The translations under genes were made by a program, and so were the position numbers. Below are positions 1 through 64,000 of a stretch of DNA of 64,000 nt, one piece after another. The DNA lies in assembly GCF_030817315.1 (NCBI RefSeq), contig NZ_JAUSZF010000001.1, positions 1,162,501 through 1,226,500 of the forward strand, in the 5' to 3' direction. Source of the stretch: Sphingomonas faeni. GTDB lineage: Bacteria > Pseudomonadota > Alphaproteobacteria > Sphingomonadales > Sphingomonadaceae. The notes beneath the pieces are model-generated. The model was not told the DNA's origin. It did no database searches and saw nothing but the letters and a program-made list of their open reading frames with translations. Within the stretch, counting starts at the first letter, position 1. Every line of letters starts with the position of its first letter.

Positions 1-645
1 CGCTGAGAACGCCTCGACCAGCCCGTCCGACACCGCATGCGCCTCGACGCTGAGCCCCTGCCCCAGCCGATCGATACCCTGGCGGTGGACCGACGTAACC
101 GAGATGCTGGACTCGGCGATCGCCGCCGCGAGCATCCCTCCCGATCGCAATCTGACGTCGTGGACATGCTCGAACAGTGTCTCGTACGCGGTCACGTCAT
201 CGGTCGATCGGTGATGGCCGCCGTCCAGCGTATCGGTCAGCGTGCCGCCGAACAGCACGTTCAGCTCCTGCAACCCGCGACAGATACCGAACACCGGCCG
301 TCCTGCCTCGATCATCCGTCCCGCGAGTTCGAGCGCCACCGCGTCGCGATCGAGATCCAGCGCATCGTCGACCGCGTCGGACTTGCCATATCGGGATGCG
401 GCGACGTTCGACCGCGATCCGGTCAGCAATAGCCCATCGAGCCGCGCCGCCAGCGCCCGAGTGTCCATCGCATCCGCCACCGCGGGCACCAACAAAACGG
501 TGGCGCCTGCATAGCGTACCAACGGCTCGACGAAGCGCGTAGCTACCGCCTGGATCGGGCGGTCGACGACCTCGTTGCAGCACAATACACCGATCACAGG
601 CTTGGGCGGGCCGTCTTCGCGTCGGCAACACGCAAAGCGCATCAT
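1..645 (-). CDS. gamma-glutamyl-gamma-aminobutyrate hydrolase-like class I amidotransferase (peptidase C26), partial
   Basis: Read on the minus strand, this frame is open from an ATG at 645 to the left edge of the window, so the C-terminus is missing (215 codons present; the PuuD family is about 250). The protein has the class I glutamine amidotransferase nucleophile elbow FGICRGLQELNV with Cys at about residue 122, preceded by the LLTGSRSNV strand-loop typical of peptidase C26, followed by the GGTLTDTL segment. The family hydrolyses gamma-glutamyl amides such as gamma-glutamyl-GABA in the cytosol. The start overlaps the stop of the upstream serine acetyltransferase gene (ATGA), so the two are probably co-translated. 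The true substrate cannot be read from the sequence. Confidence 0.85.
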   Translation of the reverse strand, partial: MMRFACCRREDGPPKPVIGVLCCNEVVDRPIQAVATRFVEPLVRYAGATVLLVPAVADAMDTRALAARLDGLLLTGSRSNVAASRYGKSDAVDDALDLDRDAVALELAGRMIEAGRPVFGICRGLQELNVLFGGTLTDTLDGGHHRSTDDVTAYETLFEHVHDVRLRSGGMLAAAIAESSISVTSVHRQGIDRLGQGLSVEAHAVSDGLVEAFSA

Positions 646-1589
646 GCGGCGCGGCCTCGCAGCGTCTCGTGCAGCTGGTCGGCAGCATCGCCGGCCAGGA
701 TTACCGCGGTCGGCTGCGCGACGACGCTGCCCGCGGGCACGTCCTCCAGCAGCCAGACATTGCCGCCGATCGTCGCGCCGCGCCCGATCGTCACGCGACC
801 CAGAATCGTCGCCCCGGCGTAGATCACCACGTCGTCCTCGACGATCGGATGTCGGGCCAGCCGTTCGCGCGCCGACACGTCGGTGACACCGAGCGGGCTG
901 CGCGCTCCGAGCGTGACGTGCTGGTAGATCTGCACCCGGTCGCCGACGATCGCGGTCTCTCCGATCACAACCCCGGTACCGTGATCGATGAAGAAGCGGC
1001 GACCGATCGTCGCGCCCGGATGGATATCGATCCCGGTGCGGTTGTTCGCGAGTTCGGAGATGATCCGCGCCACGATCGGGGCACCGAGCGCGTACAAGGC
1101 GTGGGCGATCCGGTGATACAGGATCGCGACGACGCCGGGATAGCAGATCAGGATCTCGTCGGCACTGCGCGCGGCCGGATCGCCGAGGAACGCTGCCCGG
1201 ACATCGTCGTCGACCAGCTCGCGGATCGGCCCGAGTTCGGCGGTGAACAGACCGATGATCATCGACGCATGGCTGACGTCGAACGACAGTACCGCCTCTT
1301 CCTGCCAATAGCTGAACTCGCTTTCGACCTGCCGTTGCAGCCGTGCCAGAGCTTGTCGAAGCTTGGTTTCGACGAAGGCGTCTTCGCGTTCGACCGGTCC
1401 GGTAAACATACCCAGACGGCCGGGGAACAGTGCGGCGACCAGATCGTCGACCGCTTGCCCCGTCTCGGTGAGCGATGGAAACCGATCGACGCTGTGGCGG
1501 CCATCAGCCTCCGCCCGCCAGGCGGACCGCGCCGTGCGCAGTTCCTCGATCGTCGCGGAGAGATCGAGCAGCTCGGCTGCATGCAACAT
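642..1589 (-). CDS. epsC: serine O-acetyltransferase, EpsC type
   Basis: Cytosolic enzyme that acetylates L-serine with acetyl-CoA to O-acetylserine, the first step of cysteine synthesis. The C-terminal half shows the left-handed beta-helix hexapeptide pattern (GIDIHPGATIGRRFFIDHG, VVIGETAIVGDRVQIYQ, ATILGRVTIGRGATIGGNVW) with the His of FIDHGTG as the expected catalytic base. The longer N-terminal helical region matches the EpsC subtype rather than short CysE. I chose ATG 1589 because AAGGA lies 7 bases before it; a GTG at 1607 in the same frame has no visible ribosome site. It heads a two-gene unit with the amidotransferase gene downstream and may be transcribed with the small gene just upstream. 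Confidence 0.9.
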   Translation of the reverse strand: MLHAAELLDLSATIEELRTARSAWRAEADGRHSVDRFPSLTETGQAVDDLVAALFPGRLGMFTGPVEREDAFVETKLRQALARLQRQVESEFSYWQEEAVLSFDVSHASMIIGLFTAELGPIRELVDDDVRAAFLGDPAARSADEILICYPGVVAILYHRIAHALYALGAPIVARIISELANNRTGIDIHPGATIGRRFFIDHGTGVVIGETAIVGDRVQIYQHVTLGARSPLGVTDVSARERLARHPIVEDDVVIYAGATILGRVTIGRGATIGGNVWLLEDVPAGSVVAQPTAVILAGDAADQLHETLRGRAA

Positions 1590-1608
1590 GAGATGATCCT
1601 TCGGCACG

Positions 1609-1857
1609 TCAGCGAAGTTCGCGATAACCGGCGCGCATCGCGTCCGTTTCAGGCGGCTGATTCGGCGACGGCGATGCTGGATCGGTGAGGATTAGCAATC
1701 CGTCGACCGCAGCCAGCTCAGGGGCGGTCACGAAGTGGTCGACCGCGATCGGGGACGGTTCGCGCCGCGCGCTCACGCACGGCGACCTGCCGTAAAGAAT
1801 ACCCGCGAGGACCACGCCAGGGCATTCGACCACCGGTTTCAAAAAGTGTCGCTGCAT
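1609..1857 (-). CDS. small hypothetical protein (82 aa)
   Basis: I do not recognise this product. The ATG at 1857 is preceded by a very strong ribosome-binding sequence (GGAGGTGAGG directly before the ATG), which is the main argument that it is translated. The protein begins MQRHFLKPVVECPGVVLAG and contains no cysteine pair, membrane segment or repeat that I can name. It ends 20 bases before the serine acetyltransferase ATG, so it could be the first gene of that operon or an upstream leader-type ORF. Codon use is ordinary for the window. Confidence 0.4.
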   Translation of the reverse strand: MQRHFLKPVVECPGVVLAGILYGRSPCVSARREPSPIAVDHFVTAPELAAVDGLLILTDPASPSPNQPPETDAMRAGYRELR

Positions 1858-2030
1858 CCTCACCTCCATTCGGTGAGGTGAATATCCCCGTACTTGGTAG
1901 GAGATTAAAGGCGATTGAACTTTCCGGCGGCAAAAGTTTGATTTGCGGTGTGCGAGGTCGAGGGACGATACCGAATGACCGCGCGTTCTCGACGCCGGCC
2001 GAACGCGTCAGGCCGTACGCGTTCGACGAC

Positions 2031-2059
2031 CCAGTCGGCGGTTTGCCGCCGCCGACTGG
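2031..2059 (-). terminator. hairpin after phoD
   Basis: A perfect 11-base stem (CCAGTCGGCGG at 2031-2041 pairing with CCGCCGACTGG at 2049-2059) with a 7-base loop lies just past the phoD stop. There is no T-run, so it may be a Rho-independent-like stabiliser rather than a classical terminator. Confidence 0.5.
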
Positions 2060-2067
2060 TTGGCAAG

Positions 2068-3747
2068 TCAGGCTATACGGTCCAGCGGGCGGTTCGGCTG
2101 GCCGGCGATCGCACGGAAACGCGCCGCGGTGGCCTGCGTGTACGGCTTGGCCAGGATCGTCGATACCGTCACCGAGTCCGCAGTGGCGTGGTCCGGGGTC
2201 AGCGTCAGCAGCGTAAACCCCTTGCCGTCCTGATCGCAGAAGCGGACCTCACCCTTGTTGGCATCCGCGATCAACGAACCGATCCCGGGGAGTAGCGAGC
2301 CGTAGGATGGGCTGGAAATACCGGTACAGCCGAACTCGACAGCGACCAACGCGCCGGACGCATCGTGCAGGTCGTTCGCCCAGGCGGCGTGGCTGTCGCC
2401 CGAGAGCACGATCGGCCGCGACTTGGCGCGACGGAACGCCGCGTACAGTCGCTCGCGTGCGGCCGGATAGCCGTCCCAGCTATCGAAGTTGAACGGGAGG
2501 CCAGCGCGGTACGAGGCCATGGCGGCGCCCAGCCGGTCCCGCCACATCGCCGGTAGCTTCGCCATCGTCGCGGCGAATTTCACGGGGCCGAGCTGGCGTT
2601 CCAGGTCGGGCCCGGCAACCTTCGCCATGACCACCTGATTGCCGAGCACCTGCCACGGCTTGCCCGCCGCGACCGACGTCGCCATCGTCTTCTCGACCCA
2701 GGCGAGCTGCGCGGGACCGAGCAGTTCGCGGTCGGTGCGCGCACGTTCTGTCATCATCGGGACGTACTCGGCGGGCATCACCCCCTCGCCCTTCGCCGCG
2801 ACCTGTTCGCTGCGCGCGAGCAGTCGCGTCTCGACCATCACCAGCGTCGCGAGATCGCCGAAGTCGAAGCTGCGGTTGATCGCTGCCCAGGGCTGGCCGG
2901 GCTTCGGATCGCGGATCGGCATCCATTCGAAATAGGCCTGCATCGCGGCAGCCTTGCGTGCGTCCCAGTCGCCTTCGGTCTTGGGGTCGTGGTTCTCGGC
3001 GCCGTGCATCCAGTCGTCGTTGGCGACTTCGTGATCGTCCCAGACGCAGATGAAGGCGGCGCGGGCGTGCGCCGCCTTCATGTCGAGGTCGCGTTTCACC
3101 TGCGCGTGCCGCATGCGGTAGTCGGCGAGGCTCACGATCTCGTGCCGCGGTTCGACCAGGCGGCCGATCTTCCTGGCGATGTCCGCGCCGTACCCGTCGG
3201 CGCCATATTCGTAGATGTAATCGCCAAGGTGAAGCACCGCGTCAAGCCGGTCGAGCTTGGCGATGGCATCATAGGCGTTGAATAAGCCGCCTGCGTAAAG
3301 CTGGCATGAGACGACGGCCATGACGGCGTCGGCCACCTTGCCCTTCGGCAATGTCCGGAACCGGCCGACCGGCGAGCGCGTGCCGTCGGCGGCGTCGAAC
3401 CAATAGCGGTATTCGCGTCCCGGCTGGAGCCCGGTCGCCTCGACCTTGGCGGTGAAGTCGCGTGCCGCGCGCGCCTTGACGGTGCCCGAGCGGAGCAGCT
3501 TGCCGCCTTCGTTTTCCGCGACGTGCCAGGTAAGCGCGACGTCGCCGGCCTGCGCGACGTCGACCGGCGTCGCGCGGGTCCAGAGGATTGCGCCGTCGCT
3601 CGACGGATCGCCGCTCGCGACGCCGTGGTCGAAGCGGGCTTTCGCCGCGCCCGCTGCGTGCGTTGCCACCGCGGGCAGCGCGAGCGTAGCGCCAGAGCCG
3701 GCCAGTTTCAGAGCGTTTTTCAGGGCATCGCGGCGGTTGATCGTCAT
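2068..3747 (-). CDS. phoD: alkaline phosphatase D family protein (PhoD), Tat-exported
   Basis: Periplasmic or secreted phosphodiesterase/phosphomonoesterase of the PhoD family, which releases phosphate from organic phosphoesters using a Ca/Fe centre. The N-terminus MTINRRDALKNALKLAG is a twin-arginine signal followed by a hydrophobic stretch and an AxA-type cleavage region. A PhoD N-terminal beta domain (FDHGVASGDPSSDGAILWTR) precedes the metallophosphatase core with the motifs HLGDYIYEYG, WDDHEVANDDW and SGDSHAAWAND that carry the metal ligands. ATG 3747 was chosen because the Tat motif starts directly after it; the open frame extends to 3813 without signal character. It diverges from the TonB-receptor/PhoX pair and probably shares their regulation. 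Confidence 0.93.
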   Translation of the reverse strand: MTINRRDALKNALKLAGSGATLALPAVATHAAGAAKARFDHGVASGDPSSDGAILWTRATPVDVAQAGDVALTWHVAENEGGKLLRSGTVKARAARDFTAKVEATGLQPGREYRYWFDAADGTRSPVGRFRTLPKGKVADAVMAVVSCQLYAGGLFNAYDAIAKLDRLDAVLHLGDYIYEYGADGYGADIARKIGRLVEPRHEIVSLADYRMRHAQVKRDLDMKAAHARAAFICVWDDHEVANDDWMHGAENHDPKTEGDWDARKAAAMQAYFEWMPIRDPKPGQPWAAINRSFDFGDLATLVMVETRLLARSEQVAAKGEGVMPAEYVPMMTERARTDRELLGPAQLAWVEKTMATSVAAGKPWQVLGNQVVMAKVAGPDLERQLGPVKFAATMAKLPAMWRDRLGAAMASYRAGLPFNFDSWDGYPAARERLYAAFRRAKSRPIVLSGDSHAAWANDLHDASGALVAVEFGCTGISSPSYGSLLPGIGSLIADANKGEVRFCDQDGKGFTLLTLTPDHATADSVTVSTILAKPYTQATAARFRAIAGQPNRPLDRIA

Positions 3748-3817
3748 CGTGTCGGACTTTCGTAACGGGTGCTGCCCGCCTGCTAGCCACGATCGAAGAC
3801 AGTGCGGCGGCAACGAT

Positions 3818-3835
3818 GTGACAGCGCCGTTACGG
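3818..3835 (-). promoter_or_regulatory. possible Pho box between phoD and the TonB receptor
   Basis: On the minus strand two 7-base units, CCGTAAC and CTGTCAC, are separated by 4 bases. This is the 11-base periodicity of PhoB direct repeats (consensus CTGTCAT), but the first unit matches at only about 4 of 7 positions. The position, between two divergent phosphatase-linked genes, supports the idea; the match alone does not prove it. Confidence 0.3.
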
Positions 3836-3917
3836 AATAGTCATTTTGCTTTCACGAAGACGCCATCGAAACGTCACCTCCCCCCCGTAGTGCGACGGCA
3901 ACGAAACGGGGGACTTA

Positions 3918-6305
3918 ATGACACGTATCTTCACGCGGCTCGCGCTTGCGACGCTCGCCACGACCTGCTCGACCGCGGCACTCGCCCAAGCCACCACCCA
4001 GACCGAAACACGCGTTGCAGCATCGGACGACGAGATCGTCGTCACCGCGCAGAAGCGTGAACAGCGGATCGAGGATGTCCCCGTTACCGTCACTGCGCTG
4101 ACCGGTGCGCGCATGGCCGCGATCGGCGTCAATTCGCTGACGGAAGTCGCCGCGTATATCCCCGGCCTCCAGGTCCAGGAGCAGAGCGCGAACAACCCGG
4201 GCTTCGTGATCCGCGGAATCACCTCGGACAACGGATCGTCGCAACAGGGCGCACGCGTCACGCTGTATTACAACGGCATCGACATCAGCCGTTCGCGCGG
4301 GGCGTACCAGGATCTGTTCGATCTGGAGCGGATCGAAGTCGTCAAGGGCCCGCAGGCGACGCTGTTCGGCACGGCCGCCGCGGTCGGCGCGATCAGCGTG
4401 ATCTCGGCCAAGCCGGAAGCCGGCTTCTCGGGCGCGATCAACGGATCGTACGGCAATTTCGACCGGACGCAGGTGTCAGGCTTCCTGAATGCCGGCAACG
4501 ACGTCCTCGCCGGCCGCATCGCCTTCGCCTACAAATACCGCGACGGCTATGTCCGCAACATCGCCGGCGACGCGAACGTCCCGAACCAGAACCAGGGCGG
4601 CGTCGACCAGGACGATCTGAACGGCCAGGACCAGCGCGGCATCCGCGGATCGCTGCGCTATCGCCCGAGCGACAGCATCACCGCCGACCTAGTCCTGACC
4701 TATGACGGACAGCGCAATCCCGGCACCGCGTTCAAGAGCCGCGCACATGCCCCGACCGGCGGGCAGACCGGCGACTATGGCTATGCCGAACTGTCAGGCT
4801 CGCCGTACAGCGCGGAGTTTCTCGGCGCACGCAAGCTCGGCCTCGACCGCAACGTCTACGACGCGAACCTGACGATCACCGCGGACCTGTCGCCGGGGAT
4901 CACCTTCACCACGGTCAACGGCTATCGCCGGTTCGACGCGCTCGAGATCTTCGACGCGGATGGTGGCCCGGCTGCGTATCTGGAGTTCGCCGAAGACGCC
5001 AAGGGCGACCAGTGGAGCCATGAGAGCCGCTTCGCCTTCGAAGGGCCGAAATACCGCGCCTCTGTCGGCTGGAACGCGTTCTTCGAGAACGGCTTCCAGC
5101 GCGTGCCGTTCGCGACCGAAGAGGGCACGTATCTCGCCTGCTCGGTCGCCGCCGCCTACGCGCCGATCCGCACTGCGCTGAACGGTGCCGGCATCCCGAC
5201 CGGGACCGGGTGTGTTGCAGCGAACGGCACGATCCCCGCCACCCGCGCTACCGGAGTGCTGACCGGTGGTCGTGCTACCACAATACCTTACGCGGCGGAG
5301 TTCACGAACTACGGCAACAACGACACCTACTCGATGTTTGCCGATGCGACCTATATTCCGGTGCCGGCGCTAGAGCTGACGGCCGGCGCGCGCATCCTGA
5401 TCGAGGATCGCCAGTCGGGCTATTCGTCGGTTCAGCCGAACTCGGTGCTTCTGGCAGGGCTCGGTATCCAATCGAGCCTGCTCGGCACGGCCAACACGAA
5501 CGGTAACAAGTTCGTCGCCGAGAAGAGCTTCATGGCGATCCTGCCGCGTTTCAACGCGCTGTTGAAGCTCAACGATGCCGTCAATCTCTACGCGACGATC
5601 AGCAAGGGACGCCGCTCGCCGGTAGTCCAGCTTGCCGCACAGCGGACCGCGTTCGGCGTCGGGCCGAACCTGCAGGTCGTGCCGCAGGAGAACGTCTGGA
5701 ACTACGAAGGCGGCATCAAGGGGCGCGTCGGTCCGTTCAGCGGCGCGGCATCGGTCTTCTACCAGACCTATGATGGCTTCCAGGTGTCGGTGACGAACAA
5801 TGGCGTGACCACTACCCAGAGCGCCGGATCGGCGAAGAACCTCGGCGTAGAGCTCGAAGCCAATCTGAGGCTCGCCTCGTATCTCTCGGTATTCGGGACA
5901 TTTGCTTATATCGACGGCGGTATCGGCGACGAAGCGGCGAACGGCGTGTTCGCGGGCAACCAGTTCCGCCTTCAGCCCGACACGACCGCGTCGGGTGGCG
6001 TTATCCTTCGCCTGCCGGTCGGCGGCGCGACGCTCTATGCCACGCCAAGCGTCAACTACCGCACCAAGGTGTTCTTCGAGCTGCCGAACAACCCTGCGAT
6101 CAGCACGCCGGGCTACACGCTGGTCAACGTGCGTGCCGGTCTCGAGTTCGCGCAGGGCCGCTACAGCGTCGGCGGGTTCGTCCGGAACGCGACCAACAAG
6201 CGCTATCTGATCGACGCGGGCAATACCGGCGGGGGCTTCGGCATCCCGACCTACATCGCCGGCGAGCCGCGCTTCTACGGCATCGAGCTGGGCGCGAAAT
6301 TCTAA
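3918..6305 (+). CDS. TonB-dependent receptor, probably for phosphate esters
   Basis: Outer-membrane beta-barrel importer (795 aa). It has a Sec signal peptide (to about residue 24, ALAQA), a TonB-box-like segment DEIVVTAQKREQRIEDVPV, a plug domain with IPGLQVQEQ, GFVIRGITSDN and RIEVVKGPQATLFG, and a long barrel ending in the aromatic C-terminus YGIELGAKF. The family imports large or scarce solutes with energy from TonB-ExbBD. The substrate is inferred from context only: it is 49 bases upstream of a PhoX-family gene and diverges from phoD, so a phosphorylated organic compound is likely. No iron or sugar genes are next to it. Confidence 0.88.
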   Translation: MTRIFTRLALATLATTCSTAALAQATTQTETRVAASDDEIVVTAQKREQRIEDVPVTVTALTGARMAAIGVNSLTEVAAYIPGLQVQEQSANNPGFVIRGITSDNGSSQQGARVTLYYNGIDISRSRGAYQDLFDLERIEVVKGPQATLFGTAAAVGAISVISAKPEAGFSGAINGSYGNFDRTQVSGFLNAGNDVLAGRIAFAYKYRDGYVRNIAGDANVPNQNQGGVDQDDLNGQDQRGIRGSLRYRPSDSITADLVLTYDGQRNPGTAFKSRAHAPTGGQTGDYGYAELSGSPYSAEFLGARKLGLDRNVYDANLTITADLSPGITFTTVNGYRRFDALEIFDADGGPAAYLEFAEDAKGDQWSHESRFAFEGPKYRASVGWNAFFENGFQRVPFATEEGTYLACSVAAAYAPIRTALNGAGIPTGTGCVAANGTIPATRATGVLTGGRATTIPYAAEFTNYGNNDTYSMFADATYIPVPALELTAGARILIEDRQSGYSSVQPNSVLLAGLGIQSSLLGTANTNGNKFVAEKSFMAILPRFNALLKLNDAVNLYATISKGRRSPVVQLAAQRTAFGVGPNLQVVPQENVWNYEGGIKGRVGPFSGAASVFYQTYDGFQVSVTNNGVTTTQSAGSAKNLGVELEANLRLASYLSVFGTFAYIDGGIGDEAANGVFAGNQFRLQPDTTASGGVILRLPVGGATLYATPSVNYRTKVFFELPNNPAISTPGYTLVNVRAGLEFAQGRYSVGGFVRNATNKRYLIDAGNTGGGFGIPTYIAGEPRFYGIELGAKF

Positions 6306-6354
6306 CTTTCCCGCATCGTTACACACCACGCAACACTCCCCGGGGGGACCAAGC

Positions 6355-8830
6355 ATGACGTTCGAAACCATCTATACCGACGGCGATATCGATACCAACC
6401 CGACCGCCAACCCGCATATCAACGACCTGATCGACACGCGCTATTCGCGTCGCCAGACGTTGATGGGCGGCATGTCCGCGACTGCCGCAGCCGTGTTCGG
6501 CGGCATGCTGCTGACCGGGTGTGACGACGACAGCGAAGGCAACGGATCGAGCCCCGTCACGGTGACGGCGACCGCGGGCGGCAGTTCGACCGCCGGTCGC
6601 GTCGCAACGCTGACCGGCGCCGCGATCGGCCAGGTCGACAGCGTGACCTGGACGCAGACCGCAGGCCCCGCCGCCACGCTCGCCGGTGCTACGACCGCCA
6701 CCGCGACGTTCGTCGTCCCCGGCGCCGCTGCCGGGACGGTACTGAGCTTCCAGTTCACGGCGGTATCGGCTGGCGGTACGGCGAGCGCGACGACCAGCGT
6801 AACGGTCGGTGCCGCTTCGCTTGGCTTCACTGCCGTTGCGAAGAGCGTTGCCGATGTGGTTGCAGTCCCAGCCGGATATGCAGTGACGGTGTTGTACCGG
6901 CTCGGTGATCCGATCGGCAGCGGCGTGAGCGCCTATGCTAATAACGGTACCGACACGACTTTCTCGAAGCGCGCGGGCGATCATCATGACGGCATGAGCT
7001 ATTTCGGCATGTCCCGCCACGGGTACGCCGGATGCCAACGGCAACACGCGCGGTCTGCTCGTGCTCAACCATGAGAACATCACGCAGGCCTATCTGCATC
7101 CCAATGGCCCGACCACGACCGCGGGTGTCCGCCCCGAAGCCGAAGCGCTGAAGGAGATGGAGTGCCACGGCGTGTCGGTGATCGAGGTCAACCGCGCCGC
7201 CGCCTGGAGCTACACGACTGCCTCGTCCTTCAATCGCCGCATCACCCCGCTGACGCCGATGAGCTTTTCGGGGCCGGTGCGCGGCGCGGACAGCCTGAAG
7301 ACGCGCTACTCGCCCGACGCCACCACGGGCCGCGGCACGATCAACAATTGCGCAAACGGCACAATGCCTTGGAACACCTACCTGACGAACGAAGAGAACT
7401 GGGTTGGGTATTTCCGCCGCGAAGTCGGCGACGGCGTGCGGCGCGCAGCTAGCGGCCCGGCGGGCGTGAAGGCGAACACCTCGCTAGCGCGCTACGGCAA
7501 GGGCGAAAGCAACACCGGCGGCAACTACGGGTGGTCGACGGTCCAGCCGGCCGACGCGACCAACACCGCCTATGCGCGCTGGAACATCACCGCGCAGGCC
7601 GGCGCACCTGCCGACGGCACGGGCGATTTCCGCAACGAAATCTTCCAATATGGCTGGGTGGTCGAGATCGACCCGTTCGATCCTGCCTCGACGCCGCGCA
7701 AGCGGACCGCGCTGGGTCGCATGAACCATGAGGGCTGCGAAATCGGCCGCACGATCCCCGGCAAACGGCCGGCGTTCTACATGGGCGACGATGCGCAGAA
7801 CGAGTATATCTACAAGTTCGTGTCGGCCACGCCGTGGTCCGCGGCGGACGCGACGGCAACGAACCGTCTCGCTATCGGTGACAAGTATCTCGACGCCGGA
7901 ACGCTTTACGTCGCTAAGCTCGCAGCAGATGGCACCGGCCAGTGGCTGCCTTTGGTGTTCGGACAGGGGCCGCTTACCTCGGCCAATGCCGCGTATCCGT
8001 TCTCGAGCCAGGTTGATGTGTTGATCAACACCCGGCTTGCCGCAGATGCGCTCGGTGCGACGCGGATGGACCGTCCGGAGTGGACCGCGGTCAACCCCGC
8101 GACGGGTGAGATGTATTGCACGCTCACCAACAACTCGTCGCGGACGGTCGCGACTGCGGACGCGTCAAACCCCCGCGCATATGTCGATCCGAAGACCACT
8201 GGCGGCCAGACCACGGGTAACGCCAACGGGCACATCATCCGCCTCCGCGAGAAGGACGACACGTCCGAAGCCACGACGTTCGCATGGGATATCTATGCGT
8301 TCGGTGCCGGCTCGGATCTGGACGCGACCAACATCAACCTGTCGGGGCTCGATGCGACCAACGACTTCTCGTCGCCGGACGGCCTGTGGTTCGGCCTGCC
8401 GAGCAATGCGTCGGGGACGATCGCGCCGGTGATGTGGATCGAGACCGACGACGGTGCGTATACCGACGTCACCAACTGCATGCTGCTCGCCTCGGTGCCG
8501 GGCAAGGTCAACGACGGCGGTACGCGGACGGTGACCAACACCGTCGGCGCGGCGACCGGCTCGGTGACGACGCGGATCGGGAAGGCGCCGGGCGCGACCC
8601 TGCGCCGCTTCCTGGTCGGGCCGAAGGAGTGCGAGATCACCGGCATCTACTCGACGCCGGACGGGCGGTCGCTGTTCGTGAACATCCAGCATCCGGGCGA
8701 AGGTGGCGGGCCGACCAATATCACGAGCAGCTGGCCTGCGAACCAGGCGGGCACGGTGGCGACGCCGTCGCGGCCGCGGTCTTCGACGATCGTGATTACG
8801 AAGACGGACGGGGGTGTGGTGGGGCTTTAA
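6355..8830 (+). pseudogene. phoX: PhoX-family (DUF839) alkaline phosphatase with apparent one-base frameshift
   Basis: The frame opening at 6355 encodes a Tat lipoprotein signal (YSRRQTLMGG then LLTGC lipobox), an Ig/PKD-like beta-sandwich insert at about residues 65-160, and the beginning of PhoX up to DHHDGMSYFGMS. It then runs out of family sequence. The next frame continues with GTPDANGNTRGLLVLNHEN and the rest of PhoX to 8830 (NHEGCEIG, MGDDAQNEYIYKF, SPDGLWF, ECEITGIYSTPDGR). Removing one C from the tract near 7012-7015 joins both parts into one 824-residue protein. PhoX enzymes are Ca/Fe-dependent periplasmic phosphatases. A strong GGGGGGA ribosome site precedes 6355. Either a real inactivating mutation or a sequence error. 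Confidence 0.85.
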
Positions 8831-8862
8831 GCTGAATCGAGGAGTGAGAGTGGGTCGATCTT

Positions 8863-8985
8863 CCTCCCCCCTCCCTGAAAGGGAGGGGTCGGGGGTGGGT
8901 CGGCCTCCGCGCTGCGCAACGGTTCGGGCTCAAGCAGGCCTACCCACCCCCACCCCCTCCCTTTCAGGGAGGGGGGCAAGAAGAG
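8863..8985. repeat. paired REP-like palindrome between convergent genes
   Basis: Two facing hairpins, each with CCCTCCC and GGGAGGG arms around a TGAAA or TTTCA loop, flank a GGGGGTGGGT / ACCCACCCCC pair, so the whole block can fold as one large imperfect palindrome. It lies between the convergent phoX and merR genes and could end transcription from both sides. Confidence 0.75.
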
Positions 8986-8987
8986 GG

Positions 8988-9377
8988 TCAGTCGCCCGCG
9001 GGGATCCGAGCCAGCGCTTCCTGCTCGATCTTCTCCAGCTCATCGCGCGTCTGGACGATCGCCTCGCGTTGCGCATCCAGCAGGTCGATCCGCTGGCGAC
9101 AGCGTTCCGCCAGCGCGCGCATCTGCTCCACATGCTGGGGATCGGCGTCGTAGAGGTCGAGGAACTCCTCAATGTCGCGCAAGGTAAAACCCAGACGTTT
9201 ACCACGCAAAATCAGCTGCATCCGCGCGACTTCGCGCCGCGTGTAGACCCGTGTCGTGCCGATCCGGCAGGGCTCGATCAGCCCCTTGTCCTCATAGAAC
9301 CGTAGCGTCCGTGCGCTCACGCCGAGCATGCGCGAGACCTCCTGTATACCGGTCAGATCGTCCTGTCGGTCGTTCAC
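8988..9377 (-). CDS. MerR-family transcriptional regulator, LiuR-like
   Basis: A 129-residue cytosolic DNA-binding protein with an N-terminal MerR winged helix (GIQEVSRMLGVSARTLRFYEDKGLIEP, then RVYTRREVARMQLILRGKRLGFTL) and a C-terminal dimerisation coiled coil (about residues 85-120). There is no metal-binding cysteine array, so it belongs to the short MerR group that includes LiuR, regulators of branched-chain and fatty-acid breakdown. The start GTG 9377 overlaps the fadD stop (GTGA) with GGGGAG ahead of it. Co-transcription with fadD, and an inverted-repeat array in the divergent promoter, suggest it controls fadD and the thiolase/fadB operon. Its effector is probably an acyl-CoA (inference). 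Confidence 0.88.
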   Translation of the reverse strand: MNDRQDDLTGIQEVSRMLGVSARTLRFYEDKGLIEPCRIGTTRVYTRREVARMQLILRGKRLGFTLRDIEEFLDLYDADPQHVEQMRALAERCRQRIDLLDAQREAIVQTRDELEKIEQEALARIPAGD

Positions 9378-11092
9378 GCGTCCACTCCCCTCGCCTCCGA
9401 CGCTGCGGCCTTTGCGGCCTCTTCTGCGACAAGTTCCTTTTTGGATAGCTTGCCGATCAGCGTCTTGGGGAGACTGTCGCGGATTTCGACCTCGCGGGGA
9501 AGCTCGATCTTGCTGATCTTGTCGCGGAGAAAATCGCGCAGTTCGAGCGGGGTAGCCACCGCACCTTCCGCCAGCACGACGAACGCCTTGGGGGCCTGAC
9601 CGCGGTATTTGTCGGGCACGCCGATGACGACCGCTTCGAATACGGCCGGGTGTTCGTACAGCGCTTCCTCGATCACGCGCGGATAGACGTTGTAACCGCC
9701 GGCGAGGATCAGGTCCTTGATCCGGTCGACGATGAACAGATAGCCGTCCGCGTCGAGGTGCCCCACATCGCCGGTGCGCAGCGCGCCATCCGCGAACAGC
9801 TCGGCGGTGGCGGCGGGCTTGTGCCAATAGCCTTGCGTGATCTGGGGACCGCGCGCGCAGATCTCGCCATTCTCGCCGATCGGGAGCAGCCGGGTCGGGT
9901 CCTCGCGGTCGCGGATCTCGATCGTCGTCCCGGGGAACGGCAAGCCCGCCGAGCCCGGCTTGTTGAGCCCGCCGATCGGGTTGCAAGTGATGATCGGCGA
10001 GGCCTCGGACAGGCCATAGCCTTCGACGAGCTTCGCGCCGGTCGCCGTCTCGAACGCCACACGGACCTCGGCGGGGAGCGGTGCACCGCCCGAGATGCAC
10101 GCGTGGATCGAGGACAGGTCGATCTTCTGCGTCTCGGCGGCCGTGGTGATCGCCGCGTAGATCGTTGGTACCGCGGGGAAGTAGCTCGGCTTGGTGCGGT
10201 CGATCGTTTTGAGCAATTGCTGCAATTCGAAGCGCGGCAGCAGGATCATCTCGGCGCCGGTGCGGATCGAATAGGTCAGCACGGTGGTCAGCGCGAAGAC
10301 GTGGAACAGCGGCAGCGCGCCGAGCACGCGGTCCTGATGCGGCTGTTCGCCGCCGACGAACGTCACCATCGCATCGGCGTTCGCGACGAGATTGGCGTGG
10401 CTGAGCATCGCAGCCTTGGGCTCGCCGGTGGTCCCGCCGGTATATTGCAGCACCGCAACCTCGTCCGGGGATACGGCAACAGCAGCAGGCGCGCCCTTCG
10501 CCTTCAGCAGCGAGTCGAACGTGCAATGGCGTGCGTCGCTCGGGGCGTGTCCGATCTCGGCGCGCTTGAAGATGCGGTAGGCGATCGACTTCACCGTCGG
10601 CAGTGCGCCCGCGATCGGACAGGTGATGACGTGCTTGACGCCCATCTGGCCTGCGACCTTCAGGACGCGCGCGTGGATTTCGGCGATGTCGCAGGTGGCG
10701 ATGATCGTCGCGCCCGAATCCTCGAGCAGATGCGCCAGCTCGCGTTCGACATAGAGCGGGTTGACGTTGACGACGATGCCGCCGGCCTTGAGGATCGCGA
10801 AGAACAGGATCGGGTAATAGGGCGTGTTCGGCAGGCAGAGCGCCACGCGCGTGCCCTTTACTACACCAAGGTCCTGGAGCCCCTTCGCCGCCCGATCGAC
10901 CGACTCGCCGAGCCCGGCATAGGTCAGCGTCCGCCCCATGAAGTCGAGCACGTTGCGCGACCCGAACCGGCGGACCGACGTATCGAGCATGTCGCCCAGC
11001 AGGCGTGGCTCGCCCTGCAACGGTACGCCGATCGCCTTGCCCCCGGAAGTGTCCTGCATCTCGCTCTCCATTACTTGGTGTGCGTAAGCCAT
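9374..11092 (-). CDS. fadD: long-chain fatty acid-CoA ligase (FadD-like)
   Basis: ATP-dependent acyl-CoA ligase of the ANL superfamily that activates fatty acids at the inner membrane. The AMP-binding P-loop-like motif YTGGTTGEPKAAMLSH, the GYGLSEASP motif, TGDVGHLDADGYLFIVDR and the C-terminal KISKIELPREVEIRDSLPKTLIGKL with the catalytic lysine are all visible. Length is normal (572 aa from 11092). The start is uncertain: ATG 11059 has GGAG six bases ahead and gives 561 aa, whereas 11092 has only AAGGTGA further away. It is followed by the overlapping merR gene and diverges from thiolase/fadB, so it supplies acyl-CoA for that pathway. Confidence 0.92.
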   Translation of the reverse strand: MAYAHQVMESEMQDTSGGKAIGVPLQGEPRLLGDMLDTSVRRFGSRNVLDFMGRTLTYAGLGESVDRAAKGLQDLGVVKGTRVALCLPNTPYYPILFFAILKAGGIVVNVNPLYVERELAHLLEDSGATIIATCDIAEIHARVLKVAGQMGVKHVITCPIAGALPTVKSIAYRIFKRAEIGHAPSDARHCTFDSLLKAKGAPAAVAVSPDEVAVLQYTGGTTGEPKAAMLSHANLVANADAMVTFVGGEQPHQDRVLGALPLFHVFALTTVLTYSIRTGAEMILLPRFELQQLLKTIDRTKPSYFPAVPTIYAAITTAAETQKIDLSSIHACISGGAPLPAEVRVAFETATGAKLVEGYGLSEASPIITCNPIGGLNKPGSAGLPFPGTTIEIRDREDPTRLLPIGENGEICARGPQITQGYWHKPAATAELFADGALRTGDVGHLDADGYLFIVDRIKDLILAGGYNVYPRVIEEALYEHPAVFEAVVIGVPDKYRGQAPKAFVVLAEGAVATPLELRDFLRDKISKIELPREVEIRDSLPKTLIGKLSKKELVAEEAAKAAASEARGVDA

Positions 11093-11107
11093 ATTGTCGG
11101 CCGCTTC

Positions 11108-11138
11108 ACCTTGACGTAAAGGTGAGGTATCGCACCTT
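11108..11138. promoter_or_regulatory. operator candidate with three ACCTT/AAGGT half-sites
   Basis: ACCTT at 11108-11112, AAGGTG at 11119-11124 and CACCTT at 11133-11138 form two overlapping inverted repeats (spacers of 6 and 8 bases) that share the middle arm. A TTGACG at 11111-11116 could be a -35 box for the rightward genes. The position between fadD-merR and the thiolase gene fits binding by the MerR regulator encoded there. Confidence 0.55.
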
Positions 11139-11190
11139 AAGGGTAACCCGCAAGCGTTAACCGGGTCGACCGCAATATGAGAGGATCATC

Positions 11191-12327
11191 GTGACCAACG
11201 TCGTCATAGCCGGGTACGCCCGTTCGCCGTTCCACCTCGCCGGCAAGGGCGATCTCGCCCGCGTCCGTCCGGACGATCTCGCCGCACAGACGATTCGCGG
11301 ATTGCTCGACAAGACCGGCGTCGATCCCGCCGAGATCGAGGACATCATCCTCGGCTGCGCGTTTCCCGAGGGCGAGCAGGGCCTCAACGTCGCCAAGCTG
11401 ATCGCGCAGATCGCCGACCTGCCGATCTCGGTCGGTGGGATGACGGTCAACCGGTTCTGCGGCTCGTCGATGAGCGCGATCCACATCGCCTATGGCCAGA
11501 TCGCGGTCGGCGCGGGCGAGGCGTTCATCTGCGCGGGCCTCGAATCGATGAGCCGCGTGCCGATGGGCGGCTACAACCCCCTCCCCAACCCCGCGCTCGC
11601 GAAGAAGAGCGCCGGGGCGTACATGGGCATGGGCGAGACCGCGGAGAACGTCGCGCGCGACTACCAGATCACGCGCGCCGAACAGGACGCGTTCGCGGTG
11701 AAGAGCCAGGACAAGGCCGCCGCGGCGCGTGCCGATGGCCGCTTGTCCGACGAGATCGTGACGATCCAGACCAAGGCTGGCCCGGTCAGCCAGGACGGCA
11801 CGATCCGTGCCGGCACGACGACCGAAGCGCTCGCCGGCCTGAAGCCTGCGTTCAGCGCGGACGGTTCGGTGACCGCGGGTACGTCCTCGCCGCTGACCGA
11901 TGGTGCGTCCGCGGTGCTGGTCACCTCGGAGGAGTTCGCCAAGAAGCATGGGCTGACGATCCTCGCGCGGATCAAGTCGATCGGCGTGTCGGGTTGCGCG
12001 CCCGAGACGATGGGGCTCGGCCCGATCGGCGCGTCGAAGAAGGCGCTGGAGCGCGCCGGGATCACCGTCGCCGACCTCGACGTGGTCGAGATCAACGAGG
12101 CGTTCGCGAGCCAGGCGATCGCCTGCATCCGCGATCTCGGGCTGAAGGACGAAACGATCAACCTCGATGGCGGTGCGATCGCGATCGGCCATCCGCTCGG
12201 CGCGACTGGCGCGCGGATCGTCGGCAAGGCGGCTGCGCTGCTGTCGCGCGAGGGTGGGCGTTATGCGCTGGCAACGCAGTGCATTGGCGGCGGTCAAGGC
12301 ATCGCGACGGTGCTGGAGCGCGCATGA
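11191..12327 (+). CDS. fadA: acetyl-CoA C-acyltransferase (thiolase, FadA-like)
   Basis: Cytosolic thiolase (378 aa) that cleaves 3-ketoacyl-CoA with CoA, the last step of beta-oxidation. Catalytic residues are in place: Cys90 in the NRFCGSSM motif, the His of [16 protein letters not shown], and the second Cys of [18 protein letters not shown] is the usual NEAFA motif. The start is GTG 11191 with GAGAGG before it; no in-frame ATG nearby gives the conserved N-terminus. The stop overlaps the start of the next gene (ATGA), which encodes the other beta-oxidation activities, as in two-subunit trifunctional complexes. Confidence 0.93.
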
Positions 12328-14655
12328 TGGTCGATCAGGTCAAGAAGGTCTGCGTCATCGGCGCGGGCGTCATGGGTGCGGGCATTGCGGCACAGGTCGC
12401 CAATGCCGGTATCCCCGTGCTGTTGCTCGACATCGTACCGCGTGACCTGCCCGAGGGCGGCGACCGCGATGCGGTGGCCAAGGGCGCGGTCGCCAAGATG
12501 CTCAAGACCGACCCCGGCCCCCTTCATGTCGAAGCGTGCGGCCAAGCTGGTCGAGACGGGCAACATCGACGATCATCTCGATCGCGTCGCCGAGTGCGAC
12601 TGGATCGTCGAGGCGATCGTCGAACGGCTCGATATCAAGCAGGCGCTGTACGCCAAGCTGGAAGAGCTGAAGCGTCCCGGCACTGCGGTGTCGTCGAACA
12701 CCTCGACGATCCCGCTCGGCAACCTCGTCGGGGGGCGTTCGGACCAGTTCAAGGCCGACTTCCTCATCACGCACTTCTTCAACCCGCCGCGCTACATGCG
12801 GCTGGTCGAGATCGTCCGCGGCGAGCACACCGACATCGCGGTCGCCGAGAAGGTCGAGGATTTCGTCGATCGCTTCATGGGCAAGCGGATCGTCCGCGCG
12901 AAGGATACGCCAGGCTTCATCGCCAACCGCATCGGCACCTACTGGCTGGCGATCGCGATCAACGCGGCGATGGACCAGGGGCTGACCGTCGAGGAGGCCG
13001 ACCAGATCGGCGGTCGTCCGATGGGCGTGCCGAAGACTGGGATCTTTGGGCTCGTCGATCTGGTTGGTGTTGACCTGATGCCGTTGCTGTCGAAGAGCCT
13101 CTCCTCCACGCTGCCCGCGGGCGATCCGTATTTCGATACGCTCCGTCCGTTGCCGCTGGTCGACAAGATGATCGCGGAGGGGTTCACCGGCCGCAAGGGC
13201 AAGGGTGGTTTCTACCGGTTCGACAAGGCGACCCGGACCAAGCTGTCGCTCGACCTCGTGACCGGTGAGTATCGCGCCGAGGCCAAGCCGGCGGAGTTGC
13301 CTGGGAAGACCGGCAAGGACCTCGCCGCGCTGATCGCGGAGCCGGGCAAGATCGGCACCTATGCGTGGACGATTCTCGGCAGCGTGCTGTCCTACGCGGC
13401 GATGCTCGTCGGCGAAGCGGCGGACGATGTCGTCGCGATCGATGACGCGATGAAGCTCGGCTATAACTGGAAATACGGGCCGTTCGAGCTGATCGACCGG
13501 ATGGGGCCGGGCGTGCTCGCTGCGCGCCTCGCCGACGAAGTTCGCGATGTTCCTGCGATCCTGAAGACTGCGGGCGATCGTCCGTTCTACCGTGTCGAGA
13601 ACGGCCAGCGTCAGTATCTCACCGCGACGGGTGAATATGCGGACGTGCCGCGCGCGGACGGTGTCGAACTGCTGGAGGACATCAAGCTCCGCTCGCAGCC
13701 GATCCTGACGAACCTGTCGGCGTCGCTCTGGGATGTCGGCGACGGTATCGCGGCGCTGGAATTCCACACCAAGATGAACGCGCTCGACGACCAGGTCGTC
13801 GCATTGATCAACGAAGCGATCCCGGTGGTTCGCGAGCGCTTCAAGGCGCTGGTGGTGTATAACGAAGCGTCGAACTTCTCGGCGGGCGCGAACCTCGGTG
13901 CCGCGATGTTCGCGGTCGGGGCTGGCCTTTGGGACATGGTCGAGGCCAGCGTCGCGGGCGGGCAGCAGGCGTACAAGGCGCTCAAATACGCGCCCTTCCC
14001 GGTCGTCAGCGCACCGGCCGGGCTTGCGCTCGGCGGTGGATGCGAGATCCTGCTCCACTCCGACGCGGTGCAGGCGCATGCCGAGACCTATGCGGGGCTC
14101 GTCGAATGCGGCGTCGGTCTCGTCCCCGGCTGGGGTGGCAATGGCGAGATGCTCGACCGCTGGACCAAGTCGGGCATGGTGCCGAAGGGCCCGATGCCGG
14201 TGCTGACCAAGGTGTTCCAAGCGGTCTCCACCGCACAGGTCGCCAAGTCGGCGGCGGAGGGGAAGGAGATGATGATCCTGCGCAAGGACGACGGCATCAC
14301 CATGAACCGCGACCGCCTGCTGGCGGACGCGAAGGCCAAGGCGCTGTCGCTGGTCGATGGCTATGCGGCACCGGAGAAGCCGACCTTCCGTCTGGCTGGC
14401 GAGAGCGGCCGGACCGGGCTGAACATGGCGGTGGCGGACTTCCACAAGAAGGGCATGGCGACCGACTACGACCTCATCGTCGCGGATCGTCTCGCCGAGG
14501 TGCTGACAGGTGGCGAGGCCGATCTGATCGACACCGTGACCGAGGACCAGTTGCTCGACCTCGAGCGCGCGGCGTTCATGGCGAGCGTCAAGGATCCCCG
14601 GACCCAGGCGCGGGTCGTTCACATGCTGCAGACAGGCAAGCCGCTCCGGAACTGA
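12324..14655 (+). pseudogene. fadB: 3-hydroxyacyl-CoA dehydrogenase / enoyl-CoA hydratase (FadN/FadB type) with apparent one-base frameshift
   Basis: The product starts [22 protein letters not shown], a Rossmann NAD site at residues 13-18, in frame with ATG 12324. The family sequence then switches frame at the G/C run 12511-12525 and continues as [21 protein letters not shown] to 14655. Deleting one base restores a 776-residue protein. Downstream parts are intact: the dehydrogenase core ([31 protein letters not shown]) and a C-terminal crotonase domain (NFSAGANLG, GLALGGGCEI). This domain order, dehydrogenase first, is the FadN arrangement. It would oxidise 3-hydroxyacyl-CoA and hydrate enoyl-CoA. 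Real mutation or sequence error cannot be told apart here. Confidence 0.88.
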
Positions 14656-14660
14656 CCTGT

Positions 14661-14738
14661 TCCCCCGCGAACGCGGGGGCCCAGGATCAAGCAGCGCCGC
14701 GTTGGTTACCCTGGGTCCCCCGCCCGCGCGGGGGCCCA
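14661..14738. repeat. paired REP-like palindrome
   Basis: CCCCCGCG and CGCGGGGG hairpins occur twice in opposite orientation, each followed or preceded by GGCCCA / CCTGGGT arms. The element begins directly after the fadB stop and could serve as its terminator. Confidence 0.7.
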
Positions 14739-14822
14739 CCACGCTCGTGAACACTTTTTCACCCGCGGAATCAGTAAGAAGACTTGACTTGTCTTCGTAC
14801 AATTCTAGTCGAGACAAACAGC

Positions 14823-14894
14823 TGCCGTATACGGCAACAGGGTCGCGGTAACGTCGACGATCTGACGAGAAATTCAGTGACCGTACGCATACGG
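14823..14894. promoter_or_regulatory. two CCGTA/TACGG palindromes upstream of the DUF2147 gene
   Basis: A perfect 14-base palindrome TGCCGTATACGGCA occupies 14823-14836. A second site with the same arms but a 4-base gap (CCGTA-CGCA-TACGG) occupies 14881-14894, 31 bases before the ATG at 14926. Two copies of one arm pair in a promoter region look like a dimeric repressor or activator operator; the protein is unknown. Confidence 0.45.
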
Positions 14895-14925
14895 CGCACC
14901 CAACGACACTAGGAGAGGATAGAAG

Positions 14926-15336
14926 ATGTCCCTGTTGATCGCCACCGCCTTGCTCGCTGGCGCCGCCGCGACGCCCGAGACCGTCATCGGTCGCTGGAAG
15001 ACCGAAACGCGCAACGCCATCGTCGAGATCGCCCGTTGCGGCCCGTCGATCTGCGGCAAGATCCTCACCTCCGACGCACTGCGTGCCAATCCTTCGATGA
15101 AGGACGCCAACAACTCCAACACCGCGCTGCGCAACCGCCCGATCCAGGGCATGCAGATGCTCAGCGGGTTCAAGGCCGACAAGGACGGCGTCTGGAGCAG
15201 CGGACAGGTCTACAATGCCGAGGACGGCAAGACCTATAGCGGCAAGATCACGCCCGTCGGCGCGAACCAGCTGAAGCTGCGCGGCTGCGTCTTCTTCCCG
15301 CTCTGCAAGACCCAGACCTGGACGCGCGTGCGCTGA
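14926..15336 (+). CDS. DUF2147 domain protein, secreted
   Basis: A 136-residue protein with a short Sec signal (MSLLIATALLAGAAA) and the DUF2147 fold: IGRWKTETRNAIVEIARCG, then GKTYSGKITPVGANQLKLRGCVFF and a C-terminal TWTRV strand. Four cysteines (ARCGPSICGK and RGCVFFPLC) may form disulfides in the periplasm. A strong AGGAGAGGA ribosome site precedes ATG 14926. Biochemical function of the family is not known to me. It sits 49 bases ahead of the fadL gene and is probably co-transcribed with it. Confidence 0.85.
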   Translation: MSLLIATALLAGAAATPETVIGRWKTETRNAIVEIARCGPSICGKILTSDALRANPSMKDANNSNTALRNRPIQGMQMLSGFKADKDGVWSSGQVYNAEDGKTYSGKITPVGANQLKLRGCVFFPLCKTQTWTRVR

Positions 15337-15385
15337 GGCGCCGCCGCCTGGTCATACAATCAGTATCTTAGCTTAGGACTTTCCC

Positions 15386-16717
15386 ATGTCGTTTCGTACC
15401 AAGGCCCCGTTGCTGGCCGTCACTGCGCTCGTCTCCGCGTTTGGCTTCGAGAGCGCCGCTTCCGCCAACGCCTTCTATCTGCAGTCGCAGTCCGCGCGCG
15501 GCACCGGCCGCGCCTTTTCGGGTGAGGCCGCCGACACCGGCGCTGCGTCGCTGTGGTGGAACCCCGCGGCGATCGCCGGCATCCGCGACGGCAGCGCCGC
15601 GATCGCGGCGACCGTGATCCGGCCGAAGGGCGATGTGGTCGACAACGGCACCGTGATCGGCCGCCCGACCTTCTCGGCTACGGGACAGCCCAACGGAAAC
15701 AGCTACGCCCCGATCGGCGGCAACCGCGTTTCCAGCGATCCGATCAACAACGGCGTCGTTCCCTCGGGTTCGATCGCCTATCCGCTTACCGACCGCATCG
15801 CGATCGGCGTCGCGGTGACGTCGCCGTTCAGCTTCACCACCAACTACGAAGCGAATAGCTGGGCGCGCTACACTGCGGACAAGACGCGGCTGCGCACGAT
15901 CGACATCCAGCCCTCGATCGGCATCGCGGTCACCGACTGGCTGCGGGTCGGTGGCGCGCTCAACATCGAATACACCGATGCGATCCTCAACAACGCGCTG
16001 CCCAACCTGTCGGCAGCGCAGCCGGACGGCTTCCAGGAGCTGAAGGGCGATGGCTGGGATCTCGGCTGGACCGCTGGCGTCCAGTTGCACAATGATTTCG
16101 CGACCGTCGGCGTCAGCTACAAGTCGAGCATCCGTCATAAGCTGAAGGGCAGCCTGAACATCACCGGGTTGGTCGGCCCGCTGGCCAGTTCGAACGTTTC
16201 GATCGACGGCGCCACGGCAAGCTTCAACACGCCCGGCCAAGTGATCGTTGCCGGCCGCTTCCGCGGCACGGACAAGTTGACGCTCAACGCACAGGTCGTC
16301 GCGTATAACTGGAGCAAGTTCGACACGATCGATCTCGGCGCGCCGCTGAACACCGCGATTCCCGAAAGCTATCGCGACAGCTGGAGCCTGGCGGGCGGAT
16401 TCGACTATGACGTCACGCCGAAGGCGACGCTGCGCGCCGGCATCCAGCGGGCGAAGACTCCGACCCAAAACGGCCTGCGCGACGCGCGCGTGCCCGATGC
16501 GAACCGCTGGACCTATGCAGCCGGCGGCAGCTACCAGCTGACCCCGCGCATGGCGTTCGACCTGGGTGCGAACTATATCGACTTCAGTGACACGACGATC
16601 GATCGCGTCACCGCTGCCTATGCCGGCACCGCGGTGCAAACGCCCATCCTGACCAGGGGCCTGCTCCAGAACGCGCATGCAATCGAAGTCTCGCTCGGCG
16701 GTCGCCTGACCTTCTAA
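15386..16717 (+). CDS. fadL: outer-membrane long-chain fatty acid transporter (FadL/OmpP1/TodX family)
   Basis: A 443-residue outer-membrane protein with a Sec signal ending near ASANAFYLQ. It has the family hallmark NPA motif (SLWWNPAAIAGI) of the N-terminal hatch and repeated alternating beta strands ending in a C-terminal EVSLGGRLTF. FadL proteins bring hydrophobic molecules, mainly long-chain fatty acids, across the outer membrane by lateral diffusion. AGGA lies 7 bases before ATG 15386. Its place next to fadD and the beta-oxidation operon makes fatty acid uptake the most likely task, although TodX members take aromatic hydrocarbons. Confidence 0.92.
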   Translation: MSFRTKAPLLAVTALVSAFGFESAASANAFYLQSQSARGTGRAFSGEAADTGAASLWWNPAAIAGIRDGSAAIAATVIRPKGDVVDNGTVIGRPTFSATGQPNGNSYAPIGGNRVSSDPINNGVVPSGSIAYPLTDRIAIGVAVTSPFSFTTNYEANSWARYTADKTRLRTIDIQPSIGIAVTDWLRVGGALNIEYTDAILNNALPNLSAAQPDGFQELKGDGWDLGWTAGVQLHNDFATVGVSYKSSIRHKLKGSLNITGLVGPLASSNVSIDGATASFNTPGQVIVAGRFRGTDKLTLNAQVVAYNWSKFDTIDLGAPLNTAIPESYRDSWSLAGGFDYDVTPKATLRAGIQRAKTPTQNGLRDARVPDANRWTYAAGGSYQLTPRMAFDLGANYIDFSDTTIDRVTAAYAGTAVQTPILTRGLLQNAHAIEVSLGGRLTF

Positions 16718-16752
16718 ACGCGCGCGCGCGGATCTTGGTTTTGGCCAGCACG

Positions 16753-16774
16753 CACCCCGGTTACGGCCGGGGTG
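16753..16774 (+). terminator. terminator hairpin after fadL
   Basis: An 8-base perfect stem CACCCCGG / CCGGGGTG with a 6-base TTACGG loop follows the fadL stop by 35 bases and is followed by a short T-rich stretch (GTGTTATT). It lies between convergent genes. Confidence 0.65.
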
Positions 16775-16778
16775 GGTG

Positions 16779-17330
16779 TTATTGCCCGGGCCCGGATTGT
16801 TCGTCGACCAGCGTCAGCCCCTCGGCATAGACGCGCTGTTTGGCTGCGTAGGCCACGGCCGACATCCTCAGCCCGGCAATCGCTTCCGGCGATAATTCCC
16901 GCACAGCCTTGGCTGGCGAACCGACGATCAGGCTGCCGGCCGGAAACACCTTCCCCTCGGTCACCAACGCATTCGCGCCGATCAGGCAATCGTCACCGAT
17001 CACCGCATGGTTGAGGACCGTCGCGCCCATCCCGACCAGCACGTTGCTGCCGATCGTGCAGCCATGAAGGATCGCATGATGGCCCACCGTGCAGCCCTCG
17101 CCGATCGTCAACGGCGCGCCGGGATCCGAGTGCAGCATCGCGCCCTCCTGGATGTTGGTCCGCGCGCCGACCAAGATCGGTGTGTTGTCCGCACGGATGA
17201 CCGCCCCGAACCAGACGCTGGCCCCCTCCCCCAGTCGTGCGTCGCCGATCACGTCGGCGGACGGCGCCACCCAGACGTCGTCGGCGAGCGTCGGTCGTTT
17301 ACCCTCGATCGCGTAGAGCGGCATTGGCAT
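16779..17330 (-). CDS. gamma carbonic anhydrase family protein
   Basis: A 183-residue left-handed beta-helix protein of the gamma-CA/PaaY/YrdA group. Hexapeptide repeats run from [19 protein letters not shown] to [11 protein letters not shown]. The three zinc-binding His of the family are recognisable in [15 protein letters not shown] and the following HGC. Such proteins are carbonic anhydrases or acyl-group thioesterases; activity cannot be decided by eye. Two close ATGs (17330 and 17324) both follow AAGGAAAGGG. The start lies inside the 3' end of malate synthase, so the two genes overlap by 26-32 bases in different frames and are probably co-transcribed. Confidence 0.87.
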
Positions 17331-19440
17331 CCCTTTCCTTGGCTCGCGCTCGATACGCGTGAAGCAGCGGCTCGGTATAGCCGCTCGGCTGCGTCAGGCC
17401 ATCGAACACGAGGGCACGGGCGGCTTGGAAGGCGAGGCTGTCATTCTCACGCCCCGCCATCGGCCGATACAGCGGATCCCCCGCATTCTGCGCATCGACC
17501 TTCGCCGCCATCCGCCGCAGCGCCGCATCCGCCTCGTCGGGCGTGGCGATGCCGTGGAGCAGCCAATTCGCCATGTGCTGCGAACTGATCCGCAGCGTCG
17601 CGCGGTCTTCCATCAGGCCGATGTCGTGGATGTCGGGCACCTTCGAACAGCCGACGCCCTGATCGACCCAGCGCACGACATAGCCGAGGATACCCTGCGC
17701 GTTGTTCTCCAACTCCTCGCGAACCTCGTCCGGCTGCCAGTTGTGGCCAGTCGCGACGGGGATCGTCAGCAGCGCATCGAGCGGCGCGATCGGCTCGGCC
17801 TTGCGCTCCGCCTGTCGCGCGAACACGTCGACGCGGTGATAATGCGTCGCGTGCAGCGTTGCGGCGGTCGGCGACGGCACCCACGCCGTGTTCGCGCCGG
17901 TCATCGGATGCGCGATCTTCTGCTCGAGCATGTCCGCCATCCGGTCGGGCGCAGCCCACATGCCCTTGCCGATCTGCGCCTTGCCGCTGAGCCCGCAGGC
18001 GAGCCCGATCTGGACGTTGCGATCCTCATACGCCTTGATCCACGACGAGGCCTTCATGTCGCCCTTGCGGATCATCGGACCGGCGCGCATCGAGGTGTGC
18101 ATCTCGTCGCCAGTGCGGTCGAGGAAGCCGGTGTTGATGAACACCACCCGGTCCTTCACCGCGGCGATGCAGGCGGCGAGATTGGCGGAGGTACGGCGTT
18201 CCTCGTCCATCACGCCGACCTTGATCGTGTGGCGCGCCAGACCGAGCAGGTCTTCGATCGCGTCGAACAGCCGATTGGTGAAGGCCGCTTCGTCGGGCCC
18301 GTGCATCTTCGGCTTGACGATATAGATCGAGCCCGCGCGACTGTTGCGGATAGGGCCGGTGCCGTTCAGGTCGTGCAGCGCGATCAGGGACGTGACGATG
18401 CCGTCGAGGATACCCTCGGGCGCCTCTTTGCCGTCGGCGAGCAGGATTGCGGGAGTCGTCATAAGGTGACCGACATTGCGGACGAACATGAGGCTGCGGC
18501 CGGGGAGCGTGAACGCGCTGCCATCGGGGGCGGTATACTGCCTGTCGGGTTCGAGCGACCGCGTGACCGTGCGGCCGCCCTTGTCGAAGCTGGCGATCAG
18601 GTCGCCCTTCATCAGCCCGAGCCAGTTGGCGTAGGCGGCGACCTTGTCCTCGGCATCGACCGCGGCGATCGAATCCTCGAGATCCGCGATCGTGCTGAGT
18701 GCGGATTCGAGGACGACGTCGGCGAGGTTCGCGGGGTCGTCGCGGCCGATCGGGTGCTGAGAGTCGATCACCAGTTCGATGTGCAGGCCATTGTGGCGCA
18801 ACAGAATGCTGTCGCCCGCATACCCGACAAGCTGGCTTGGATGGACAAGGTCGGGCGTGCCACCTGTCCAGTCGGTCCACGATCCGTTCGCCAACGGCAC
18901 CGCATCGTCGAGGAACGCCTTCGCCCAGGCAATCACCTGCGCACCTCGGGAGGCGTCATACCCCTTGCCCGACGCCGCGCCCGGAATCGCATCGGTGCCG
19001 TAGAGCGCGTCGTACAGGCTCCCCCACCGCGCGTTCGCGGCGTTCAGCAGGAAGCGCGCGTTTAGGATCGGCACCACCAACTGCGCGCCGGCGAGCGAGG
19101 CGACCTCCGGGTCGACATTGGTCGGGCCGACTGCGAACGGCGCTGGCTCGTCGATCAGATAGCCGATCTCGCGGAGGAACGCCTGATACTCGGGCTGGTC
19201 GATCGGCTTGCCGGCGCGGGCTTCGTGCCAGACATCGATCTTCGCCTGGAGGTCCTCGCGGACTGCGAGCAGCGCGGCGTTCTCCGGCGCGAACCTGGCG
19301 TAGATGTCAGACACGCCCTGCCAGAACACCGCGGCTTCAAGACCCGTGCCCGGCAGCGCCTGCGTCTCGATGAAGTCCACCAGCGATGCGGCGATCTTCA
19401 GACCCGCCCGATTCTGATAGGTGTCGATCATCTCTGCCAT
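17299..19440 (-). CDS. glcB: malate synthase G
   Basis: A 713-residue monomeric malate synthase G, which condenses glyoxylate with acetyl-CoA to malate in the glyoxylate shunt; this matches the need for carbon saving when the neighbouring fatty-acid genes run. Length is typical of isoform G. Recognisable blocks are [70 protein letters not shown] with the catalytic region, and the C-terminal [28 protein letters not shown] precedes the ATG at 19440. It diverges from a LysR-type gene that may regulate it. Confidence 0.95.
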
Positions 19441-19533
19441 GCTGCTCTCCTATGCTCTGGCAGCACGATAGACGGCCGCCACCTTCGCCACTAGACACTA
19501 TAAACCGAAAGCTGTTGATCGCCTGGAGAACGA

Positions 19534-20409
19534 ATGGACCCCGACATCGTCCTCTTCGCCGAGGTCGTCCGCACCGCCAGCCTGAGTGCGGCGGGGCGAT
19601 CGCTCGGCATCTCGCCCGCGATGGTGTCGAAACGGATCGCGCGACTGGAGGCGCGGCTGGGCGTGCGGTTGCTCAACCGGACGACGCGGCGGCTCGACCT
19701 CACCGCCCGCGGCGCGGCGTATCACCGAGACATGGTGGAGATCCTCGCCGCTATCCGCGATGCCGAGGCGCGCGTTTCGGACCGCGCCGAGACGCCGGCG
19801 GGGCCATTGCGTGTCAGCGCGCCGACCTCGTTCGGTCGTCTCCACATCGCGCCGCGTCTGAAGCCGTTCCTCGATGCGCACCCTGCGATCGAACTCGACC
19901 TCGATCTGTCGGACGGCTTCTCGGACGTGATCGGCGACCGGCTCGACCTCGCGATCCGAATCGCGCCTGCCGTGCCGCCGAGCCTGACCGGCTATCGTCT
20001 CGCCGACAGCCGCCGCGTTCTCTGTGCTGCCCCGAGCTACATTGCGCCAAACGACACGGCCGATCTCACGAAACACCGGCTGCTCGCCGCGAAAGGCCAG
20101 ATGCCGTGGCGGCTGACTGGACCAGACGGCGACGTCACGATCGACCGCCCGAGCTACGTCGCGACCAATTCCAGTGAGGTCGTTCGCGAACTGACGCTGG
20201 CGGGTGTCGGCATCGCACTGCGCTCGCTTTGGGACGTCAGCGCGGATCTCGCGAGCGGCCGCCTCGTCCGCGTCTTACCGGAGTTGGCGGGGTCTGCGGA
20301 CGTTGGGATCTACGCGGTACATGCACGCGGGGCGGTGTCATCGGGGACCACCGCGTTGCTCGATTACCTGCGCGGCCTCTGGTCGCCGACACCGCCGTGG
20401 GACTCCTGA
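19534..20409 (+). CDS. LysR-family transcriptional regulator
   Basis: A 291-residue LysR-type regulator. The N-terminal winged helix (LFAEVVRTASLSAAGRSLGISPAMVSKRIARLEARLGVRLLNR, split here only for description) is followed by a linker and a periplasmic-binding-like effector domain (PLRVSAPTSFGRLHIAPRL). CTGGAGA precedes ATG 19534. It diverges from glcB with about 93 bases between the starts, the usual arrangement for a LysR protein and its target, but the effector is unknown. Its last 46 bases overlap the 3' end of the convergent marR gene. Confidence 0.9.
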   Translation: MDPDIVLFAEVVRTASLSAAGRSLGISPAMVSKRIARLEARLGVRLLNRTTRRLDLTARGAAYHRDMVEILAAIRDAEARVSDRAETPAGPLRVSAPTSFGRLHIAPRLKPFLDAHPAIELDLDLSDGFSDVIGDRLDLAIRIAPAVPPSLTGYRLADSRRVLCAAPSYIAPNDTADLTKHRLLAAKGQMPWRLTGPDGDVTIDRPSYVATNSSEVVRELTLAGVGIALRSLWDVSADLASGRLVRVLPELAGSADVGIYAVHARGAVSSGTTALLDYLRGLWSPTPPWDS

Positions 20410-20852
20410 ACGAGGTCGATCGTCACCGCATCGATCCGCCGCAGCATCGCCACGAACTGCTCGACTTCCTTGGCCGAGAACCCGGCGAAGATGCGGCGTT
20501 CGAGGTCGAGCGCTTTCGGCGCTACCGACGCGTAGAGCGTGTGGCCGTCTTCGGTCAGCTTCAGCAAATGCGAACGGCGATCCTCCGGGTTCGCGTGCCG
20601 CTGCATCAACCCGCGCTCGACCAGAGCGATAGCCGCGCGGCTGACCGTGACCTTGTCCATGCGGGTCTGCTGGCCGATCTGCTGCTGCGTGATCCCGCCA
20701 GCCTCTGCCACCACGGTCACCAGCCGCCACTCGGGTATCGTCAGGCCGAACAGCGCCTCGTAGGTGTCGGCGACCGCTTCGCTGACGAGGTTCGAGGTGA
20801 TCGACAGGCGATACGGGATGAAATCGTCCAGGACGAGTGCGCGGTCAGACAT
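20364..20852 (-). CDS. MarR-family transcriptional regulator of the homogentisate operon
   Basis: A 162-residue MarR protein: ITQQQIGQQTRMDKVTVSRAAIALVERGL is the helix-turn-helix and PEDRRSHLLKLTEDG the wing with the conserved DxRS motif. It diverges from hppD with 78 bases between starts, and that gap holds a perfect 9-base inverted repeat. In the family, dimeric MarR repressors that bind aromatic acids often control such pathways, for example HmgR-like regulators of homogentisate breakdown in other bacteria (though some HmgR are IclR type). The role as tyrosine-catabolism repressor is inference from position. Confidence 0.88.
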   Translation of the reverse strand: MSDRALVLDDFIPYRLSITSNLVSEAVADTYEALFGLTIPEWRLVTVVAEAGGITQQQIGQQTRMDKVTVSRAAIALVERGLMQRHANPEDRRSHLLKLTEDGHTLYASVAPKALDLERRIFAGFSAKEVEQFVAMLRRIDAVTIDLVQESHGGVGDQRPRR

Positions 20853-20892
20853 GGCGAGATCGTAACGATTGACACCAGTTGATCAAGGCGCC

Positions 20893-20918
20893 AGATTGGT
20901 AACAACGGATACCAATCT
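20893..20918. promoter_or_regulatory. probable MarR operator ahead of hppD
   Basis: AGATTGGTA at 20893-20901 and TACCAATCT at 20910-20918 form a perfect 9-base inverted repeat with an 8-base spacer, 12 bases before the hppD ATG and 40 bases from the marR start. A dimer bound here would block the hppD promoter or ribosome site region. Confidence 0.65.
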
Positions 20919-20930
20919 AAGGATCGAGTC

Positions 20931-22019
20931 ATGGACCATATGCCCCAGTCTGATCATATGGACGTAAACCCGATGGGTCTCGACGGGTTCGAGTTCGCCG
21001 AGTTCACCTCGCCCGATCCCGACCGGATGGCCGCGCAGTTCGAGCAGTTCGGCTTCGTCGCCGCCTCGACCCACCCGACCAAGGCCGTCACGCGCTACAA
21101 GCAGGGCCGCATCAACCTGCTGCTCAACCGCGAGGAAAGCGGCCATGCGGCGGAATTCCGTGCGGCGCATGGTCCGTCGGCCAGTGGGATGGCGTTCCGC
21201 GTCCACGACGCGAAGGCAGCGTTCGACGCGGCCCTGTCGCGTGGCGCCAAGGCGGCGGATGCCAGCACGGGCGCGCTCGGCGAAGGCAGCTATGTGCTTG
21301 AAGGGATCGGCGGATCGCTGCTGTATCTCGTCGACAAGCATGGCGCGGCGGGCAGCCTGTACGACGACTGGAACCAGGTTCCGGGCGCGGCCGAAGCCGA
21401 GGCCGAGAACAATGTCGGTCTCGACCTGCTCGACCACCTCACGCACAATGTGAAGCGCGGCCAGATGCGGACCTGGGCGGAGTTCTACGGCCAGATCTTC
21501 GGCTTCGAAGAGCAGAAGTATTTCGACATCAAGGGCAAGGCGACGGGCCTGTTCAGCCAGGCGATGATCGCCCCCGACCGCGCGATCCGCATCCCGCTGA
21601 ACGAGAGCCAGGACGACAAGAGCCAGATTGAGGAATTCATCAAGGATTACAACGGCGAAGGCATCCAGCATCTGGCGCTGACCACCGACGATATCTTCGA
21701 GACGGTCGAGAAGCTGCGCGCGCGCGGCGTCAAGTTGCAGGACACGATCGAGACCTATTACGAGCTGGTCGACAAGCGCGTGCCGAACCACGGCCACGAC
21801 CTCGAACGCCTTCGCCGCAACCGTATCCTGATCGACGGCAATGTCGGCGAGGAAGGGTTGCTGCTGCAGATCTTCACCGAGAACATGTTCGGGCCGATCT
21901 TCTTCGAGATCATCCAGCGCAAAGGGAATGAGGGCTTCGGCAACGGCAATTTCCAGGCGCTGTACGAGAGCATCGAGCTCGACCAGATCCGCCGCGGCGT
22001 GATCACGGTCGACGCGTAA
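20931..22019 (+). CDS. hppD: 4-hydroxyphenylpyruvate dioxygenase
   Basis: A 362-residue non-heme Fe(II) dioxygenase that turns 4-hydroxyphenylpyruvate into homogentisate in tyrosine degradation. It has two vicinal-oxygen-chelate domains. The iron ligands can be placed at His169 (LLDHLTHNV), His247 (GIQHLALTT) and Glu326 (GPIFFEIIQRKG), and the C-terminal GFGNGNFQALYESIE gate helix is complete. TAAGGATCGAG precedes ATG 20931. It is the first gene of hppD-hmgA-maiA-Rieske, controlled probably by the divergent MarR protein. Confidence 0.96.
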   Translation: MDHMPQSDHMDVNPMGLDGFEFAEFTSPDPDRMAAQFEQFGFVAASTHPTKAVTRYKQGRINLLLNREESGHAAEFRAAHGPSASGMAFRVHDAKAAFDAALSRGAKAADASTGALGEGSYVLEGIGGSLLYLVDKHGAAGSLYDDWNQVPGAAEAEAENNVGLDLLDHLTHNVKRGQMRTWAEFYGQIFGFEEQKYFDIKGKATGLFSQAMIAPDRAIRIPLNESQDDKSQIEEFIKDYNGEGIQHLALTTDDIFETVEKLRARGVKLQDTIETYYELVDKRVPNHGHDLERLRRNRILIDGNVGEEGLLLQIFTENMFGPIFFEIIQRKGNEGFGNGNFQALYESIELDQIRRGVITVDA

Positions 22020-22027
22020 GTTCTAAA

Positions 22028-22149
22028 CCCTCTCCCTCGGGGAGAGGGAAAGGCGCGCAGCGCCGAGGGTGAGGGCACGCACAACATCAGCACGTGCCCT
22101 CACCCTTCCGCCGCGCAAGAGCACGTCTCCTCTATCTCCCCGGGGAGAG
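22028..22149. repeat. paired REP-like palindrome between hppD and hmgA
   Basis: Outer hairpins of CTCTCCC / GGGAGAG type lie at both ends, and a perfect 14-base inverted repeat (AGGGTGAGGGCACG at 22066-22079 with its complement at 22093-22106) lies inside. It separates two genes of one pathway and could lower hmgA expression relative to hppD or hold a separate promoter. Confidence 0.7.
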
Positions 22150-22215
22150 GAACAGAAAGAGTTTGAACGGCCGGCGGTTCGGGCGTTGATCGGAACAGGT
22201 GACGGAGAGGAAGCC

Positions 22216-23541
22216 ATGACAATTCACCAGCCGACCAATGCCGCAGGCGAGACCGCCGGCCAGACTGAGTATTTGCCCGGCTTCGGAAATCACGTTTCCA
22301 CAGAGGCCATCCCCGGCGCCCTGCCGATCGGCCGCAATTCGCCGCAGCGACCGGCGTTCGGCCTTTATACCGAGCAGCTCTCCGGCACCGCCTTCACTGC
22401 GCCCCGCCACGAGAACCGCCGCAGCTGGCTCTACCGGATGCGCCCGACCGCCGAGCATCCGCCGTTCGAGCGCTACGCCGGCGCCAAGCGGTTCGCGCCC
22501 GGCACCACCGACGCGCCGCTCGCGCCCAACCGCCTGCGCTGGGACCCCGTCGAGTCCCCCGCCTCGAAAACCGACCTGATCGACGGTATGACGACGATGC
22601 TCGTCAACCGCGATCCCGCCGATCTCGAAGGCGTCGCGCTCCACGTCTACGCCGCCAATACCGACATGACCGACCGAGTGTTCATGGATGCGGACGGCGA
22701 ATTGCTGTTCGTCCCGCAGAAAGGACGGGTGCGATTGCTGACCGAACTCGGCCGCATCGACATCGCCCCCGGCCAGATCGCGCTCGTCCCGCGCGGTGTC
22801 CGGTTTCGCGCCGAAATGCCCGATGGCGAAGCACGCGGCTATGTCGCGGAGAACCACGGTGCGCTGTTCCGCCTGCCCGATCTCGGCCCGATCGGGGCCA
22901 ATGGTCTCGCCAACCCCCGCGATTTCGAAACGCCGGTCGCGTGGTTCGAAGACCGCGACGAGCCGGTCGAGGTCGTCCAGAAGTTCATGGGATCGCTGTG
23001 GACTACCACGCTCGATCACTCGCCGCTCGACGTCGTCGCGTGGCACGGCAACCTCGCGCCTTGGCGGTATGACCTGTCGCAGTTCAACACGATCAACACG
23101 GTCAGTTTCGATCATCCCGACCCGTCGATCTTCACGCTGCTGACCTCGCCAAGCGACGTGCCGGGCCGCGCGAACGCCGATTTCGTGATCTTCCCGCCGC
23201 GCTGGATGGTCGCAGAGGGTACGTTCCGCCCGCCATGGTTCCACCGCAACGTCATGTCCGAAGCGATGGGCCTGATCACCGGTGCTTACGACGCGAAGGC
23301 CGAGGGGTTCGCGCCCGGCGGGATCTCGCTGCACAACCTGATGTCGGGCCACGGGCCGGACCTGGCGAGCTGGCAGGGCGCTAGCGCGGCGGACCTGAAG
23401 CCCCACAAGATCGACGGCACGATGGCATTCATGCTGGAGAGCTGCTGGCCGTACGCGCCGACCGCCTACGCGCTCGAACATTCGCAGCTCGATTACGACG
23501 CGGTCTGGTCGGATTTCCCGAAGGCGGTCCTCCCGAAGTGA
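22216..23541 (+). CDS. hmgA: homogentisate 1,2-dioxygenase
   Basis: A 441-residue Fe(II) dioxygenase that opens the homogentisate ring to maleylacetoacetate. Family blocks include [24 protein letters not shown], the cupin-like barrel, [44 protein letters not shown] and [15 protein letters not shown], which hold the His and Glu iron ligands. ATG 22216 is chosen because GGAGAGGAAGCC precedes it and the conserved N-terminus follows; the frame is open further upstream through the repeat. The stop overlaps the GTG of maiA (GTGA). Confidence 0.96.
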
Positions 23542-24182
23542 GCCTCACGCTACACGGCTATTGGCGCTCGACCACGGCCTACCGGGTCCGGATCGCACTG
23601 GCCCTGAAGGGCGTCGCTTACGAGCGGGTTGCGCACGATCTCCGCACCGGCGCGCAACGCGAGCCCGAGTATCGGACGCTCAATCCGCAGGGGCTCGTTC
23701 CGACACTGGAAACCGACGATGCAGTCCTGACGCAGAGCCCTGCGATCCTGGAATGGATCGACGAGGTGTATCCCGACCCACCGTTGCTTCCTGTCGGTGC
23801 GAACGACCGGGCGATCGTCCGCGCGATCGCCGCGACGATCGCATGCGACATTCATCCGGTGAACAACCTCCGCATCCTGAACGCCTTGCGGACGGAGTTC
23901 GGGGCGGACGAGGCAGCGGTAAACCGCTGGATCGTACGCTGGATCGGCGACGGATTCGCGGCGCTGGAGACGCTGATCGCGCGGCACGGCGACGGCTTCG
24001 CGTTCGGTCCGACGCCGACGATCGCCGACTGTCATCTGGTGCCGCAGGTCTATTCGGCCGAGCGGTTCGCGGTCGATCTCTCGCCCTATCCGCATCTTAT
24101 GAGCGCCGCCGACAAGGCGCGCGCCCTCCCCGCCTTTGCCGCCGCGCATCCCGACCGGCAGCCGGACGCCGACCGCGCATGA
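23538..24182 (+). CDS. maiA: maleylacetoacetate isomerase
   Basis: A 214-residue zeta-class glutathione transferase that isomerises maleylacetoacetate to fumarylacetoacetate with glutathione. The N-terminal thioredoxin-like domain has the zeta signature [17 protein letters not shown], and [24 protein letters not shown] binds glutathione. The start is GTG 23538, overlapping the hmgA stop; the end overlaps the ATG of the Rieske gene. Position directly after hmgA makes the assignment secure. Confidence 0.94.
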
Positions 24183-24544
24183 GCGACGGCGAACGGCTGA
24201 CCGCCACGCCTAGCGGGATCAAGCTCGCGCCGCTCGATGCGATCGCCGAGGGCAAGGCGCGAAACTTCGTGCTCCAGATGCGGGCAGGCCGTTTCCACGG
24301 CTTCGTCGTGCGCAAGGATGACGCCGTGTTCGGCTATGTCGATCGCTGCCCGCACATGGGCCTGCCGCTCGCCCAGGTGCTCGACGAGTATCTCACGCCG
24401 CGTCGCGACCTGATCGCATGCAGTTGGCACTCCGCTTTGTTCGAGATCGACAGCGGCGCCTGCGTTGGTGGACCTTGTGGGGGAACGCGGCTGACGCCTT
24501 GGCCGGTCGCGGTAGTCGACGGGATGATCGTCACCGCAGGCTGA
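24179..24544 (+). CDS. Rieske [2Fe-2S] ferredoxin-like protein
   Basis: A 121-residue soluble Rieske protein. The cluster ligands are Cys57-Pro-His59 and Cys81-Ser-Trp-His84. No signal peptide or oxygenase domain is present. ATG 24179 overlaps the maiA stop (ATGA), so it is the fourth gene of the homogentisate operon. Proteins of this kind are found next to maiA in some alphaproteobacteria, but their job in tyrosine breakdown is not known to me; electron transfer to keep HppD or HmgA iron reduced is one speculative option. Confidence 0.88.
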   Translation: MSDGERLTATPSGIKLAPLDAIAEGKARNFVLQMRAGRFHGFVVRKDDAVFGYVDRCPHMGLPLAQVLDEYLTPRRDLIACSWHSALFEIDSGACVGGPCGGTRLTPWPVAVVDGMIVTAG

Positions 24545-24598
24545 CGGCGGAGTCGAGTTGCGCTAAAGGACTGCGCCTCACCCCTGCATGATAGACCG

Positions 24599-25564
24599 AT
24601 GACCGAAACCCTCCCCATCCGCGTCGTGGCGCTGTACCGCTTCACGCCGTTTGCCGACATCGCCGCGATCCAGCCGCCGCTTGCGCTCGTGTGCTGTTCG
24701 AACGGGGTGAAGGGTACGCTGCTGCTCGCCGCCGAGGGGATCAACGGGACGATCGCCGGGTCCAAAGAAGGAATCGACGCGGTGCTCGTGCATATCCGCG
24801 CACTGCCGGGGTGCGCCGATCTCGATGTGAAGGAGTCTCGCGCCGCGGAGATGCCGTTCCACCGGATGAAGGTGCGGCTGAAGCGCGAGATCGTGACGAT
24901 GGGCGAGCCTTCGATCGATCCGCTGGAGGGCGTCGGGCATTATGTCGAGCCGGCGGACTGGAACGCGTTGATCGCCGAGCCGGGGACGATCGTGATCGAT
25001 ACACGGAACGATTACGAAGTCGCAGTCGGCACGTTCGCCGGCGCGGTCGATCCACAGACGCGGACGTTCCGGGACTTTCCCGCGTGGTTTCGCGAGCACC
25101 GCGACGAGCTGGTCGGGGACGGCCCGCCGCCGAAGATCGCGATGTTCTGCACCGGGGGCATCCGCTGCGAGAAGTCGACCGCGTTCCTGAAGGCCGAGGG
25201 GCTCGACGAGGTGTATCACCTCAAGGGCGGCATCCTGAAGTATCTGGAGACCGTGCCCGAGGCGGAGAGCCTTTGGGAAGGGGAGTGTTTCGTATTCGAT
25301 CAGCGGGTTGCGGTTGGACATGGGCTTGCGTTGGGAAGTCATGTGCTGTGCCATGCCTGCCGGATGCCGGTGAGCGTCGCAGATCGGTCGTCGCCGCTGT
25401 ATGTCGAGGGGGTGAGTTGCCCGGCGTGTCATGACGCGCGGGACGAGACGCAGCGGGCGGGCTATGCCGAGCGTGAGCGGCAGATGCGGCTGGCTGAGAC
25501 TCGGGGCGAGGCACACGTCGGGGCGGTGTTACCGAAGACGCATGGGGCGGACGACACCCCCTAG
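24599..25564 (+). CDS. trhO: oxygen-dependent tRNA uridine(34) hydroxylase (TrhO/YceA), rhodanese-like
   Basis: A 321-residue protein with an N-terminal ferredoxin-like domain (ALYRFTPF...GINGTIAG) and a rhodanese domain whose active loop is CTGGIRC (Cys184 and Cys190), both characteristic of TrhO, which installs 5-hydroxyuridine at position 34 of certain tRNAs. The C-terminal part has paired CHAC and CPAC cysteines likely to bind a metal. The N-terminus [15 protein letters not shown] fits the family. It is separated from the homogentisate operon by 54 bases and ends next to a perfect inverted repeat. Confidence 0.93.
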
Positions 25565-25577
25565 ACGACCACTGACG

Positions 25578-25682
25578 TCCACCCCGGCGAAGGCCGGGGC
25601 CCAATTGGGGGACGGCAATAACAATGCGCCGTCCTTCGTTACTGCGACCTCCCAATTGGGCCCCGGCCTTCGCCGGGGTGGA
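25578..25682. repeat. perfect 32-base inverted repeat (REP pair)
   Basis: The arm at 25578-25609 recurs exactly as its reverse complement at 25651-25682, 41 bases apart. Each arm itself folds (CCCCGGC-GAAG-GCCGGGG core) and ends in the palindrome CCCAATTGGG. It lies between the convergent trhO and ankyrin genes and may be a bidirectional terminator. Confidence 0.85.
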
Positions 25683-25694
25683 AGCTCTCGGTTG

Positions 25695-26210
25695 CTAGGC
25701 TGAAAACCGCGCCGCCAATGCCGCATTACCTTGCGATACCGCCAGCGAGTGCACGCTATTCCCCGCCGCATCGACGATCGCTGGGTCCGCGCCGTGCTCC
25801 AGCAACAGGTCGATGATCGCCGTCCGGTCCACCAGCGCCGCCAACATCAACGCGGTCTGTCCCACGCCATTGCGCCGGTTCACGTCCGCGCCAGCATCGA
25901 TCAGGATCTGCGCGATCTCGGCATAGCCCTTGAAGCAGACGCCCATCAACGCGGTGTTGCCGCGCGCGTCCGCGGTGCCGTCGACCTGCGCGCCTGCCGC
26001 GAGCAAGGCCGCGGTGGCTTCGGCCTGGCCGTTGTAGCTCGCGATCACCAACGGCGTGTAGCCCTTCGCGTCGGTCACCTCGATATCGACGCCCGCCTGC
26101 AACAGCGCCGGTATCATCTCGTCGCGCCCCGTCCGCGCCGCGTCGAACATCAGCTCGACCAGCCGTTCCATCGGCGGCAACGGGGGCAGCTCACGCGCGT
26201 CAGTCATCAT
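25695..26210 (-). CDS. ankyrin-repeat protein
   Basis: A 171-residue protein made almost wholly of ankyrin repeats, with repeat signatures DAKGYTPLVIASYNGQAEATAALLAAGAQVD, DARGNTALMGVCFKGYAEIAQILIDAGADVN and GVGQTALMLAALVDRTAIIDLLLEHGADP, about four to five repeats from residue 17 on (listed here separately; each is one unit). No signal peptide. It begins 11 bases inside the end of the glutathionylspermidine-synthase-like gene, so it is the last gene of the leftward yjf-type operon and likely a protein-protein adaptor in that system. It is not part of the E. coli yjf cluster. Confidence 0.9.
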   Translation of the reverse strand: MMTDARELPPLPPMERLVELMFDAARTGRDEMIPALLQAGVDIEVTDAKGYTPLVIASYNGQAEATAALLAAGAQVDGTADARGNTALMGVCFKGYAEIAQILIDAGADVNRRNGVGQTALMLAALVDRTAIIDLLLEHGADPAIVDAAGNSVHSLAVSQGNAALAARFSA

Positions 26211-27369
26211 TCGCCTCGATGATATGCGGCACGAACCGCGCGAGATTGCGCGTCACGACCGTTTCATCTTCCCGAACGCCGATCCCCGCGGGTTCGTTGC
26301 CGACCATCCACGCGCCGATCACCGGATGCCGCCCGTCGAACACGGGTGGAGGCGCATAGGCCTGGCGGATCGCACCCTCGGCACCATAGCCCTGATCGAG
26401 CACCGTGTGGCCGCTTTCGCCGATCACCTCGACGTTGGCGCCCTCGCGCGAGAACAGCGGTTTTCTCACATATTTCGGGCCGAGGATCTTCGCGGCGGAA
26501 TCGTCGTCGAAGAACGCCGGCAGCAGGTTCGGATGCTCGGGATGCCGCTCCCACAACAACGGCAGGATGCCCTTGTTCGACAGGATCGACTTCCACGCCG
26601 GCTCGATCCAGCGCACGTCGGCGCGTGACAGGTTCGGCGCATAGGGCTCGCGGAGCATGAACTCCCACGGATACAGCTTGAACGCGGCCTGCACCTCGAA
26701 CCCGTCGGTGTCGATGAAGCGCCCGTCGGCGGCGAGGCCGATATCCTTCATCTCGACGAACTTCGGTTCGATCCCGACCTGCGATGCAAGGTCCTCGAAG
26801 AACCGCACCGTCTGGCGGTCTTCGATCGCGCTCGCATCCGCCGCGAAATGGACGAAACCGCCGCTCGGGAACAGTGCGCGAAACCGCTCGCGCAATTTGT
26901 CGAACAGGCTGTTGAACTGATCCGTCCCCGCCGGCAACGCACCGCTGGCTAGCAGATCCTCGAGCCACATCCACTGGAACGTCGCGCACTCGAACACCGA
27001 CGTCGGCGTGTCGGCATTATACTCGTAGAGCTTGGCCGGTCCGGTGCCGTCATAGGCGAAATCGAACCGCCCGTAGAGCGAAGGCTGGCGCGTCCGCCAC
27101 GTCTCCGCGACGTAGTTCCACTGCTCGCGCGGGATCGCGAGACGTTCCATCAGCTGCTGGTCGCGGACCACCTCGTCGACCAGATCGAGGCACATCGCGT
27201 GCAGCTGTTCCGCCGCCGGTTCGAGGTCGTCCTCGATCTCCGCCAGCGTGAAGGCATACGCCGCGCCCTCATCCCAATAGGGTTCGCCATCCGTGTCGTG
27301 ATAGACGAACCCGATCGCGTCGGCCCGATCGCGCCAGTCGCCGCGCGGGTCTACCGCGATCCGGCGCAT
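26200..27369 (-). CDS. yjfC: glutathionylspermidine synthase-like ATP-grasp protein (YjfC family)
   Basis: A 389-residue protein matching only the synthetase half of Gss; there is no amidase domain. Recognisable parts are the N-terminal YWDEGAAYAF, the central KLYEYNADTPTSVFE, DLASQVGIEPKFVEM, and the C-terminal KYVRKPLFSREGANVEV and GAWMVGNEPAGIGVREDE, the ATP-grasp core. Gss joins glutathione to spermidine; for YjfC-type proteins the real substrate has not been shown to my knowledge. ATG 27369 shares one base with the stop of the pspA-like gene (TGATG). Same operon order as in E. coli relative to YjfJ is approximate. Confidence 0.88.
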   Translation of the reverse strand: MRRIAVDPRGDWRDRADAIGFVYHDTDGEPYWDEGAAYAFTLAEIEDDLEPAAEQLHAMCLDLVDEVVRDQQLMERLAIPREQWNYVAETWRTRQPSLYGRFDFAYDGTGPAKLYEYNADTPTSVFECATFQWMWLEDLLASGALPAGTDQFNSLFDKLRERFRALFPSGGFVHFAADASAIEDRQTVRFFEDLASQVGIEPKFVEMKDIGLAADGRFIDTDGFEVQAAFKLYPWEFMLREPYAPNLSRADVRWIEPAWKSILSNKGILPLLWERHPEHPNLLPAFFDDDSAAKILGPKYVRKPLFSREGANVEVIGESGHTVLDQGYGAEGAIRQAYAPPPVFDGRHPVIGAWMVGNEPAGIGVREDETVVTRNLARFVPHIIEANDD

Positions 27370-28115
27370 CAGGAGTCCGACGTCTTGTCGTCGCGCTGCT
27401 CGATCTGCAGCGTCTGGCCGACTTGCGGCGTCTTTGGTGCGGTCAGGCGCGCAAGCACGTCGTCCGCCGAGGACTGGCCCGGCCCGATGCCCGCCAGCCG
27501 CAGCTTCTCGTCGAGATCGGCGCCGGTGCGACGATCTTCCAACTCGCCGGCCGCCTTGATCCGCTCGCCGCGGATTGCTTGCCGCTCGCGAATACGCGCG
27601 AGGCTGTCGGCTGCCGAGCCGAGCTTGTTGCCCGCGCCCATGCTGCCCGACGCGACCGAGGCCTGCGCCTTCTGCACCGACTCGTTGACCTTCACGACAT
27701 CCACTTCGCGACGAAGCTGTTCGATCTTGCGGTCGGTCTGCGCGACGGCAGTGTGGATCTGCTCCTCTGCGGCGCGCATGTCCTCGACCTGCGGGGTCTT
27801 CAGCGCAATGTCCTGTTCGAGATCGGCGATCCGCTGCGCTACCTGGCGCGCGAGATCCATGTTGCCCTTCTCGACCGCGATACGTGCCGAAGCCTCGTAC
27901 TTCGCGGCCTGGGCGCGGAAGCTCTCGACCTCGGTTTCAAGGATGCGGCGACGCGCGACGAGCCCCGCGAGATCGTCGCGCGCCTTGCCCTGCGCCTTGT
28001 CGGCGTCGCGAATTTCCTGGTCGAGGATGCGTAGCGCGTTCGCGTCGACGACCGCCGAACCCGCTTCGTGCGCGCCGGCACGACCGAGGGTGAAAAGCTT
28101 GCTCCAGATGGCCAT
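27369..28115 (-). CDS. yjfJ: PspA/IM30 family protein (YjfJ-like)
   Basis: A 248-residue, mostly helical PspA/Vipp1-type protein: N-terminal amphipathic helix MAIWSKLFTLGRAGAHEA, then a long coiled coil (about residues 25-150) with LETEVESFRAQAAKYEASARIAVEKG and a Gly/Ser break before a C-terminal helix. Family members bind and remodel the inner membrane under stress, related to ESCRT-III. The pspBC regulators of the classical phage-shock operon are absent here; instead the gene is between DUF2170 and YjfC genes, as in the E. coli yjf cluster. Confidence 0.9.
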   Translation of the reverse strand: MAIWSKLFTLGRAGAHEAGSAVVDANALRILDQEIRDADKAQGKARDDLAGLVARRRILETEVESFRAQAAKYEASARIAVEKGNMDLARQVAQRIADLEQDIALKTPQVEDMRAAEEQIHTAVAQTDRKIEQLRREVDVVKVNESVQKAQASVASGSMGAGNKLGSAADSLARIRERQAIRGERIKAAGELEDRRTGADLDEKLRLAGIGPGQSSADDVLARLTAPKTPQVGQTLQIEQRDDKTSDS

Positions 28116-28139
28116 GCCAGTCTCTCCGTTTGTATCAGT

Positions 28140-28574
28140 TCAGGCGGCAGGAACCTGCGCGTGGCGCAAATCCGTAGCCGCATCGATCGCATTCTCGGCG
28201 AGCGTGCGCAGTTCGATGATCACGGTATCGAGCCGGCTCGACGTCGCGAGTTCGCCGAACAGCTCGTAATAATCGCGGCCATCGACGGTCCCGATCCCGA
28301 AGTTCGACAGCGGCACCAGCTTCTGCGATTTCAGCAGGAAGGTGTTGAACGCCAATTGGTCCTCCTGCTCGTCGCACGGCCACAGCAGGGTCGAGCAGGC
28401 GATCTGCACCTCGCTCACGTTTACGAACAGCTCGAGGTCGCCGTGATGGTGCATCGTCACCAGCAATACCGGGTCCGCGCCTTCCAGGATCCGCGCGGTG
28501 AATTCGCCGGCTTTCGCAGGCTCGGACGTGTCGAGCGCGGCCTTCAGGCTGCGGACGGTCCAGATGTCGGTCAA
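28140..28574 (-). CDS. yjfI: DUF2170 family protein (YjfI-like)
   Basis: A 144-residue cytosolic protein containing VTMHHHGDLELFVNVSEVQIACSTLLWP and FNTFLLKSQKLVPLSNFGI, which I match to DUF2170/YjfI. The most likely start is TTG 28574 because GGGAG lies 9 bases before it and the family-like N-terminus (TDIWTVRSLKAAL) follows; the frame stays open upstream through a repeat, without a plausible ATG. It is the first gene of the leftward operon, 24 bases ahead of the PspA-like gene. Function unknown. Confidence 0.8.
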   Translation of the reverse strand: MTDIWTVRSLKAALDTSEPAKAGEFTARILEGADPVLLVTMHHHGDLELFVNVSEVQIACSTLLWPCDEQEDQLAFNTFLLKSQKLVPLSNFGIGTVDGRDYYELFGELATSSRLDTVIIELRTLAENAIDAATDLRHAQVPAA

Positions 28575-28660
28575 TGCAAGAACTCCCGTGCTTGTCGCTC
28601 GTGGAGACACATAGGCGTTTCGCGAGCGCCTGCCACCCTCCCCACGTCCTCTTCCTTCCG

Positions 28661-28738
28661 TCATCCTGACGAAAGTCAGGACCCAGAGCCACAAGCCCCG
28701 TCCTCCGTTACCCTGGGTCCTGACTTTCGTCAGGATGA
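28661..28738. repeat. perfect 26-base inverted repeat (REP pair) in the divergent yjf promoter region
   Basis: The arm at 28661-28686 recurs as an exact reverse complement at 28713-28738, with 26 bases between. Each arm has an inner CCTGAC-GAAA-GTCAGG hairpin. It lies between the start of the DUF2170 gene (28574) and the DUF2491 gene (28832), so transcripts in one or both directions may begin beside it. Confidence 0.85.
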
Positions 28739-28831
28739 TGGAGTTGAAGGGATGTCGACACTCGATCGTGCTTTGCGAGCTCCCCGGCTTTGCCCTATGA
28801 GGCACGCCAACAACACACACGCGAGGATTGC

Positions 28832-29473
28832 ATGTTCGATCGCCTGTTCGGCCGCAAGCCAGCGCTTGACGGCAACGCCCTGCCCGTCGTCCGCAATGTC
28901 ACCCTAGGCCGCACGGTCACGGTCGATCCGCTGGCATGGCGGCGGTTCGGATCGGAACTGCTGTTCCCGTTCGACCGCGACACGCTGGTGATCGTCGCAC
29001 AGGGGCTCGTCGACCTCAACGAAGGCGGCTTCGTCCACCGGTTCTATACCGACGACGACATCATGTTCCAGGCGGTGTCGAACGATCGCGACGGGCAGGA
29101 CGTCACGGATGTCACGCTGTTCGCACCGTGGGACAGTGCCTACCCGTCGTCCGCTGCCGAGCGTCCTGCTTGGAAGAGCCGCCTGAAGGCGCGCACCTTC
29201 ACCGCCGAAGGGCTGCCGGAATATAGCCGTTCGTGGTTCGGTCCCGAAGCGAGCGAGCAGGACCCGGTGACGTTCTGGGAGGAATTGCACGACGACCGCG
29301 ACGGCATCGTCGACCGCCGCATCTTCCAGACCTGCATGCTGTTCAGCCGCGACCTGCCGGGCGACGATGGCCGCGAACTGCTGCTCGCGATCGACATGGA
29401 GAACGAGGCGGGCGAGGTCTCGTTCGAGATCATGCTGGGCGTGGCACTGGAACTCGGCGAGTTCAGGGCCTAG
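28832..29473 (+). CDS. yjfK: DUF2491 family protein (YjfK-like)
   Basis: A 213-residue protein without signal or membrane segment, beginning MFDRLFGRKPALDGNALPVV and containing AQGLVDLNEGGFVHRFYTDDD and RSWFGPEASEQDPVTFWEEL, which I match to DUF2491/YjfK. ATG 28832 follows GCGAGGA; the open frame upstream (to 28790) lacks a ribosome site. It is the first gene of a rightward operon with the DUF350 and DUF1190 genes, and is divergent from the DUF2170/PspA genes. No biochemical role is known to me. Confidence 0.85.
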   Translation: MFDRLFGRKPALDGNALPVVRNVTLGRTVTVDPLAWRRFGSELLFPFDRDTLVIVAQGLVDLNEGGFVHRFYTDDDIMFQAVSNDRDGQDVTDVTLFAPWDSAYPSSAAERPAWKSRLKARTFTAEGLPEYSRSWFGPEASEQDPVTFWEELHDDRDGIVDRRIFQTCMLFSRDLPGDDGRELLLAIDMENEAGEVSFEIMLGVALELGEFRA

Positions 29474-29505
29474 CATCCGCCACGAACGGCTCCGGGGGAA
29501 ATGCC

Positions 29506-29919
29506 ATGATCGACCAATACAGCTTCGGCGCCAGCGTGCTCGCCTTCCTGATCGCGTTCGTCGCGGCGGGGGCGTTCACGATCGTGTTCAAGATCATATT
29601 TCAGGCGACGACGCCGTATCACGAGAAATCGCTGATCCGCGAAGGCAATACCGCCGCCGCGATCACGCTGGGCGCGGCGCTGCTCGGGTACGTCCTTCCG
29701 TTGGCGTCGGCACTAACGCATACCGTCACGCTGCTCGAATTCGCGATCTGGGCGTTGGTCGCGGGCGTGATCCAGATCGTCGCCGCGCTCGTCGTGCGGC
29801 GGCTGGTGATGCGCGACATCCACGACCGGATCGTCCGTGGCGACATCGCCGCGGCGACCTATATGGGGAGCATCTCGCTGTGCGTCGGCATCCTCAACGC
29901 CGCGTGCATGACGAACTGA
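29506..29919 (+). CDS. yjfL: DUF350 membrane protein (YjfL-like)
   Basis: A 137-residue inner-membrane protein with four predicted membrane helices: about residues 7-30 (SVLAFLIAFVAAGAFTIVF), 50-72, 80-100 and 115-135. The conserved REGNTAAAITLGAALLGY block is the DUF350 signature, present as two internal halves (compare RGDIAAATYMGSISLCVGI). GGGGGAAATGCC precedes ATG 29506. Middle gene of the yjfK-L-M set; likely the membrane anchor or channel partner of the module (inference). Confidence 0.87.
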   Translation: MIDQYSFGASVLAFLIAFVAAGAFTIVFKIIFQATTPYHEKSLIREGNTAAAITLGAALLGYVLPLASALTHTVTLLEFAIWALVAGVIQIVAALVVRRLVMRDIHDRIVRGDIAAATYMGSISLCVGILNAACMTN

Positions 29920-29930
29920 GAGGCATAGCG

Positions 29931-30500
29931 ATGAAGCGTTCCAGATCTATCGTCCTCACCAGCCTGATCGCAGGCTCGGGTATTTCATTGACCGCCTGCG
30001 ACGGCGATGTCGGCGGCAAACCCGTCGAGGCGCAGAGCTATGCATCGGTACAGGAGTGCCGCGCGGCCGGCGCGCTGTCGGCGGTGCAATGCGACACCGC
30101 GTTCGAGCAGGCCAAGGCCGATGCCGCGAAGACCGCGCCACGGTTCCAGGATCGGCAGACTTGCGAAGAGCAATACGGCGCCGCGCAGTGCGAGCCGCGC
30201 AACAACGGCAGCGGCGGGAGCTTCTTTACGCCGCTGCTGACCGGCTTCCTCGTCGGGCAGGCGCTCAACGGCGGCTTCGGCAATCGCGGCGCACCGATGT
30301 ACCGCGACCGCAACGGTAATTACTATGGCGGCGCAGGTGGCCGCATCAATCGCGACTATGTCACAGGCCGAACGCGCGTAGGCTCCGATGCCTTCACGCC
30401 AACCACCGCGAGAGCCCCTGCCCGAGTCCAGTCGCGCAGTTCGGTCATCTCGCGCGGTGGATTCGGTGGCGGCTTTGGTGGCCGCAGCTTCGGGGGGTAA
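29931..30500 (+). CDS. yjfM: DUF1190 lipoprotein (YjfM-like)
   Basis: A 189-residue protein with a lipoprotein signal (SGISLTAC, lipid Cys at residue 23). The DUF1190 region has spaced cysteines (YASVQECRAAG, AVQCDTAFEQA, DRQTCEEQYG, AQCEPRNN) likely forming disulfides, then a glycine-rich tail with a GGGFGGRSFGG end. ATG 29931 is 12 bases after the DUF350 stop. In E. coli YjfM has the same neighbours. Probably acts in the periplasm at the inner or outer membrane. Confidence 0.87.
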   Translation: MKRSRSIVLTSLIAGSGISLTACDGDVGGKPVEAQSYASVQECRAAGALSAVQCDTAFEQAKADAAKTAPRFQDRQTCEEQYGAAQCEPRNNGSGGSFFTPLLTGFLVGQALNGGFGNRGAPMYRDRNGNYYGGAGGRINRDYVTGRTRVGSDAFTPTTARAPARVQSRSSVISRGGFGGGFGGRSFGG

Positions 30501-30526
30501 CGCAGCCGTTACCCCCCCGATTTCGT

Positions 30527-31153
30527 TTAGCGGCGGGCGGGCATCAGCGGGCCACCGATCTCAGTCGCGGCGATGAACGCCGGCCTCGCGCGCAGGCGAT
30601 CCAGATACGCCGCGACGTCGGGATGCTCCTTGAGCAATCCGGCGCTCTCCGCGATCGCCAAGATGTAGCACATCTGGATATCGGCCAGCATCAACTGCTC
30701 GCCCATCAGATACGGACCATCGCCAACCCCCGCGCCGATATAGTCGAGCGTCTTGGTCACCTCGGGTCCGGTGAACTTGGCCAGGCCGTCGGGCAACCCG
30801 CCCATTCGCTTGCCGAGCGACGTCATCATGATCGGCAACGACGCCGAGCTTTCGACATATTGCAGCCATTCGTCGTGCACGGCGGCGGCATCGCTATCGA
30901 CCGGCGGCGAGAAGCGGCGGTCGCCGTAATGCGCGTCGATGTACGACAGGATCGGCGCGCTCTCGGCCAGCGTGAGCGCGTCGTCGACCAGCACCGGCGC
31001 CTTGCCGAGCGGGTGGATCGCCTTGAGCTCGGGCGGCGCACGGAAATTCTCGTCGCGCTCGTATTTGACGAGGTCGTATTCGATACCGAGCTCTTCGAGC
31101 AGCCAGATCACACGGATCGAGCGCGAGTAGTTCAGGTGGTGGAGCGTTAACAT
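30527..31153 (-). CDS. glutathione S-transferase family protein
   Basis: A 208-residue cytosolic GST: thioredoxin-like domain MLTLHHLNYSRSIRVIWLLEELG, with the glutathione-binding PVLVDDALTLAESAPILSYI, then an all-helical C-domain (YLMGEQLMLADIQMCYIL). Ser10 or Tyr9 region is the likely active site. ATG 31153 was chosen from the family N-terminus; the longer open frame in front has no GST character. It diverges from the flavoenzyme gene at 31256. Substrate unknown. Confidence 0.9.
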   Translation of the reverse strand: MLTLHHLNYSRSIRVIWLLEELGIEYDLVKYERDENFRAPPELKAIHPLGKAPVLVDDALTLAESAPILSYIDAHYGDRRFSPPVDSDAAAVHDEWLQYVESSASLPIMMTSLGKRMGGLPDGLAKFTGPEVTKTLDYIGAGVGDGPYLMGEQLMLADIQMCYILAIAESAGLLKEHPDVAAYLDRLRARPAFIAATEIGGPLMPARR

Positions 31154-31255
31154 AGGCGTCCTTCGGGTAGGAATGTGCTGCATCGCGGAACGGCTGGGCG
31201 GCATCGAAGGTTTCGTCGAGCGCGACCCCGGAATTCTCCGGCAACGGAGACATTC

Positions 31256-32677
31256 ATGACCAAGCTGACCTGCGACGTGGCGATCATCGGCGCCGGTACC
31301 GCCGGCCTTGCCGCCGAGCGCAGCGCGCGTCGCAACGGCGCCAAGACGCTGCTGATCGACGAAGGCTTCAGCGGCACGACATGCGCGAGCGTAGGATGTA
31401 TGCCCTCCAAGCTGTTGATCGCGGCGGGGAATGCGATGCACGCAGTGAACCACGCGGCGGTGTTCGGCGTCGAGGCGTCCGGCAAGGTCGACGGCGTCGC
31501 AGTGATGAAGCGCGTACGGAAAGAGCGCGATGCGTTCGTCGCGGGCGTCGAGGCATCGATCGACAAACTGCCCGAGGACGTGAAGATCAAGGCGCGTGCG
31601 AAATTTGCCGGTGCGACGATTCTGGCGCTCAGCGATGGCCGTGAGGTCCATGCGAAGTCGGTGGTGATCGCGACCGGATCGAGCCCTGCCATCCCCGAGA
31701 TGTTCGACGCGGTGCGCGACCGCGTGCTGACCAACGAGAGCATCTTCGAACTCCAGGACCTTCCCAAGTCGCTTGGCGTGGTCGGTGCGGGCGCGCTGGG
31801 GATCGAACTCGCGCAGGCGATGGCGCGGCTCGGGGTCGAGACGATGGTGTTCGACATGGGCGAGACGGTTGGTGGTTTGAAGGACCGCCACGTGGCCGAA
31901 GCATATCACGCGATCCTGTCGCGTGAGATGCCGATCCTGCTGGGTGTCGAACTCGAGGTGGCACCCGTTGGCGATGGCGATGGCGTCATGCTCTCGTGGA
32001 CGGGGTCCGCGTCCGGCGAACAGCGGTTCGACTATCTGCTCGTCGCGACCGGCCGCCCCCCGCGGATCAAGGATATCGGGCTGGAGACGACCGGCCTCGC
32101 GCTCGATGACCACGGCATGCCGGACTATGACCCGGAAACGATGCAGTGCGGCACCGCGCCCATCTTCATCGCGGGCGACGCGGATCATGACCGGGCGGTG
32201 CTGCACGAGGCGTCTTCCGAGGGGACGATCGCGGGGCGCAACGCCGCCAGCTATCCCGAGGTGACGCCGGGGAAGCGGAGCGTGCCGTTCGCAATCACCT
32301 TCACGCACCCCAACGTCGCGGTGATCGGCGAGATTGCGAAGGACGACGATGCGGATAGCGTCATCGGCACCGCATCATATGACGACCAGGGACGAGCGAA
32401 GGTCGAGGCGTGCAACGCCGGACTGGTGCGGTTCTATGCCGACCGCCGTGACGGGCGGCTGACCGGTGCGACGATGGCGGGGCCCGCGGTCGAGCACAGC
32501 GCGCATCTGATCGCATGGGCGATCCAGAGCGGCTGGACCGCGACCGAAGTGCTCGATCTGCCCTTCTACCACCCGACCTTCGAGGAAGGGATGAAAGGCG
32601 CGTTGCGGTCGATCTGCGCCGAAGTGCATGCACCGACGCCGCCGGATCGCGATGATGGGTTTACGCCCGGGACGTAA
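31256..32677 (+). CDS. dihydrolipoamide dehydrogenase-like FAD disulfide oxidoreductase
   Basis: A 473-residue class I flavoprotein disulfide reductase: FAD site GAGTAG at residues 12-17, redox pair Cys43 and Cys48 (TTCASVGCMPSK), NAD site VVGAGALGIELAQAMARLG, second FAD motif IFIAGDADHDR and the C-terminal His-Glu pair in FYHPTFEEG. GGAGA precedes ATG 31256. It is not next to any 2-oxoacid dehydrogenase subunit genes, so it may reduce another disulfide. Some sequence features (GTTCASVGC) fit the Lpd-like branch rather than glutathione reductase. Confidence 0.88.
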   Translation: MTKLTCDVAIIGAGTAGLAAERSARRNGAKTLLIDEGFSGTTCASVGCMPSKLLIAAGNAMHAVNHAAVFGVEASGKVDGVAVMKRVRKERDAFVAGVEASIDKLPEDVKIKARAKFAGATILALSDGREVHAKSVVIATGSSPAIPEMFDAVRDRVLTNESIFELQDLPKSLGVVGAGALGIELAQAMARLGVETMVFDMGETVGGLKDRHVAEAYHAILSREMPILLGVELEVAPVGDGDGVMLSWTGSASGEQRFDYLLVATGRPPRIKDIGLETTGLALDDHGMPDYDPETMQCGTAPIFIAGDADHDRAVLHEASSEGTIAGRNAASYPEVTPGKRSVPFAITFTHPNVAVIGEIAKDDDADSVIGTASYDDQGRAKVEACNAGLVRFYADRRDGRLTGATMAGPAVEHSAHLIAWAIQSGWTATEVLDLPFYHPTFEEGMKGALRSICAEVHAPTPPDRDDGFTPGT

Positions 32678-32764
32678 CCGAACCCGTGATGAGAACTACC
32701 CCGGCCTCCGCCGCGGTGGTTACATTCGGGTAGCGCATCACAAACGCCGGTCGCTCGCTCGGCG

Positions 32765-32965
32765 CTACTCCTCAAGATCCAAATACGCGACGACGTCGTT
32801 CTCCGTCGCCAGATACAGGCCAGCCTGGACGTCCTCCTCCTGCTGCGCGGCGATTGCCATTGCCTCGCTCAGTGGACCATAGAAGAGCGTTGTTGCCGCC
32901 CCACCCTCGCCGCTATCGTCGAGATGATACAACCGCACCGATACGCTCGAAGAAATCGTCCGCAT
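32765..32965 (-). CDS. small hypothetical protein (66 aa)
   Basis: A 66-residue acidic protein, MRTISSSVSVRLYHLDDSG then FYGPLSEAMAIAAQQEEDVQAG and LYLATENDVVAYLDLEE. A GGTAGGG ribosome-like sequence stands about 10 bases before ATG 32965. The composition is protein-like (balanced hydrophobic and acidic residues, alternating strands and a helix), unlike the arginine-rich antisense frames around it. Function unknown; convergent with the flavoenzyme gene. Confidence 0.6.
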   Translation of the reverse strand: MRTISSSVSVRLYHLDDSGEGGAATTLFYGPLSEAMAIAAQQEEDVQAGLYLATENDVVAYLDLEE

Positions 32966-33074
32966 TACAATACCCTACCAAACCCATCATAATCTAGAAT
33001 TCACGGAACCAAATGCGAAGCGGCGCAACTTTGGCTCGGCTCGCCCGTTACGCTAGCAGATACAGGGATTTACT

Positions 33075-33719
33075 ATGCATCAGGATGAAAGTTTTCCGGT
33101 GTCGCGCCGTGGCGTGATTGCCGGTGGTGTCGCGTCGGCTACGTTGGCCGCGGCTCCCGTTGCCCAGGCTCAGACCCAGGGCACCGCGCAATCGGCCCCG
33201 CCGACCATGCCTGTCACGCTCAAGGTCAATGGCCGGACCACCAAGCTCAACGTCGACACGCGCACCACGCTGCTCGACGCGCTGCGTGAGAATTTAAAGC
33301 TCACCGGTACCAAGAAGGGCTGCGACCACGGCCAGTGCGGCGCGTGCACGGTCATCGTCGAGGGTCGCCGCATCAATAGCTGCCTGACGCTCGCGGTCAT
33401 GCATGAAGGCGAAGAGATCACGACGATCGAAGGCCTCGGCACGCCCGAGAAGCTCCACGCGATGCAGGCGGCGTTCGTCAAGCATGACGGCTATCAATGC
33501 GGCTATTGCACCCCCGGCCAGATCTGTTCGGCGGTCGCGACGCTCGGCGAAATCAAGGCGGGCATCCCCAGCCATGTCACCGGCGACATCGCTGCACAGC
33601 CAACCGTCACAACCGACGAACTGCGCGAGCGGATGAGCGGCAACATCTGCCGCTGCGGTGCCTATGCGAACATCATCGACGCGATCCACGACGTCGCCGG
33701 TACGGAGCGCACCGCATGA
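33075..33719 (+). CDS. paoA: aldehyde oxidoreductase [2Fe-2S] subunit, Tat-exported (PaoA-like)
   Basis: A 214-residue iron-sulfur subunit of a periplasmic xanthine-oxidase-family aldehyde dehydrogenase. A Tat signal ([10 protein letters not shown]) is followed by the plant-type [2Fe-2S] domain [11 protein letters not shown] plus NSCLTLA and the second cluster domain CGYCTPGQI and ICRCGAYAN. Unlike cytosolic CoxS proteins, the Tat signal on the small subunit is the mark of PaoABC (YagTSR), whose complex is exported folded. The stop overlaps the paoB ATG (ATGA). Confidence 0.94.
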
Positions 33720-34666
33720 AGGCCTTTACCTACGAGCGCGCGACCTCGACGAAGGATGCCGCGAGCGCCGCGGTCCGCACGCCAGGCGCGAAGTTCATCG
33801 CCGGCGGCACCAACCTGCTCGACCTGATGAAGCTCCAGATCGAGACGCCGCAGCACCTGATCGACGTCAACGGGCTCGGCCTCGACAAGATCACGGCGAC
33901 TTCCGACGGCGGTCTCCGTGTCGGCGCGCTCGTCCGTAACACCGACCTCGCCGCCGACGCGCGCGTGCGGAAGGATTACGGCGTACTCAGCCGTGCGCTG
34001 GTATCCGGCGCATCCGGCCAGCTTCGCAACAAGGCGACGACCGCCGGCAATCTGCTCCAGCGCACGCGGTGCCCGTATTTCTACGACACCACCAAGCCTT
34101 GCAACAAGCGTCAACCCGGCAGCGGCTGTGCGGCGATCGGTGGGTTCAACCGCAACCTCGCGGTGATGGGCACGAGCGAGGCATGCATTGCCACGCACCC
34201 GAGCGACATGGCCGTTGCGATGCGCGTACTCGACGCGACGGTCGAGACGGTGAACGCCGCCGGCCAGACGCGGGCGATCCCGATTGCCGACTTCCATCGC
34301 CTCCCCGGTGCTACGCCGAACATCGAAACCTCGCTTGCGCCGGGTGAACTGATCACCGCCGTCACGTTGCCGAAGCCGATCGGTGGCACGCATATCTACC
34401 AGAAGGTGCGTGACCGTGCGTCCTACGCGTTCGCGCTGATCTCGGTCGCTGCCGTGATCCAGCCGGGTGGTCGTGGGCGTCTCGCCTTCGGGGGCCTCGC
34501 GCACAAGCCGTGGCGCGTCGAAGCCGCCGAGGCTCAGATGCCGAATGGCGCCAAGGCTACCGCGTCGGCAGTCCTCGCCGGCGCCCGCACCACATCACAG
34601 AACGCGTTCAAGCTGCCGTTGGTCGAACGCACCATCGGCGCCGTGTTCGAAGAAGCGAAGGCCTGA
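33716..34666 (+). CDS. paoB: aldehyde oxidoreductase FAD-binding subunit (PaoB-like)
   Basis: A 316-residue FAD subunit of the molybdenum hydroxylase family: [13 protein letters not shown] is the first FAD loop and [16 protein letters not shown] the second. The inserted cysteines [25 protein letters not shown] match the extra [4Fe-4S] cluster known for E. coli PaoB. ATG 33716 overlaps the paoA stop. The protein passes electrons between the clusters and an acceptor, and has no signal of its own, being exported with PaoA. Confidence 0.93.
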
Positions 34667-34671
34667 TCGCC

Positions 34672-36864
34672 ATGAAGTTCGATACCCCAGCCACGGCGAA
34701 CCCGACCGACCGCATGAAGGTGCTTGGCAAGCCGCTCGACCGTGTCGATGGCAAGCTGAAGACCACCGGCACCGCGCATTATGCCTATGAGCGCAACGAC
34801 GTCGCGCCGAACGCGGCCTACGGCTACATCGTGGGTTCGGCGATCGCCAAGGGACGGATCGATAGCATCGACGACGCCGACGCGAAGGCTGCGCCCGGCG
34901 TGCTCGCCGTCGTTACCTATAAGAATGCCGGCACGGTTGCGAAGGCCAAGGCCCATACCGCGCGGATGCTCGCCGGCCCCGACGTCCAGCATTACGATCA
35001 GGCCGTCGCCGTCGTCGTCGCCGAGACGTTCGAACAGGCCCGTGCCGCCGCCAAGTTGTTGCGTGTGACCTACGCGCGAACCGCTGGCAGCTTCGATCTG
35101 GCAGCGGTCAAGGCATCGGCAACCAAACCCAAGGACGGCAACCCCGATACCGCCGTCGGCAATTTCGCGGGTGCGTTCGCCAAGGCCGCCGTCAAGCTCG
35201 ATGAGCAGTACACCACGCCCGATCAGAGCCACACGATGATGGAGCCGCATTCCACGACGGCCGCGTGGCAGGGTGATAAGCTGACCCTGTGGACGTCGAA
35301 CCAGATGATAAACTGGGCGGTCCGCGACATGAGCGAGACCTTGGGCATGCCGAAGGAAAACATCCACGTGATGTCGCCCTATGTCGGCGGCGGTTTCGGG
35401 TCGAAGCTCTGGATCCGCAGCGATGCGGTCATGGCGGCGCTCGGCTCGCGCGCGATCGGCGGGCGTCCGGTGAAGCTGGCCCTCGCGCGTCCGCAGGTCA
35501 TGAACAACACCACGCATCGCCCCGCGACGATCCAGCGTCTCCGCATCGGAGCGCAGAAGGACGGCAAGATCACCGCGATCGCGCATGAGAGCTGGTCGGG
35601 CGATCTCCCCGGCGGTGGCCCAGAGACCGCGCCGAACGCGACTCGGCTCCTCTACGCCGGCGCCAATCGCATGACTGCGACGCGCCTCGCGGTGCTCGAT
35701 CTTCCCGAGGGCAACGCGATGCGTGCGCCGGGTGAGGCGGTCGGCCTGCTCGCGCTCGAAGCGGCGATGGATGAGCTTGCTGAGAAGCTGAAGATGGACC
35801 CGGTCCAGCTGCGGATCATCAACGATACGCAGGTCGATCCGGAAAAGCCGACGCGCCAATTCTCGCAGCGCGATCTGGTCGGCTGCCTGAAAACGGGCGC
35901 CGAACGCTTCGGCTGGAACAAGCGCAATCCCGTTCCGGGTCAGGTTCGCGACGGTCGTTGGCTGGTCGGCATGGGCATGGCGTCGGCATTCCGCGACAAC
36001 GTCACGATGAAGTCGGGCGCACGCGTCGGGATCGACAAGAAGGGCGTCGTGACGGTCGCTACCGACATGACGGACATCGGCACCGGCAGCTACACAATCA
36101 TCGCGCAGACCGCGGCGGAATTGATGGGCGTGCCGATGGACAAGGTCATCGTCCTGCTCGGCGACAGCAGCTTCCCGACCTCGTCGGGCTCGGGTGGCCA
36201 GTGGGGCGGCAACAGCTCGACCGCGGGTGTCTACGCGGCTTGCATGGAGTTGCGCGCGCGGGTGGCCCAGAAGCTCGGGTTCAACTCGACCGACGTCGTG
36301 TTCGAGGACGGCAAGGTCAAGTCGGGCAACCGCAGCGTTTCGCTGTCCGAGGCAGCGGGCGATGCCGGCCTATCGGCAGAGGATTCGATCGAGTTCGGCG
36401 ACCTGACCAAGACCTATGCGCAGGCCACGTTCGGCGCGCATTTCGTCGAGGTCGGCGTTGATTCGGCGACTGGCGAGATCCGCGTTCGCCGGATGAGCGG
36501 TGCATTCGCCGCCGGTCGTATCCTCAACCCGAAATCGGCACGCAGCCAGGTTATCGGCGCGATGACGATGGGCGTCGGCGCGGCGCTGATGGAGGACGCG
36601 ATCGTCGACAAGCGGTTCGGCTATTTCGTCAACCACGACCTCGCCGAATATCACGTGCCGGCGCATGCCGACATCCCGATGCAGGACGTGTTCTTCATGG
36701 ACGAACTCGACGAGAAGTCCTCGCCGATGAAGGCCAAGGGCATCGGCGAGCTAGGCCTCTGCGGTGTCGGCGCCGCGATCGCCAACGCCGTCTACAACGC
36801 GTGCGGCGTCCGCATCCGCGAATACCCGCTGACGCTCGACAAGGTCATCGGCAAGATGGCCTGA
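34672..36864 (+). CDS. paoC: aldehyde oxidoreductase molybdenum-binding subunit (PaoC-like)
   Basis: A 730-residue molybdopterin-cytosine-dinucleotide subunit. Visible are the N-terminal Ald-Xan domain (GKPLDRVDGKLKTTGTAHYAYE), the MCD-binding GGGFGSKLW loop, MRAPGEAVGLLALEAAMDELA, and the C-terminal AKGIGELGLCGVGAAIANAVYNA, which contains the catalytic GluGly-type motif. Length equals PaoC. The 5-base gap to paoB shows one operon. PaoABC detoxifies aromatic aldehydes in the periplasm in E. coli; the substrate here is unproven. The XdhC-like maturation factor PaoD is not next to it. Confidence 0.94.
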   Translation: MKFDTPATANPTDRMKVLGKPLDRVDGKLKTTGTAHYAYERNDVAPNAAYGYIVGSAIAKGRIDSIDDADAKAAPGVLAVVTYKNAGTVAKAKAHTARMLAGPDVQHYDQAVAVVVAETFEQARAAAKLLRVTYARTAGSFDLAAVKASATKPKDGNPDTAVGNFAGAFAKAAVKLDEQYTTPDQSHTMMEPHSTTAAWQGDKLTLWTSNQMINWAVRDMSETLGMPKENIHVMSPYVGGGFGSKLWIRSDAVMAALGSRAIGGRPVKLALARPQVMNNTTHRPATIQRLRIGAQKDGKITAIAHESWSGDLPGGGPETAPNATRLLYAGANRMTATRLAVLDLPEGNAMRAPGEAVGLLALEAAMDELAEKLKMDPVQLRIINDTQVDPEKPTRQFSQRDLVGCLKTGAERFGWNKRNPVPGQVRDGRWLVGMGMASAFRDNVTMKSGARVGIDKKGVVTVATDMTDIGTGSYTIIAQTAAELMGVPMDKVIVLLGDSSFPTSSGSGGQWGGNSSTAGVYAACMELRARVAQKLGFNSTDVVFEDGKVKSGNRSVSLSEAAGDAGLSAEDSIEFGDLTKTYAQATFGAHFVEVGVDSATGEIRVRRMSGAFAAGRILNPKSARSQVIGAMTMGVGAALMEDAIVDKRFGYFVNHDLAEYHVPAHADIPMQDVFFMDELDEKSSPMKAKGIGELGLCGVGAAIANAVYNACGVRIREYPLTLDKVIGKMA

Positions 36865-36870
36865 CACCCT

Positions 36871-36909
36871 GCCCTCCATACCGCCGCATCTGCGACCGGG
36901 GTGGAGGGC
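36871..36909 (+). terminator. terminator hairpin after paoC
   Basis: GCCCTCCA at 36871-36878 pairs with TGGAGGGC at 36902-36909, followed by AAAAG; the 23-base loop is long, so the structure is only a moderate candidate. It lies 7 bases past the paoC stop. Confidence 0.5.
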
Positions 36910-36955
36910 AAAAGTGGCTCTGGCGTGCGCGAATGGGTTGCGCTAGAAAACCCAT

Positions 36956-37915
36956 ATGACCGTACCCGCTATTCTAAAAAACCTGCGCCTGCCCGTTATC
37001 GGCTCGCCGTTGTTCATCATTTCCGGACCCGATCTGGTGATCGCGCAGTGCAAGGCGGGTATCGTCGGTTCGTTTCCCGCGCTCAACGCACGACCGCAGG
37101 CCATGCTCGACGAGTGGCTGCACCGGATCACCGAGGAACTCAGCGCGCATAATCGCGCGAACCCCGATCGCCCGGCGGCGCCGTTCGCGGTCAACCAGAT
37201 CGTTCACAAGTCCAACGATCGTCTCGAAAGCGACCTGGAAACGTGCGCGAAGTGGCAGGTGCCGATCGTCATCACCTCGCTCGGCGCGCGCGAGGACCTC
37301 AATACCGCGGTGCACGGCTGGGGCGGCATCACGCTGCACGACGTGATCGACGACCGGTTTGCGCGCAAGGCGATCGAGAAAGGTGCCGACGGCTTGATCG
37401 CAGTGGCGGCTGGCGCGGGCGGTCATGCGGGTCGTCTCTCACCGTTCGCGATCGTCCAGGAAATCCGCCAGTGGTTCGACGGCCCTTTAGCGTTGTCGGG
37501 CTCGATCGCGACCGGCGACGCCGTCCTCGCCGCCCAGGCGATGGGCGCGGACTTCGGCTATATGGGTTCGCCGTTCATCGCAACGACCGAGGCGAACGCT
37601 GATCAGGCGTACAAGGACGGCATCGTCGCCGGCAAAGCCTCCGACATCATCTATTCCAACCTCTTCACCGGCGTGCACGGCAACTATCTGCGCGCGTCGA
37701 TCCAGGCAGCGGGAATGGACCCGGACAACCTCCCCGAGGGCGACCTGAAGACGATGGACTTCGGCGGCGGCAACGGTTCCAAACCCAAAGCTTGGAAGGA
37801 CATCTGGGGCTCGGGCCAGGGCATCGGCGCGGTCACCGAGGTCGAGAGCGTCGCCGACCGCGTCGATCGCCTCGAACGCGAATATCGTGCAGCGCGGGTC
37901 CGTCTTTCTCTCTGA
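36956..37915 (+). CDS. nitronate monooxygenase family FMN protein
   Basis: A 319-residue TIM-barrel flavoprotein of the nitronate monooxygenase / 2-nitropropane dioxygenase family. Motifs: LRLPVIGSPLFIISGPDLV at the N-terminus, PIVITSLGAREDL, LIAVAAGAGGHAG (phosphate-binding region) and GSIATGDAVLAAQAMGADFGYMGSPF, which binds FMN. It would oxidise alkyl nitronates such as propionate-3-nitronate. Separate from the pao operon by a terminator-like hairpin. Start ATG 36956 is the first of the family sequence. Converges with the pyruvate oxidase gene. Confidence 0.9.
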   Translation: MTVPAILKNLRLPVIGSPLFIISGPDLVIAQCKAGIVGSFPALNARPQAMLDEWLHRITEELSAHNRANPDRPAAPFAVNQIVHKSNDRLESDLETCAKWQVPIVITSLGAREDLNTAVHGWGGITLHDVIDDRFARKAIEKGADGLIAVAAGAGGHAGRLSPFAIVQEIRQWFDGPLALSGSIATGDAVLAAQAMGADFGYMGSPFIATTEANADQAYKDGIVAGKASDIIYSNLFTGVHGNYLRASIQAAGMDPDNLPEGDLKTMDFGGGNGSKPKAWKDIWGSGQGIGAVTEVESVADRVDRLEREYRAARVRLSL

Positions 37916-37945
37916 CGGACCCGGCACCGACCGATCTCGGCTCGC

Positions 37946-39694
37946 TCAGAACAGGCGTTTAAGCAAGCCGACATTGGTCTTGCCCAGCTCGACCACCTCG
38001 TCGCCGCGCCCGCTGATGATCGCCTTCGCCATGTAGAGCGTAAAGCCCCTCATCTGCTCCAGCGTGATCTTCGGCGGCATCGACAATTCGGTCCGCGCGG
38101 TAACGGCGTCGAGCAGAGCCGGCCCCGGATGCGCCAGTACCTCGCGGATACCTGCTTCGACGTCACCCGGATCGGTAACGCGCACGCCGTGGATCCCGAT
38201 CGCCCGCGCCATCGCCGCAAAATCGGGGTTGTCGAGCGCGACGCCGGTCTCGACCAGTCCCGCCGCCTTCATCTCCATCTCGACGAACCCCAGCGTGCCG
38301 TTGTTGAAGACAATGATCTTCACCGGCAGGCCAAGCTGGCGGACCGTCAGCAATTCGCCCATCAGCATCGCCAGCCCGCCGTCGCCCGACAACGTCACCA
38401 CCTGCCGCGCGGGATAAGCCGCCTGCACACCGATTGCCTGCGGCAGCGCGTTCGCCATCGATCCGTGGTTGAACGAGCCGATCAACCTTCGCCGGCCGTT
38501 CATCTTCAGATAGCGCGCAGCCCATACCGTCGGCGTACCGACGTCGCAGGCGAACACCGCATCGTCCGCCGCCTGCTCGCTGAGGACACGCGCGACGTGT
38601 TGCGGGTGGACGATGCCACTGCCCGGTGTTCCGTCCGCCAGATCGTCCAGCCCCTCGCGCGACTTCGCATAATTCTCAATCGCGGACTTGAGGAAGCTGC
38701 CATCGCGCCCGGTCCTCACTCGCGGAGTCAGGGCCGCAAGAGTAGCGCCAACATCACCGACAAGCCCAATATCGATCGCCGTCCGCCGCCCTAGGTTTTT
38801 CGGGATCAGATCGATCTGCGCGACCTTCGCATTCTCCGGATAGAATTGCCGATACGGGAAATCCGTCCCCAGCATCAGTAGCACGTCGCACGCCATCATC
38901 GCGTCGTAGCCGCTCGCAAAGCCGATCAGCCCGGTCATGCCGACGTCATAGGGGTTATCGTATTCGACGAATTCCTTGCCACCCAGCGCATGGACGATCG
39001 GCGCCTGAAGCACGCCCGCCAGCTTGACGAGTTCGGCATGTGCCGTGCGGCATCCCCGCCCCGCCAGGATCGTCACCTTCTCCGCGCCGTTCAACAGCGC
39101 GGCGAGTTCGGCGATGTCCGCCTCTGCCGGTATCGTCACCGAAGGCGGCGGCAGGAGCGCACCCTTCGACCGTGCGAGCGTGCCCGTCGTCGACCGCAGC
39201 GCGACGTCGCCCGGCATCGCGACGACCGAGACCCCGCGGTGCCCGACCGCAGCCCGGATCGCGGTCTCCAGCGTTCGCGGCATCTGGTCCGCATCGGAGA
39301 TCGTCTCGCAATAGACGCTGCATTCGCGGAACAGCGCTTCCGGCCGCGTCTCCTGGAAATAGTTCGAGCCCACCTCCCCGCTCGGTACCTGCGCGGCGAT
39401 CGCCAGCACCGGCACCCGGGTCCGGTTGCAGTCGTAAAGCCCGTTGATGAGGTGCATGTTACCCGGCCCGCACGATCCAGCGCAAACCGCGAGCTTGCCC
39501 GTCAGCTGCGCCTCCGCTCCCGCGGCAAACGCTGCAGCCTCCTCGTTGCGGACGTGGATCCACTCGATCTTGCCTTGTCGCCGCAAGCTGTCGGTGAGGC
39601 CGTTGAGGCTGTCGCCGACGACGCCATAGATTCGCTCGACGCCCGCAAGATGCAACGTCTCGGCGAACAGGTCGGCGATGATGGTCTTGGACAT
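37946..39694 (-). CDS. poxB: pyruvate oxidase / quinone-dependent pyruvate dehydrogenase, PoxB-like
   Basis: A 582-residue thiamine-diphosphate flavoenzyme. The N-terminal domain has [13 protein letters not shown] and the catalytic glutamate in [10 protein letters not shown] (about Glu51). The FAD domain lies in the middle ([11 protein letters not shown]), and the ThDP/Mg motif is [19 protein letters not shown] followed by FNNG. E. coli PoxB decarboxylates pyruvate to acetate at the membrane and passes electrons to ubiquinone. ATG 39694 starts the conserved [14 protein letters not shown]; the much longer open frame above it is antisense to the mannanase gene and should be ignored. Confidence 0.92.
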
Positions 39695-39964
39695 GAAGCA
39701 GCTCCGGGCAGTGATGATGACCGGCCTCGACCGGCGAGGCGGCAGTGCATCAACGCGTTCCGGTATGATCGGGATGCAAGGAATGCCGGCTGCTCGTCGG
39801 CAACCGGGCTCGCGCCGCCCCTTTCGGCAGAAGTATGATAAATCGCGATGGCGCGACGCCGCAAGCAAACCTAAAGATGGCGGTACGGCGCAGTGGCCCG
39901 TGACGATCGGCGGAATATCCGACGGCAAACGGTCCGCGAGCGCTCGTAAACCGGGGGGGACGCA

Positions 39965-41311
39965 GTGGACAAGGCGATGATCGGTCGGCGTGCGGCGCTG
40001 TTGGGAGGCGTAGCGCTCGTCGCGGCATGCGCGAGCGACGGAAGTCTCGGCAAAACGCAAGCAAAGCCGTTCGTGACCGTCGACGGCACCGGCTTCCTGC
40101 GTGGCGGCAAGCCCTACCGCTATGCCGGCGCCAACATCTGGTACGGCGCCTGGCTCGGTGCCGAGACCGCGTACGGCAACCGCGCCCGCCTCGGACGCGA
40201 ACTGGACCGCCTCAAGGCGCTCGGCGTCCGCAACTTGCGCATCCTCGGCTCGGCAGAAGTCTCGCCGCTGAAGAACTCGATCACCCCGGGCTTCCGCGAC
40301 CGGACCGCGACCTACAACGAGGATCTGCTCGAGGGACTCGACTGGATGCTCGCCGAAATGGCGAAGCGCGACATGACCGCCGTGATCTACCTGACCAACT
40401 TCTGGGAATGGTCGGGCGGGATGATGACGTATCTGTCGTGGGTCAACGGCGGACGGTTCATCGACATGAACGACCCCGCGCACCCCTGGCCAGAGTTCGC
40501 CGACCGGAACGCCCCGTTCTATGCCAACGGCCAAGCGCAGGCGATGTACCGCGACTATATCCGCGCGGTCGTCTCTCGGACCAACAGCGTCACCGGCACG
40601 GCGTATGCCGCGGATCCGACGATCATGGCGTGGCAGCTGGCGAACGAGCCACGGCCGGCTGGTAGCGCGGCGGTCGCCGTTCCCAACCTGCCCGCCTTCT
40701 ACCGCTGGATCGACGAGACCGCGCGGTACATCAAGACGCTTGATCCCAATCACCTCGTCTCGACCGGCTCGGAAGGGCTGAAGGGTTCGATCGAGCGCGA
40801 TGACGTCGTACTCGCCGCACATCGTTCGCGGTCGATCGACTATCTTACCGCGCATATCTGGCCGAACAACTGGACGTGGATGGATGCAGGCGATCTCGCC
40901 GGCACCTATGATGCGGGCGCGGCGAAGGTCGCCGCCTATATCAACGCGCATATCCGGCTCGCCACCACGCTCGGCAAGCCGCTGGTGATCGAGGAGTTCG
41001 GCTATCCGCGCGACGGGAAGACCGCCTACGACCCAACGATCGCGACGGTCTACAAGGATCGGTTCTACCGCCAGATCTACGCGGCGATCGAGGCAAACGC
41101 CAAGTCCGGTGAGCCGCTCGCAGGCTCGAACTTCTGGGCCTGGAACGGCGAGGCGCGTACGCCGCATGCCGACCACCGGTTCCAGCGCGGCGACCTCGGC
41201 TATATGGGCGATCCGCCGCACGAACCGCAGGGTTGGTACGGCGTATTCGACAGCGACGCCGCGACGCAGGATGTGATCCGCACGCATGCTGTGGTCATGG
41301 CAGCGCTCTGA
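39965..41311 (+). CDS. GH5-family endo-1,4-beta-mannanase-like lipoprotein
   Basis: A 448-residue glycoside hydrolase of the GH5 type, closest in pattern to GH5_7 mannanases. The signal has a twin-arginine-like [16 protein letters not shown] and a lipobox Cys22, so it is probably membrane-anchored. The acid/base is Glu228 (WQLANEPRP) and the nucleophile Glu344 (LVIEEFGYP); [10 protein letters not shown] supplies substrate-binding tryptophan. The start is GTG 39965 (GGGGGGGA before it); ATG 39977 is a possible alternative. It opens a four-gene polysaccharide-degrading cluster with CE2, GH3 and GH9 genes. Confidence 0.88.
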
Positions 41312-41349
41312 TGCTGGCCCCATCGTCACACCGAACCGAAGGACACGCT

Positions 41350-42444
41350 ATGCGAACCGCCTTGGGCCTGCTCGCCGCCGCGCTGCTGTCGACCTCGGCG
41401 ATCGCAACGCCGGTCGTCGTCACGCAGGTATCGAGCAAGGTGGGCGCGATGCTTCCGACGCATATCGGCGGCCGTGTCGAGAGGACGGCGGACGGCTATC
41501 GACGGCAATGGCCGGGCACCTATTTCGAGGCGAACTTTCGCGGGCGCGGGGTGCTGCTGAGGATCGGCGAGGGCGACGTCGCGTTGCGTATCTCGCTCGA
41601 CGCGTCGGTCCCGACGTCGCTGTTCAAGCCCAAGCCCGGCCTCTACCGCATCGACGCGGCATCGAACGGCCGGCACAGCATCCGCGTGGAAATCGCCAGC
41701 GAAAGCCAGGCCGCATCGACCGTCTTCGGCGGCTTCTACGCCGCGCCGGGAACACGTGGGCTGGCGGCCCCTGCCCGTGCGCGACAGATAGAGTTCATCG
41801 GCGACTCCCATACCGTCGGCTACGGTAACCTCTCGACCAAGCGCGATTGCACCCAGGAGGAAGTCTGGGCGACCACCGACACTTCGAAGGCGACGCCGGC
41901 GCTGACCGCACAGCGTTACGGCGCGGATTATCAGGTCAACGCGATCTCGGGCCGCGGGATCGTCCGCAATTACAACGGCATGGCGGCCGACACGCTTCCC
42001 GCCGCCTATCCCTTCACGCTGTTCGACAAGGCGACGCGCTACGTCGATCCGGCCTGGCGTCCTCGCCTGTTCGTCATCGCGCTCGGTACCAACGACTTCA
42101 CCACCGCGCTTCACCCAGGCGAACCGTGGAAGACGCGCGAGGCGCTCCACGCCGACTATGAGCAGCGCTATGTGGACTTCGTCAAACGTCTTCGGGCTCG
42201 GGATCCGGACGCGCATGTCGTCCTGTGGGCAACCGACATGGTAAATGGCGAGATCGCCGCGGAAGTCGGCAAGGTCGCCGCGCGCCTGAACGCCGAGGGG
42301 CAGCGCAACGTCGCGTTCGTACCCGTTACCGGTCTCGCGTTGACGGGGTGCAACTCGCACCCGTCGACTGCCGACGATGCCCGGATCGCTACGGCATTGT
42401 CCGGCTATATCGACGCGCATCCCGAGATGTGGGTCCGTCGATAG
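41350..42444 (+). CDS. CE2-type acetyl esterase (SGNH hydrolase), secreted
   Basis: A 364-residue secreted esterase. A Sec signal (MRTALGLLAAALLSTSAIA) precedes an N-terminal jelly-roll domain (about residues 25-140) and an SGNH hydrolase with Ser153 in FIGDSHTVGYG, FVIALGTND as block III and a C-terminal catalytic His in CNSHPS. This two-domain order is that of CE2 acetyl xylan/mannan esterases, which take acetyl groups from hemicellulose. CGAAGGA precedes ATG 41350, 39 bases after the mannanase gene stop. Confidence 0.9.
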   Translation: MRTALGLLAAALLSTSAIATPVVVTQVSSKVGAMLPTHIGGRVERTADGYRRQWPGTYFEANFRGRGVLLRIGEGDVALRISLDASVPTSLFKPKPGLYRIDAASNGRHSIRVEIASESQAASTVFGGFYAAPGTRGLAAPARARQIEFIGDSHTVGYGNLSTKRDCTQEEVWATTDTSKATPALTAQRYGADYQVNAISGRGIVRNYNGMAADTLPAAYPFTLFDKATRYVDPAWRPRLFVIALGTNDFTTALHPGEPWKTREALHADYEQRYVDFVKRLRARDPDAHVVLWATDMVNGEIAAEVGKVAARLNAEGQRNVAFVPVTGLALTGCNSHPSTADDARIATALSGYIDAHPEMWVRR

Positions 42445-42527
42445 CCAAATGATTTGCACCGCGCTGCCCTCACCCGGTAGCGAGGACACAAGAACAGGGT
42501 CGCGTCAGCGCACCGTCCGGGGAGAGT

Positions 42528-45059
42528 ATGATGTCAGCCAGTTTTTCCAGCTTCACGATCGCGCTTCTGCTGCAGTCGGCGGCGACGCCCGTCGCGGCAC
42601 CGACCGCGTCCCTCTCACCCGTCGCGCACCCGGAAATCTGGCCGACCGCCAACGCACGTCCCTCGCGCGATCCGAAGGTCGAGGCGCGGATCGATGCGAT
42701 CTTGAAGCGCATGTCGGTCGCCGACAAGATCGGCCAGTTGATCCAGGTCGACATCGCCAGCATCGAGCCGTCGGATCTGCGTACCTACAAGCTCGGCTCG
42801 ATCCTCAACGGCGGCAATTCGGGCCCTGGCGGCAACGACCTCGCACCACCCGTCGAGTGGCTCAAACTCGCGGATCAATTCTATGAGGCCTCCATGGCGC
42901 GCACCGACGGGCGCCCCGCGATCCCGGTGATCTGGGGCACCGACGCGGTCCACGGCAACAACAACATCCCCGGCGCCACGCTCTTCCCGCACAATATCGG
43001 CCTCGGCGCGACCCGCGACCGCGACCTGATGCGCGAGATCGGCCACGTCACCGCGATCGAGACCGCCGCCGCCGGCATCGACTGGACCTTTGCCCCCACG
43101 CTCGCTGTCGTCCGTGACGACCGCTGGGGCCGCACCTATGAGAGCTATTCGGAAGAACCGACGATCCAGGCGGATTTCGCAGGCGCGGTGATCGAAGGCG
43201 TCCAGGGCAAGGTCGGCACGAAGGAGTTCCTCGCGCCCGACCGCGTGATCGCGACGACCAAGCACTTCCTCGGCGATGGCGGCACCGGCGGTCGCGACCA
43301 GGGCGATGCGCGCATTCCCGAAACCGCTTTGCGCGACATTCACCTCGGCGGCTATCCGTCAGCGATCGAAGCCGGCACGCAGTCGGTCATGGCCAGCTTC
43401 TCGAGCTGGAACGGCGCCAAGATGCACGGCAACAAGAGTCTGCTGACCGGCGTGCTGAAAGATCGGCTCCATTTCGACGGCTTCGTAGTCGGCGACTGGA
43501 ACGGGCACGGCCAGGTCGATGGCTGCTCGAACGAGAGTTGCGCCGCCGCTATCAACGCCGGGCTCGACATGTTCATGTATTCGGGCAGCGGGTGGAAAAC
43601 GCTCTACGACAACACGTTGAAGCAGGCACAGTCGGGTGAGATCCCCGCCGCACGCCTCGACGACGCCGTTCGCCGCATCCTTCGCGTGAAGATCCGTGCC
43701 GGCACGTTCGATCGCGGCCGCCCGTCGTCGCGCGCGCTCGCCGGCAAGATGACCCTGATCGGCGCCGCCGACCACCGTGCCATCGCCCGCCGGGCGGTGC
43801 GGGAATCGATGGTGCTGCTCAAGAACGAAGGCGGCCTGCTCCCGCTGAAGCCTTCGGCCAACATCCTCGTCGCAGGGGTCGGTGCCGACGACGTCGCGCA
43901 GCAGGCAGGCGGCTGGTCGCTGACTTGGCAGGGCACGGGCTTGACCAACGCCAATTTCCCGAACGCCGAAACGATCTGGTCGGGCATCAGCACGGCGGTG
44001 AAGACCGCGGGCGGCACTGCAACGCTGTCGGCCGACGGCAGCTTCGCTAAGAAACCCGACGCGGCGATCGTCGTGTTCGGCGAACAACCCTATGCCGAGT
44101 TCAAGGGTGATCGCCCGAACCTCGAATACAGCCCCGACGACAAGTCCGACCTCGAGCTGTTGCGCAAGCTGAAAGCCGCGGGCGTGCCGGTCGTCGCAGT
44201 ATTCCTGTCGGGGCGTCCGCTCTGGGTGAACGCCGAAATGAACGCCTCCGACGCATTCGTCGCCGCGTTTCTGCCGGGTACCGAGGGCGGCGGCGTGGCC
44301 GACGTGCTGTTCCGCAAGAAGGACGGCAGCGTCGCCAACGACTTCCGCGGCAAGCTGAGCTTCTCCTGGCCCAAGCGACCCGACCAGTATGTCCTCAACC
44401 GCTCCGACCCCGGCTACGACCCGCTGTTCCAGTTCGGCTATGGCCTCACCTACGCCAAGCCGAGCGCCGTCCCCAAGCTCGACGAAGCGCGCCCCGCGGG
44501 CATGGCCGCATCGTCGAATGGCACGATCTTCGGCAAGGGCCGCGTTCCGGAGGGCTGGTCGCTCACCTTGGTCGAACAAGACCAGTCGAAGGTCCGCCTG
44601 CTCGGCGCCAACGCGACCACCGCAACCAAGCGCCTCACCGCCTCCGCCGTCGACCGTCGTCGCCAGGAAGACGCGCGCGCGCTCGTCTGGGCGGGTGGCC
44701 CCGCGGACGCCCGTGTCGAGGCGTCCGGTCCGCTCGACCTGACCCGCGAGAGCAATGGCGAGTTGAGCCTAGTCGTCGACGTCCGCGTCGATCGCGCCGG
44801 CAGCGCACCTGTGAACCTCGGCATGGTCAGCAACGACGGGAAGGCAGTCACCGTCCCGATCACGAAGACGCTCGCGGCGGGCAAGCCCGGCGAGTGGCAG
44901 CAGGTCATCGTCCCGCTCCAATGCTTCGCCAAGCGGGGGATCGACATGGCGCACGTCACCGCGCCGTTCGTGATCGCCACCGACGGCAAGCTCGGCCTGT
45001 CGATGTCCGACGTGAAGATCGACTCGGCACCCGTGCCGATGACGAAGTGCGGCGATTGA
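42528..45059 (+). CDS. GH3 beta-glucosidase, periplasmic
   Basis: An 843-residue GH3 enzyme with a signal peptide (cleavage near residue 24). The TIM-barrel domain has NNNIPGATLFPHNIGLGATRD, the KHFLGDGG motif (Lys245, His246) and the nucleophile Asp323 in VVGDWNGHG. The alpha/beta sandwich domain follows (VLLKNEGGLLPL, PLFQFGYGLTY). The last 150 or so residues form a beta-sandwich, as in the ExoP-type cellodextrin glucosidases of gammaproteobacteria. GGGGAGAGT precedes ATG 42528. It would release glucose from cello- or gluco-oligosaccharides made by the GH9 enzyme encoded next to it. Confidence 0.94.
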   Translation: MMSASFSSFTIALLLQSAATPVAAPTASLSPVAHPEIWPTANARPSRDPKVEARIDAILKRMSVADKIGQLIQVDIASIEPSDLRTYKLGSILNGGNSGPGGNDLAPPVEWLKLADQFYEASMARTDGRPAIPVIWGTDAVHGNNNIPGATLFPHNIGLGATRDRDLMREIGHVTAIETAAAGIDWTFAPTLAVVRDDRWGRTYESYSEEPTIQADFAGAVIEGVQGKVGTKEFLAPDRVIATTKHFLGDGGTGGRDQGDARIPETALRDIHLGGYPSAIEAGTQSVMASFSSWNGAKMHGNKSLLTGVLKDRLHFDGFVVGDWNGHGQVDGCSNESCAAAINAGLDMFMYSGSGWKTLYDNTLKQAQSGEIPAARLDDAVRRILRVKIRAGTFDRGRPSSRALAGKMTLIGAADHRAIARRAVRESMVLLKNEGGLLPLKPSANILVAGVGADDVAQQAGGWSLTWQGTGLTNANFPNAETIWSGISTAVKTAGGTATLSADGSFAKKPDAAIVVFGEQPYAEFKGDRPNLEYSPDDKSDLELLRKLKAAGVPVVAVFLSGRPLWVNAEMNASDAFVAAFLPGTEGGGVADVLFRKKDGSVANDFRGKLSFSWPKRPDQYVLNRSDPGYDPLFQFGYGLTYAKPSAVPKLDEARPAGMAASSNGTIFGKGRVPEGWSLTLVEQDQSKVRLLGANATTATKRLTASAVDRRRQEDARALVWAGGPADARVEASGPLDLTRESNGELSLVVDVRVDRAGSAPVNLGMVSNDGKAVTVPITKTLAAGKPGEWQQVIVPLQCFAKRGIDMAHVTAPFVIATDGKLGLSMSDVKIDSAPVPMTKCGD

Positions 45060-46873
45060 GCCGGCTCCTTCTGGGTGCGGCCGCCGTCCTGCTGACGACC
45101 GCCGCCACGCAAGCGCCGCCTGCGCCGATCCGGATCGACCAGGCCGGGTTCGAGACGCACGGCCCCAAGATCGCCGTCCTGCCGTCCACGCAGGGCAAGC
45201 CGCTCGCGTGGACGCTCACCGATGCGCGCGGCAAGACCGTCGCGTCGGGACAGACGACACCGGTCGGGCCCGATGCAGCCTCGGGCGAAAGCGTCCACCG
45301 GATCGACTTCGGGACGTTCCAGACCCCCGGCACCGGCTATCGCCTGCGTGTCGGCAGCGACGCCAGTCACCCCTTCGCGATCGCCGATCGCCCATTCCTG
45401 CGCGTGGCGACCGCGGCGATGGCGTTCTTCTACCAACAGCGAAGCGGCGTGCCGATCCTGCCCGCCTTTGTCGAACGTAAGGACCTGGCCCGCCCTGCCG
45501 GCCATGCTCCCGACATCGCCACCTGCTTTGCCGGCGTTGACCAGAAGGGCGTGAAATGGCCCGGTTGCAGCTACAGGATCGATGCGACCGGCGGCTGGTA
45601 CGATGCCGGCGACCACGGCAAATACGTCGTCAACGGCGGCGTCTCGACCTGGACGTTGCTCGATCTCTACGAACGCTTGCCCGCGTTGGGTGACGCAAAC
45701 GCGTTCGCCGATGGCCGCCTCGCGCTGCCCGAACGCGCCAACGGCAAAAACGACCTGCTCGACGAAGCGCGCGTCGAGGTCGCGTTCCTGCTCTCGATGC
45801 AGATACCCGACGGCACGAAGCTGGCTGTCGCACCCGACGCCGGCGTCGCGGGGAAGACCATCACCCGGTTCGAAACGATCGACGCGAGCGGACTTGTCCA
45901 TACCAAGATCGCCGACGAGAACTGGACCGGGCTTCCGACAGCGCCTGCCGAAGACCGCCAGACCCGCTTCCTGTACCCGCCCTCGACCGCGGCGACGCTG
46001 AACATGGTCGGCGTCGCAGCGCAGTGCGCGCGGATCTGGCGAACGATCGACCCGGCCTTCGCGACCAAATGCCTGACTGCGGCTCGCCGCGGCTGGGCCG
46101 CAGCGCTCCGCCACCCGAACCTCCTCACCAGCTCCGACTTCACCGGCAGCGGCGGCTACGGCGACCCCGAAGTTCACGATGAATTTACCTTCGCCGCCGC
46201 ACAACTATACGCCACAACCAGTGAACCCGCGTTCCTCGACCGCCTGCGCAGCGATGGCGTCTTCACCGATCTCGGAACGGATATCGGCTGGGGCTCGCTA
46301 AAGCTGGCCGGCGCACTGACGCTTGTAACCCTGCCCGACACGCTACCCGCGGACGACCGCGCCAAACTCCGCAGCCGGATAACCGCGCTCGCGGACGGTT
46401 TTGTCGCCGAAGGCAAGCGCAACGGCTACGGCATACCCTTCGGTGGCACTAACTACCCCTGGGGATCGAGCAGTTCGATCCTGAACCGCGCGATCGTGCT
46501 TGGCGTCGCGTGGCAGATCGACCGCAAGCCCGTCTATCGCGACGCTGTCGTGGCGAGCCTCGACTACATCCTCGGTCGCAACCCACTCGACCGCTCCTAC
46601 GTCACCGGCATCGGCACGCGTCCCGTGCAGCACCCGCATCACCGCTTCTGGGCCGCTGCCGCGGACAAGCGCTACCCCGCGCCACCCACCGGCGTCCTGT
46701 CAGGCGGTCCCAATTCCGCCGCGGCTAACGAACCCGGTCCGATGAAGGGCTGCGCACCACAGACCTGCTGGATCGACGACTACCGCGCGTTTACAGTGAA
46801 CGAAGTCGCGATCAACTGGAACGCTCCCCTGGTCTGGACTGCCGCCTTTTTGGATGCGACCCGGCGACGTTAG
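45056..46873 (+). CDS. GH9 endoglucanase-like cellulase, secreted
   Basis: A 605-residue GH9 enzyme with an N-terminal Ig-like domain (CelD_N; about residues 24-110) and an (alpha/alpha)6 barrel. Catalytic residues are Asp183 and Asp186 (GGWYDAGDHGKYV) and Glu583 (VNEVAINWNAPLVW); HPHHRFW is the conserved His region. The start is TTG 45056, overlapping the GH3 stop (TTGA); the signal MSRLLLGAAAVLLTTAATQA begins right there, and no ATG in frame gives a signal. Last gene of the cluster, followed by a strong terminator. Confidence 0.9.
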   Translation: MSRLLLGAAAVLLTTAATQAPPAPIRIDQAGFETHGPKIAVLPSTQGKPLAWTLTDARGKTVASGQTTPVGPDAASGESVHRIDFGTFQTPGTGYRLRVGSDASHPFAIADRPFLRVATAAMAFFYQQRSGVPILPAFVERKDLARPAGHAPDIATCFAGVDQKGVKWPGCSYRIDATGGWYDAGDHGKYVVNGGVSTWTLLDLYERLPALGDANAFADGRLALPERANGKNDLLDEARVEVAFLLSMQIPDGTKLAVAPDAGVAGKTITRFETIDASGLVHTKIADENWTGLPTAPAEDRQTRFLYPPSTAATLNMVGVAAQCARIWRTIDPAFATKCLTAARRGWAAALRHPNLLTSSDFTGSGGYGDPEVHDEFTFAAAQLYATTSEPAFLDRLRSDGVFTDLGTDIGWGSLKLAGALTLVTLPDTLPADDRAKLRSRITALADGFVAEGKRNGYGIPFGGTNYPWGSSSSILNRAIVLGVAWQIDRKPVYRDAVVASLDYILGRNPLDRSYVTGIGTRPVQHPHHRFWAAAADKRYPAPPTGVLSGGPNSAAANEPGPMKGCAPQTCWIDDYRAFTVNEVAINWNAPLVWTAAFLDATRRR

Positions 46874-46884
46874 TCGCGCAGCAG

Positions 46885-46917
46885 CCCTTGGCGATCCGCT
46901 CGAACGATCGCCGAGGG
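46885..46917 (+). terminator. terminator hairpin after the glycoside hydrolase cluster
   Basis: CCCTTGGCGATC at 46885-46896 pairs over 12 bases (one G-T wobble) with GATCGCCGAGGG at 46906-46917; loop of 9 bases. It begins 11 bases past the GH9 stop and is followed by CCTTT. Confidence 0.7.
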
Positions 46918-47000
46918 CCTTTACCGTGAACCCGGATATCTGGCGCGAAGAGACGTTTCGTCCACGTGACAGGGTCATGGCCAGCGGGTAGGTTGTTCAC

Positions 47001-47408
47001 GTGGCTGGTCTCCGTCGCCTTCTCATGGATCATCGCGCCCTGGCGGCGTGGGTGCTTGCCTGTGCGTTGGCGATGAAGATCCTCGTGCCAGCCGGGTTCA
47101 TGCCCGTCATATCCGTGACCGGTATGTCGATCGAGATTTGCGGCGGCACCGCTCGCGCGCAGGGGGCGATGGCTATGCCCGGCATGGCGCATCATTCGGA
47201 CAAGTCCGATCATCAGGGTCGGGACATGCCCTGCGCCTTCTCCGGACTGACCGCGCCGTCGCTGGCGGCTGCCGATCCGGTGCTGCTCGCGATCGCGATA
47301 GGGTTTATCATCCGTCTCGTCTTCCGCGTGAGAACCGCAGCGCCGGTCGTCGCACATGCGCATCTGCGACCACCCTTGCGAGGCCCCCCGCCCTTCCCTG
47401 CCGCATGA
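47001..47408 (+). CDS. DUF2946 family protein (metal-related)
   Basis: A 135-residue protein starting at GTG 47001 (GGTAGG ahead), with one membrane helix at about residues 10-35 (LAAWVLACALAMKILVPAGFMP), a short periplasmic part with the His/Met-rich MAMPGMAHHSDKSDHQGRDMPCAF, and a second helix near residues 90-110. DUF2946 proteins are often encoded next to TonB-dependent metal (especially copper) receptors, as here. The Met/His cluster suggests binding of copper or a similar metal. Confidence 0.82.
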   Translation: MAGLRRLLMDHRALAAWVLACALAMKILVPAGFMPVISVTGMSIEICGGTARAQGAMAMPGMAHHSDKSDHQGRDMPCAFSGLTAPSLAAADPVLLAIAIGFIIRLVFRVRTAAPVVAHAHLRPPLRGPPPFPAA

Positions 47409-47556
47409 TCGCTCGGTCTTTGGACCGGGCGCGATCACGATGTTTCGGCTGGTCCGCCAGGTCGCGGGACTGGCTTCTACGCGCGCGGCATGTCCGCGGG
47501 AGTTACGGCATCCGATCCGACACCTCGATGTGCGGACGGATCCAGCAGGGATTCGC

Positions 47557-49782
47557 ATGTTCAAAACCATATTTCTCGCGTCGGCATCGACCGTCGCGTT
47601 CGCCGGTGCCGCCCATGCGTCCGATAAAGACGATGCGGCGGACAAAAAGTCCGAGATCGTCGTCACCGGCCAGCGCGACCAACCGAAGCTCGATCGCAAG
47701 TCCGATACCGCCAGCCGCCTCAGCCTGTCGGTGCGCGAGACACCCGCTACGGTCGAGACGCTGACGCAGGCGGACATGCAGGTGCAGGGCCTGCGCACCG
47801 CCCGCGAAGCGTTCAACAGCGTCGTAGGTGCCATCGCCGGAAACGTCCCCGGCAATCCCGCGGTCGTGACGTTGCGCGGTTTTTCGGGGGGCACCGTGTC
47901 GATCCTCCAGGACGGCGTCCGCATCTCCACCTCGACCGTCGTCCAGCGGGATACCAACGTCTGGCATTTCGACCGGATCGAAGTGATCAAGGGGCCGGCA
48001 TCGGTCCTGTACGGCGAAGGCGCGCTGGCAGGTGTGATCAACAAGGTCACGCGCAAGCCGACGTTCGATGGCGACCATCTCGATGGATTGCTGAGCGTCG
48101 GCAGCTTCGAAACGGTGACCGCCGCCAGCGGTGTGAACCTGAAACTGTCGGACACCGTCGCGGTCCGCGCGGACGCGAGCTACATGCATTCCGCCAGCCT
48201 GTACGACGTCGACTACAATGCGACCCGCTCCGCCGGACTGACGGGCAGCATCCTGTTCAAGCCGTCGGCCGACTTAAGTATGCTCTTCGCAGTCGACCAT
48301 TACGAGGATCGATACGACGGCAGCTATCAAGGGCTGCCCTTCGTCTCCGCCGCGGTAGCTCGCGATCCGAGCGACGCGCTCCGAAGCGAGAACGGCATGG
48401 TGCTCGACAAGGCGCTGCGCCGCCGCAATTATAATCCGTACGGGGCCTATTCCGGTGCGCGTGATACGACGCTTCGGTCGCGGATCGACTATGCGATCGG
48501 GGGTAGCTGGTCGGTCGCCAACGACTTCACCTGGTATCGTGCCAAACGCGACTTCGTGGTCAGCGGCGATCAGAACTTCGCCGCCCCCACCGCCGCCTTC
48601 CCCAATGGCAGCTTCGCGCGCTCGGTCCAGCGCATCTACCACGACCACCGGTTCTGGAACGAGCGGTTGGTAATTGCCAACGACAGCGTGGTCGCAGGAC
48701 TGCGCAACAGGTTCAGCCTTGGCGGCGAATATAACGACACGAACTTCATCAACCCGCGCCAGCAAAGCCCGGTTGGTGGCAACGCGGCCTTGCGGATCGC
48801 GAACGTCGATCCGTTCACCCCGATCGTCGGTGTCTTCCCGACCAGCGATGCGGCGTATTCCACGACCAACGTCGTCTACGATTCGAAGCTCAAGACCGCG
48901 TCCGTGTTCGCCGAGGACGCACTGAACCTGACCCCAGGCTGGCTCCTGGTCGGCGGCGCGCGCTACGATCACATCGACCTGACGCGCGTCATCACCAACC
49001 TCAACGCCAACGGCGCAGTCACGCGCGGCACGCCGACCTATGATCCGTTCTCGTGGCGGATCGGCACGACCTACGACGTGACGCCCGGTATCACTGTGTA
49101 CGGCCAGTACACGACGGCGGTCACGCCGGTATCGTCGATACTGCTCCAGTCGATCGTCAACACGACCTACAAGATGACCAGGGGCCGCTCGTACGAGGTC
49201 GGTTTCAAGGCCTCCGCGTTCGCCAAGCGGCTGACGATGACCGGTTCCGCATACCGAATCGAACAGACCGACATCCTCACCCGCGATCCGAACGATCCGC
49301 AGCAGGCCATCCAGGGAGGCGAGCAATCGTCGCAGGGTGTCGAGTTCAACATCGCTGCGGCGGTCACCGACGCACTCGCACTGTCTGCAGGCGCCGCCTA
49401 TACCGACGCGAACTACGACCAGTTGAGCGAACTGATCTCCGGTGTCCGTATCGATCGAGCCGGCAACCGACCGATCAACACACCTTCGACCACCGTCAGT
49501 AGCTCCGCGCTCTATACGCTCAAGGCTGTTCCGGTGACCCTTGGCGGGTTCGTCCGGCACGTGTCGGGCTTCTACACCGACACCGCCAATACCTATTTCG
49601 TCCGCGGGCATACGACAGTCGACGCGTCGGTCAGCTATCAGGTCGCACCGCAAGTCTCGGTCTCGATCCGTGGGCGCAACCTGACCGACGCGTTCTACGG
49701 CGAGTATTCGGGATACCCGACGACCAACGTGTACATCGGCGCGCCACGCAGCGTCGAAATCGCGCTTTCCACGCATTTCTGA
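47557..49782 (+). CDS. TonB-dependent receptor, siderophore or metal type
   Basis: A 741-residue outer-membrane receptor: Sec signal to about residue 22 (GAAHAS), TonB-box-like KSEIVVTGQRD, plug with VTLRGFSGGTVSILQDGVR and RIEVIKGPASVLYGEGALAGVIN (the siderophore-receptor signature), and a barrel ending YIGAPRSVEIALSTHF. CAGCAGGGATTCGC precedes ATG 47557; the frame open to 47356 is not part of the gene. The PepSY protein encoded 14 bases later and DUF2946 upstream point to metal or ferric-siderophore uptake. Confidence 0.9.
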   Translation: MFKTIFLASASTVAFAGAAHASDKDDAADKKSEIVVTGQRDQPKLDRKSDTASRLSLSVRETPATVETLTQADMQVQGLRTAREAFNSVVGAIAGNVPGNPAVVTLRGFSGGTVSILQDGVRISTSTVVQRDTNVWHFDRIEVIKGPASVLYGEGALAGVINKVTRKPTFDGDHLDGLLSVGSFETVTAASGVNLKLSDTVAVRADASYMHSASLYDVDYNATRSAGLTGSILFKPSADLSMLFAVDHYEDRYDGSYQGLPFVSAAVARDPSDALRSENGMVLDKALRRRNYNPYGAYSGARDTTLRSRIDYAIGGSWSVANDFTWYRAKRDFVVSGDQNFAAPTAAFPNGSFARSVQRIYHDHRFWNERLVIANDSVVAGLRNRFSLGGEYNDTNFINPRQQSPVGGNAALRIANVDPFTPIVGVFPTSDAAYSTTNVVYDSKLKTASVFAEDALNLTPGWLLVGGARYDHIDLTRVITNLNANGAVTRGTPTYDPFSWRIGTTYDVTPGITVYGQYTTAVTPVSSILLQSIVNTTYKMTRGRSYEVGFKASAFAKRLTMTGSAYRIEQTDILTRDPNDPQQAIQGGEQSSQGVEFNIAAAVTDALALSAGAAYTDANYDQLSELISGVRIDRAGNRPINTPSTTVSSSALYTLKAVPVTLGGFVRHVSGFYTDTANTYFVRGHTTVDASVSYQVAPQVSVSIRGRNLTDAFYGEYSGYPTTNVYIGAPRSVEIALSTHF

Positions 49783-49796
49783 GCAGGGGTTTCCAG

Positions 49797-51179
49797 ATGG
49801 CATTCACCAGTTCGGTCGACCCGAAAGCCTATCGCGCGCTGTGGCGCTGGCACTTCTATGCCGGCCTGATCGTCGCGCCCTTCCTGCTGATCCTTGCGGT
49901 CACCGGCTCGATCTATCTGTTCAACGACGAGATCGACGACGCGCTGTATCCCGCGCAACGCTTCGTCGCGGTCCATGCGACCCAAGTGCCGCCGTCGCGG
50001 ATGATCGATGCCGCGCTGAAGTCTCATCCGGGAGCTGCGACGCGGATCGACTTGCCGGGCGCGGCCAATCGCTCGGCGATGGTCTTCGTTACCCATGATC
50101 ACGGCGAGCCGCTCCGCGTGGCGGTCGATCCGGGGACGGGCCGCGTGCTTGGCTCGACGATCTACGCCCGCACGCTCGTAGGGTTCGCCGACGAGATGCA
50201 TGGGTCGCTGACGCTCGGCACGGTCGGCGACCGGATTGTCGAGCTTGCGGCGTGCTGGGCGCTCGTCCTGATCGCGACCGGGCTATACCTGTGGTGGCCA
50301 CGCGGGCGTGGCGGGCTCGGCGGCATTCTCTATCCCCGACTCGGCGCCGGTGGACGTTTGTTCTGGCGCGACCTGCACGCGGTGATCGGATTCTGGTCGG
50401 CCGCGTTCATCGCGTTCCTGCTGCTGACCGGTCTCCCCTGGGCCGGCATCCAGGGCGACCTGCTCAACCGCGGCACCGCGGCGCTCGGCATCGGTTATCC
50501 GGCAGCGAACCGCACACACAACGCGCCGGCGAGCGTGCCGATGAAGACTGCTCTCGGCGAAGCACCATGGACGATGGAGCAATCGCCGATGCCGACATCC
50601 AGAGCGTCCGCGGAGCATGCCGGTCATGCGGGTCACGAGATGACCATGGCGGTGCGCGACGATGCAGCGGTTGCGGGGATCGACCGGATCGCCACCTTCG
50701 TGACGCGCGATCACCACGTCACCGGTGCCTATCGCCTGTTCCTCCCAAGCGGACCGTCCGGCGTCTACACCGCCTACACCTATCCCGATCAGCCGCAGGG
50801 CCAGCGTACGCTGTACTTCGATCGTTGGACGGGCGAACTGATCCGCGAAGTCGGCTACGCTGATTATGGTTGGGCGGCGAAGGCGATCGAGCTCGGCGTC
50901 CAGTTGCACATGGGCAATTACTTCGGGCTTGCGAACCAGCTCGTGATGCTGGCGACCTGCATCGCGATCGTGCTGCTCGTAATAAGTGGGGTCGTGATGT
51001 GGTGGAAACGCCGCCCAAAGGGCCGCCTTGCCGCGCCCGCCCGCGTGCCCCCGACAAGGATCAGGGGCGCGGTCGCGATCCTGATCCTCGCCGGTGTATT
51101 ATTCCCAATCCTCGGGATGTCCGTGATCGTGGTCTTCATGATCGACCGGCTGGTCCTGCTGATCTTCGCGAGGCGATAG
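49797..51179 (+). CDS. PepSY-associated TM helix protein, possible siderophore-iron reductase
   Basis: A 460-residue inner-membrane protein of the PepSY_TM family with helices at about residues 22-42 (GLIVAPFLLILAVTGSIYL), 145-165, 195-215, 380-402 and 428-455. His residues next to helices 1, 3 and 4 (RWHFYAGL, DLHAVIGFW, LGVQLHMGNYFG) could bind heme. Such proteins follow TonB-receptor genes and are thought to reduce siderophore iron in the periplasm. Insert at 240-290 is Met/His-rich (HAGHAGHEMTMA). It converges with bcsZ. Confidence 0.88.
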   Translation: MAFTSSVDPKAYRALWRWHFYAGLIVAPFLLILAVTGSIYLFNDEIDDALYPAQRFVAVHATQVPPSRMIDAALKSHPGAATRIDLPGAANRSAMVFVTHDHGEPLRVAVDPGTGRVLGSTIYARTLVGFADEMHGSLTLGTVGDRIVELAACWALVLIATGLYLWWPRGRGGLGGILYPRLGAGGRLFWRDLHAVIGFWSAAFIAFLLLTGLPWAGIQGDLLNRGTAALGIGYPAANRTHNAPASVPMKTALGEAPWTMEQSPMPTSRASAEHAGHAGHEMTMAVRDDAAVAGIDRIATFVTRDHHVTGAYRLFLPSGPSGVYTAYTYPDQPQGQRTLYFDRWTGELIREVGYADYGWAAKAIELGVQLHMGNYFGLANQLVMLATCIAIVLLVISGVVMWWKRRPKGRLAAPARVPPTRIRGAVAILILAGVLFPILGMSVIVVFMIDRLVLLIFARR

Positions 51180-51187
51180 GCAGACGA

Positions 51188-52279
51188 TCAGGGAAAGGCC
51201 GCGGCGAGGCCTTGTAACGCGGCCGCGTAATAGTCGGTGGCAAGCGTATCGGGTGCCCGCGTGCCGAGTGTGCGGCTCACCACCGCGCGGCCGCCGACGG
51301 ATAGCAGGTATTCGGCGGACTGCCCCGACACAACGTCGGTCCAGGCGGGAATCTGTTCAGCGGGCATCGATCGCCACCAGGTTCGGATCGGCTCTATCAG
51401 CGTACTCCGGCCCGACACGCTGGCGAACAGCGGCACCCGGATTGCATCGAAGCCGAACCGTGGCGGCTTGTCCGCGGCGGGGGCGATCGCGCCGGTGTTC
51501 GAGACGTCGATCCAGTCGGTCGGCAGTTGGTGTGCGCCGAACCGTGCTGCAGCGATCAACGCCTCGCCATCGGTGATGACCCGTCGCCATACTTGCGCAT
51601 TGCCCATCTTTGCGAAAAGGTCGAGCGCAGGCCAGACGTAGTAGCACGGATTGATCGTCGTGCGCGCCGCCGTCGAGAAACCGTCCAGCCCCGGCAGCAG
51701 CAGCATCCGCCCGCCGACCGGCTTGACGAGCCTGGTGGAGATCGCCGCGACGACCGCCCGCGACCGCACCGCATAACGTGGATCGCGCCACCGGTTCGCC
51801 GCCTTCGCCAGAGCGTAAGCGATGAGCAGGTCGCCGTCGGTCGCGTTGTTGCGATCGGCCACCGGATTGGCCGCACGCGGATCGTAACGCCAGCCGTAGA
51901 GCGCGACATCCGGGCGGGCGAGCTTTGCTTCGGTCCAGCCAAGGATCTTGTCGAACGCGGCGCGATCGCCAGCAGCCTGGGATAGCAGCAGGCCATAGCT
52001 CTGGCCTTCGCTGTGGCTGACGCCGCCATTGCCGTTGTCGACGATCCGGCCATCGTCGGCCATGAACCGTTGCCTGAACGTCGCCCAGTTCACACCGTTC
52101 GCCGCGCCCGTCGCCGGCAACGTAGTCGGTTCGATCGCGGTACTGTTCTCGGCCCCGACGTTCTCAGCTCCGCCGTTGTCGGTGGGGGTTGCGCGGTCGT
52201 CCGGTGCGCGTGCCTTGCTGCATCCGGCAATGGCGAGACCGGCCATTCCCGCCATGACGTGTCGACGATCAACGTCCAT
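51188..52279 (-). CDS. bcsZ: GH8 endo-1,4-beta-glucanase of the cellulose operon
   Basis: A 363-residue GH8 enzyme with a lipoprotein signal (GLAIAGC, lipid Cys20), so it is likely anchored in the periplasm, unlike soluble E. coli BcsZ. The general acid is Glu91 in VSHSEGQSYGLLL and the D(G)D motif is at ATDGDLLIAYAL; WRYDP supplies a substrate contact. BcsZ trims nascent cellulose during secretion. It is the last gene of the leftward bcs operon and overlaps the bcsD end by 11 bases. Confidence 0.92.
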   Translation of the reverse strand: MDVDRRHVMAGMAGLAIAGCSKARAPDDRATPTDNGGAENVGAENSTAIEPTTLPATGAANGVNWATFRQRFMADDGRIVDNGNGGVSHSEGQSYGLLLSQAAGDRAAFDKILGWTEAKLARPDVALYGWRYDPRAANPVADRNNATDGDLLIAYALAKAANRWRDPRYAVRSRAVVAAISTRLVKPVGGRMLLLPGLDGFSTAARTTINPCYYVWPALDLFAKMGNAQVWRRVITDGEALIAAARFGAHQLPTDWIDVSNTGAIAPAADKPPRFGFDAIRVPLFASVSGRSTLIEPIRTWWRSMPAEQIPAWTDVVSGQSAEYLLSVGGRAVVSRTLGTRAPDTLATDYYAAALQGLAAAFP

Positions 52280-52724
52280 GCTTCAGTCGTGCCTCCGTAT
52301 CGCTCCACCACAGGGTGCGTGTCGTTAAATTGGCGCCGCTGCCGAGGGTATGCAACCATGCGTTATACGCTCCCTCCAGAAGCGGCCGCAGCGTCTGCTC
52401 GGTCGCACCGCCGAGGACCGGGGACAGCCGCCGGGCAAAGCCGGTATGCGTGATCAACAGGCCGTCATCGGCGAGTTCGAAGCGTACTTCGCCGCAGTCG
52501 TGCTCGCGCCACAGGCGGTTGATAGAGGCGGCAAGCGCCACGATGTCCTCCGCATCGCCGACTGGATGCGCCGCCGCGATCCGCGCGCCGACCGAACGGA
52601 AGAACGCGCGCCGCTGGGCAGTAGTGGCGCCCCCGCCGACTTCGGCGACGATGCTGCCCAGCAATAGGGAGGCGGCGGTAGTTTCGGTCGCGTTGTCGGT
52701 GGACCATTCAGTCATCGCGTTCAT
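52269..52724 (-). CDS. bcsD: cellulose synthase subunit D
   Basis: A 151-residue protein whose core (RSVGARIAAAHPV, ASINRLWREHDCGEVRFEL, LRPLLEGAYNAWLHTLG) fits BcsD, the small periplasmic octameric-ring protein that aligns cellulose chains into crystalline fibrils in Komagataeibacter. Similarity in such short divergent proteins is modest, so position between bcsC and bcsZ matters in the call. GGGGGGAACCAA precedes ATG 52724, which overlaps the bcsC stop (ATGA). Confidence 0.82.
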   Translation of the reverse strand: MNAMTEWSTDNATETTAASLLLGSIVAEVGGGATTAQRRAFFRSVGARIAAAHPVGDAEDIVALAASINRLWREHDCGEVRFELADDGLLITHTGFARRLSPVLGGATEQTLRPLLEGAYNAWLHTLGSGANLTTRTLWWSDTEARLKHGR

Positions 52725-55700
52725 TTGGTTCCCCCCAGGGACTGGCGCAGTTCGAAAGTCGATCGGTAGTCGTCATAGGTTCCGAACGTGTTGGCGCTGG
52801 CCGATGCGCCGATCCGGGTGTTCGGGTTCAGGCGGTAGAATAACGATCCGTCCGCCGAAAAGGCGAAACCGGTGTTGCTCAGGCTGTCATAATAGGACCG
52901 GACATCGGTGTTCCGCGCCTTCAACGCATCGAGTTCGGCCTGCGCGTTCGGATCGGTCGGATAGATTGGCGCTCGATCCTGTTCGAAGCTCTGATAGCCC
53001 GGCGCGACTCCCAGACGTCCCTCCCACCGCGTCGAGTTATACGCATAGCGGATCGGCAGACTCATGCTGAGGAAGCTCTGCGGGCTGAAATAGCCACCAT
53101 GACCGTAGGTGAAGTAGTTCTGGTTGTTGTCGAACGCCTGCCAGTTAAGGTTGAGACCACCGGTCAGCGTCGAATGCCCATCGCGGTAGAGCGGCAGGTA
53201 GCCACCTGCGTTCGCCTGGTACCCGCGGTTCCGGCGGACGTTCTCGCCAGTGTAGCGATAGCCCGAGACGTCAGCATAGACGCCGGTTCCCTCGTCGTCC
53301 CACGACAGCGATGCACCGCCGCCTGTCCGCATCACCTGACCCCAGCGTTCGCCGGTGACGGGATCGCGCGTGCCGGCATAGGATACGACGCTGTCGGTGA
53401 CGGGCTCACGCTTGACCCAGCCTTGCGCCGACACCGTGTTCGAGATCTTGGGTTTTCCGGTGAAGCCCCACGTTACTTCGGTATTGTCGAACCCGATCGG
53501 CGTCGATCCGACATCAATCCGCACGCCGGGGCTGTCGTACGATGCGGCGACCGCAACGCCGGATGCGTGCTGCGTATCCGCCTGGCTCAGCACGGATGGC
53601 AGGGCGTTGACGATGCCTTGCGCCTCCGGCGTGGCGTTACGGCCGAACCGAGCGAGCGAGGAGCCGGTTGGGCGGCCGGAGTCGATCACCACGGGTGTCG
53701 CCGACAAGGATACGCGACCACCGGCGACACCCGTGGAAAGCGTCGCGGTACCCGACAGTTCACGCAATCCGCTCAAGCCGGTCTCGCCCGAGCGCTCGCG
53801 GAAGCCGAGCTTCATTTCCGCACGCGGACCGCTGTCGTCGCTCAATCGGGCGATGTCGTTGCGCAGGCGGATGAGGGTGGCATCGCCGCCCGCAACGCCG
53901 GCTGGAGGCACGCCGCCATTGGTCGACGTACCAACCGCCGCATAGCCGCTCGCGGGATAGCTTCCCTGTCCGGGCATGCCTGGTGCGCCGGCGCCGTATC
54001 CAGGCGCGACGGTGAAGGCCATCGGGGTCGACGACGTGCCTGGCGTCGATACCGGGATCGGTCCTGCGCTCAACGCGAAGGGGTTCGTTGGCATGACGGG
54101 CGCCTGTTCCGCCTGGCGGAACGGATTGCCCGATCCCATGCCCGCGGCGAACGGGTTGGCCCCGCTCAGTGTGGCACCGGTGCCGGCGCGCGCGGCATAG
54201 GCCGTTTCGGCGCGACGCAGATAGCGTTTTGCCGCCCCCCGGTCGCCCCGCGCCTGCTCCATCTGGCCGGCGGCCGCGTAGATCTCGTAATCGTCCGGGT
54301 AGGCGGCGAGCGCGCGGTCGATGGTGGCGGTGGCGACGTCGTGATTGCCGCCGGCGCCTGCGCTGCCGATCAGACCGATCAGCGCGCCCTTGTCCCGTGG
54401 ATTGGTCGCAAGCACCATCTGATACGTCTGCGCGGCTTGCGATGGCATGTTGCCCGACTGGTACAATCGACCGAGCGCACCGAGCACGTCGGTATTCCCC
54501 GGCGACGCGGTCCACGCCTGTTGCAGCAGGTCGAAAGCCTGGGCGTTCTGGCCAGCCAGCCGCATCCGGTCCGCCTGCGACGATGCCGCAATCCCCTCGA
54601 GCCGGGCAATCGCCGGCGCCCCGGAGGCGGAACCGGCCGACGCCGTCCGCGCGCGGTCGATCGCGCTCGCGACCGCTGCATCCTGTCCGGTCCGTGCCAG
54701 CACGCGGACGATCGGCTCGAAATCCGCCGCGGTTGCAGGGCTTGCGGCTAGCGCGCGCTCGGCAAGCGGGACGGCGCCGGCCTGATCGCCGAGATCGTTC
54801 AAACCAGCGGCAATTGCCGCGAGCGATGCGGCGCTCAGCGTCGGGGTCGTGCCGATCTGGCGCAACGTCGCGATCGCCTCGCCGCCGCGGCCCTGCGCGG
54901 CGATCGCCTTGGCGCGCGCCACAGCGGAGTCCACCGCGATCTGCGCCTCGAAGCGGCGGATCGCGGGTGTTTTCTGCGCTTCGGTCAGCCGCGACAGCAA
55001 CGATGTCGCCTGTGCCTGACGACCGCGTTCGTTGTGCAGCATCGCTGCGGCGTACAGCGCGTCGGCGGTACCGATCGTCTGGATCGACTGGATCAGCGCT
55101 TCCGCCTCAGGCGCACGTCCCTGCCCGATCATGTACCGCGCATATTCGTAGCGGATCCACGGGTCCGCCGGATCGAGCAGCAACCCGCGCTGGAACAGGG
55201 CATCCGCCTTGGCCGGATCGCCGTGCGTCGCCGCCTGCAACGCGTCGTTGCGTACCACGCGGCTTTCGAGCTGCGCCGCGCTGCCACCTGCCGAACCCGC
55301 CTGACGTGCGAGATCCGCCGAATCTGCATAGCGACCCTGGCGTTCGTAGATGTCGGCGAGCAACGCCAGCGCAGGGCCGCGATCCTTGACGCTCGTACGC
55401 GCGAGCGCCTCGGCCTGGGTTTGTGCGCCGGTGACGTCGCCAGCCGCGAGCTGCGCGCGAGCGTCATCGAGCCCCGAATAGAACTGCGCCGACGCAAGTG
55501 CTTCCGCCCAGCGTGCCCGATTGCCGCGTGCCGAGGCGCGGGACAGGAGTTCGGCGGACTCAGCGAAGCGCGACTGCCGCAAACGGACGACGCCGAGGCC
55601 ACCTGCCGCGTCGGCGTCGTTGCGGTTGTTGGCCAGCGCCGCCTCGAACTGGCGTTGCGCTTGCGCGAGATCACCCTGTTCGAGCGAGCGGAAGCCTGCT

Positions 55701-56104
55701 GCGCGCGAATCCCCACCGCGGTCCGAGGATGTGGGTGTTGCTCTACGTGCCGAAGCCGGTGCCGAAGCCGAAGCCGGGGCCGGAACCGCTCGCGACGCGG
55801 GCGTGGGCGCGGGACCGGTCATACTCGCGGGAGCCTGAACAGGCGTCCTGTTCGGTCGTGCAGCAGGTGTCGGCGCCGGTGCGCTCGACGTAGACAAGGC
55901 ACGACGAGCTTCCGCGTTCGACGGATCGATTGCGAGCGCACGGCGATACGCGGTCCGTGCGAGATCGGCTCGGCCTCGCGACTGCCAATACCGCCCTTGT
56001 TGGACAAGCGCGCCGACCCCGGCAACCTGTGCGGCAACGGGCTGTACCAGAAGCGGTGACGCGATCCCCGCCATCAGCAGCGCGAGCGTGGTCAACCGGC
56101 TCAT
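52721..56104 (-). CDS. bcsC: cellulose synthase outer-membrane subunit C
   Basis: A 1127-residue protein with a Sec signal (cleavage near VAAQ, residue 25). A TPR superhelix covers about residues 28-620 (RTAYRRALAIDPSNAEARR and many similar units), interrupted at about 50-110 by an Ala/Pro/Thr-rich linker. The C-terminal BcsC beta-barrel (about 760-1127, PVVIDSG to FELRQSLGGTK) exports the glucan across the outer membrane. ATG 56104 follows GGAGGACGCGGC and overlaps the bcsAB stop (ATGA). Length is usual for the family. Confidence 0.93.
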   Translation of the reverse strand: MSRLTTLALLMAGIASPLLVQPVAAQVAGVGALVQQGRYWQSRGRADLARTAYRRALAIDPSNAEARRALSTSSAPAPTPAARPNRTPVQAPASMTGPAPTPASRAVPAPASASAPASARRATPTSSDRGGDSRAAGFRSLEQGDLAQAQRQFEAALANNRNDADAAGGLGVVRLRQSRFAESAELLSRASARGNRARWAEALASAQFYSGLDDARAQLAAGDVTGAQTQAEALARTSVKDRGPALALLADIYERQGRYADSADLARQAGSAGGSAAQLESRVVRNDALQAATHGDPAKADALFQRGLLLDPADPWIRYEYARYMIGQGRAPEAEALIQSIQTIGTADALYAAAMLHNERGRQAQATSLLSRLTEAQKTPAIRRFEAQIAVDSAVARAKAIAAQGRGGEAIATLRQIGTTPTLSAASLAAIAAGLNDLGDQAGAVPLAERALAASPATAADFEPIVRVLARTGQDAAVASAIDRARTASAGSASGAPAIARLEGIAASSQADRMRLAGQNAQAFDLLQQAWTASPGNTDVLGALGRLYQSGNMPSQAAQTYQMVLATNPRDKGALIGLIGSAGAGGNHDVATATIDRALAAYPDDYEIYAAAGQMEQARGDRGAAKRYLRRAETAYAARAGTGATLSGANPFAAGMGSGNPFRQAEQAPVMPTNPFALSAGPIPVSTPGTSSTPMAFTVAPGYGAGAPGMPGQGSYPASGYAAVGTSTNGGVPPAGVAGGDATLIRLRNDIARLSDDSGPRAEMKLGFRERSGETGLSGLRELSGTATLSTGVAGGRVSLSATPVVIDSGRPTGSSLARFGRNATPEAQGIVNALPSVLSQADTQHASGVAVAASYDSPGVRIDVGSTPIGFDNTEVTWGFTGKPKISNTVSAQGWVKREPVTDSVVSYAGTRDPVTGERWGQVMRTGGGASLSWDDEGTGVYADVSGYRYTGENVRRNRGYQANAGGYLPLYRDGHSTLTGGLNLNWQAFDNNQNYFTYGHGGYFSPQSFLSMSLPIRYAYNSTRWEGRLGVAPGYQSFEQDRAPIYPTDPNAQAELDALKARNTDVRSYYDSLSNTGFAFSADGSLFYRLNPNTRIGASASANTFGTYDDYRSTFELRQSLGGTK

Positions 56105-59100
56105 GCCGCGTCCTCCGAATCGAGCCGGCGACGTTGCTGGCGCATTAGCAGCAGGTACAGCGGTCCGGCGAGCAGCAGCGCGATCAGCAGCCCGCTCAGC
56201 GCCATCAGCAACGGCCGCTCGCTGAACCACCAGGCGATCCGCATCCACACCGGCAGCGAGCCCGACCAATACGTCTGCCCGACCGCGAAGCTCCGCATGC
56301 CTTCGCCGTTGGTCACCGACAGATCACCCTGGACCTGCGCATTGATCCGCTGTTCGGCGAGCCCCTGGACAAGCTCGGGCAGGTCCGCGGTATTGGTGCT
56401 CATCACCGCCACCACCGTGCGTGCCGCATCATAGGGCGACCGGAAGCTGACAAAACCGTCGAAGCGCTCCGCGGTGGTCAGGAACGCGTTGGTCTCGCCG
56501 ACGTCGCTCGCGCCGTATGGCGAGATCAGGCCGAAGACGCGCTCGATCGGATTGCGTTCGATCACGCGCAGGCTGCCGTTCTCAATCCGTACCGGCGCAC
56601 CGGCGAACAACGCGCTCGCGCCGGCGGTCCGTGGGATACCGATGACGAGCACGTCACGACCTTCCAGCCGGTCGCTATCAGCCGCCTGGGTGACGGTCAC
56701 GCCGGTGGTCGCGGCACCGGTCGAGTCGCCGAAGCGGCCCATCATGGCCAGGAACGCCTCGACGATACCTAGGTCTGGAGAGGCCGGCACGACGACGACG
56801 GTCTCGGCGAGGTCGGGGCTGATCGTGAACGGATAACCTGCGTTCGCGAACGTCGCCAAGCTTGGCATGCGCTGCGCGTGATAGGCATGCGTGAGGTCGA
56901 TCGCGCTGTCCGGGTCGATCGCGACGCGGACGTTCTCGGGCAGCGTGGCCTCGCACTTCTTTTTGTTGGCGAGGATCAGGTTGTAATCGAAGATGAGCTC
57001 GTTCTGCCCGAACAGATTGTAGTTCGGCAGTTCGACCTTGGCGTGCGCCTGGCTCGACGTCGCGCCGTCCTGGCCACCGATCAGCGCGTTCCACCACGCC
57101 GCGCCCGCGAGCGGCAACGTCCGCAGATACTGGTTGTTGATCGAGATATCGAGCCGCGACGCGCGCCGATCGAGCCATGACGCCGACGGATAGCGATAGC
57201 GCAAGTCGAGCGACGCGCCGCCGCGTGGCCAGAAGAACAGGTCCGGCGCGGTCCGGAATGCCGCGGTGAGCGGGCCCGGCGGCAGGCCGACGCCCTGCAA
57301 CGCGCGGGGGTCCATGATTTCGCCGAGCTTAACCGCACGATCCGACCGGAGCCAGCGGGGCGCGGCATAGCGCGCATAGGTCGGGATACGGACGCCGTCG
57401 AACGACGCCCCTGCCCCACCGATGGTGCCGCGTCCGGTCGCAAGGGCAGCGGCGGCGAGCTTCAGCTCGCGCTCGTCGCGGCCCATGACCAGCAGCAGCT
57501 GGCCGTAGCCGTCGAACGGGTTGCGGATGACCTGAGCCGATGCCCCGGTGATATTGGGGACGTAGCTGCCGACGCGCATGCCGGGACGCAGGAACACGAT
57601 CGCATTGCCGCGCGGGATGCGGCCGTAGCTCGGCTTGAACGCAAACCCGCGATAGCTGGCCACCCGTCCAAACCAGGACGCGACACTGGCTGCTGCCTCG
57701 AGTTCGCCGTTGGAGGGTGCAGAGCCAAACACGAACGGCAAGTTTAGCGGCAAATTGTCCGCGCGATCGAAGAACGGCGACGGCAGCCGGGCTAGGTCGG
57801 GCCCGAGCGGCAGGCGCTGGATCGTCAGGTCGAGCGCCGAGCGCGTATTGCTGACGTTCGCCCAGAGCGAGCTGTGGAACGGGTCCTCGCAATCGCGGGT
57901 ATAATGGCCGATCAGGCGCAAATTGAGCTGGTTGTCGCCCGGCAGGAACAGCGCGGGGTTGACCGCCATCGTGAGCTGCTGGCCGCCGGCACCGTCGGGC
58001 GTGAGCCGAACCGTGCGAACGACTTCGCCGTTCAGGATCACGACGAACTGACTGAGATCGGGCAGCAATGCGGGCGACCAGGCGAGGGTGAGCGTCAGAT
58101 TGGCCGTGGTCACGACTTCGTTGCTGCGAAGGCCGAACGGGATCGCGATCTCGCCGCGCGTCCCCGCGAGCCGGATCGCACTACGGATCCGCAGGTCGCG
58201 CAGCGTGAGACGCTCCTGGCGGATACCGCCCGGTGCTTCGGGTGCGGACACCGGTACGGTGGGCGCCTGCGCGGCGACCGGCTGCGGCAGGCCGACGCTC
58301 ATCACCAGCGCGGCGGCGGCCAGCGCGGCGGTCGCGGCCTTCAGCCGGGTCCGCTCGCGGCGGCGTTCCGCGCGATTTAAGCTGAGCAAGCGCTTCAGCG
58401 TGACGAGATCGACGACCAGAATGTCGCGGAGCGATCGCAGCGTCGAGATCGGAGCCCGCGGTGCCTCGGGTTCCCAGGCATCGTTGCGGCCCATGACGGC
58501 GCGGACGAGTTGACGTAATTGAAGCATGTCGAGTTCCAGAAACCGCATGGTGGCCATGTTCTTGTCGACGCGTAGCGTCTGGACGGGGAGCGTGAGGATT
58601 TCATCACCCATCGGCAGCGCGACGTGCGTGACTTCGCGGCCCGCGAGCGTCACGCCGGTAGGCGCGGTGATCGCGAGCCCGCCCATCGACAAATCGATCG
58701 TCTCCGCATCGACGACGTGGCCGTCGGCGAAATAGAGCGTCGCCGGCAACTGGACGGGAATGCGGATATATTCGCGGACCTGACGCGTCTCGCGCGCGAC
58801 CGATACGGCGGCGAGCAGGATGACGAGGCTGAACACCGCCCACACCGTGTTCAGCACCAGCGTATCGCCCTGGATGTTGAACAGGTGCGCGAAGAAGAAG
58901 TATTTGACGCACCCGAACGCGATGCCGAACAATACCAGCCCGATGCAGATCAGGTGCGGTCGCGCGGTCGCGGTATCGAAATGCGTCTTGTCGAGCAGCG
59001 ATCCCTTATCAGTGACGTTGAACTTGCCACCGTGCGGTCGGAACAGCGTGACGACGGTCGGTTTGACCAAATGGAACGCCAGGATCGTCTCGTAGACTTC

Positions 59101-60453
59101 GCCCCAGAACGGCCGGCGATCGCCTCCCTGCAATCGACCGCCCGAAACCTGCGCGCAATACAGATGTGCAGCAGCATAGGCGAAAATCATGCCGGCTGAG
59201 GCGTGAATGATGTTCTCGCCGAGGATGAGGTACGCGAGCGGACTGGTCAGAAAGGCGATGCGCGGCAGTGGAAACTGGAAATGCAGCATCGCGTTGAGGT
59301 AGCAAAACCGTTGTTGCAGGCTGAGCCCGCGACCGAACAGCGGATTGTCGATGCGCAGGATCTGCGTCATTCCGCGCGCCCAGCGGATGCGCTGTCCGAT
59401 GTGCAGTACGAGCCGCTCGGTCGCGAGTCCGGCCGAGAGACGGATGCCGAGATACGCGGTCGACCAGCCCATGCGTTGCAGGCGAAGCGCGGTATGCGCG
59501 TCCTCCGTGACGGTCTCGAACGCGAACCCGTTGGTGTCGGCGAGTGCTTCGCGGCGGATGATCGCGCACGATCCGCAGAAGAAGGCGGCGTCCCACAGGT
59601 CGTTGCCGCGTTGGACCGCGCCGTAGAACAGATCACCCTCGCCGGGCAGGTCGCGGACCGAGCCCAGATTGCGCTGGACCGGATCGGGCGAATAGAAGTG
59701 ATGCGGTGTCTGGACGAGCGCGAGTTTCTTGTCGCGCTGGAACCAGCCGACGGTCATCTGCAGGAACGCGCGCGTCGGAACGTGATCGCAGTCAAAGATC
59801 GCGATCAGCGAGCCTTCGGTGTTCGACATCGCCGCGTTGAGGTTGCCCGCCTTGGCGTGGTTGTTGTCGGCGCGCGTGATGTAGCCGCATCCGACCGAGC
59901 GCGCGAACGCGCGGAATTCCGGGCGGCGGCCGTCGTCGAGCAGGTAGACGTGATAGCGATCGCGCGGATAATCCATGTCGAGCGAAGCCAGCACCGTCGT
60001 CCGGACGATCTCCAGGCTTTCGTTATAGGTCGGGATATAGACGTCGACGGTCGGCCATTCGTGCGGCTCGCCCTCCGGCTCGACCGACTGGCGATCGAGC
60101 GGCCACGCGGTCTGGAGCACGCCGAGCGCGAGGATGACCCACGCATAAAGTTCGGCGAGGTACAGCCCCATGCCAAGCAACGTGCCGAGCGGGCTTTCGA
60201 ATTCGAGCGTCGCGGTGGTCCGCCAGAACAGATAGCGCGTCGACACGACCAACGACAGCAAGGCGAGCACGAGCGTCCCGCGACGCGACTTCGACCGTCC
60301 GATCACGATCGCGCCCAGAATCGATACGCCAGCGAAGATCCACTGCGACTTCAGGTCAAGCGGTACCGTCACGACGACCAGCGTCAGCAGCGCGGCGAGG
60401 ACGATGCCGAGCGTATCGGCGCGAAACGCCCTGCGGACCGATTCGCTCGTCAT
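56101..60453 (-). CDS. bcsAB: cellulose synthase, fused catalytic and periplasmic subunits (BcsA-BcsB)
   Basis: A 1450-residue fusion. Residues 1-690 are BcsA: N-terminal membrane helices, GT2 domain with LLDDG (173-175), DCD (221-223), TED (316-318) and QRIRW (354-358), more helices with FNVTDKG, and a PilZ domain with REYIR (560-564) and DLSMGG (587-592), so c-di-GMP activation is expected. Residues about 705-730 form a hydrophobic segment ending in VAAQA, then BcsB: two carbohydrate-binding and flavodoxin-like modules and a C-terminal membrane helix. It makes beta-1,4-glucan from UDP-glucose. ATG 60453 overlaps the bcsQ stop; GGAG precedes it. Confidence 0.96.
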   Translation of the reverse strand: MTSESVRRAFRADTLGIVLAALLTLVVVTVPLDLKSQWIFAGVSILGAIVIGRSKSRRGTLVLALLSLVVSTRYLFWRTTATLEFESPLGTLLGMGLYLAELYAWVILALGVLQTAWPLDRQSVEPEGEPHEWPTVDVYIPTYNESLEIVRTTVLASLDMDYPRDRYHVYLLDDGRRPEFRAFARSVGCGYITRADNNHAKAGNLNAAMSNTEGSLIAIFDCDHVPTRAFLQMTVGWFQRDKKLALVQTPHHFYSPDPVQRNLGSVRDLPGEGDLFYGAVQRGNDLWDAAFFCGSCAIIRREALADTNGFAFETVTEDAHTALRLQRMGWSTAYLGIRLSAGLATERLVLHIGQRIRWARGMTQILRIDNPLFGRGLSLQQRFCYLNAMLHFQFPLPRIAFLTSPLAYLILGENIIHASAGMIFAYAAAHLYCAQVSGGRLQGGDRRPFWGEVYETILAFHLVKPTVVTLFRPHGGKFNVTDKGSLLDKTHFDTATARPHLICIGLVLFGIAFGCVKYFFFAHLFNIQGDTLVLNTVWAVFSLVILLAAVSVARETRQVREYIRIPVQLPATLYFADGHVVDAETIDLSMGGLAITAPTGVTLAGREVTHVALPMGDEILTLPVQTLRVDKNMATMRFLELDMLQLRQLVRAVMGRNDAWEPEAPRAPISTLRSLRDILVVDLVTLKRLLSLNRAERRRERTRLKAATAALAAAALVMSVGLPQPVAAQAPTVPVSAPEAPGGIRQERLTLRDLRIRSAIRLAGTRGEIAIPFGLRSNEVVTTANLTLTLAWSPALLPDLSQFVVILNGEVVRTVRLTPDGAGGQQLTMAVNPALFLPGDNQLNLRLIGHYTRDCEDPFHSSLWANVSNTRSALDLTIQRLPLGPDLARLPSPFFDRADNLPLNLPFVFGSAPSNGELEAAASVASWFGRVASYRGFAFKPSYGRIPRGNAIVFLRPGMRVGSYVPNITGASAQVIRNPFDGYGQLLLVMGRDERELKLAAAALATGRGTIGGAGASFDGVRIPTYARYAAPRWLRSDRAVKLGEIMDPRALQGVGLPPGPLTAAFRTAPDLFFWPRGGASLDLRYRYPSASWLDRRASRLDISINNQYLRTLPLAGAAWWNALIGGQDGATSSQAHAKVELPNYNLFGQNELIFDYNLILANKKKCEATLPENVRVAIDPDSAIDLTHAYHAQRMPSLATFANAGYPFTISPDLAETVVVVPASPDLGIVEAFLAMMGRFGDSTGAATTGVTVTQAADSDRLEGRDVLVIGIPRTAGASALFAGAPVRIENGSLRVIERNPIERVFGLISPYGASDVGETNAFLTTAERFDGFVSFRSPYDAARTVVAVMSTNTADLPELVQGLAEQRINAQVQGDLSVTNGEGMRSFAVGQTYWSGSLPVWMRIAWWFSERPLLMALSGLLIALLLAGPLYLLLMRQQRRRLDSEDAA

Positions 60454-61166
60454 TCCGCTGGCTCCGAGACGGCGACGAGGCCGCAACGTGCCTCGATCGC
60501 TATGGTCATCGCGGCGAGATCGGGAAGTACCACGCTTTGCTTGGCGTAGCGCGCGATCGGCTGGAACGACGCCAGCGCTTCGTTCACCGCCTCGTCGCGG
60601 CGAACCGTAGCGATCAGCTTGTCGCCGAACAAAGCGCGCAGGAATATCTGCGAATGGCGCGATAATTTACGCGTGTCGTCGACCTGGTTTAGCACGAACA
60701 CGGTCTGTTCGAGATCGATCGTCGGCGTCCCCGGCTGGACCTTCGTCAAGGCGGCGAGCGACATCGGCTGCGGGACGAGCGTGCACAGGTGCAGCGCGGC
60801 GTGCGGCAACAGGCTGGTCTTCAACGCGAGATCCGCGGACGCGACATCGGCAAGAACGATCCGCTCGCTATCGAACGGCGACGCGCCAGAACGCGCGATC
60901 AGACGACCGAATGCGCCACTCTGGACGGCGGCATAGCCCGACAGCAATTCGACGCCATCGACGACGATGCCTTCGGTCGTGGCATCGGCCATCGCAGGAA
61001 TTTCGTGCGCAGGCAGCATGCCGAAGAACAGCTTCAACGCGTCGGCATGCGTGAAATCGATCGCGGAGACGTCGTGTCCCCGCGCGGCCAAGCCGAGCGC
61101 GAGACGCGCGGTCAGGAACGTAGTTCCGACGCCGCCGACGGGTGAATGACACAGGATCAACGGCAT
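60450..61166 (-). CDS. bcsQ: cellulose biosynthesis ParA/MinD-like ATPase
   Basis: A 238-residue P-loop protein of the MinD/ParA class: deviant Walker A SPVGGVGTTFLTARLALGLA, a HDVSAIDF strand and VFVLNQVDD in the position of the base-binding NxxD. BcsQ helps place or assemble the synthase at the cell pole in E. coli. ATG 61166 was chosen (GGAG 8 bases before); a TTG codon directly upstream is in frame but needless. The start overlaps the upstream stop (TGATG), the end overlaps bcsAB. Confidence 0.9.
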   Translation of the reverse strand: MPLILCHSPVGGVGTTFLTARLALGLAARGHDVSAIDFTHADALKLFFGMLPAHEIPAMADATTEGIVVDGVELLSGYAAVQSGAFGRLIARSGASPFDSERIVLADVASADLALKTSLLPHAALHLCTLVPQPMSLAALTKVQPGTPTIDLEQTVFVLNQVDDTRKLSRHSQIFLRALFGDKLIATVRRDEAVNEALASFQPIARYAKQSVVLPDLAAMTIAIEARCGLVAVSEPAE

Positions 61167-61459
61167 CAACGGCGCTCCGCATTGTCGTCGGAGAGGCCGG
61201 ACAGGAACGCGCGCAGGCTGCCGCCCTGTCGCTGGCCGGGTTCGCTGCGGGCTGACATGTCATCGTAATCGCTCAGGAAACTCCTGGCAGGTGCCCTTTC
61301 CTCCGTCGTACGTTCGGCTCGACCGACGACACGCTCGTCCTCCAGCAACGCGGCGAACAACGGCCACGGCTCGACGTCGGCAATGGGATCGGCGAACTGG
61401 CGATACTGGAAATCGCGCTGTCCCAGTCTCGATAATAGTGCCTTGGCATCGGGTCGCAT
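61166..61459 (-). CDS. bcsR: small BcsR/BcsP-like cellulose biosynthesis protein
   Basis: A 97-residue cytosolic protein. LLSRLGQRDFQYRQFADP and EPWPLFAALLED resemble the short BcsR motif that binds BcsQ in E. coli. The rest is a disordered tail with two similar short units (SFLSDYDD and SLRAFLSGLSDD) that recall BcsP-type tails. ATG 61459 is preceded by AAGGAGTTCCCG, an excellent ribosome site; ATG 61483 in the same frame has none. First gene of the operon. The link to BcsR rests on the short motif and position. Confidence 0.7.
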   Translation of the reverse strand: MRPDAKALLSRLGQRDFQYRQFADPIADVEPWPLFAALLEDERVVGRAERTTEERAPARSFLSDYDDMSARSEPGQRQGGSLRAFLSGLSDDNAERR

Positions 61460-62093
61460 CGGGAACTCCTTGTGTTCCGACACTCGCTCAAAATCCGCAT
61501 CAATTGGTTAATAACGGTCATCACTTACATACAATAATTGAGATATCGGATCGCACCATGGCCAAGAATGCATTGCGTTTTCGGCACTTAAGGAAAGCAC
61601 CGCTCGACGTAGTGAAAAAATACGCCTGGAAAATTATCGTTCGTATCCCGAATTCGAGATCCCCGCCGCGCCCGGCGTCGCGATTTGCTGTTCCTCCTCC
61701 CGATATGACCGTCGAATCATCGGAACCGACGATCGATACGATTTTGTTAGAATCGAAGTGCAACGGTTATCACTCGCCGTGCCACGTCATGTACCGGCAT
61801 AAGTTCGAGAATTTACCACGACATATCCCGTCTCTTAACTTTTAATTAATCTGTATTGTATACATAGATCAAGTTAGGCAGCATAGGTCAAATGGACAAA
61901 TATCGCGGCGACTGTTCTTGAAGCCCTGATACTAGTTCACAGTCAGATGTGATGGGATCGGCAATAGTCGGGCCATTGGTCTTCTAAGCAACGCTCTCAC
62001 TTCGGGCGCTCTCCATACATCGACGCTACATGGCTCCCGCTGCTGCGGATGGGAGAACCGTGCCTTCCGTCCGCGGTGACTTTCGAGGTGTTC
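61460..62093. other. AT-richer 630-base gap between bcs operon and two-partner secretion genes
   Basis: This gap is clearly poorer in G+C than the rest, especially 61490-61660 and 61830-61900 (TGTATTGTATACATAGATC). It must hold the promoter of the bcs operon and that of the TpsB gene. No clear sigma-70 pair, riboswitch or RNA gene is recognised. One open frame of 95 codons (61558-61845, plus strand, MAKNALRFRHLRKAPLDVV) has a weak ribosome site and no recognisable product; I give it a low chance of being a gene. Confidence 0.5.
61558..61845 (+). CDS. doubtful small ORF in the gap
   Basis: A 95-codon frame with ATG 61558. The product is basic, with several prolines, HSPCHVMYRHKFENLPRHI near its end and no signal or membrane part. 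Codon use is unlike neighbouring genes (many A/T-ending codons), which would fit either horizontally acquired DNA or plain noncoding sequence. No clear ribosome site. Confidence 0.2.
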   Translation: MAKNALRFRHLRKAPLDVVKKYAWKIIVRIPNSRSPPRPASRFAVPPPDMTVESSEPTIDTILLESKCNGYHSPCHVMYRHKFENLPRHIPSLNF

Positions 62094-63776
62094 ATGTACA
62101 AGTCGACCCTTCGGGCGGCCGCGTTTGCGGCTGTGAGCCCGGCTGCCTTGCTGATTTCTGCCCAATCGGCACAGGCGCAGGTTCCCGTAGGGGCCGGTGG
62201 ACAACTCCAGCAGATCCCGCCTGTACCCCTGAATGAGACGGCAGCGCCCGACTTCGGATTCGAGCGCAAAACGCCGGTCGCCGTTCCCGCCACGGGTGGT
62301 CCGAAGACGCTCGTCCGGTCGCTGCGCGTGACCGGCGCCACGCTGTTTCCCGAGGCTGATTTGATCGCCGCGTCCGAGTTCGTTCCCAATAGCGAGCTCG
62401 ACCTGTCCGGGATGAAGACGCTGGCCGCGCGGATCACCGACTATTACACGAGCCGCGGCTATTTCGTCGCGAACGCCTACCTCCCCGAGCAGGACGTGCA
62501 GAGCGGCGCGGTCACGATCGCGGTGATCGAAGGGCGCTTCGGCGCGGTTGGCGTGAAGAATGAGTCGCGGCTGTCCGACGGTGTCGCGAACGGCATCCTC
62601 GATGGGTTGGACGTCGGCGATCCGGTCGCGGTCGCGCCGCTCGAACGTCGCCTGCTGATGCTGTCGGACCTGCCCGGCGTGCGGGTACGGTCGACACTCA
62701 GCCCCGGCACCGCGGTCGGCACGTCGGACCTGCTGGTCGACATCACCCCCGGCCAGAGCATCACCGGCAGCGTCGAGGCCGACAATGCCGGCAACCGCTA
62801 CACCGGCGCCTACCGCGTCGGCGGTTCGGTCAACTGGAACAACCCGACCGGCTCGGGCGACGTGCTGAGCCTGCGCGCGCTGACGTCTTTCTCTGGGCTC
62901 GCTTATGGTCGCGCGTCGTACCAGGCACCGATCGGCCAGGTCACGCTGGGCGTCGCCTTCGCGCATCTCGAATACTCGCTCGGCAAGGAATTCGACAGCC
63001 TCGACGGCAGCGGCAATGCCGACGTGGCCAGCGTCTATGCGAGCTATCCGCTTATCCGTTCGCGCGACAACAATCTGTACGTGACCGTCGGCAGCGACGT
63101 GAAATGGTTCGAGGACAAGATCGGCATCGTCGAGACCACCAGCTATCGTCGCGCGCAGGTGATCACCGCAGGACTCAGCGGCGACCAGCACGACACGCTT
63201 CTGGGCGGCGGCTGGAGTGCGTATTCGCTCAGCTATTCGGTCGGCAATCTAGACATCCGCGGCGCGTACGAGCGTTCGATCGACGCGCTGACCGCACGCA
63301 CCGACGGCAGCTACGGGAAGCTGCAGTTCAGCTTCGCGCGGTTGCAGACGATCGCCGGGCCACTGTCGCTGTTCGCCTCCGCCCGCGGGCAGATCGCGTT
63401 CAGCAACCTCGACATCTCCGAGCGGATGGAGCTGGGCGGCGCCTATGCCGTGCGCGCCTATCCCGAGGGCGAGGCGTATGGCGACCAGGGTTATGTCGCC
63501 ACCGCCGAGGCGCGGCTGGCGCTGCCGCAGGTCGTGCCGGGTGCGCTCCAGCTGTTCGGGTTCGTCGACGTCGGCGAGGTCGATTACGTCAAGCACCCGT
63601 ATTTCACGGGCTCCAACCACGCGAAGCGCAGCGCGTACGGCGCAGGCCTGAGCTGGGCGGGACCGTACGGGATCGCCGCCCGGGCAACCTATGCGCGCAA
63701 ACTCGGCGACGAGGACGCGACGTCCGCCCCCGACAAGTCGGGCCGCGCCTGGTTCCAGGTTTCGAAAACCTTCTGA
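62094..63776 (+). CDS. two-partner secretion outer-membrane transporter (TpsB; ShlB/FhaC/HecB family)
   Basis: A 560-residue Omp85-superfamily transporter: Sec signal (LLISAQSAQAQ), POTRA domains at about residues 70-225 (RVTGATLFPEADLIAA, YYTSRGYFVANAYLPEQ, IAVIEGRFGAV) and a 16-strand barrel with the family motif RAYPEGEAYGDQGY around residue 455 (the VRGY/F-type loop) and a C-terminal WFQVSKTF. CGAGGTGTTC precedes ATG 62094; upstream codons in frame lack signal character. It exports the TpsA protein encoded next to it. Confidence 0.92.
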   Translation: MYKSTLRAAAFAAVSPAALLISAQSAQAQVPVGAGGQLQQIPPVPLNETAAPDFGFERKTPVAVPATGGPKTLVRSLRVTGATLFPEADLIAASEFVPNSELDLSGMKTLAARITDYYTSRGYFVANAYLPEQDVQSGAVTIAVIEGRFGAVGVKNESRLSDGVANGILDGLDVGDPVAVAPLERRLLMLSDLPGVRVRSTLSPGTAVGTSDLLVDITPGQSITGSVEADNAGNRYTGAYRVGGSVNWNNPTGSGDVLSLRALTSFSGLAYGRASYQAPIGQVTLGVAFAHLEYSLGKEFDSLDGSGNADVASVYASYPLIRSRDNNLYVTVGSDVKWFEDKIGIVETTSYRRAQVITAGLSGDQHDTLLGGGWSAYSLSYSVGNLDIRGAYERSIDALTARTDGSYGKLQFSFARLQTIAGPLSLFASARGQIAFSNLDISERMELGGAYAVRAYPEGEAYGDQGYVATAEARLALPQVVPGALQLFGFVDVGEVDYVKHPYFTGSNHAKRSAYGAGLSWAGPYGIAARATYARKLGDEDATSAPDKSGRAWFQVSKTF

Positions 63777-63843
63777 TCGCGCCGCCTAACGCTGCTGGCA
63801 CCTCCAATTTTGCGGCCATCCGCCGCCACCAAGGATACCGCCC

Positions 63844-64000
63844 ATGACCGCCATTCCCTCTTCGCTCAGAAACACCAGCCGCCCCGCCCCATCGGTCACG
63901 CGCACGCGGCGTGGCGGGCTGTTCGGCACGACCGGGCTCGCGCGGTTCGCGTGGCTGATCGGGTTCAGCCTTGCTGGCACGATGGCGGCGCGTCCGGTCG
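63844..64000 (+). CDS. start of probable TpsA exoprotein, cut by window edge
   Basis: From ATG 63844 the frame stays open to the window end (52 codons). It encodes a long basic N-region (MTAIPSSLRNTSRPAPSV, then RTRRGGLFG) followed by a hydrophobic stretch (FAWLIGFSLAGTMAA), the shape of the extended signal peptide of large two-partner-secreted adhesins and hemagglutinins. Position 67 bases after a TpsB gene supports this. The secretion domain itself is outside the window. Confidence 0.6.
   Translation, partial: MTAIPSSLRNTSRPAPSVTRTRRGGLFGTTGLARFAWLIGFSLAGTMAARPV

Follow-up and report, generated by a model that had tools for sequence, protein, structure and literature searches.

What does a YgiC/YjfC-type ligase modify, and why is polyamine chemistry encoded inside a PspA membrane-stress operon? 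These questions are raised by a locus of Sphingomonas faeni that encodes one such enzyme, YjfC, and lies in a stretch of 64,000 nucleotides (hereafter the window). In RefSeq, E. coli YjfC and YgiC carry the name peptide–spermidine ligase, and Pederick et al. 2023 use the same terms for the E. coli enzymes in their title. A first-pass annotation of the locus had called the chemistry unknown, which these descriptions make outdated, and had read the genes as a membrane-repair or peptide/polyamine-modifying system, a reading that holds as to envelope and polyamine. The literature that we searched names no natural substrate for enzymes of this type.

A PspA-linked module in two divergent arms

The first-pass annotation had assigned the locus to the six families of the E. 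coli yjfI–yjfC cluster, arranged in two divergent arms (yjfI-yjfJ-yjfC-ankyrin leftward, yjfK-yjfL-yjfM rightward). All seven genes are open as reading frames where it placed them, and in a profile scan of the locus proteins all seven Pfam matches exceed the gathering cut-offs, those of the six families by far. The features, in window coordinates, are as follows.

25695..26210, minus strand: ank, ankyrin-repeat protein, 171 aa, last gene of the left arm (Pfam Ank_2, 1.5e-25)
26200..27369, minus strand: yjfC, YjfC/YgiC-type stand-alone ATP-grasp ligase, 389 aa (Pfam GSP_synth, 2.3e-143)
27369..28115, minus strand: yjfJ, PspA/IM30 family, 248 aa (Pfam PspA_IM30, 5.4e-53)
28140..~28574, minus strand: yjfI, DUF2170, CesT/Tir-like, BacA relative (Pfam DUF2170, 1.7e-44)
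28657..28742, no strand: inverted repeat in the divergent intergenic region, arms of 30 nt, 97% complementary
28832..29473, plus strand: yjfK, DUF2491, 213 aa, compact and beta-rich (Pfam DUF2491, 6.9e-52; AF2)
29506..29919, plus strand: yjfL, DUF350 membrane protein, 137 aa (Pfam DUF350, 2.5e-34)
29931..30500, plus strand: yjfM, DUF1190 lipoprotein, 189 aa, predicted ligase substrate (Pfam DUF1190, 3.2e-36)
30450..30497, plus strand: YjfM C-terminal tail SRGGFGGGFGGRSFGG, predicted RGGFG recognition core and acceptor C-terminal Gly (conservation, tail model)

As expected of a single leftward operon, yjfC and ank overlap by 11 bases, and yjfJ overlaps yjfC by one. The start codon of yjfI is uncertain (TTG was taken, others are possible), and its product matches the NCBIfam BacA model at 1.3e-34, under the model's cut-off. 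The AF2 model of YjfK has a mean pLDDT of 90, and a PDB search with the YjfK and YjfM folds gave no match at E≤0.001. A sigma-54 promoter has been reported for the bac operon; we rejected one between the arms here, the window containing 52 matches against 57.7 expected and the gap none.

The six-gene module itself has already been described: Ravi et al. 2024 (PMC11237479) print the set, with a K+ channel, as a ‘third group’, and the window holds the same six families, member for member, as that PspA module and E. coli yjfIJKLMC and ygiBC. It differs from E. coli yjf and the ‘third group’ in being split into two arms and in the added ankyrin gene. No K+ channel gene was found among the seven genes of both arms or the three scanned flanking genes, which encode a GST, a pyridine nucleotide-disulphide oxidoreductase and a UPF0176/rhodanese protein; E. 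coli yjf also lacks the channel, which is hence optional. The new part is the link between the ligase and a C-terminal tail on YjfM, which goes unmentioned in the passages of Ravi et al. on the module.

YjfC keeps catalytic positions and differs at the glutathione pocket

The closest solved chains to YjfC are those of the stand-alone E. coli enzymes YgiC (7uk8, 1.2e-125) and YjfC (7uk6, 1.4e-115), both near full length. YjfC covers profile positions 1–371 of a full GSP_synth domain and thus shares the synthetase fold family of GspSA, the glutathionylspermidine synthetase; the amidase half is missing, as the first-pass annotation had noted, and so is the SASC motif. Residues R101, D103, E116, N118, K266, K303 and R366 align with GspSA R316, D318, E330, N332, K498, K533 and R598, which we take to be the catalytic ATP/Mg residues, and the position aligned to GspSA E392 is also retained; polyamine-side positions are kept along with the ATP/Mg ones. 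In contrast, GspSA S335-A336-S337 is replaced by T121-P122-T123, and the exchanges SAS to TPT (335–337) and TWA to LYP (441–443) are found in at least 96% of 98 aligned ligase loci. By alignment, YjfC therefore keeps the catalytic residues and has an altered glutathione pocket. The earlier suspicion that its product may not be glutathionylspermidine also agrees with a table of one paper, in which YgiC has no glutathionylspermidine synthase activity.

YjfM ends in a conserved, disordered tail

The folded part of YjfM spans residues ~31–155 in the AF2 model, and pLDDT falls below 50 at residues 165–183 and 185–189. This disordered tail reads SRGGFG...SFGG-COOH (window 30450–30497), with the RGGFG core at residues 175–179 and FGG at the C-terminal end. 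Across 54 aligned proteins the lipobox Cys23 and Cys43, 54, 78 and 87 are invariant in the body and G177, G179 and G188 in the tail, where R175, F178 and G189 are kept in at least 90%. Taking one tail per genus, 41 of 53 end in GG and 50 of 53 have G or S as the last residue; in the wider set, some tails terminate in E, T, HS, HA or VRA. Asp and Glu are missing from the last 25 residues in 40 of these 53 tails, so that the C-terminus is usually the sole carboxylate there. E. coli YjfM ends in GHWGG and E. coli YgiB, a lipoprotein in a membrane proteome list, in SRSMGG. Only the Gly/Ser-rich end is kept in Brevibacillus, Leptolyngbya, Bacillus phage FADO and phages KoPa-4 and PhiW-14. The tailed proteins resemble lipoproteins or single-span membrane proteins. 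A central hydrophobic stretch of YjfM was rejected as a membrane helix, which would have left the tail cytoplasmic: AF2 gives strands there, the best 19-residue hydropathy is 1.09, and the model contains no second membrane helix. Among the literature matches listed, none describes the tail; Pederick 2023, Sui 2012 and Iyer 2009 lay outside the search and may contain it. The first-pass annotation did not mention it.

The tail is almost always encoded close to the ligase

We examined 397 genomes containing 100 stand-alone ligase loci. A tail, with variants of the core or the end included and partly read by eye, is encoded near 97 of the 100 ligases, and 27 of these 97 loci have no Pfam DUF1190 match. 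No tail was found at the other three (L175, L187 and L189), nor at an Azospirillum locus (L224). A strict tail rule picked an ORF within 5.5 kb of the ligase at 75 of the 100 loci and none of 8,376 background ORFs (a looser automatic rule matched 28), although its pick at L167 was a chance ORF, the real tail there lying 5.2 kb from the ligase. At 14 loci encoding fused GspSA no tail was found, and the strict rule gave no match; a loose expression matched three ORFs there (L191, L193 and L195), all unlike the tail. The core was likewise absent from seven of seven DUF1190-like proteins encoded away from a ligase.

A model of the tail only gave matches at E≤0.01 in 30 of the 397 genomes, the window tail ranking top (8.0e-10). 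Twenty-five of these genomes encode the ligase, in every case within 4.4 kb of the match. This corresponds to 25 of 101 ligase genomes against 5 of 296 others (Fisher p 5.5e-12), with a model that is insensitive, as the 25 of 101 indicates, and at most 19 candidates scored per genome. Among the matches without PF03738, we dismissed three that fall early inside a longer frame (G132, G207 and G375) and one in a 53-aa frame, 7 residues short of its end (G179); a fifth (G172), at the end of a 105-aa frame that runs opposite one of 452 aa, is probably spurious.

In the window, yjfC and yjfM lie on opposite strands, 2.6 kb apart, and the pair shows the core and a small C-terminal residue encoded near the ligase. 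All seven further stand-alone loci in Sphingomonadales have a tail ORF, three with variant cores and one ending in HA. The tail is also encoded near the ligases of Nocardia and Arthrobacter and of phages Motura, vB_OspM_OC, Phosso, 44RR2.8t, Acj61, Kimel and LAh_8, its carriers including Straboviridae and jumbo phages. These results show that ligase and tail are genetically coupled, independently of the protein body, and that the minimal unit is two genes, the ligase and a tailed envelope protein.

A model for polyamination of the tail

The RGGFG...GG end is very likely the protein end that receives the polyamine, and the conserved, ribosomally made tail points to a natural substrate for the ligase family, E. 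coli K-12 YgiB and YjfM included. We favour, as a reasonably probable reading, a module built around an enzyme–substrate pair in which YjfC joins a polyamine to the C-terminal carboxylate of the YjfM tail. YjfC would bind the disordered tail through the RGGFG core, a flexible Gly/Ser/Arg linker and the terminal Gly-Gly; ATP would activate the terminal carboxylate, and an amide bond to the polyamine would form. The amine would be spermidine in E. coli. This Sphingomonas has no AdoMet decarboxylase and one deoxyhypusine-synthase homologue, and homospermidine is therefore probably the amine here. Neither a Motura-type homospermidine synthase (a weak test) nor Sacchrp_dh_C matched in its own genome.

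The outcome would be an envelope lipoprotein that carries a polyamine at the tip of a tail already basic in itself. Because the ligase depends on ATP and the tail is expected to finish on the non-cytoplasmic side, the model has to assume modification before export; ligation is probably cytoplasmic, before or during export. Modified YjfM might then act with the PspA-like and DUF350 proteins, and elsewhere with the K+ channel protein, at the stressed membrane, where the tip may serve as a tethered polyamine binding anionic lipid or LPS, or may block the adjacent-encoded K+ channel or DUF350 pore. All four elements are inferred: that the tail is the substrate, which amine is used, where the reaction takes place and what follows from it at the membrane.

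Other readings of the tail have to be weighed against this one. It is unlikely that the tail acts as a handle for docking or regulation, recruiting the ligase to the membrane or switching it on, with a small peptide or metabolite as the true substrate. RefSeq's description of the E. coli enzymes would suit a handle, a membrane-anchored tailed protein could position the enzyme, and the last tail residue is variable (G, S, T, E or A), although the core varies as well. A handle, however, needs no fixed C-terminal end, and in 57 aligned proteins the chain stops 8–26 residues past the core Phe, 53 of the 57 having G as the final residue; acidic residues are rare in the tail; and a handle would face the wrong side of the membrane, a problem that it shares with the substrate model.

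We regard as quite improbable a soluble peptide–polyamine conjugate, for example from a cleaved tail, with the DUF1190 protein as precursor and the conjugate as a signal or membrane stabilizer. The known short-peptide activity is consistent with it, and ribosomal precursors with C-terminal peptide modification exist in PEARL systems, as passages of PMC10979984 describe. Yet an unsystematic look noticed no constant protease beside the pair, E. coli ygiB–ygiC stands alone between tolC and ygiD, and DUF1190 bodies keep the invariant lipobox Cys and four more Cys, unlike a leader peptide. That the tail serves some unrelated sorting or surface purpose, its operon shared through a common envelope-stress function, seems very improbable indeed: the complete six-gene operon is a stress module linked to PspA and yjfIJKL is upregulated in heat-evolved E. 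coli, but tail and ligase persist while other partners come and go, the seven ligase-free DUF1190-like proteins lack the tail, and it recurs near the ligases of phages and Actinomycetota on different protein bodies.

Polyamination of the tail, if true, would explain the polyamine chemistry inside the PspA operon and would make C-terminal polyamination a protein modification of bacteria and phages, one otherwise met only for eukaryotic SUMO and ubiquitin in passages of PMC12270671. There, a protein C-terminal Gly-Gly is joined to spermidine with ATP by E1/E2 enzymes acting on a folded modifier, with a mass shift of +127.15 Da for spermidine, whereas here a single ATP-grasp enzyme would act on a disordered envelope-protein tail. 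Slightly better than even, in our judgement, is the broader proposal that enzymes of the YgiC/YjfC type are dedicated to polyaminating protein C-termini, as a bacterial counterpart of ubiquitin-like Gly-Gly activation that needs one enzyme and no E1. They would recognize a portable RGGFG...GG tag on envelope lipoproteins and cap it with spermidine or homospermidine, enzyme and tag having been carried off by Straboviridae and jumbo phages. E. coli YgiC and YjfC belong to the same enzyme family as the window's YjfC, for which, in contrast, we propose a gene-encoded protein as substrate and homospermidine as the probable amine. PEARLs, the peptide aminoacyl-tRNA ligases, likewise extend the C-terminus of a ribosomal scaffold peptide in the passages of PMC10979984, but with an aminoacyl-tRNA donor and in a natural-product pathway.

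Variation around the pair

Relative to E. coli, the module is rearranged, as first described, but the arrangement is not unusual: 34 of 80 fetched loci share the divergent order (Sphingomonas, Caulobacter, Phenylobacterium, Brevundimonas and Roseibium/Labrenzia), and a layout so common in Alphaproteobacteria is ruled out as a special feature. The ankyrin gene, which had been counted with the system, does overlap yjfC and is present at 22 of 24 Sphingomonas-type named loci (absent from L023 and L024); its restriction to one Sphingomonas clade rules it out as a core component, and its product is a clade-specific accessory. The stand-alone ligase family occurs in 96 of 397 sampled genomes of the host phylum. 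Co-occurrence across Sphingomonadales, proposed earlier as a check, is patchy: PF03738 was found in 11 of 147 genomes, two of the 11 enzymes being fused, judged by open-frame length, and nine stand-alone, and four of the nine stand-alone loci hold the whole six-gene set (the window, L115, L246 and L250, the last in a different order).

The module belongs to a known operon group

We found the module arranged as the first-pass annotation had described, with seven genes in two divergent arms, and all six yjf-type family assignments exceeded the Pfam cut-offs. The locus (window 25695–30500) and its surroundings comprise:

Left arm, leftward: an ankyrin gene, yjfC (stand-alone ATP-grasp ligase), yjfJ (PspA-like) and yjfI (DUF2170)
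Right arm, rightward: yjfK (DUF2491), yjfL (DUF350) and yjfM (DUF1190 lipoprotein)
28657–28742: REP-like inverted repeat in the divergent promoter gap, flanking the left arm (30-nt arms, 97% complementary)
25578–25682: a different REP-like inverted repeat, also flanking the left arm (45-nt arms, 89% complementary)
24599–25564: protein with a UPF0176 N-terminal and a rhodanese domain, adjoining the left arm and presumably TrhO-like
22069–24182: frames that, by the look of their sequence, we take to be homogentisate 1,2-dioxygenase and maleylacetoacetate isomerase

The ligase has a full-length GSP_synth domain (PF03738) and no amidase half, again in line with the earlier reading. It is the single PF03738 match in its own genome, and its nearest solved structures are E. 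coli YgiC and YjfC. The module itself is of an already known kind, because the operon group, the E. coli ligases and BacA have all been described. The group of Ravi et al. 2024 (PMC11237479) combines DUF2170 (CesT/Tir-like) and PspA with DUF350, DUF1190, DUF2491, a K+ channel and a GspS-like ATP-grasp ligase; RefSeq labels the E. coli enzymes peptide--spermidine ligase; and BacA of the P. aeruginosa bac operon is reported as a DUF2170 protein of chaperone-like structure. Strongly raised yjfIJKL in heat-evolved E. coli is also reported in a 2025 paper.

The divergent order is common to 34 of 80 fetched relatives and the collinear order I-J-K-L-M-C (letters denoting the yjf genes) to 16; the remaining 30 either have a smaller gene set or run into contig ends. 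The ankyrin gene was present at 22 of 24 Sphingomonas-type loci and was not found elsewhere among the 80. PF03738 occurred in 11 of 147 Sphingomonadales genomes, two of these having fused glutathionylspermidine synthetase/amidase (GspSA) enzymes as judged from open-frame length. Co-occurrence of all six genes across Sphingomonadales is patchy: the whole set is present at four of nine stand-alone loci (the window, L115, L246 and L250, where C-M-L-K share a strand and I-J run on the opposite one), and the other five have C alone, C-M or C-M-L by our profiles.

A C-terminal tail accompanies the stand-alone ligase

One end recurs among the C-termini of DUF1190 proteins: an RGGFG core, a short Gly/Ser/Arg linker and a final (F/Y/W)GG. 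Columns invariant across 54 aligned proteins were the lipobox Cys, four more Cys, P101, G177, G179 and G188, with R175, F178 and G189 among those conserved at 90% or more. The AF2 model of YjfM is folded over approximately residues 31–155, and pLDDT falls below 50 at 165–183 and 185–189.

In a 397-genome sample of the host phylum, DUF1190 was found in 72 genomes and PF03738 in 101. Within fetched loci L084–L159, the core occurred in 68 of 71 DUF1190-type genes at ligase loci (65 of the 68 ending in G or S) and in 0 of 7 away from any ligase. The three exceptions are L138, whose YGFG core our expression overlooked, and two additional tail-less copies in L150 beside a tailed one. In all, the L150 ligase locus (7840–11600) holds three copies of DUF1190-like genes, with the tail only on the copy upstream of the ligase. 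Where a fetched ligase locus had no DUF1190 match, 27 of 30 encode a tail of this kind on a different protein body, including VSRGGFGSFGHGFSGGG (Bradyrhizobium-type) and LVTRGGFGHSGARFSGGG (Pseudomonas-type), both taxa being guessed from gene content. Of ten tail proteins scanned, four passed the DUF1190 cut-off and six did not.

The stand-alone set comprised 100 loci (115 rows minus 14 fused enzymes and one fragment). A strict tail rule made picks at 75 of them and matched 0 of 8,376 background ORFs, 28 of which matched under looser criteria. The strict pick at L167 was a chance ORF. Checking by eye accepted three strict picks with a lower Gly/Ser content and 13 picks of the relaxed rule, giving 90 loci. 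Automatic picks at L120, L121, L137, L139 and L175 were rejected as chance ORFs, and L123, L126, L187 and L189 had no automatic pick. Real tails were read at L120, L121, L123, L126, L137 and L139 (RQGF, RRGL, GFGAT or a T end). In total, and partly by eye, 97 of 100 loci have a tail, counting L167. No tail was found at L175, L187 or L189; the L175 and L189 ligases are distant (277 and 227 bits). The genomes of L187 (G237) and L189 (G361) each encode two PF03738 ligases, one with a tailed partner and one with none. The tail gene lay upstream of the ligase on the same strand at 81 of 95 loci, downstream at 7 and on the other strand at 7, counting automatic choices with the ligase inside the piece, two of which (L116 and L167) are chance ORFs. 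At L167, in a Bradyrhizobium-like genome, the genuine tailed gene is 5.2 kb from the ligase rather than adjoining it (8023–9183 and 14359–14748).

Among the 80 named loci, 68 have the strict core, a G or S end and at least eight Gly/Ser in the last 25 residues. The 12 misses are:

L025, L033: short contigs
L065, L066, L068: RGGFG...SNGG, under the Gly/Ser limit
L053: FGGFG...GGGGS
L045, L050, L061 (Methylobacterium): GLGG, GFGG or GFGA, then HHGGGG
L032: YGA end
L067: RQGFG
L064: RGGFG, VRA end

No ORF passed the full strict rule at the 14 fused GspSA loci. The loose expression picked out a single ORF in each of L191, L193 and L195 (66–118 aa), none of them resembling the tail; that in L191 also satisfied the strict core once the Gly/Ser condition was dropped, the one such case among 1,426 ORFs. 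A tail-only model run on the 397 genomes, with low sensitivity because at most 19 candidates were scored per genome, gave 30 matches at E ≤ 0.01, of which 25 were in ligase genomes, all within 4.4 kb of the ligase. Sphingomonadales loci fetched later had a tail ORF in 7 of 7 cases, with core variants SAGFG (G510), RGGWG (G486) and RGGLG (G471), and an HA end in G482. The Sphingomonadales tail ORFs at L219 4375–5001 and L247 8580–8954 finish FGSIHA, not GG, right at the ligase start.

Polyamination of the tail as the simplest reading

We compared 98 stand-alone with 14 fused sequences at positions taken to be catalytic or glutathione-binding in GspSA. Positions matching R316, D318, E330, N332, E392, K498, K533 and R598 are retained in both, whereas SAS at 335–337 and TWA at 441–443 of GspSA are, almost without exception, TPT and LYP in stand-alone ligases. 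This sequence pattern fits one common carboxyl substrate other than glutathione.

Homospermidine is the main polyamine of Sphingomonas. A search of the S. faeni genome found no AdoMet decarboxylase and one deoxyhypusine-synthase homologue (8.4e-88), a family described as able to work as a bacterial homospermidine synthase.

Read most simply, the ligase would carry out C-terminal polyamination, joining a polyamine, here probably homospermidine, to the tail carboxylate. SUMO-spermidine appears in print as a eukaryotic parallel (PMC12270671). Topology is the weak point of polyamination: lipobox or single-span N-termini place the tail outside, and therefore ligation would have to precede export. 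We speculate that a polyamine tip might act by lipid or LPS binding or by channel block.

Tails in phages and plasmids

The ligase matched 138 of 50,697 phage records, and the PHROGs entry for 7 of 7 phage proteins scanned reads unknown function. Twelve phage-collection loci were opened, one of which, L208, resembles host DNA: filed as an Acinetobacter phage MD-2021a contig, it looks like bacterial chromosome here (mpl, guanine deaminase, hpt). Clear tails were seen in phages 44RR2.8t, Acj61, Kimel, LAh_8, Motura, Phosso and vB_OspM_OC (AG end), and in L208. KoPa-4, PhiW-14 and FADO have degenerate Gly/Ser ends, and DSS3_VP1 has a tail in a frame located at the opposite end of its record. There, an unannotated DUF1190-like gene directly after the ligase appears to span the record ends (L205 5183–5503 and L235 1–421), with the tail in the record-start piece.

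Among 11 plasmid loci opened, the Azospirillum locus had no detectable tail and those of Brevibacillus and Leptolyngbya had a Gly/Ser-rich end only. Clear tails were present in Rhodobacter, Sulfitobacter, Nocardia (RGGL), Arthrobacter, Acinetobacter indicus, Rhizobium etli (RQGF), Tistrella and S. parapaucimobilis (HA end). In Aeromonas phage LAh_8 (L215 4001–5209), the annotation splits the ligase into two neighbouring CDS, and the tailed DUF1190 gene adjoins them.
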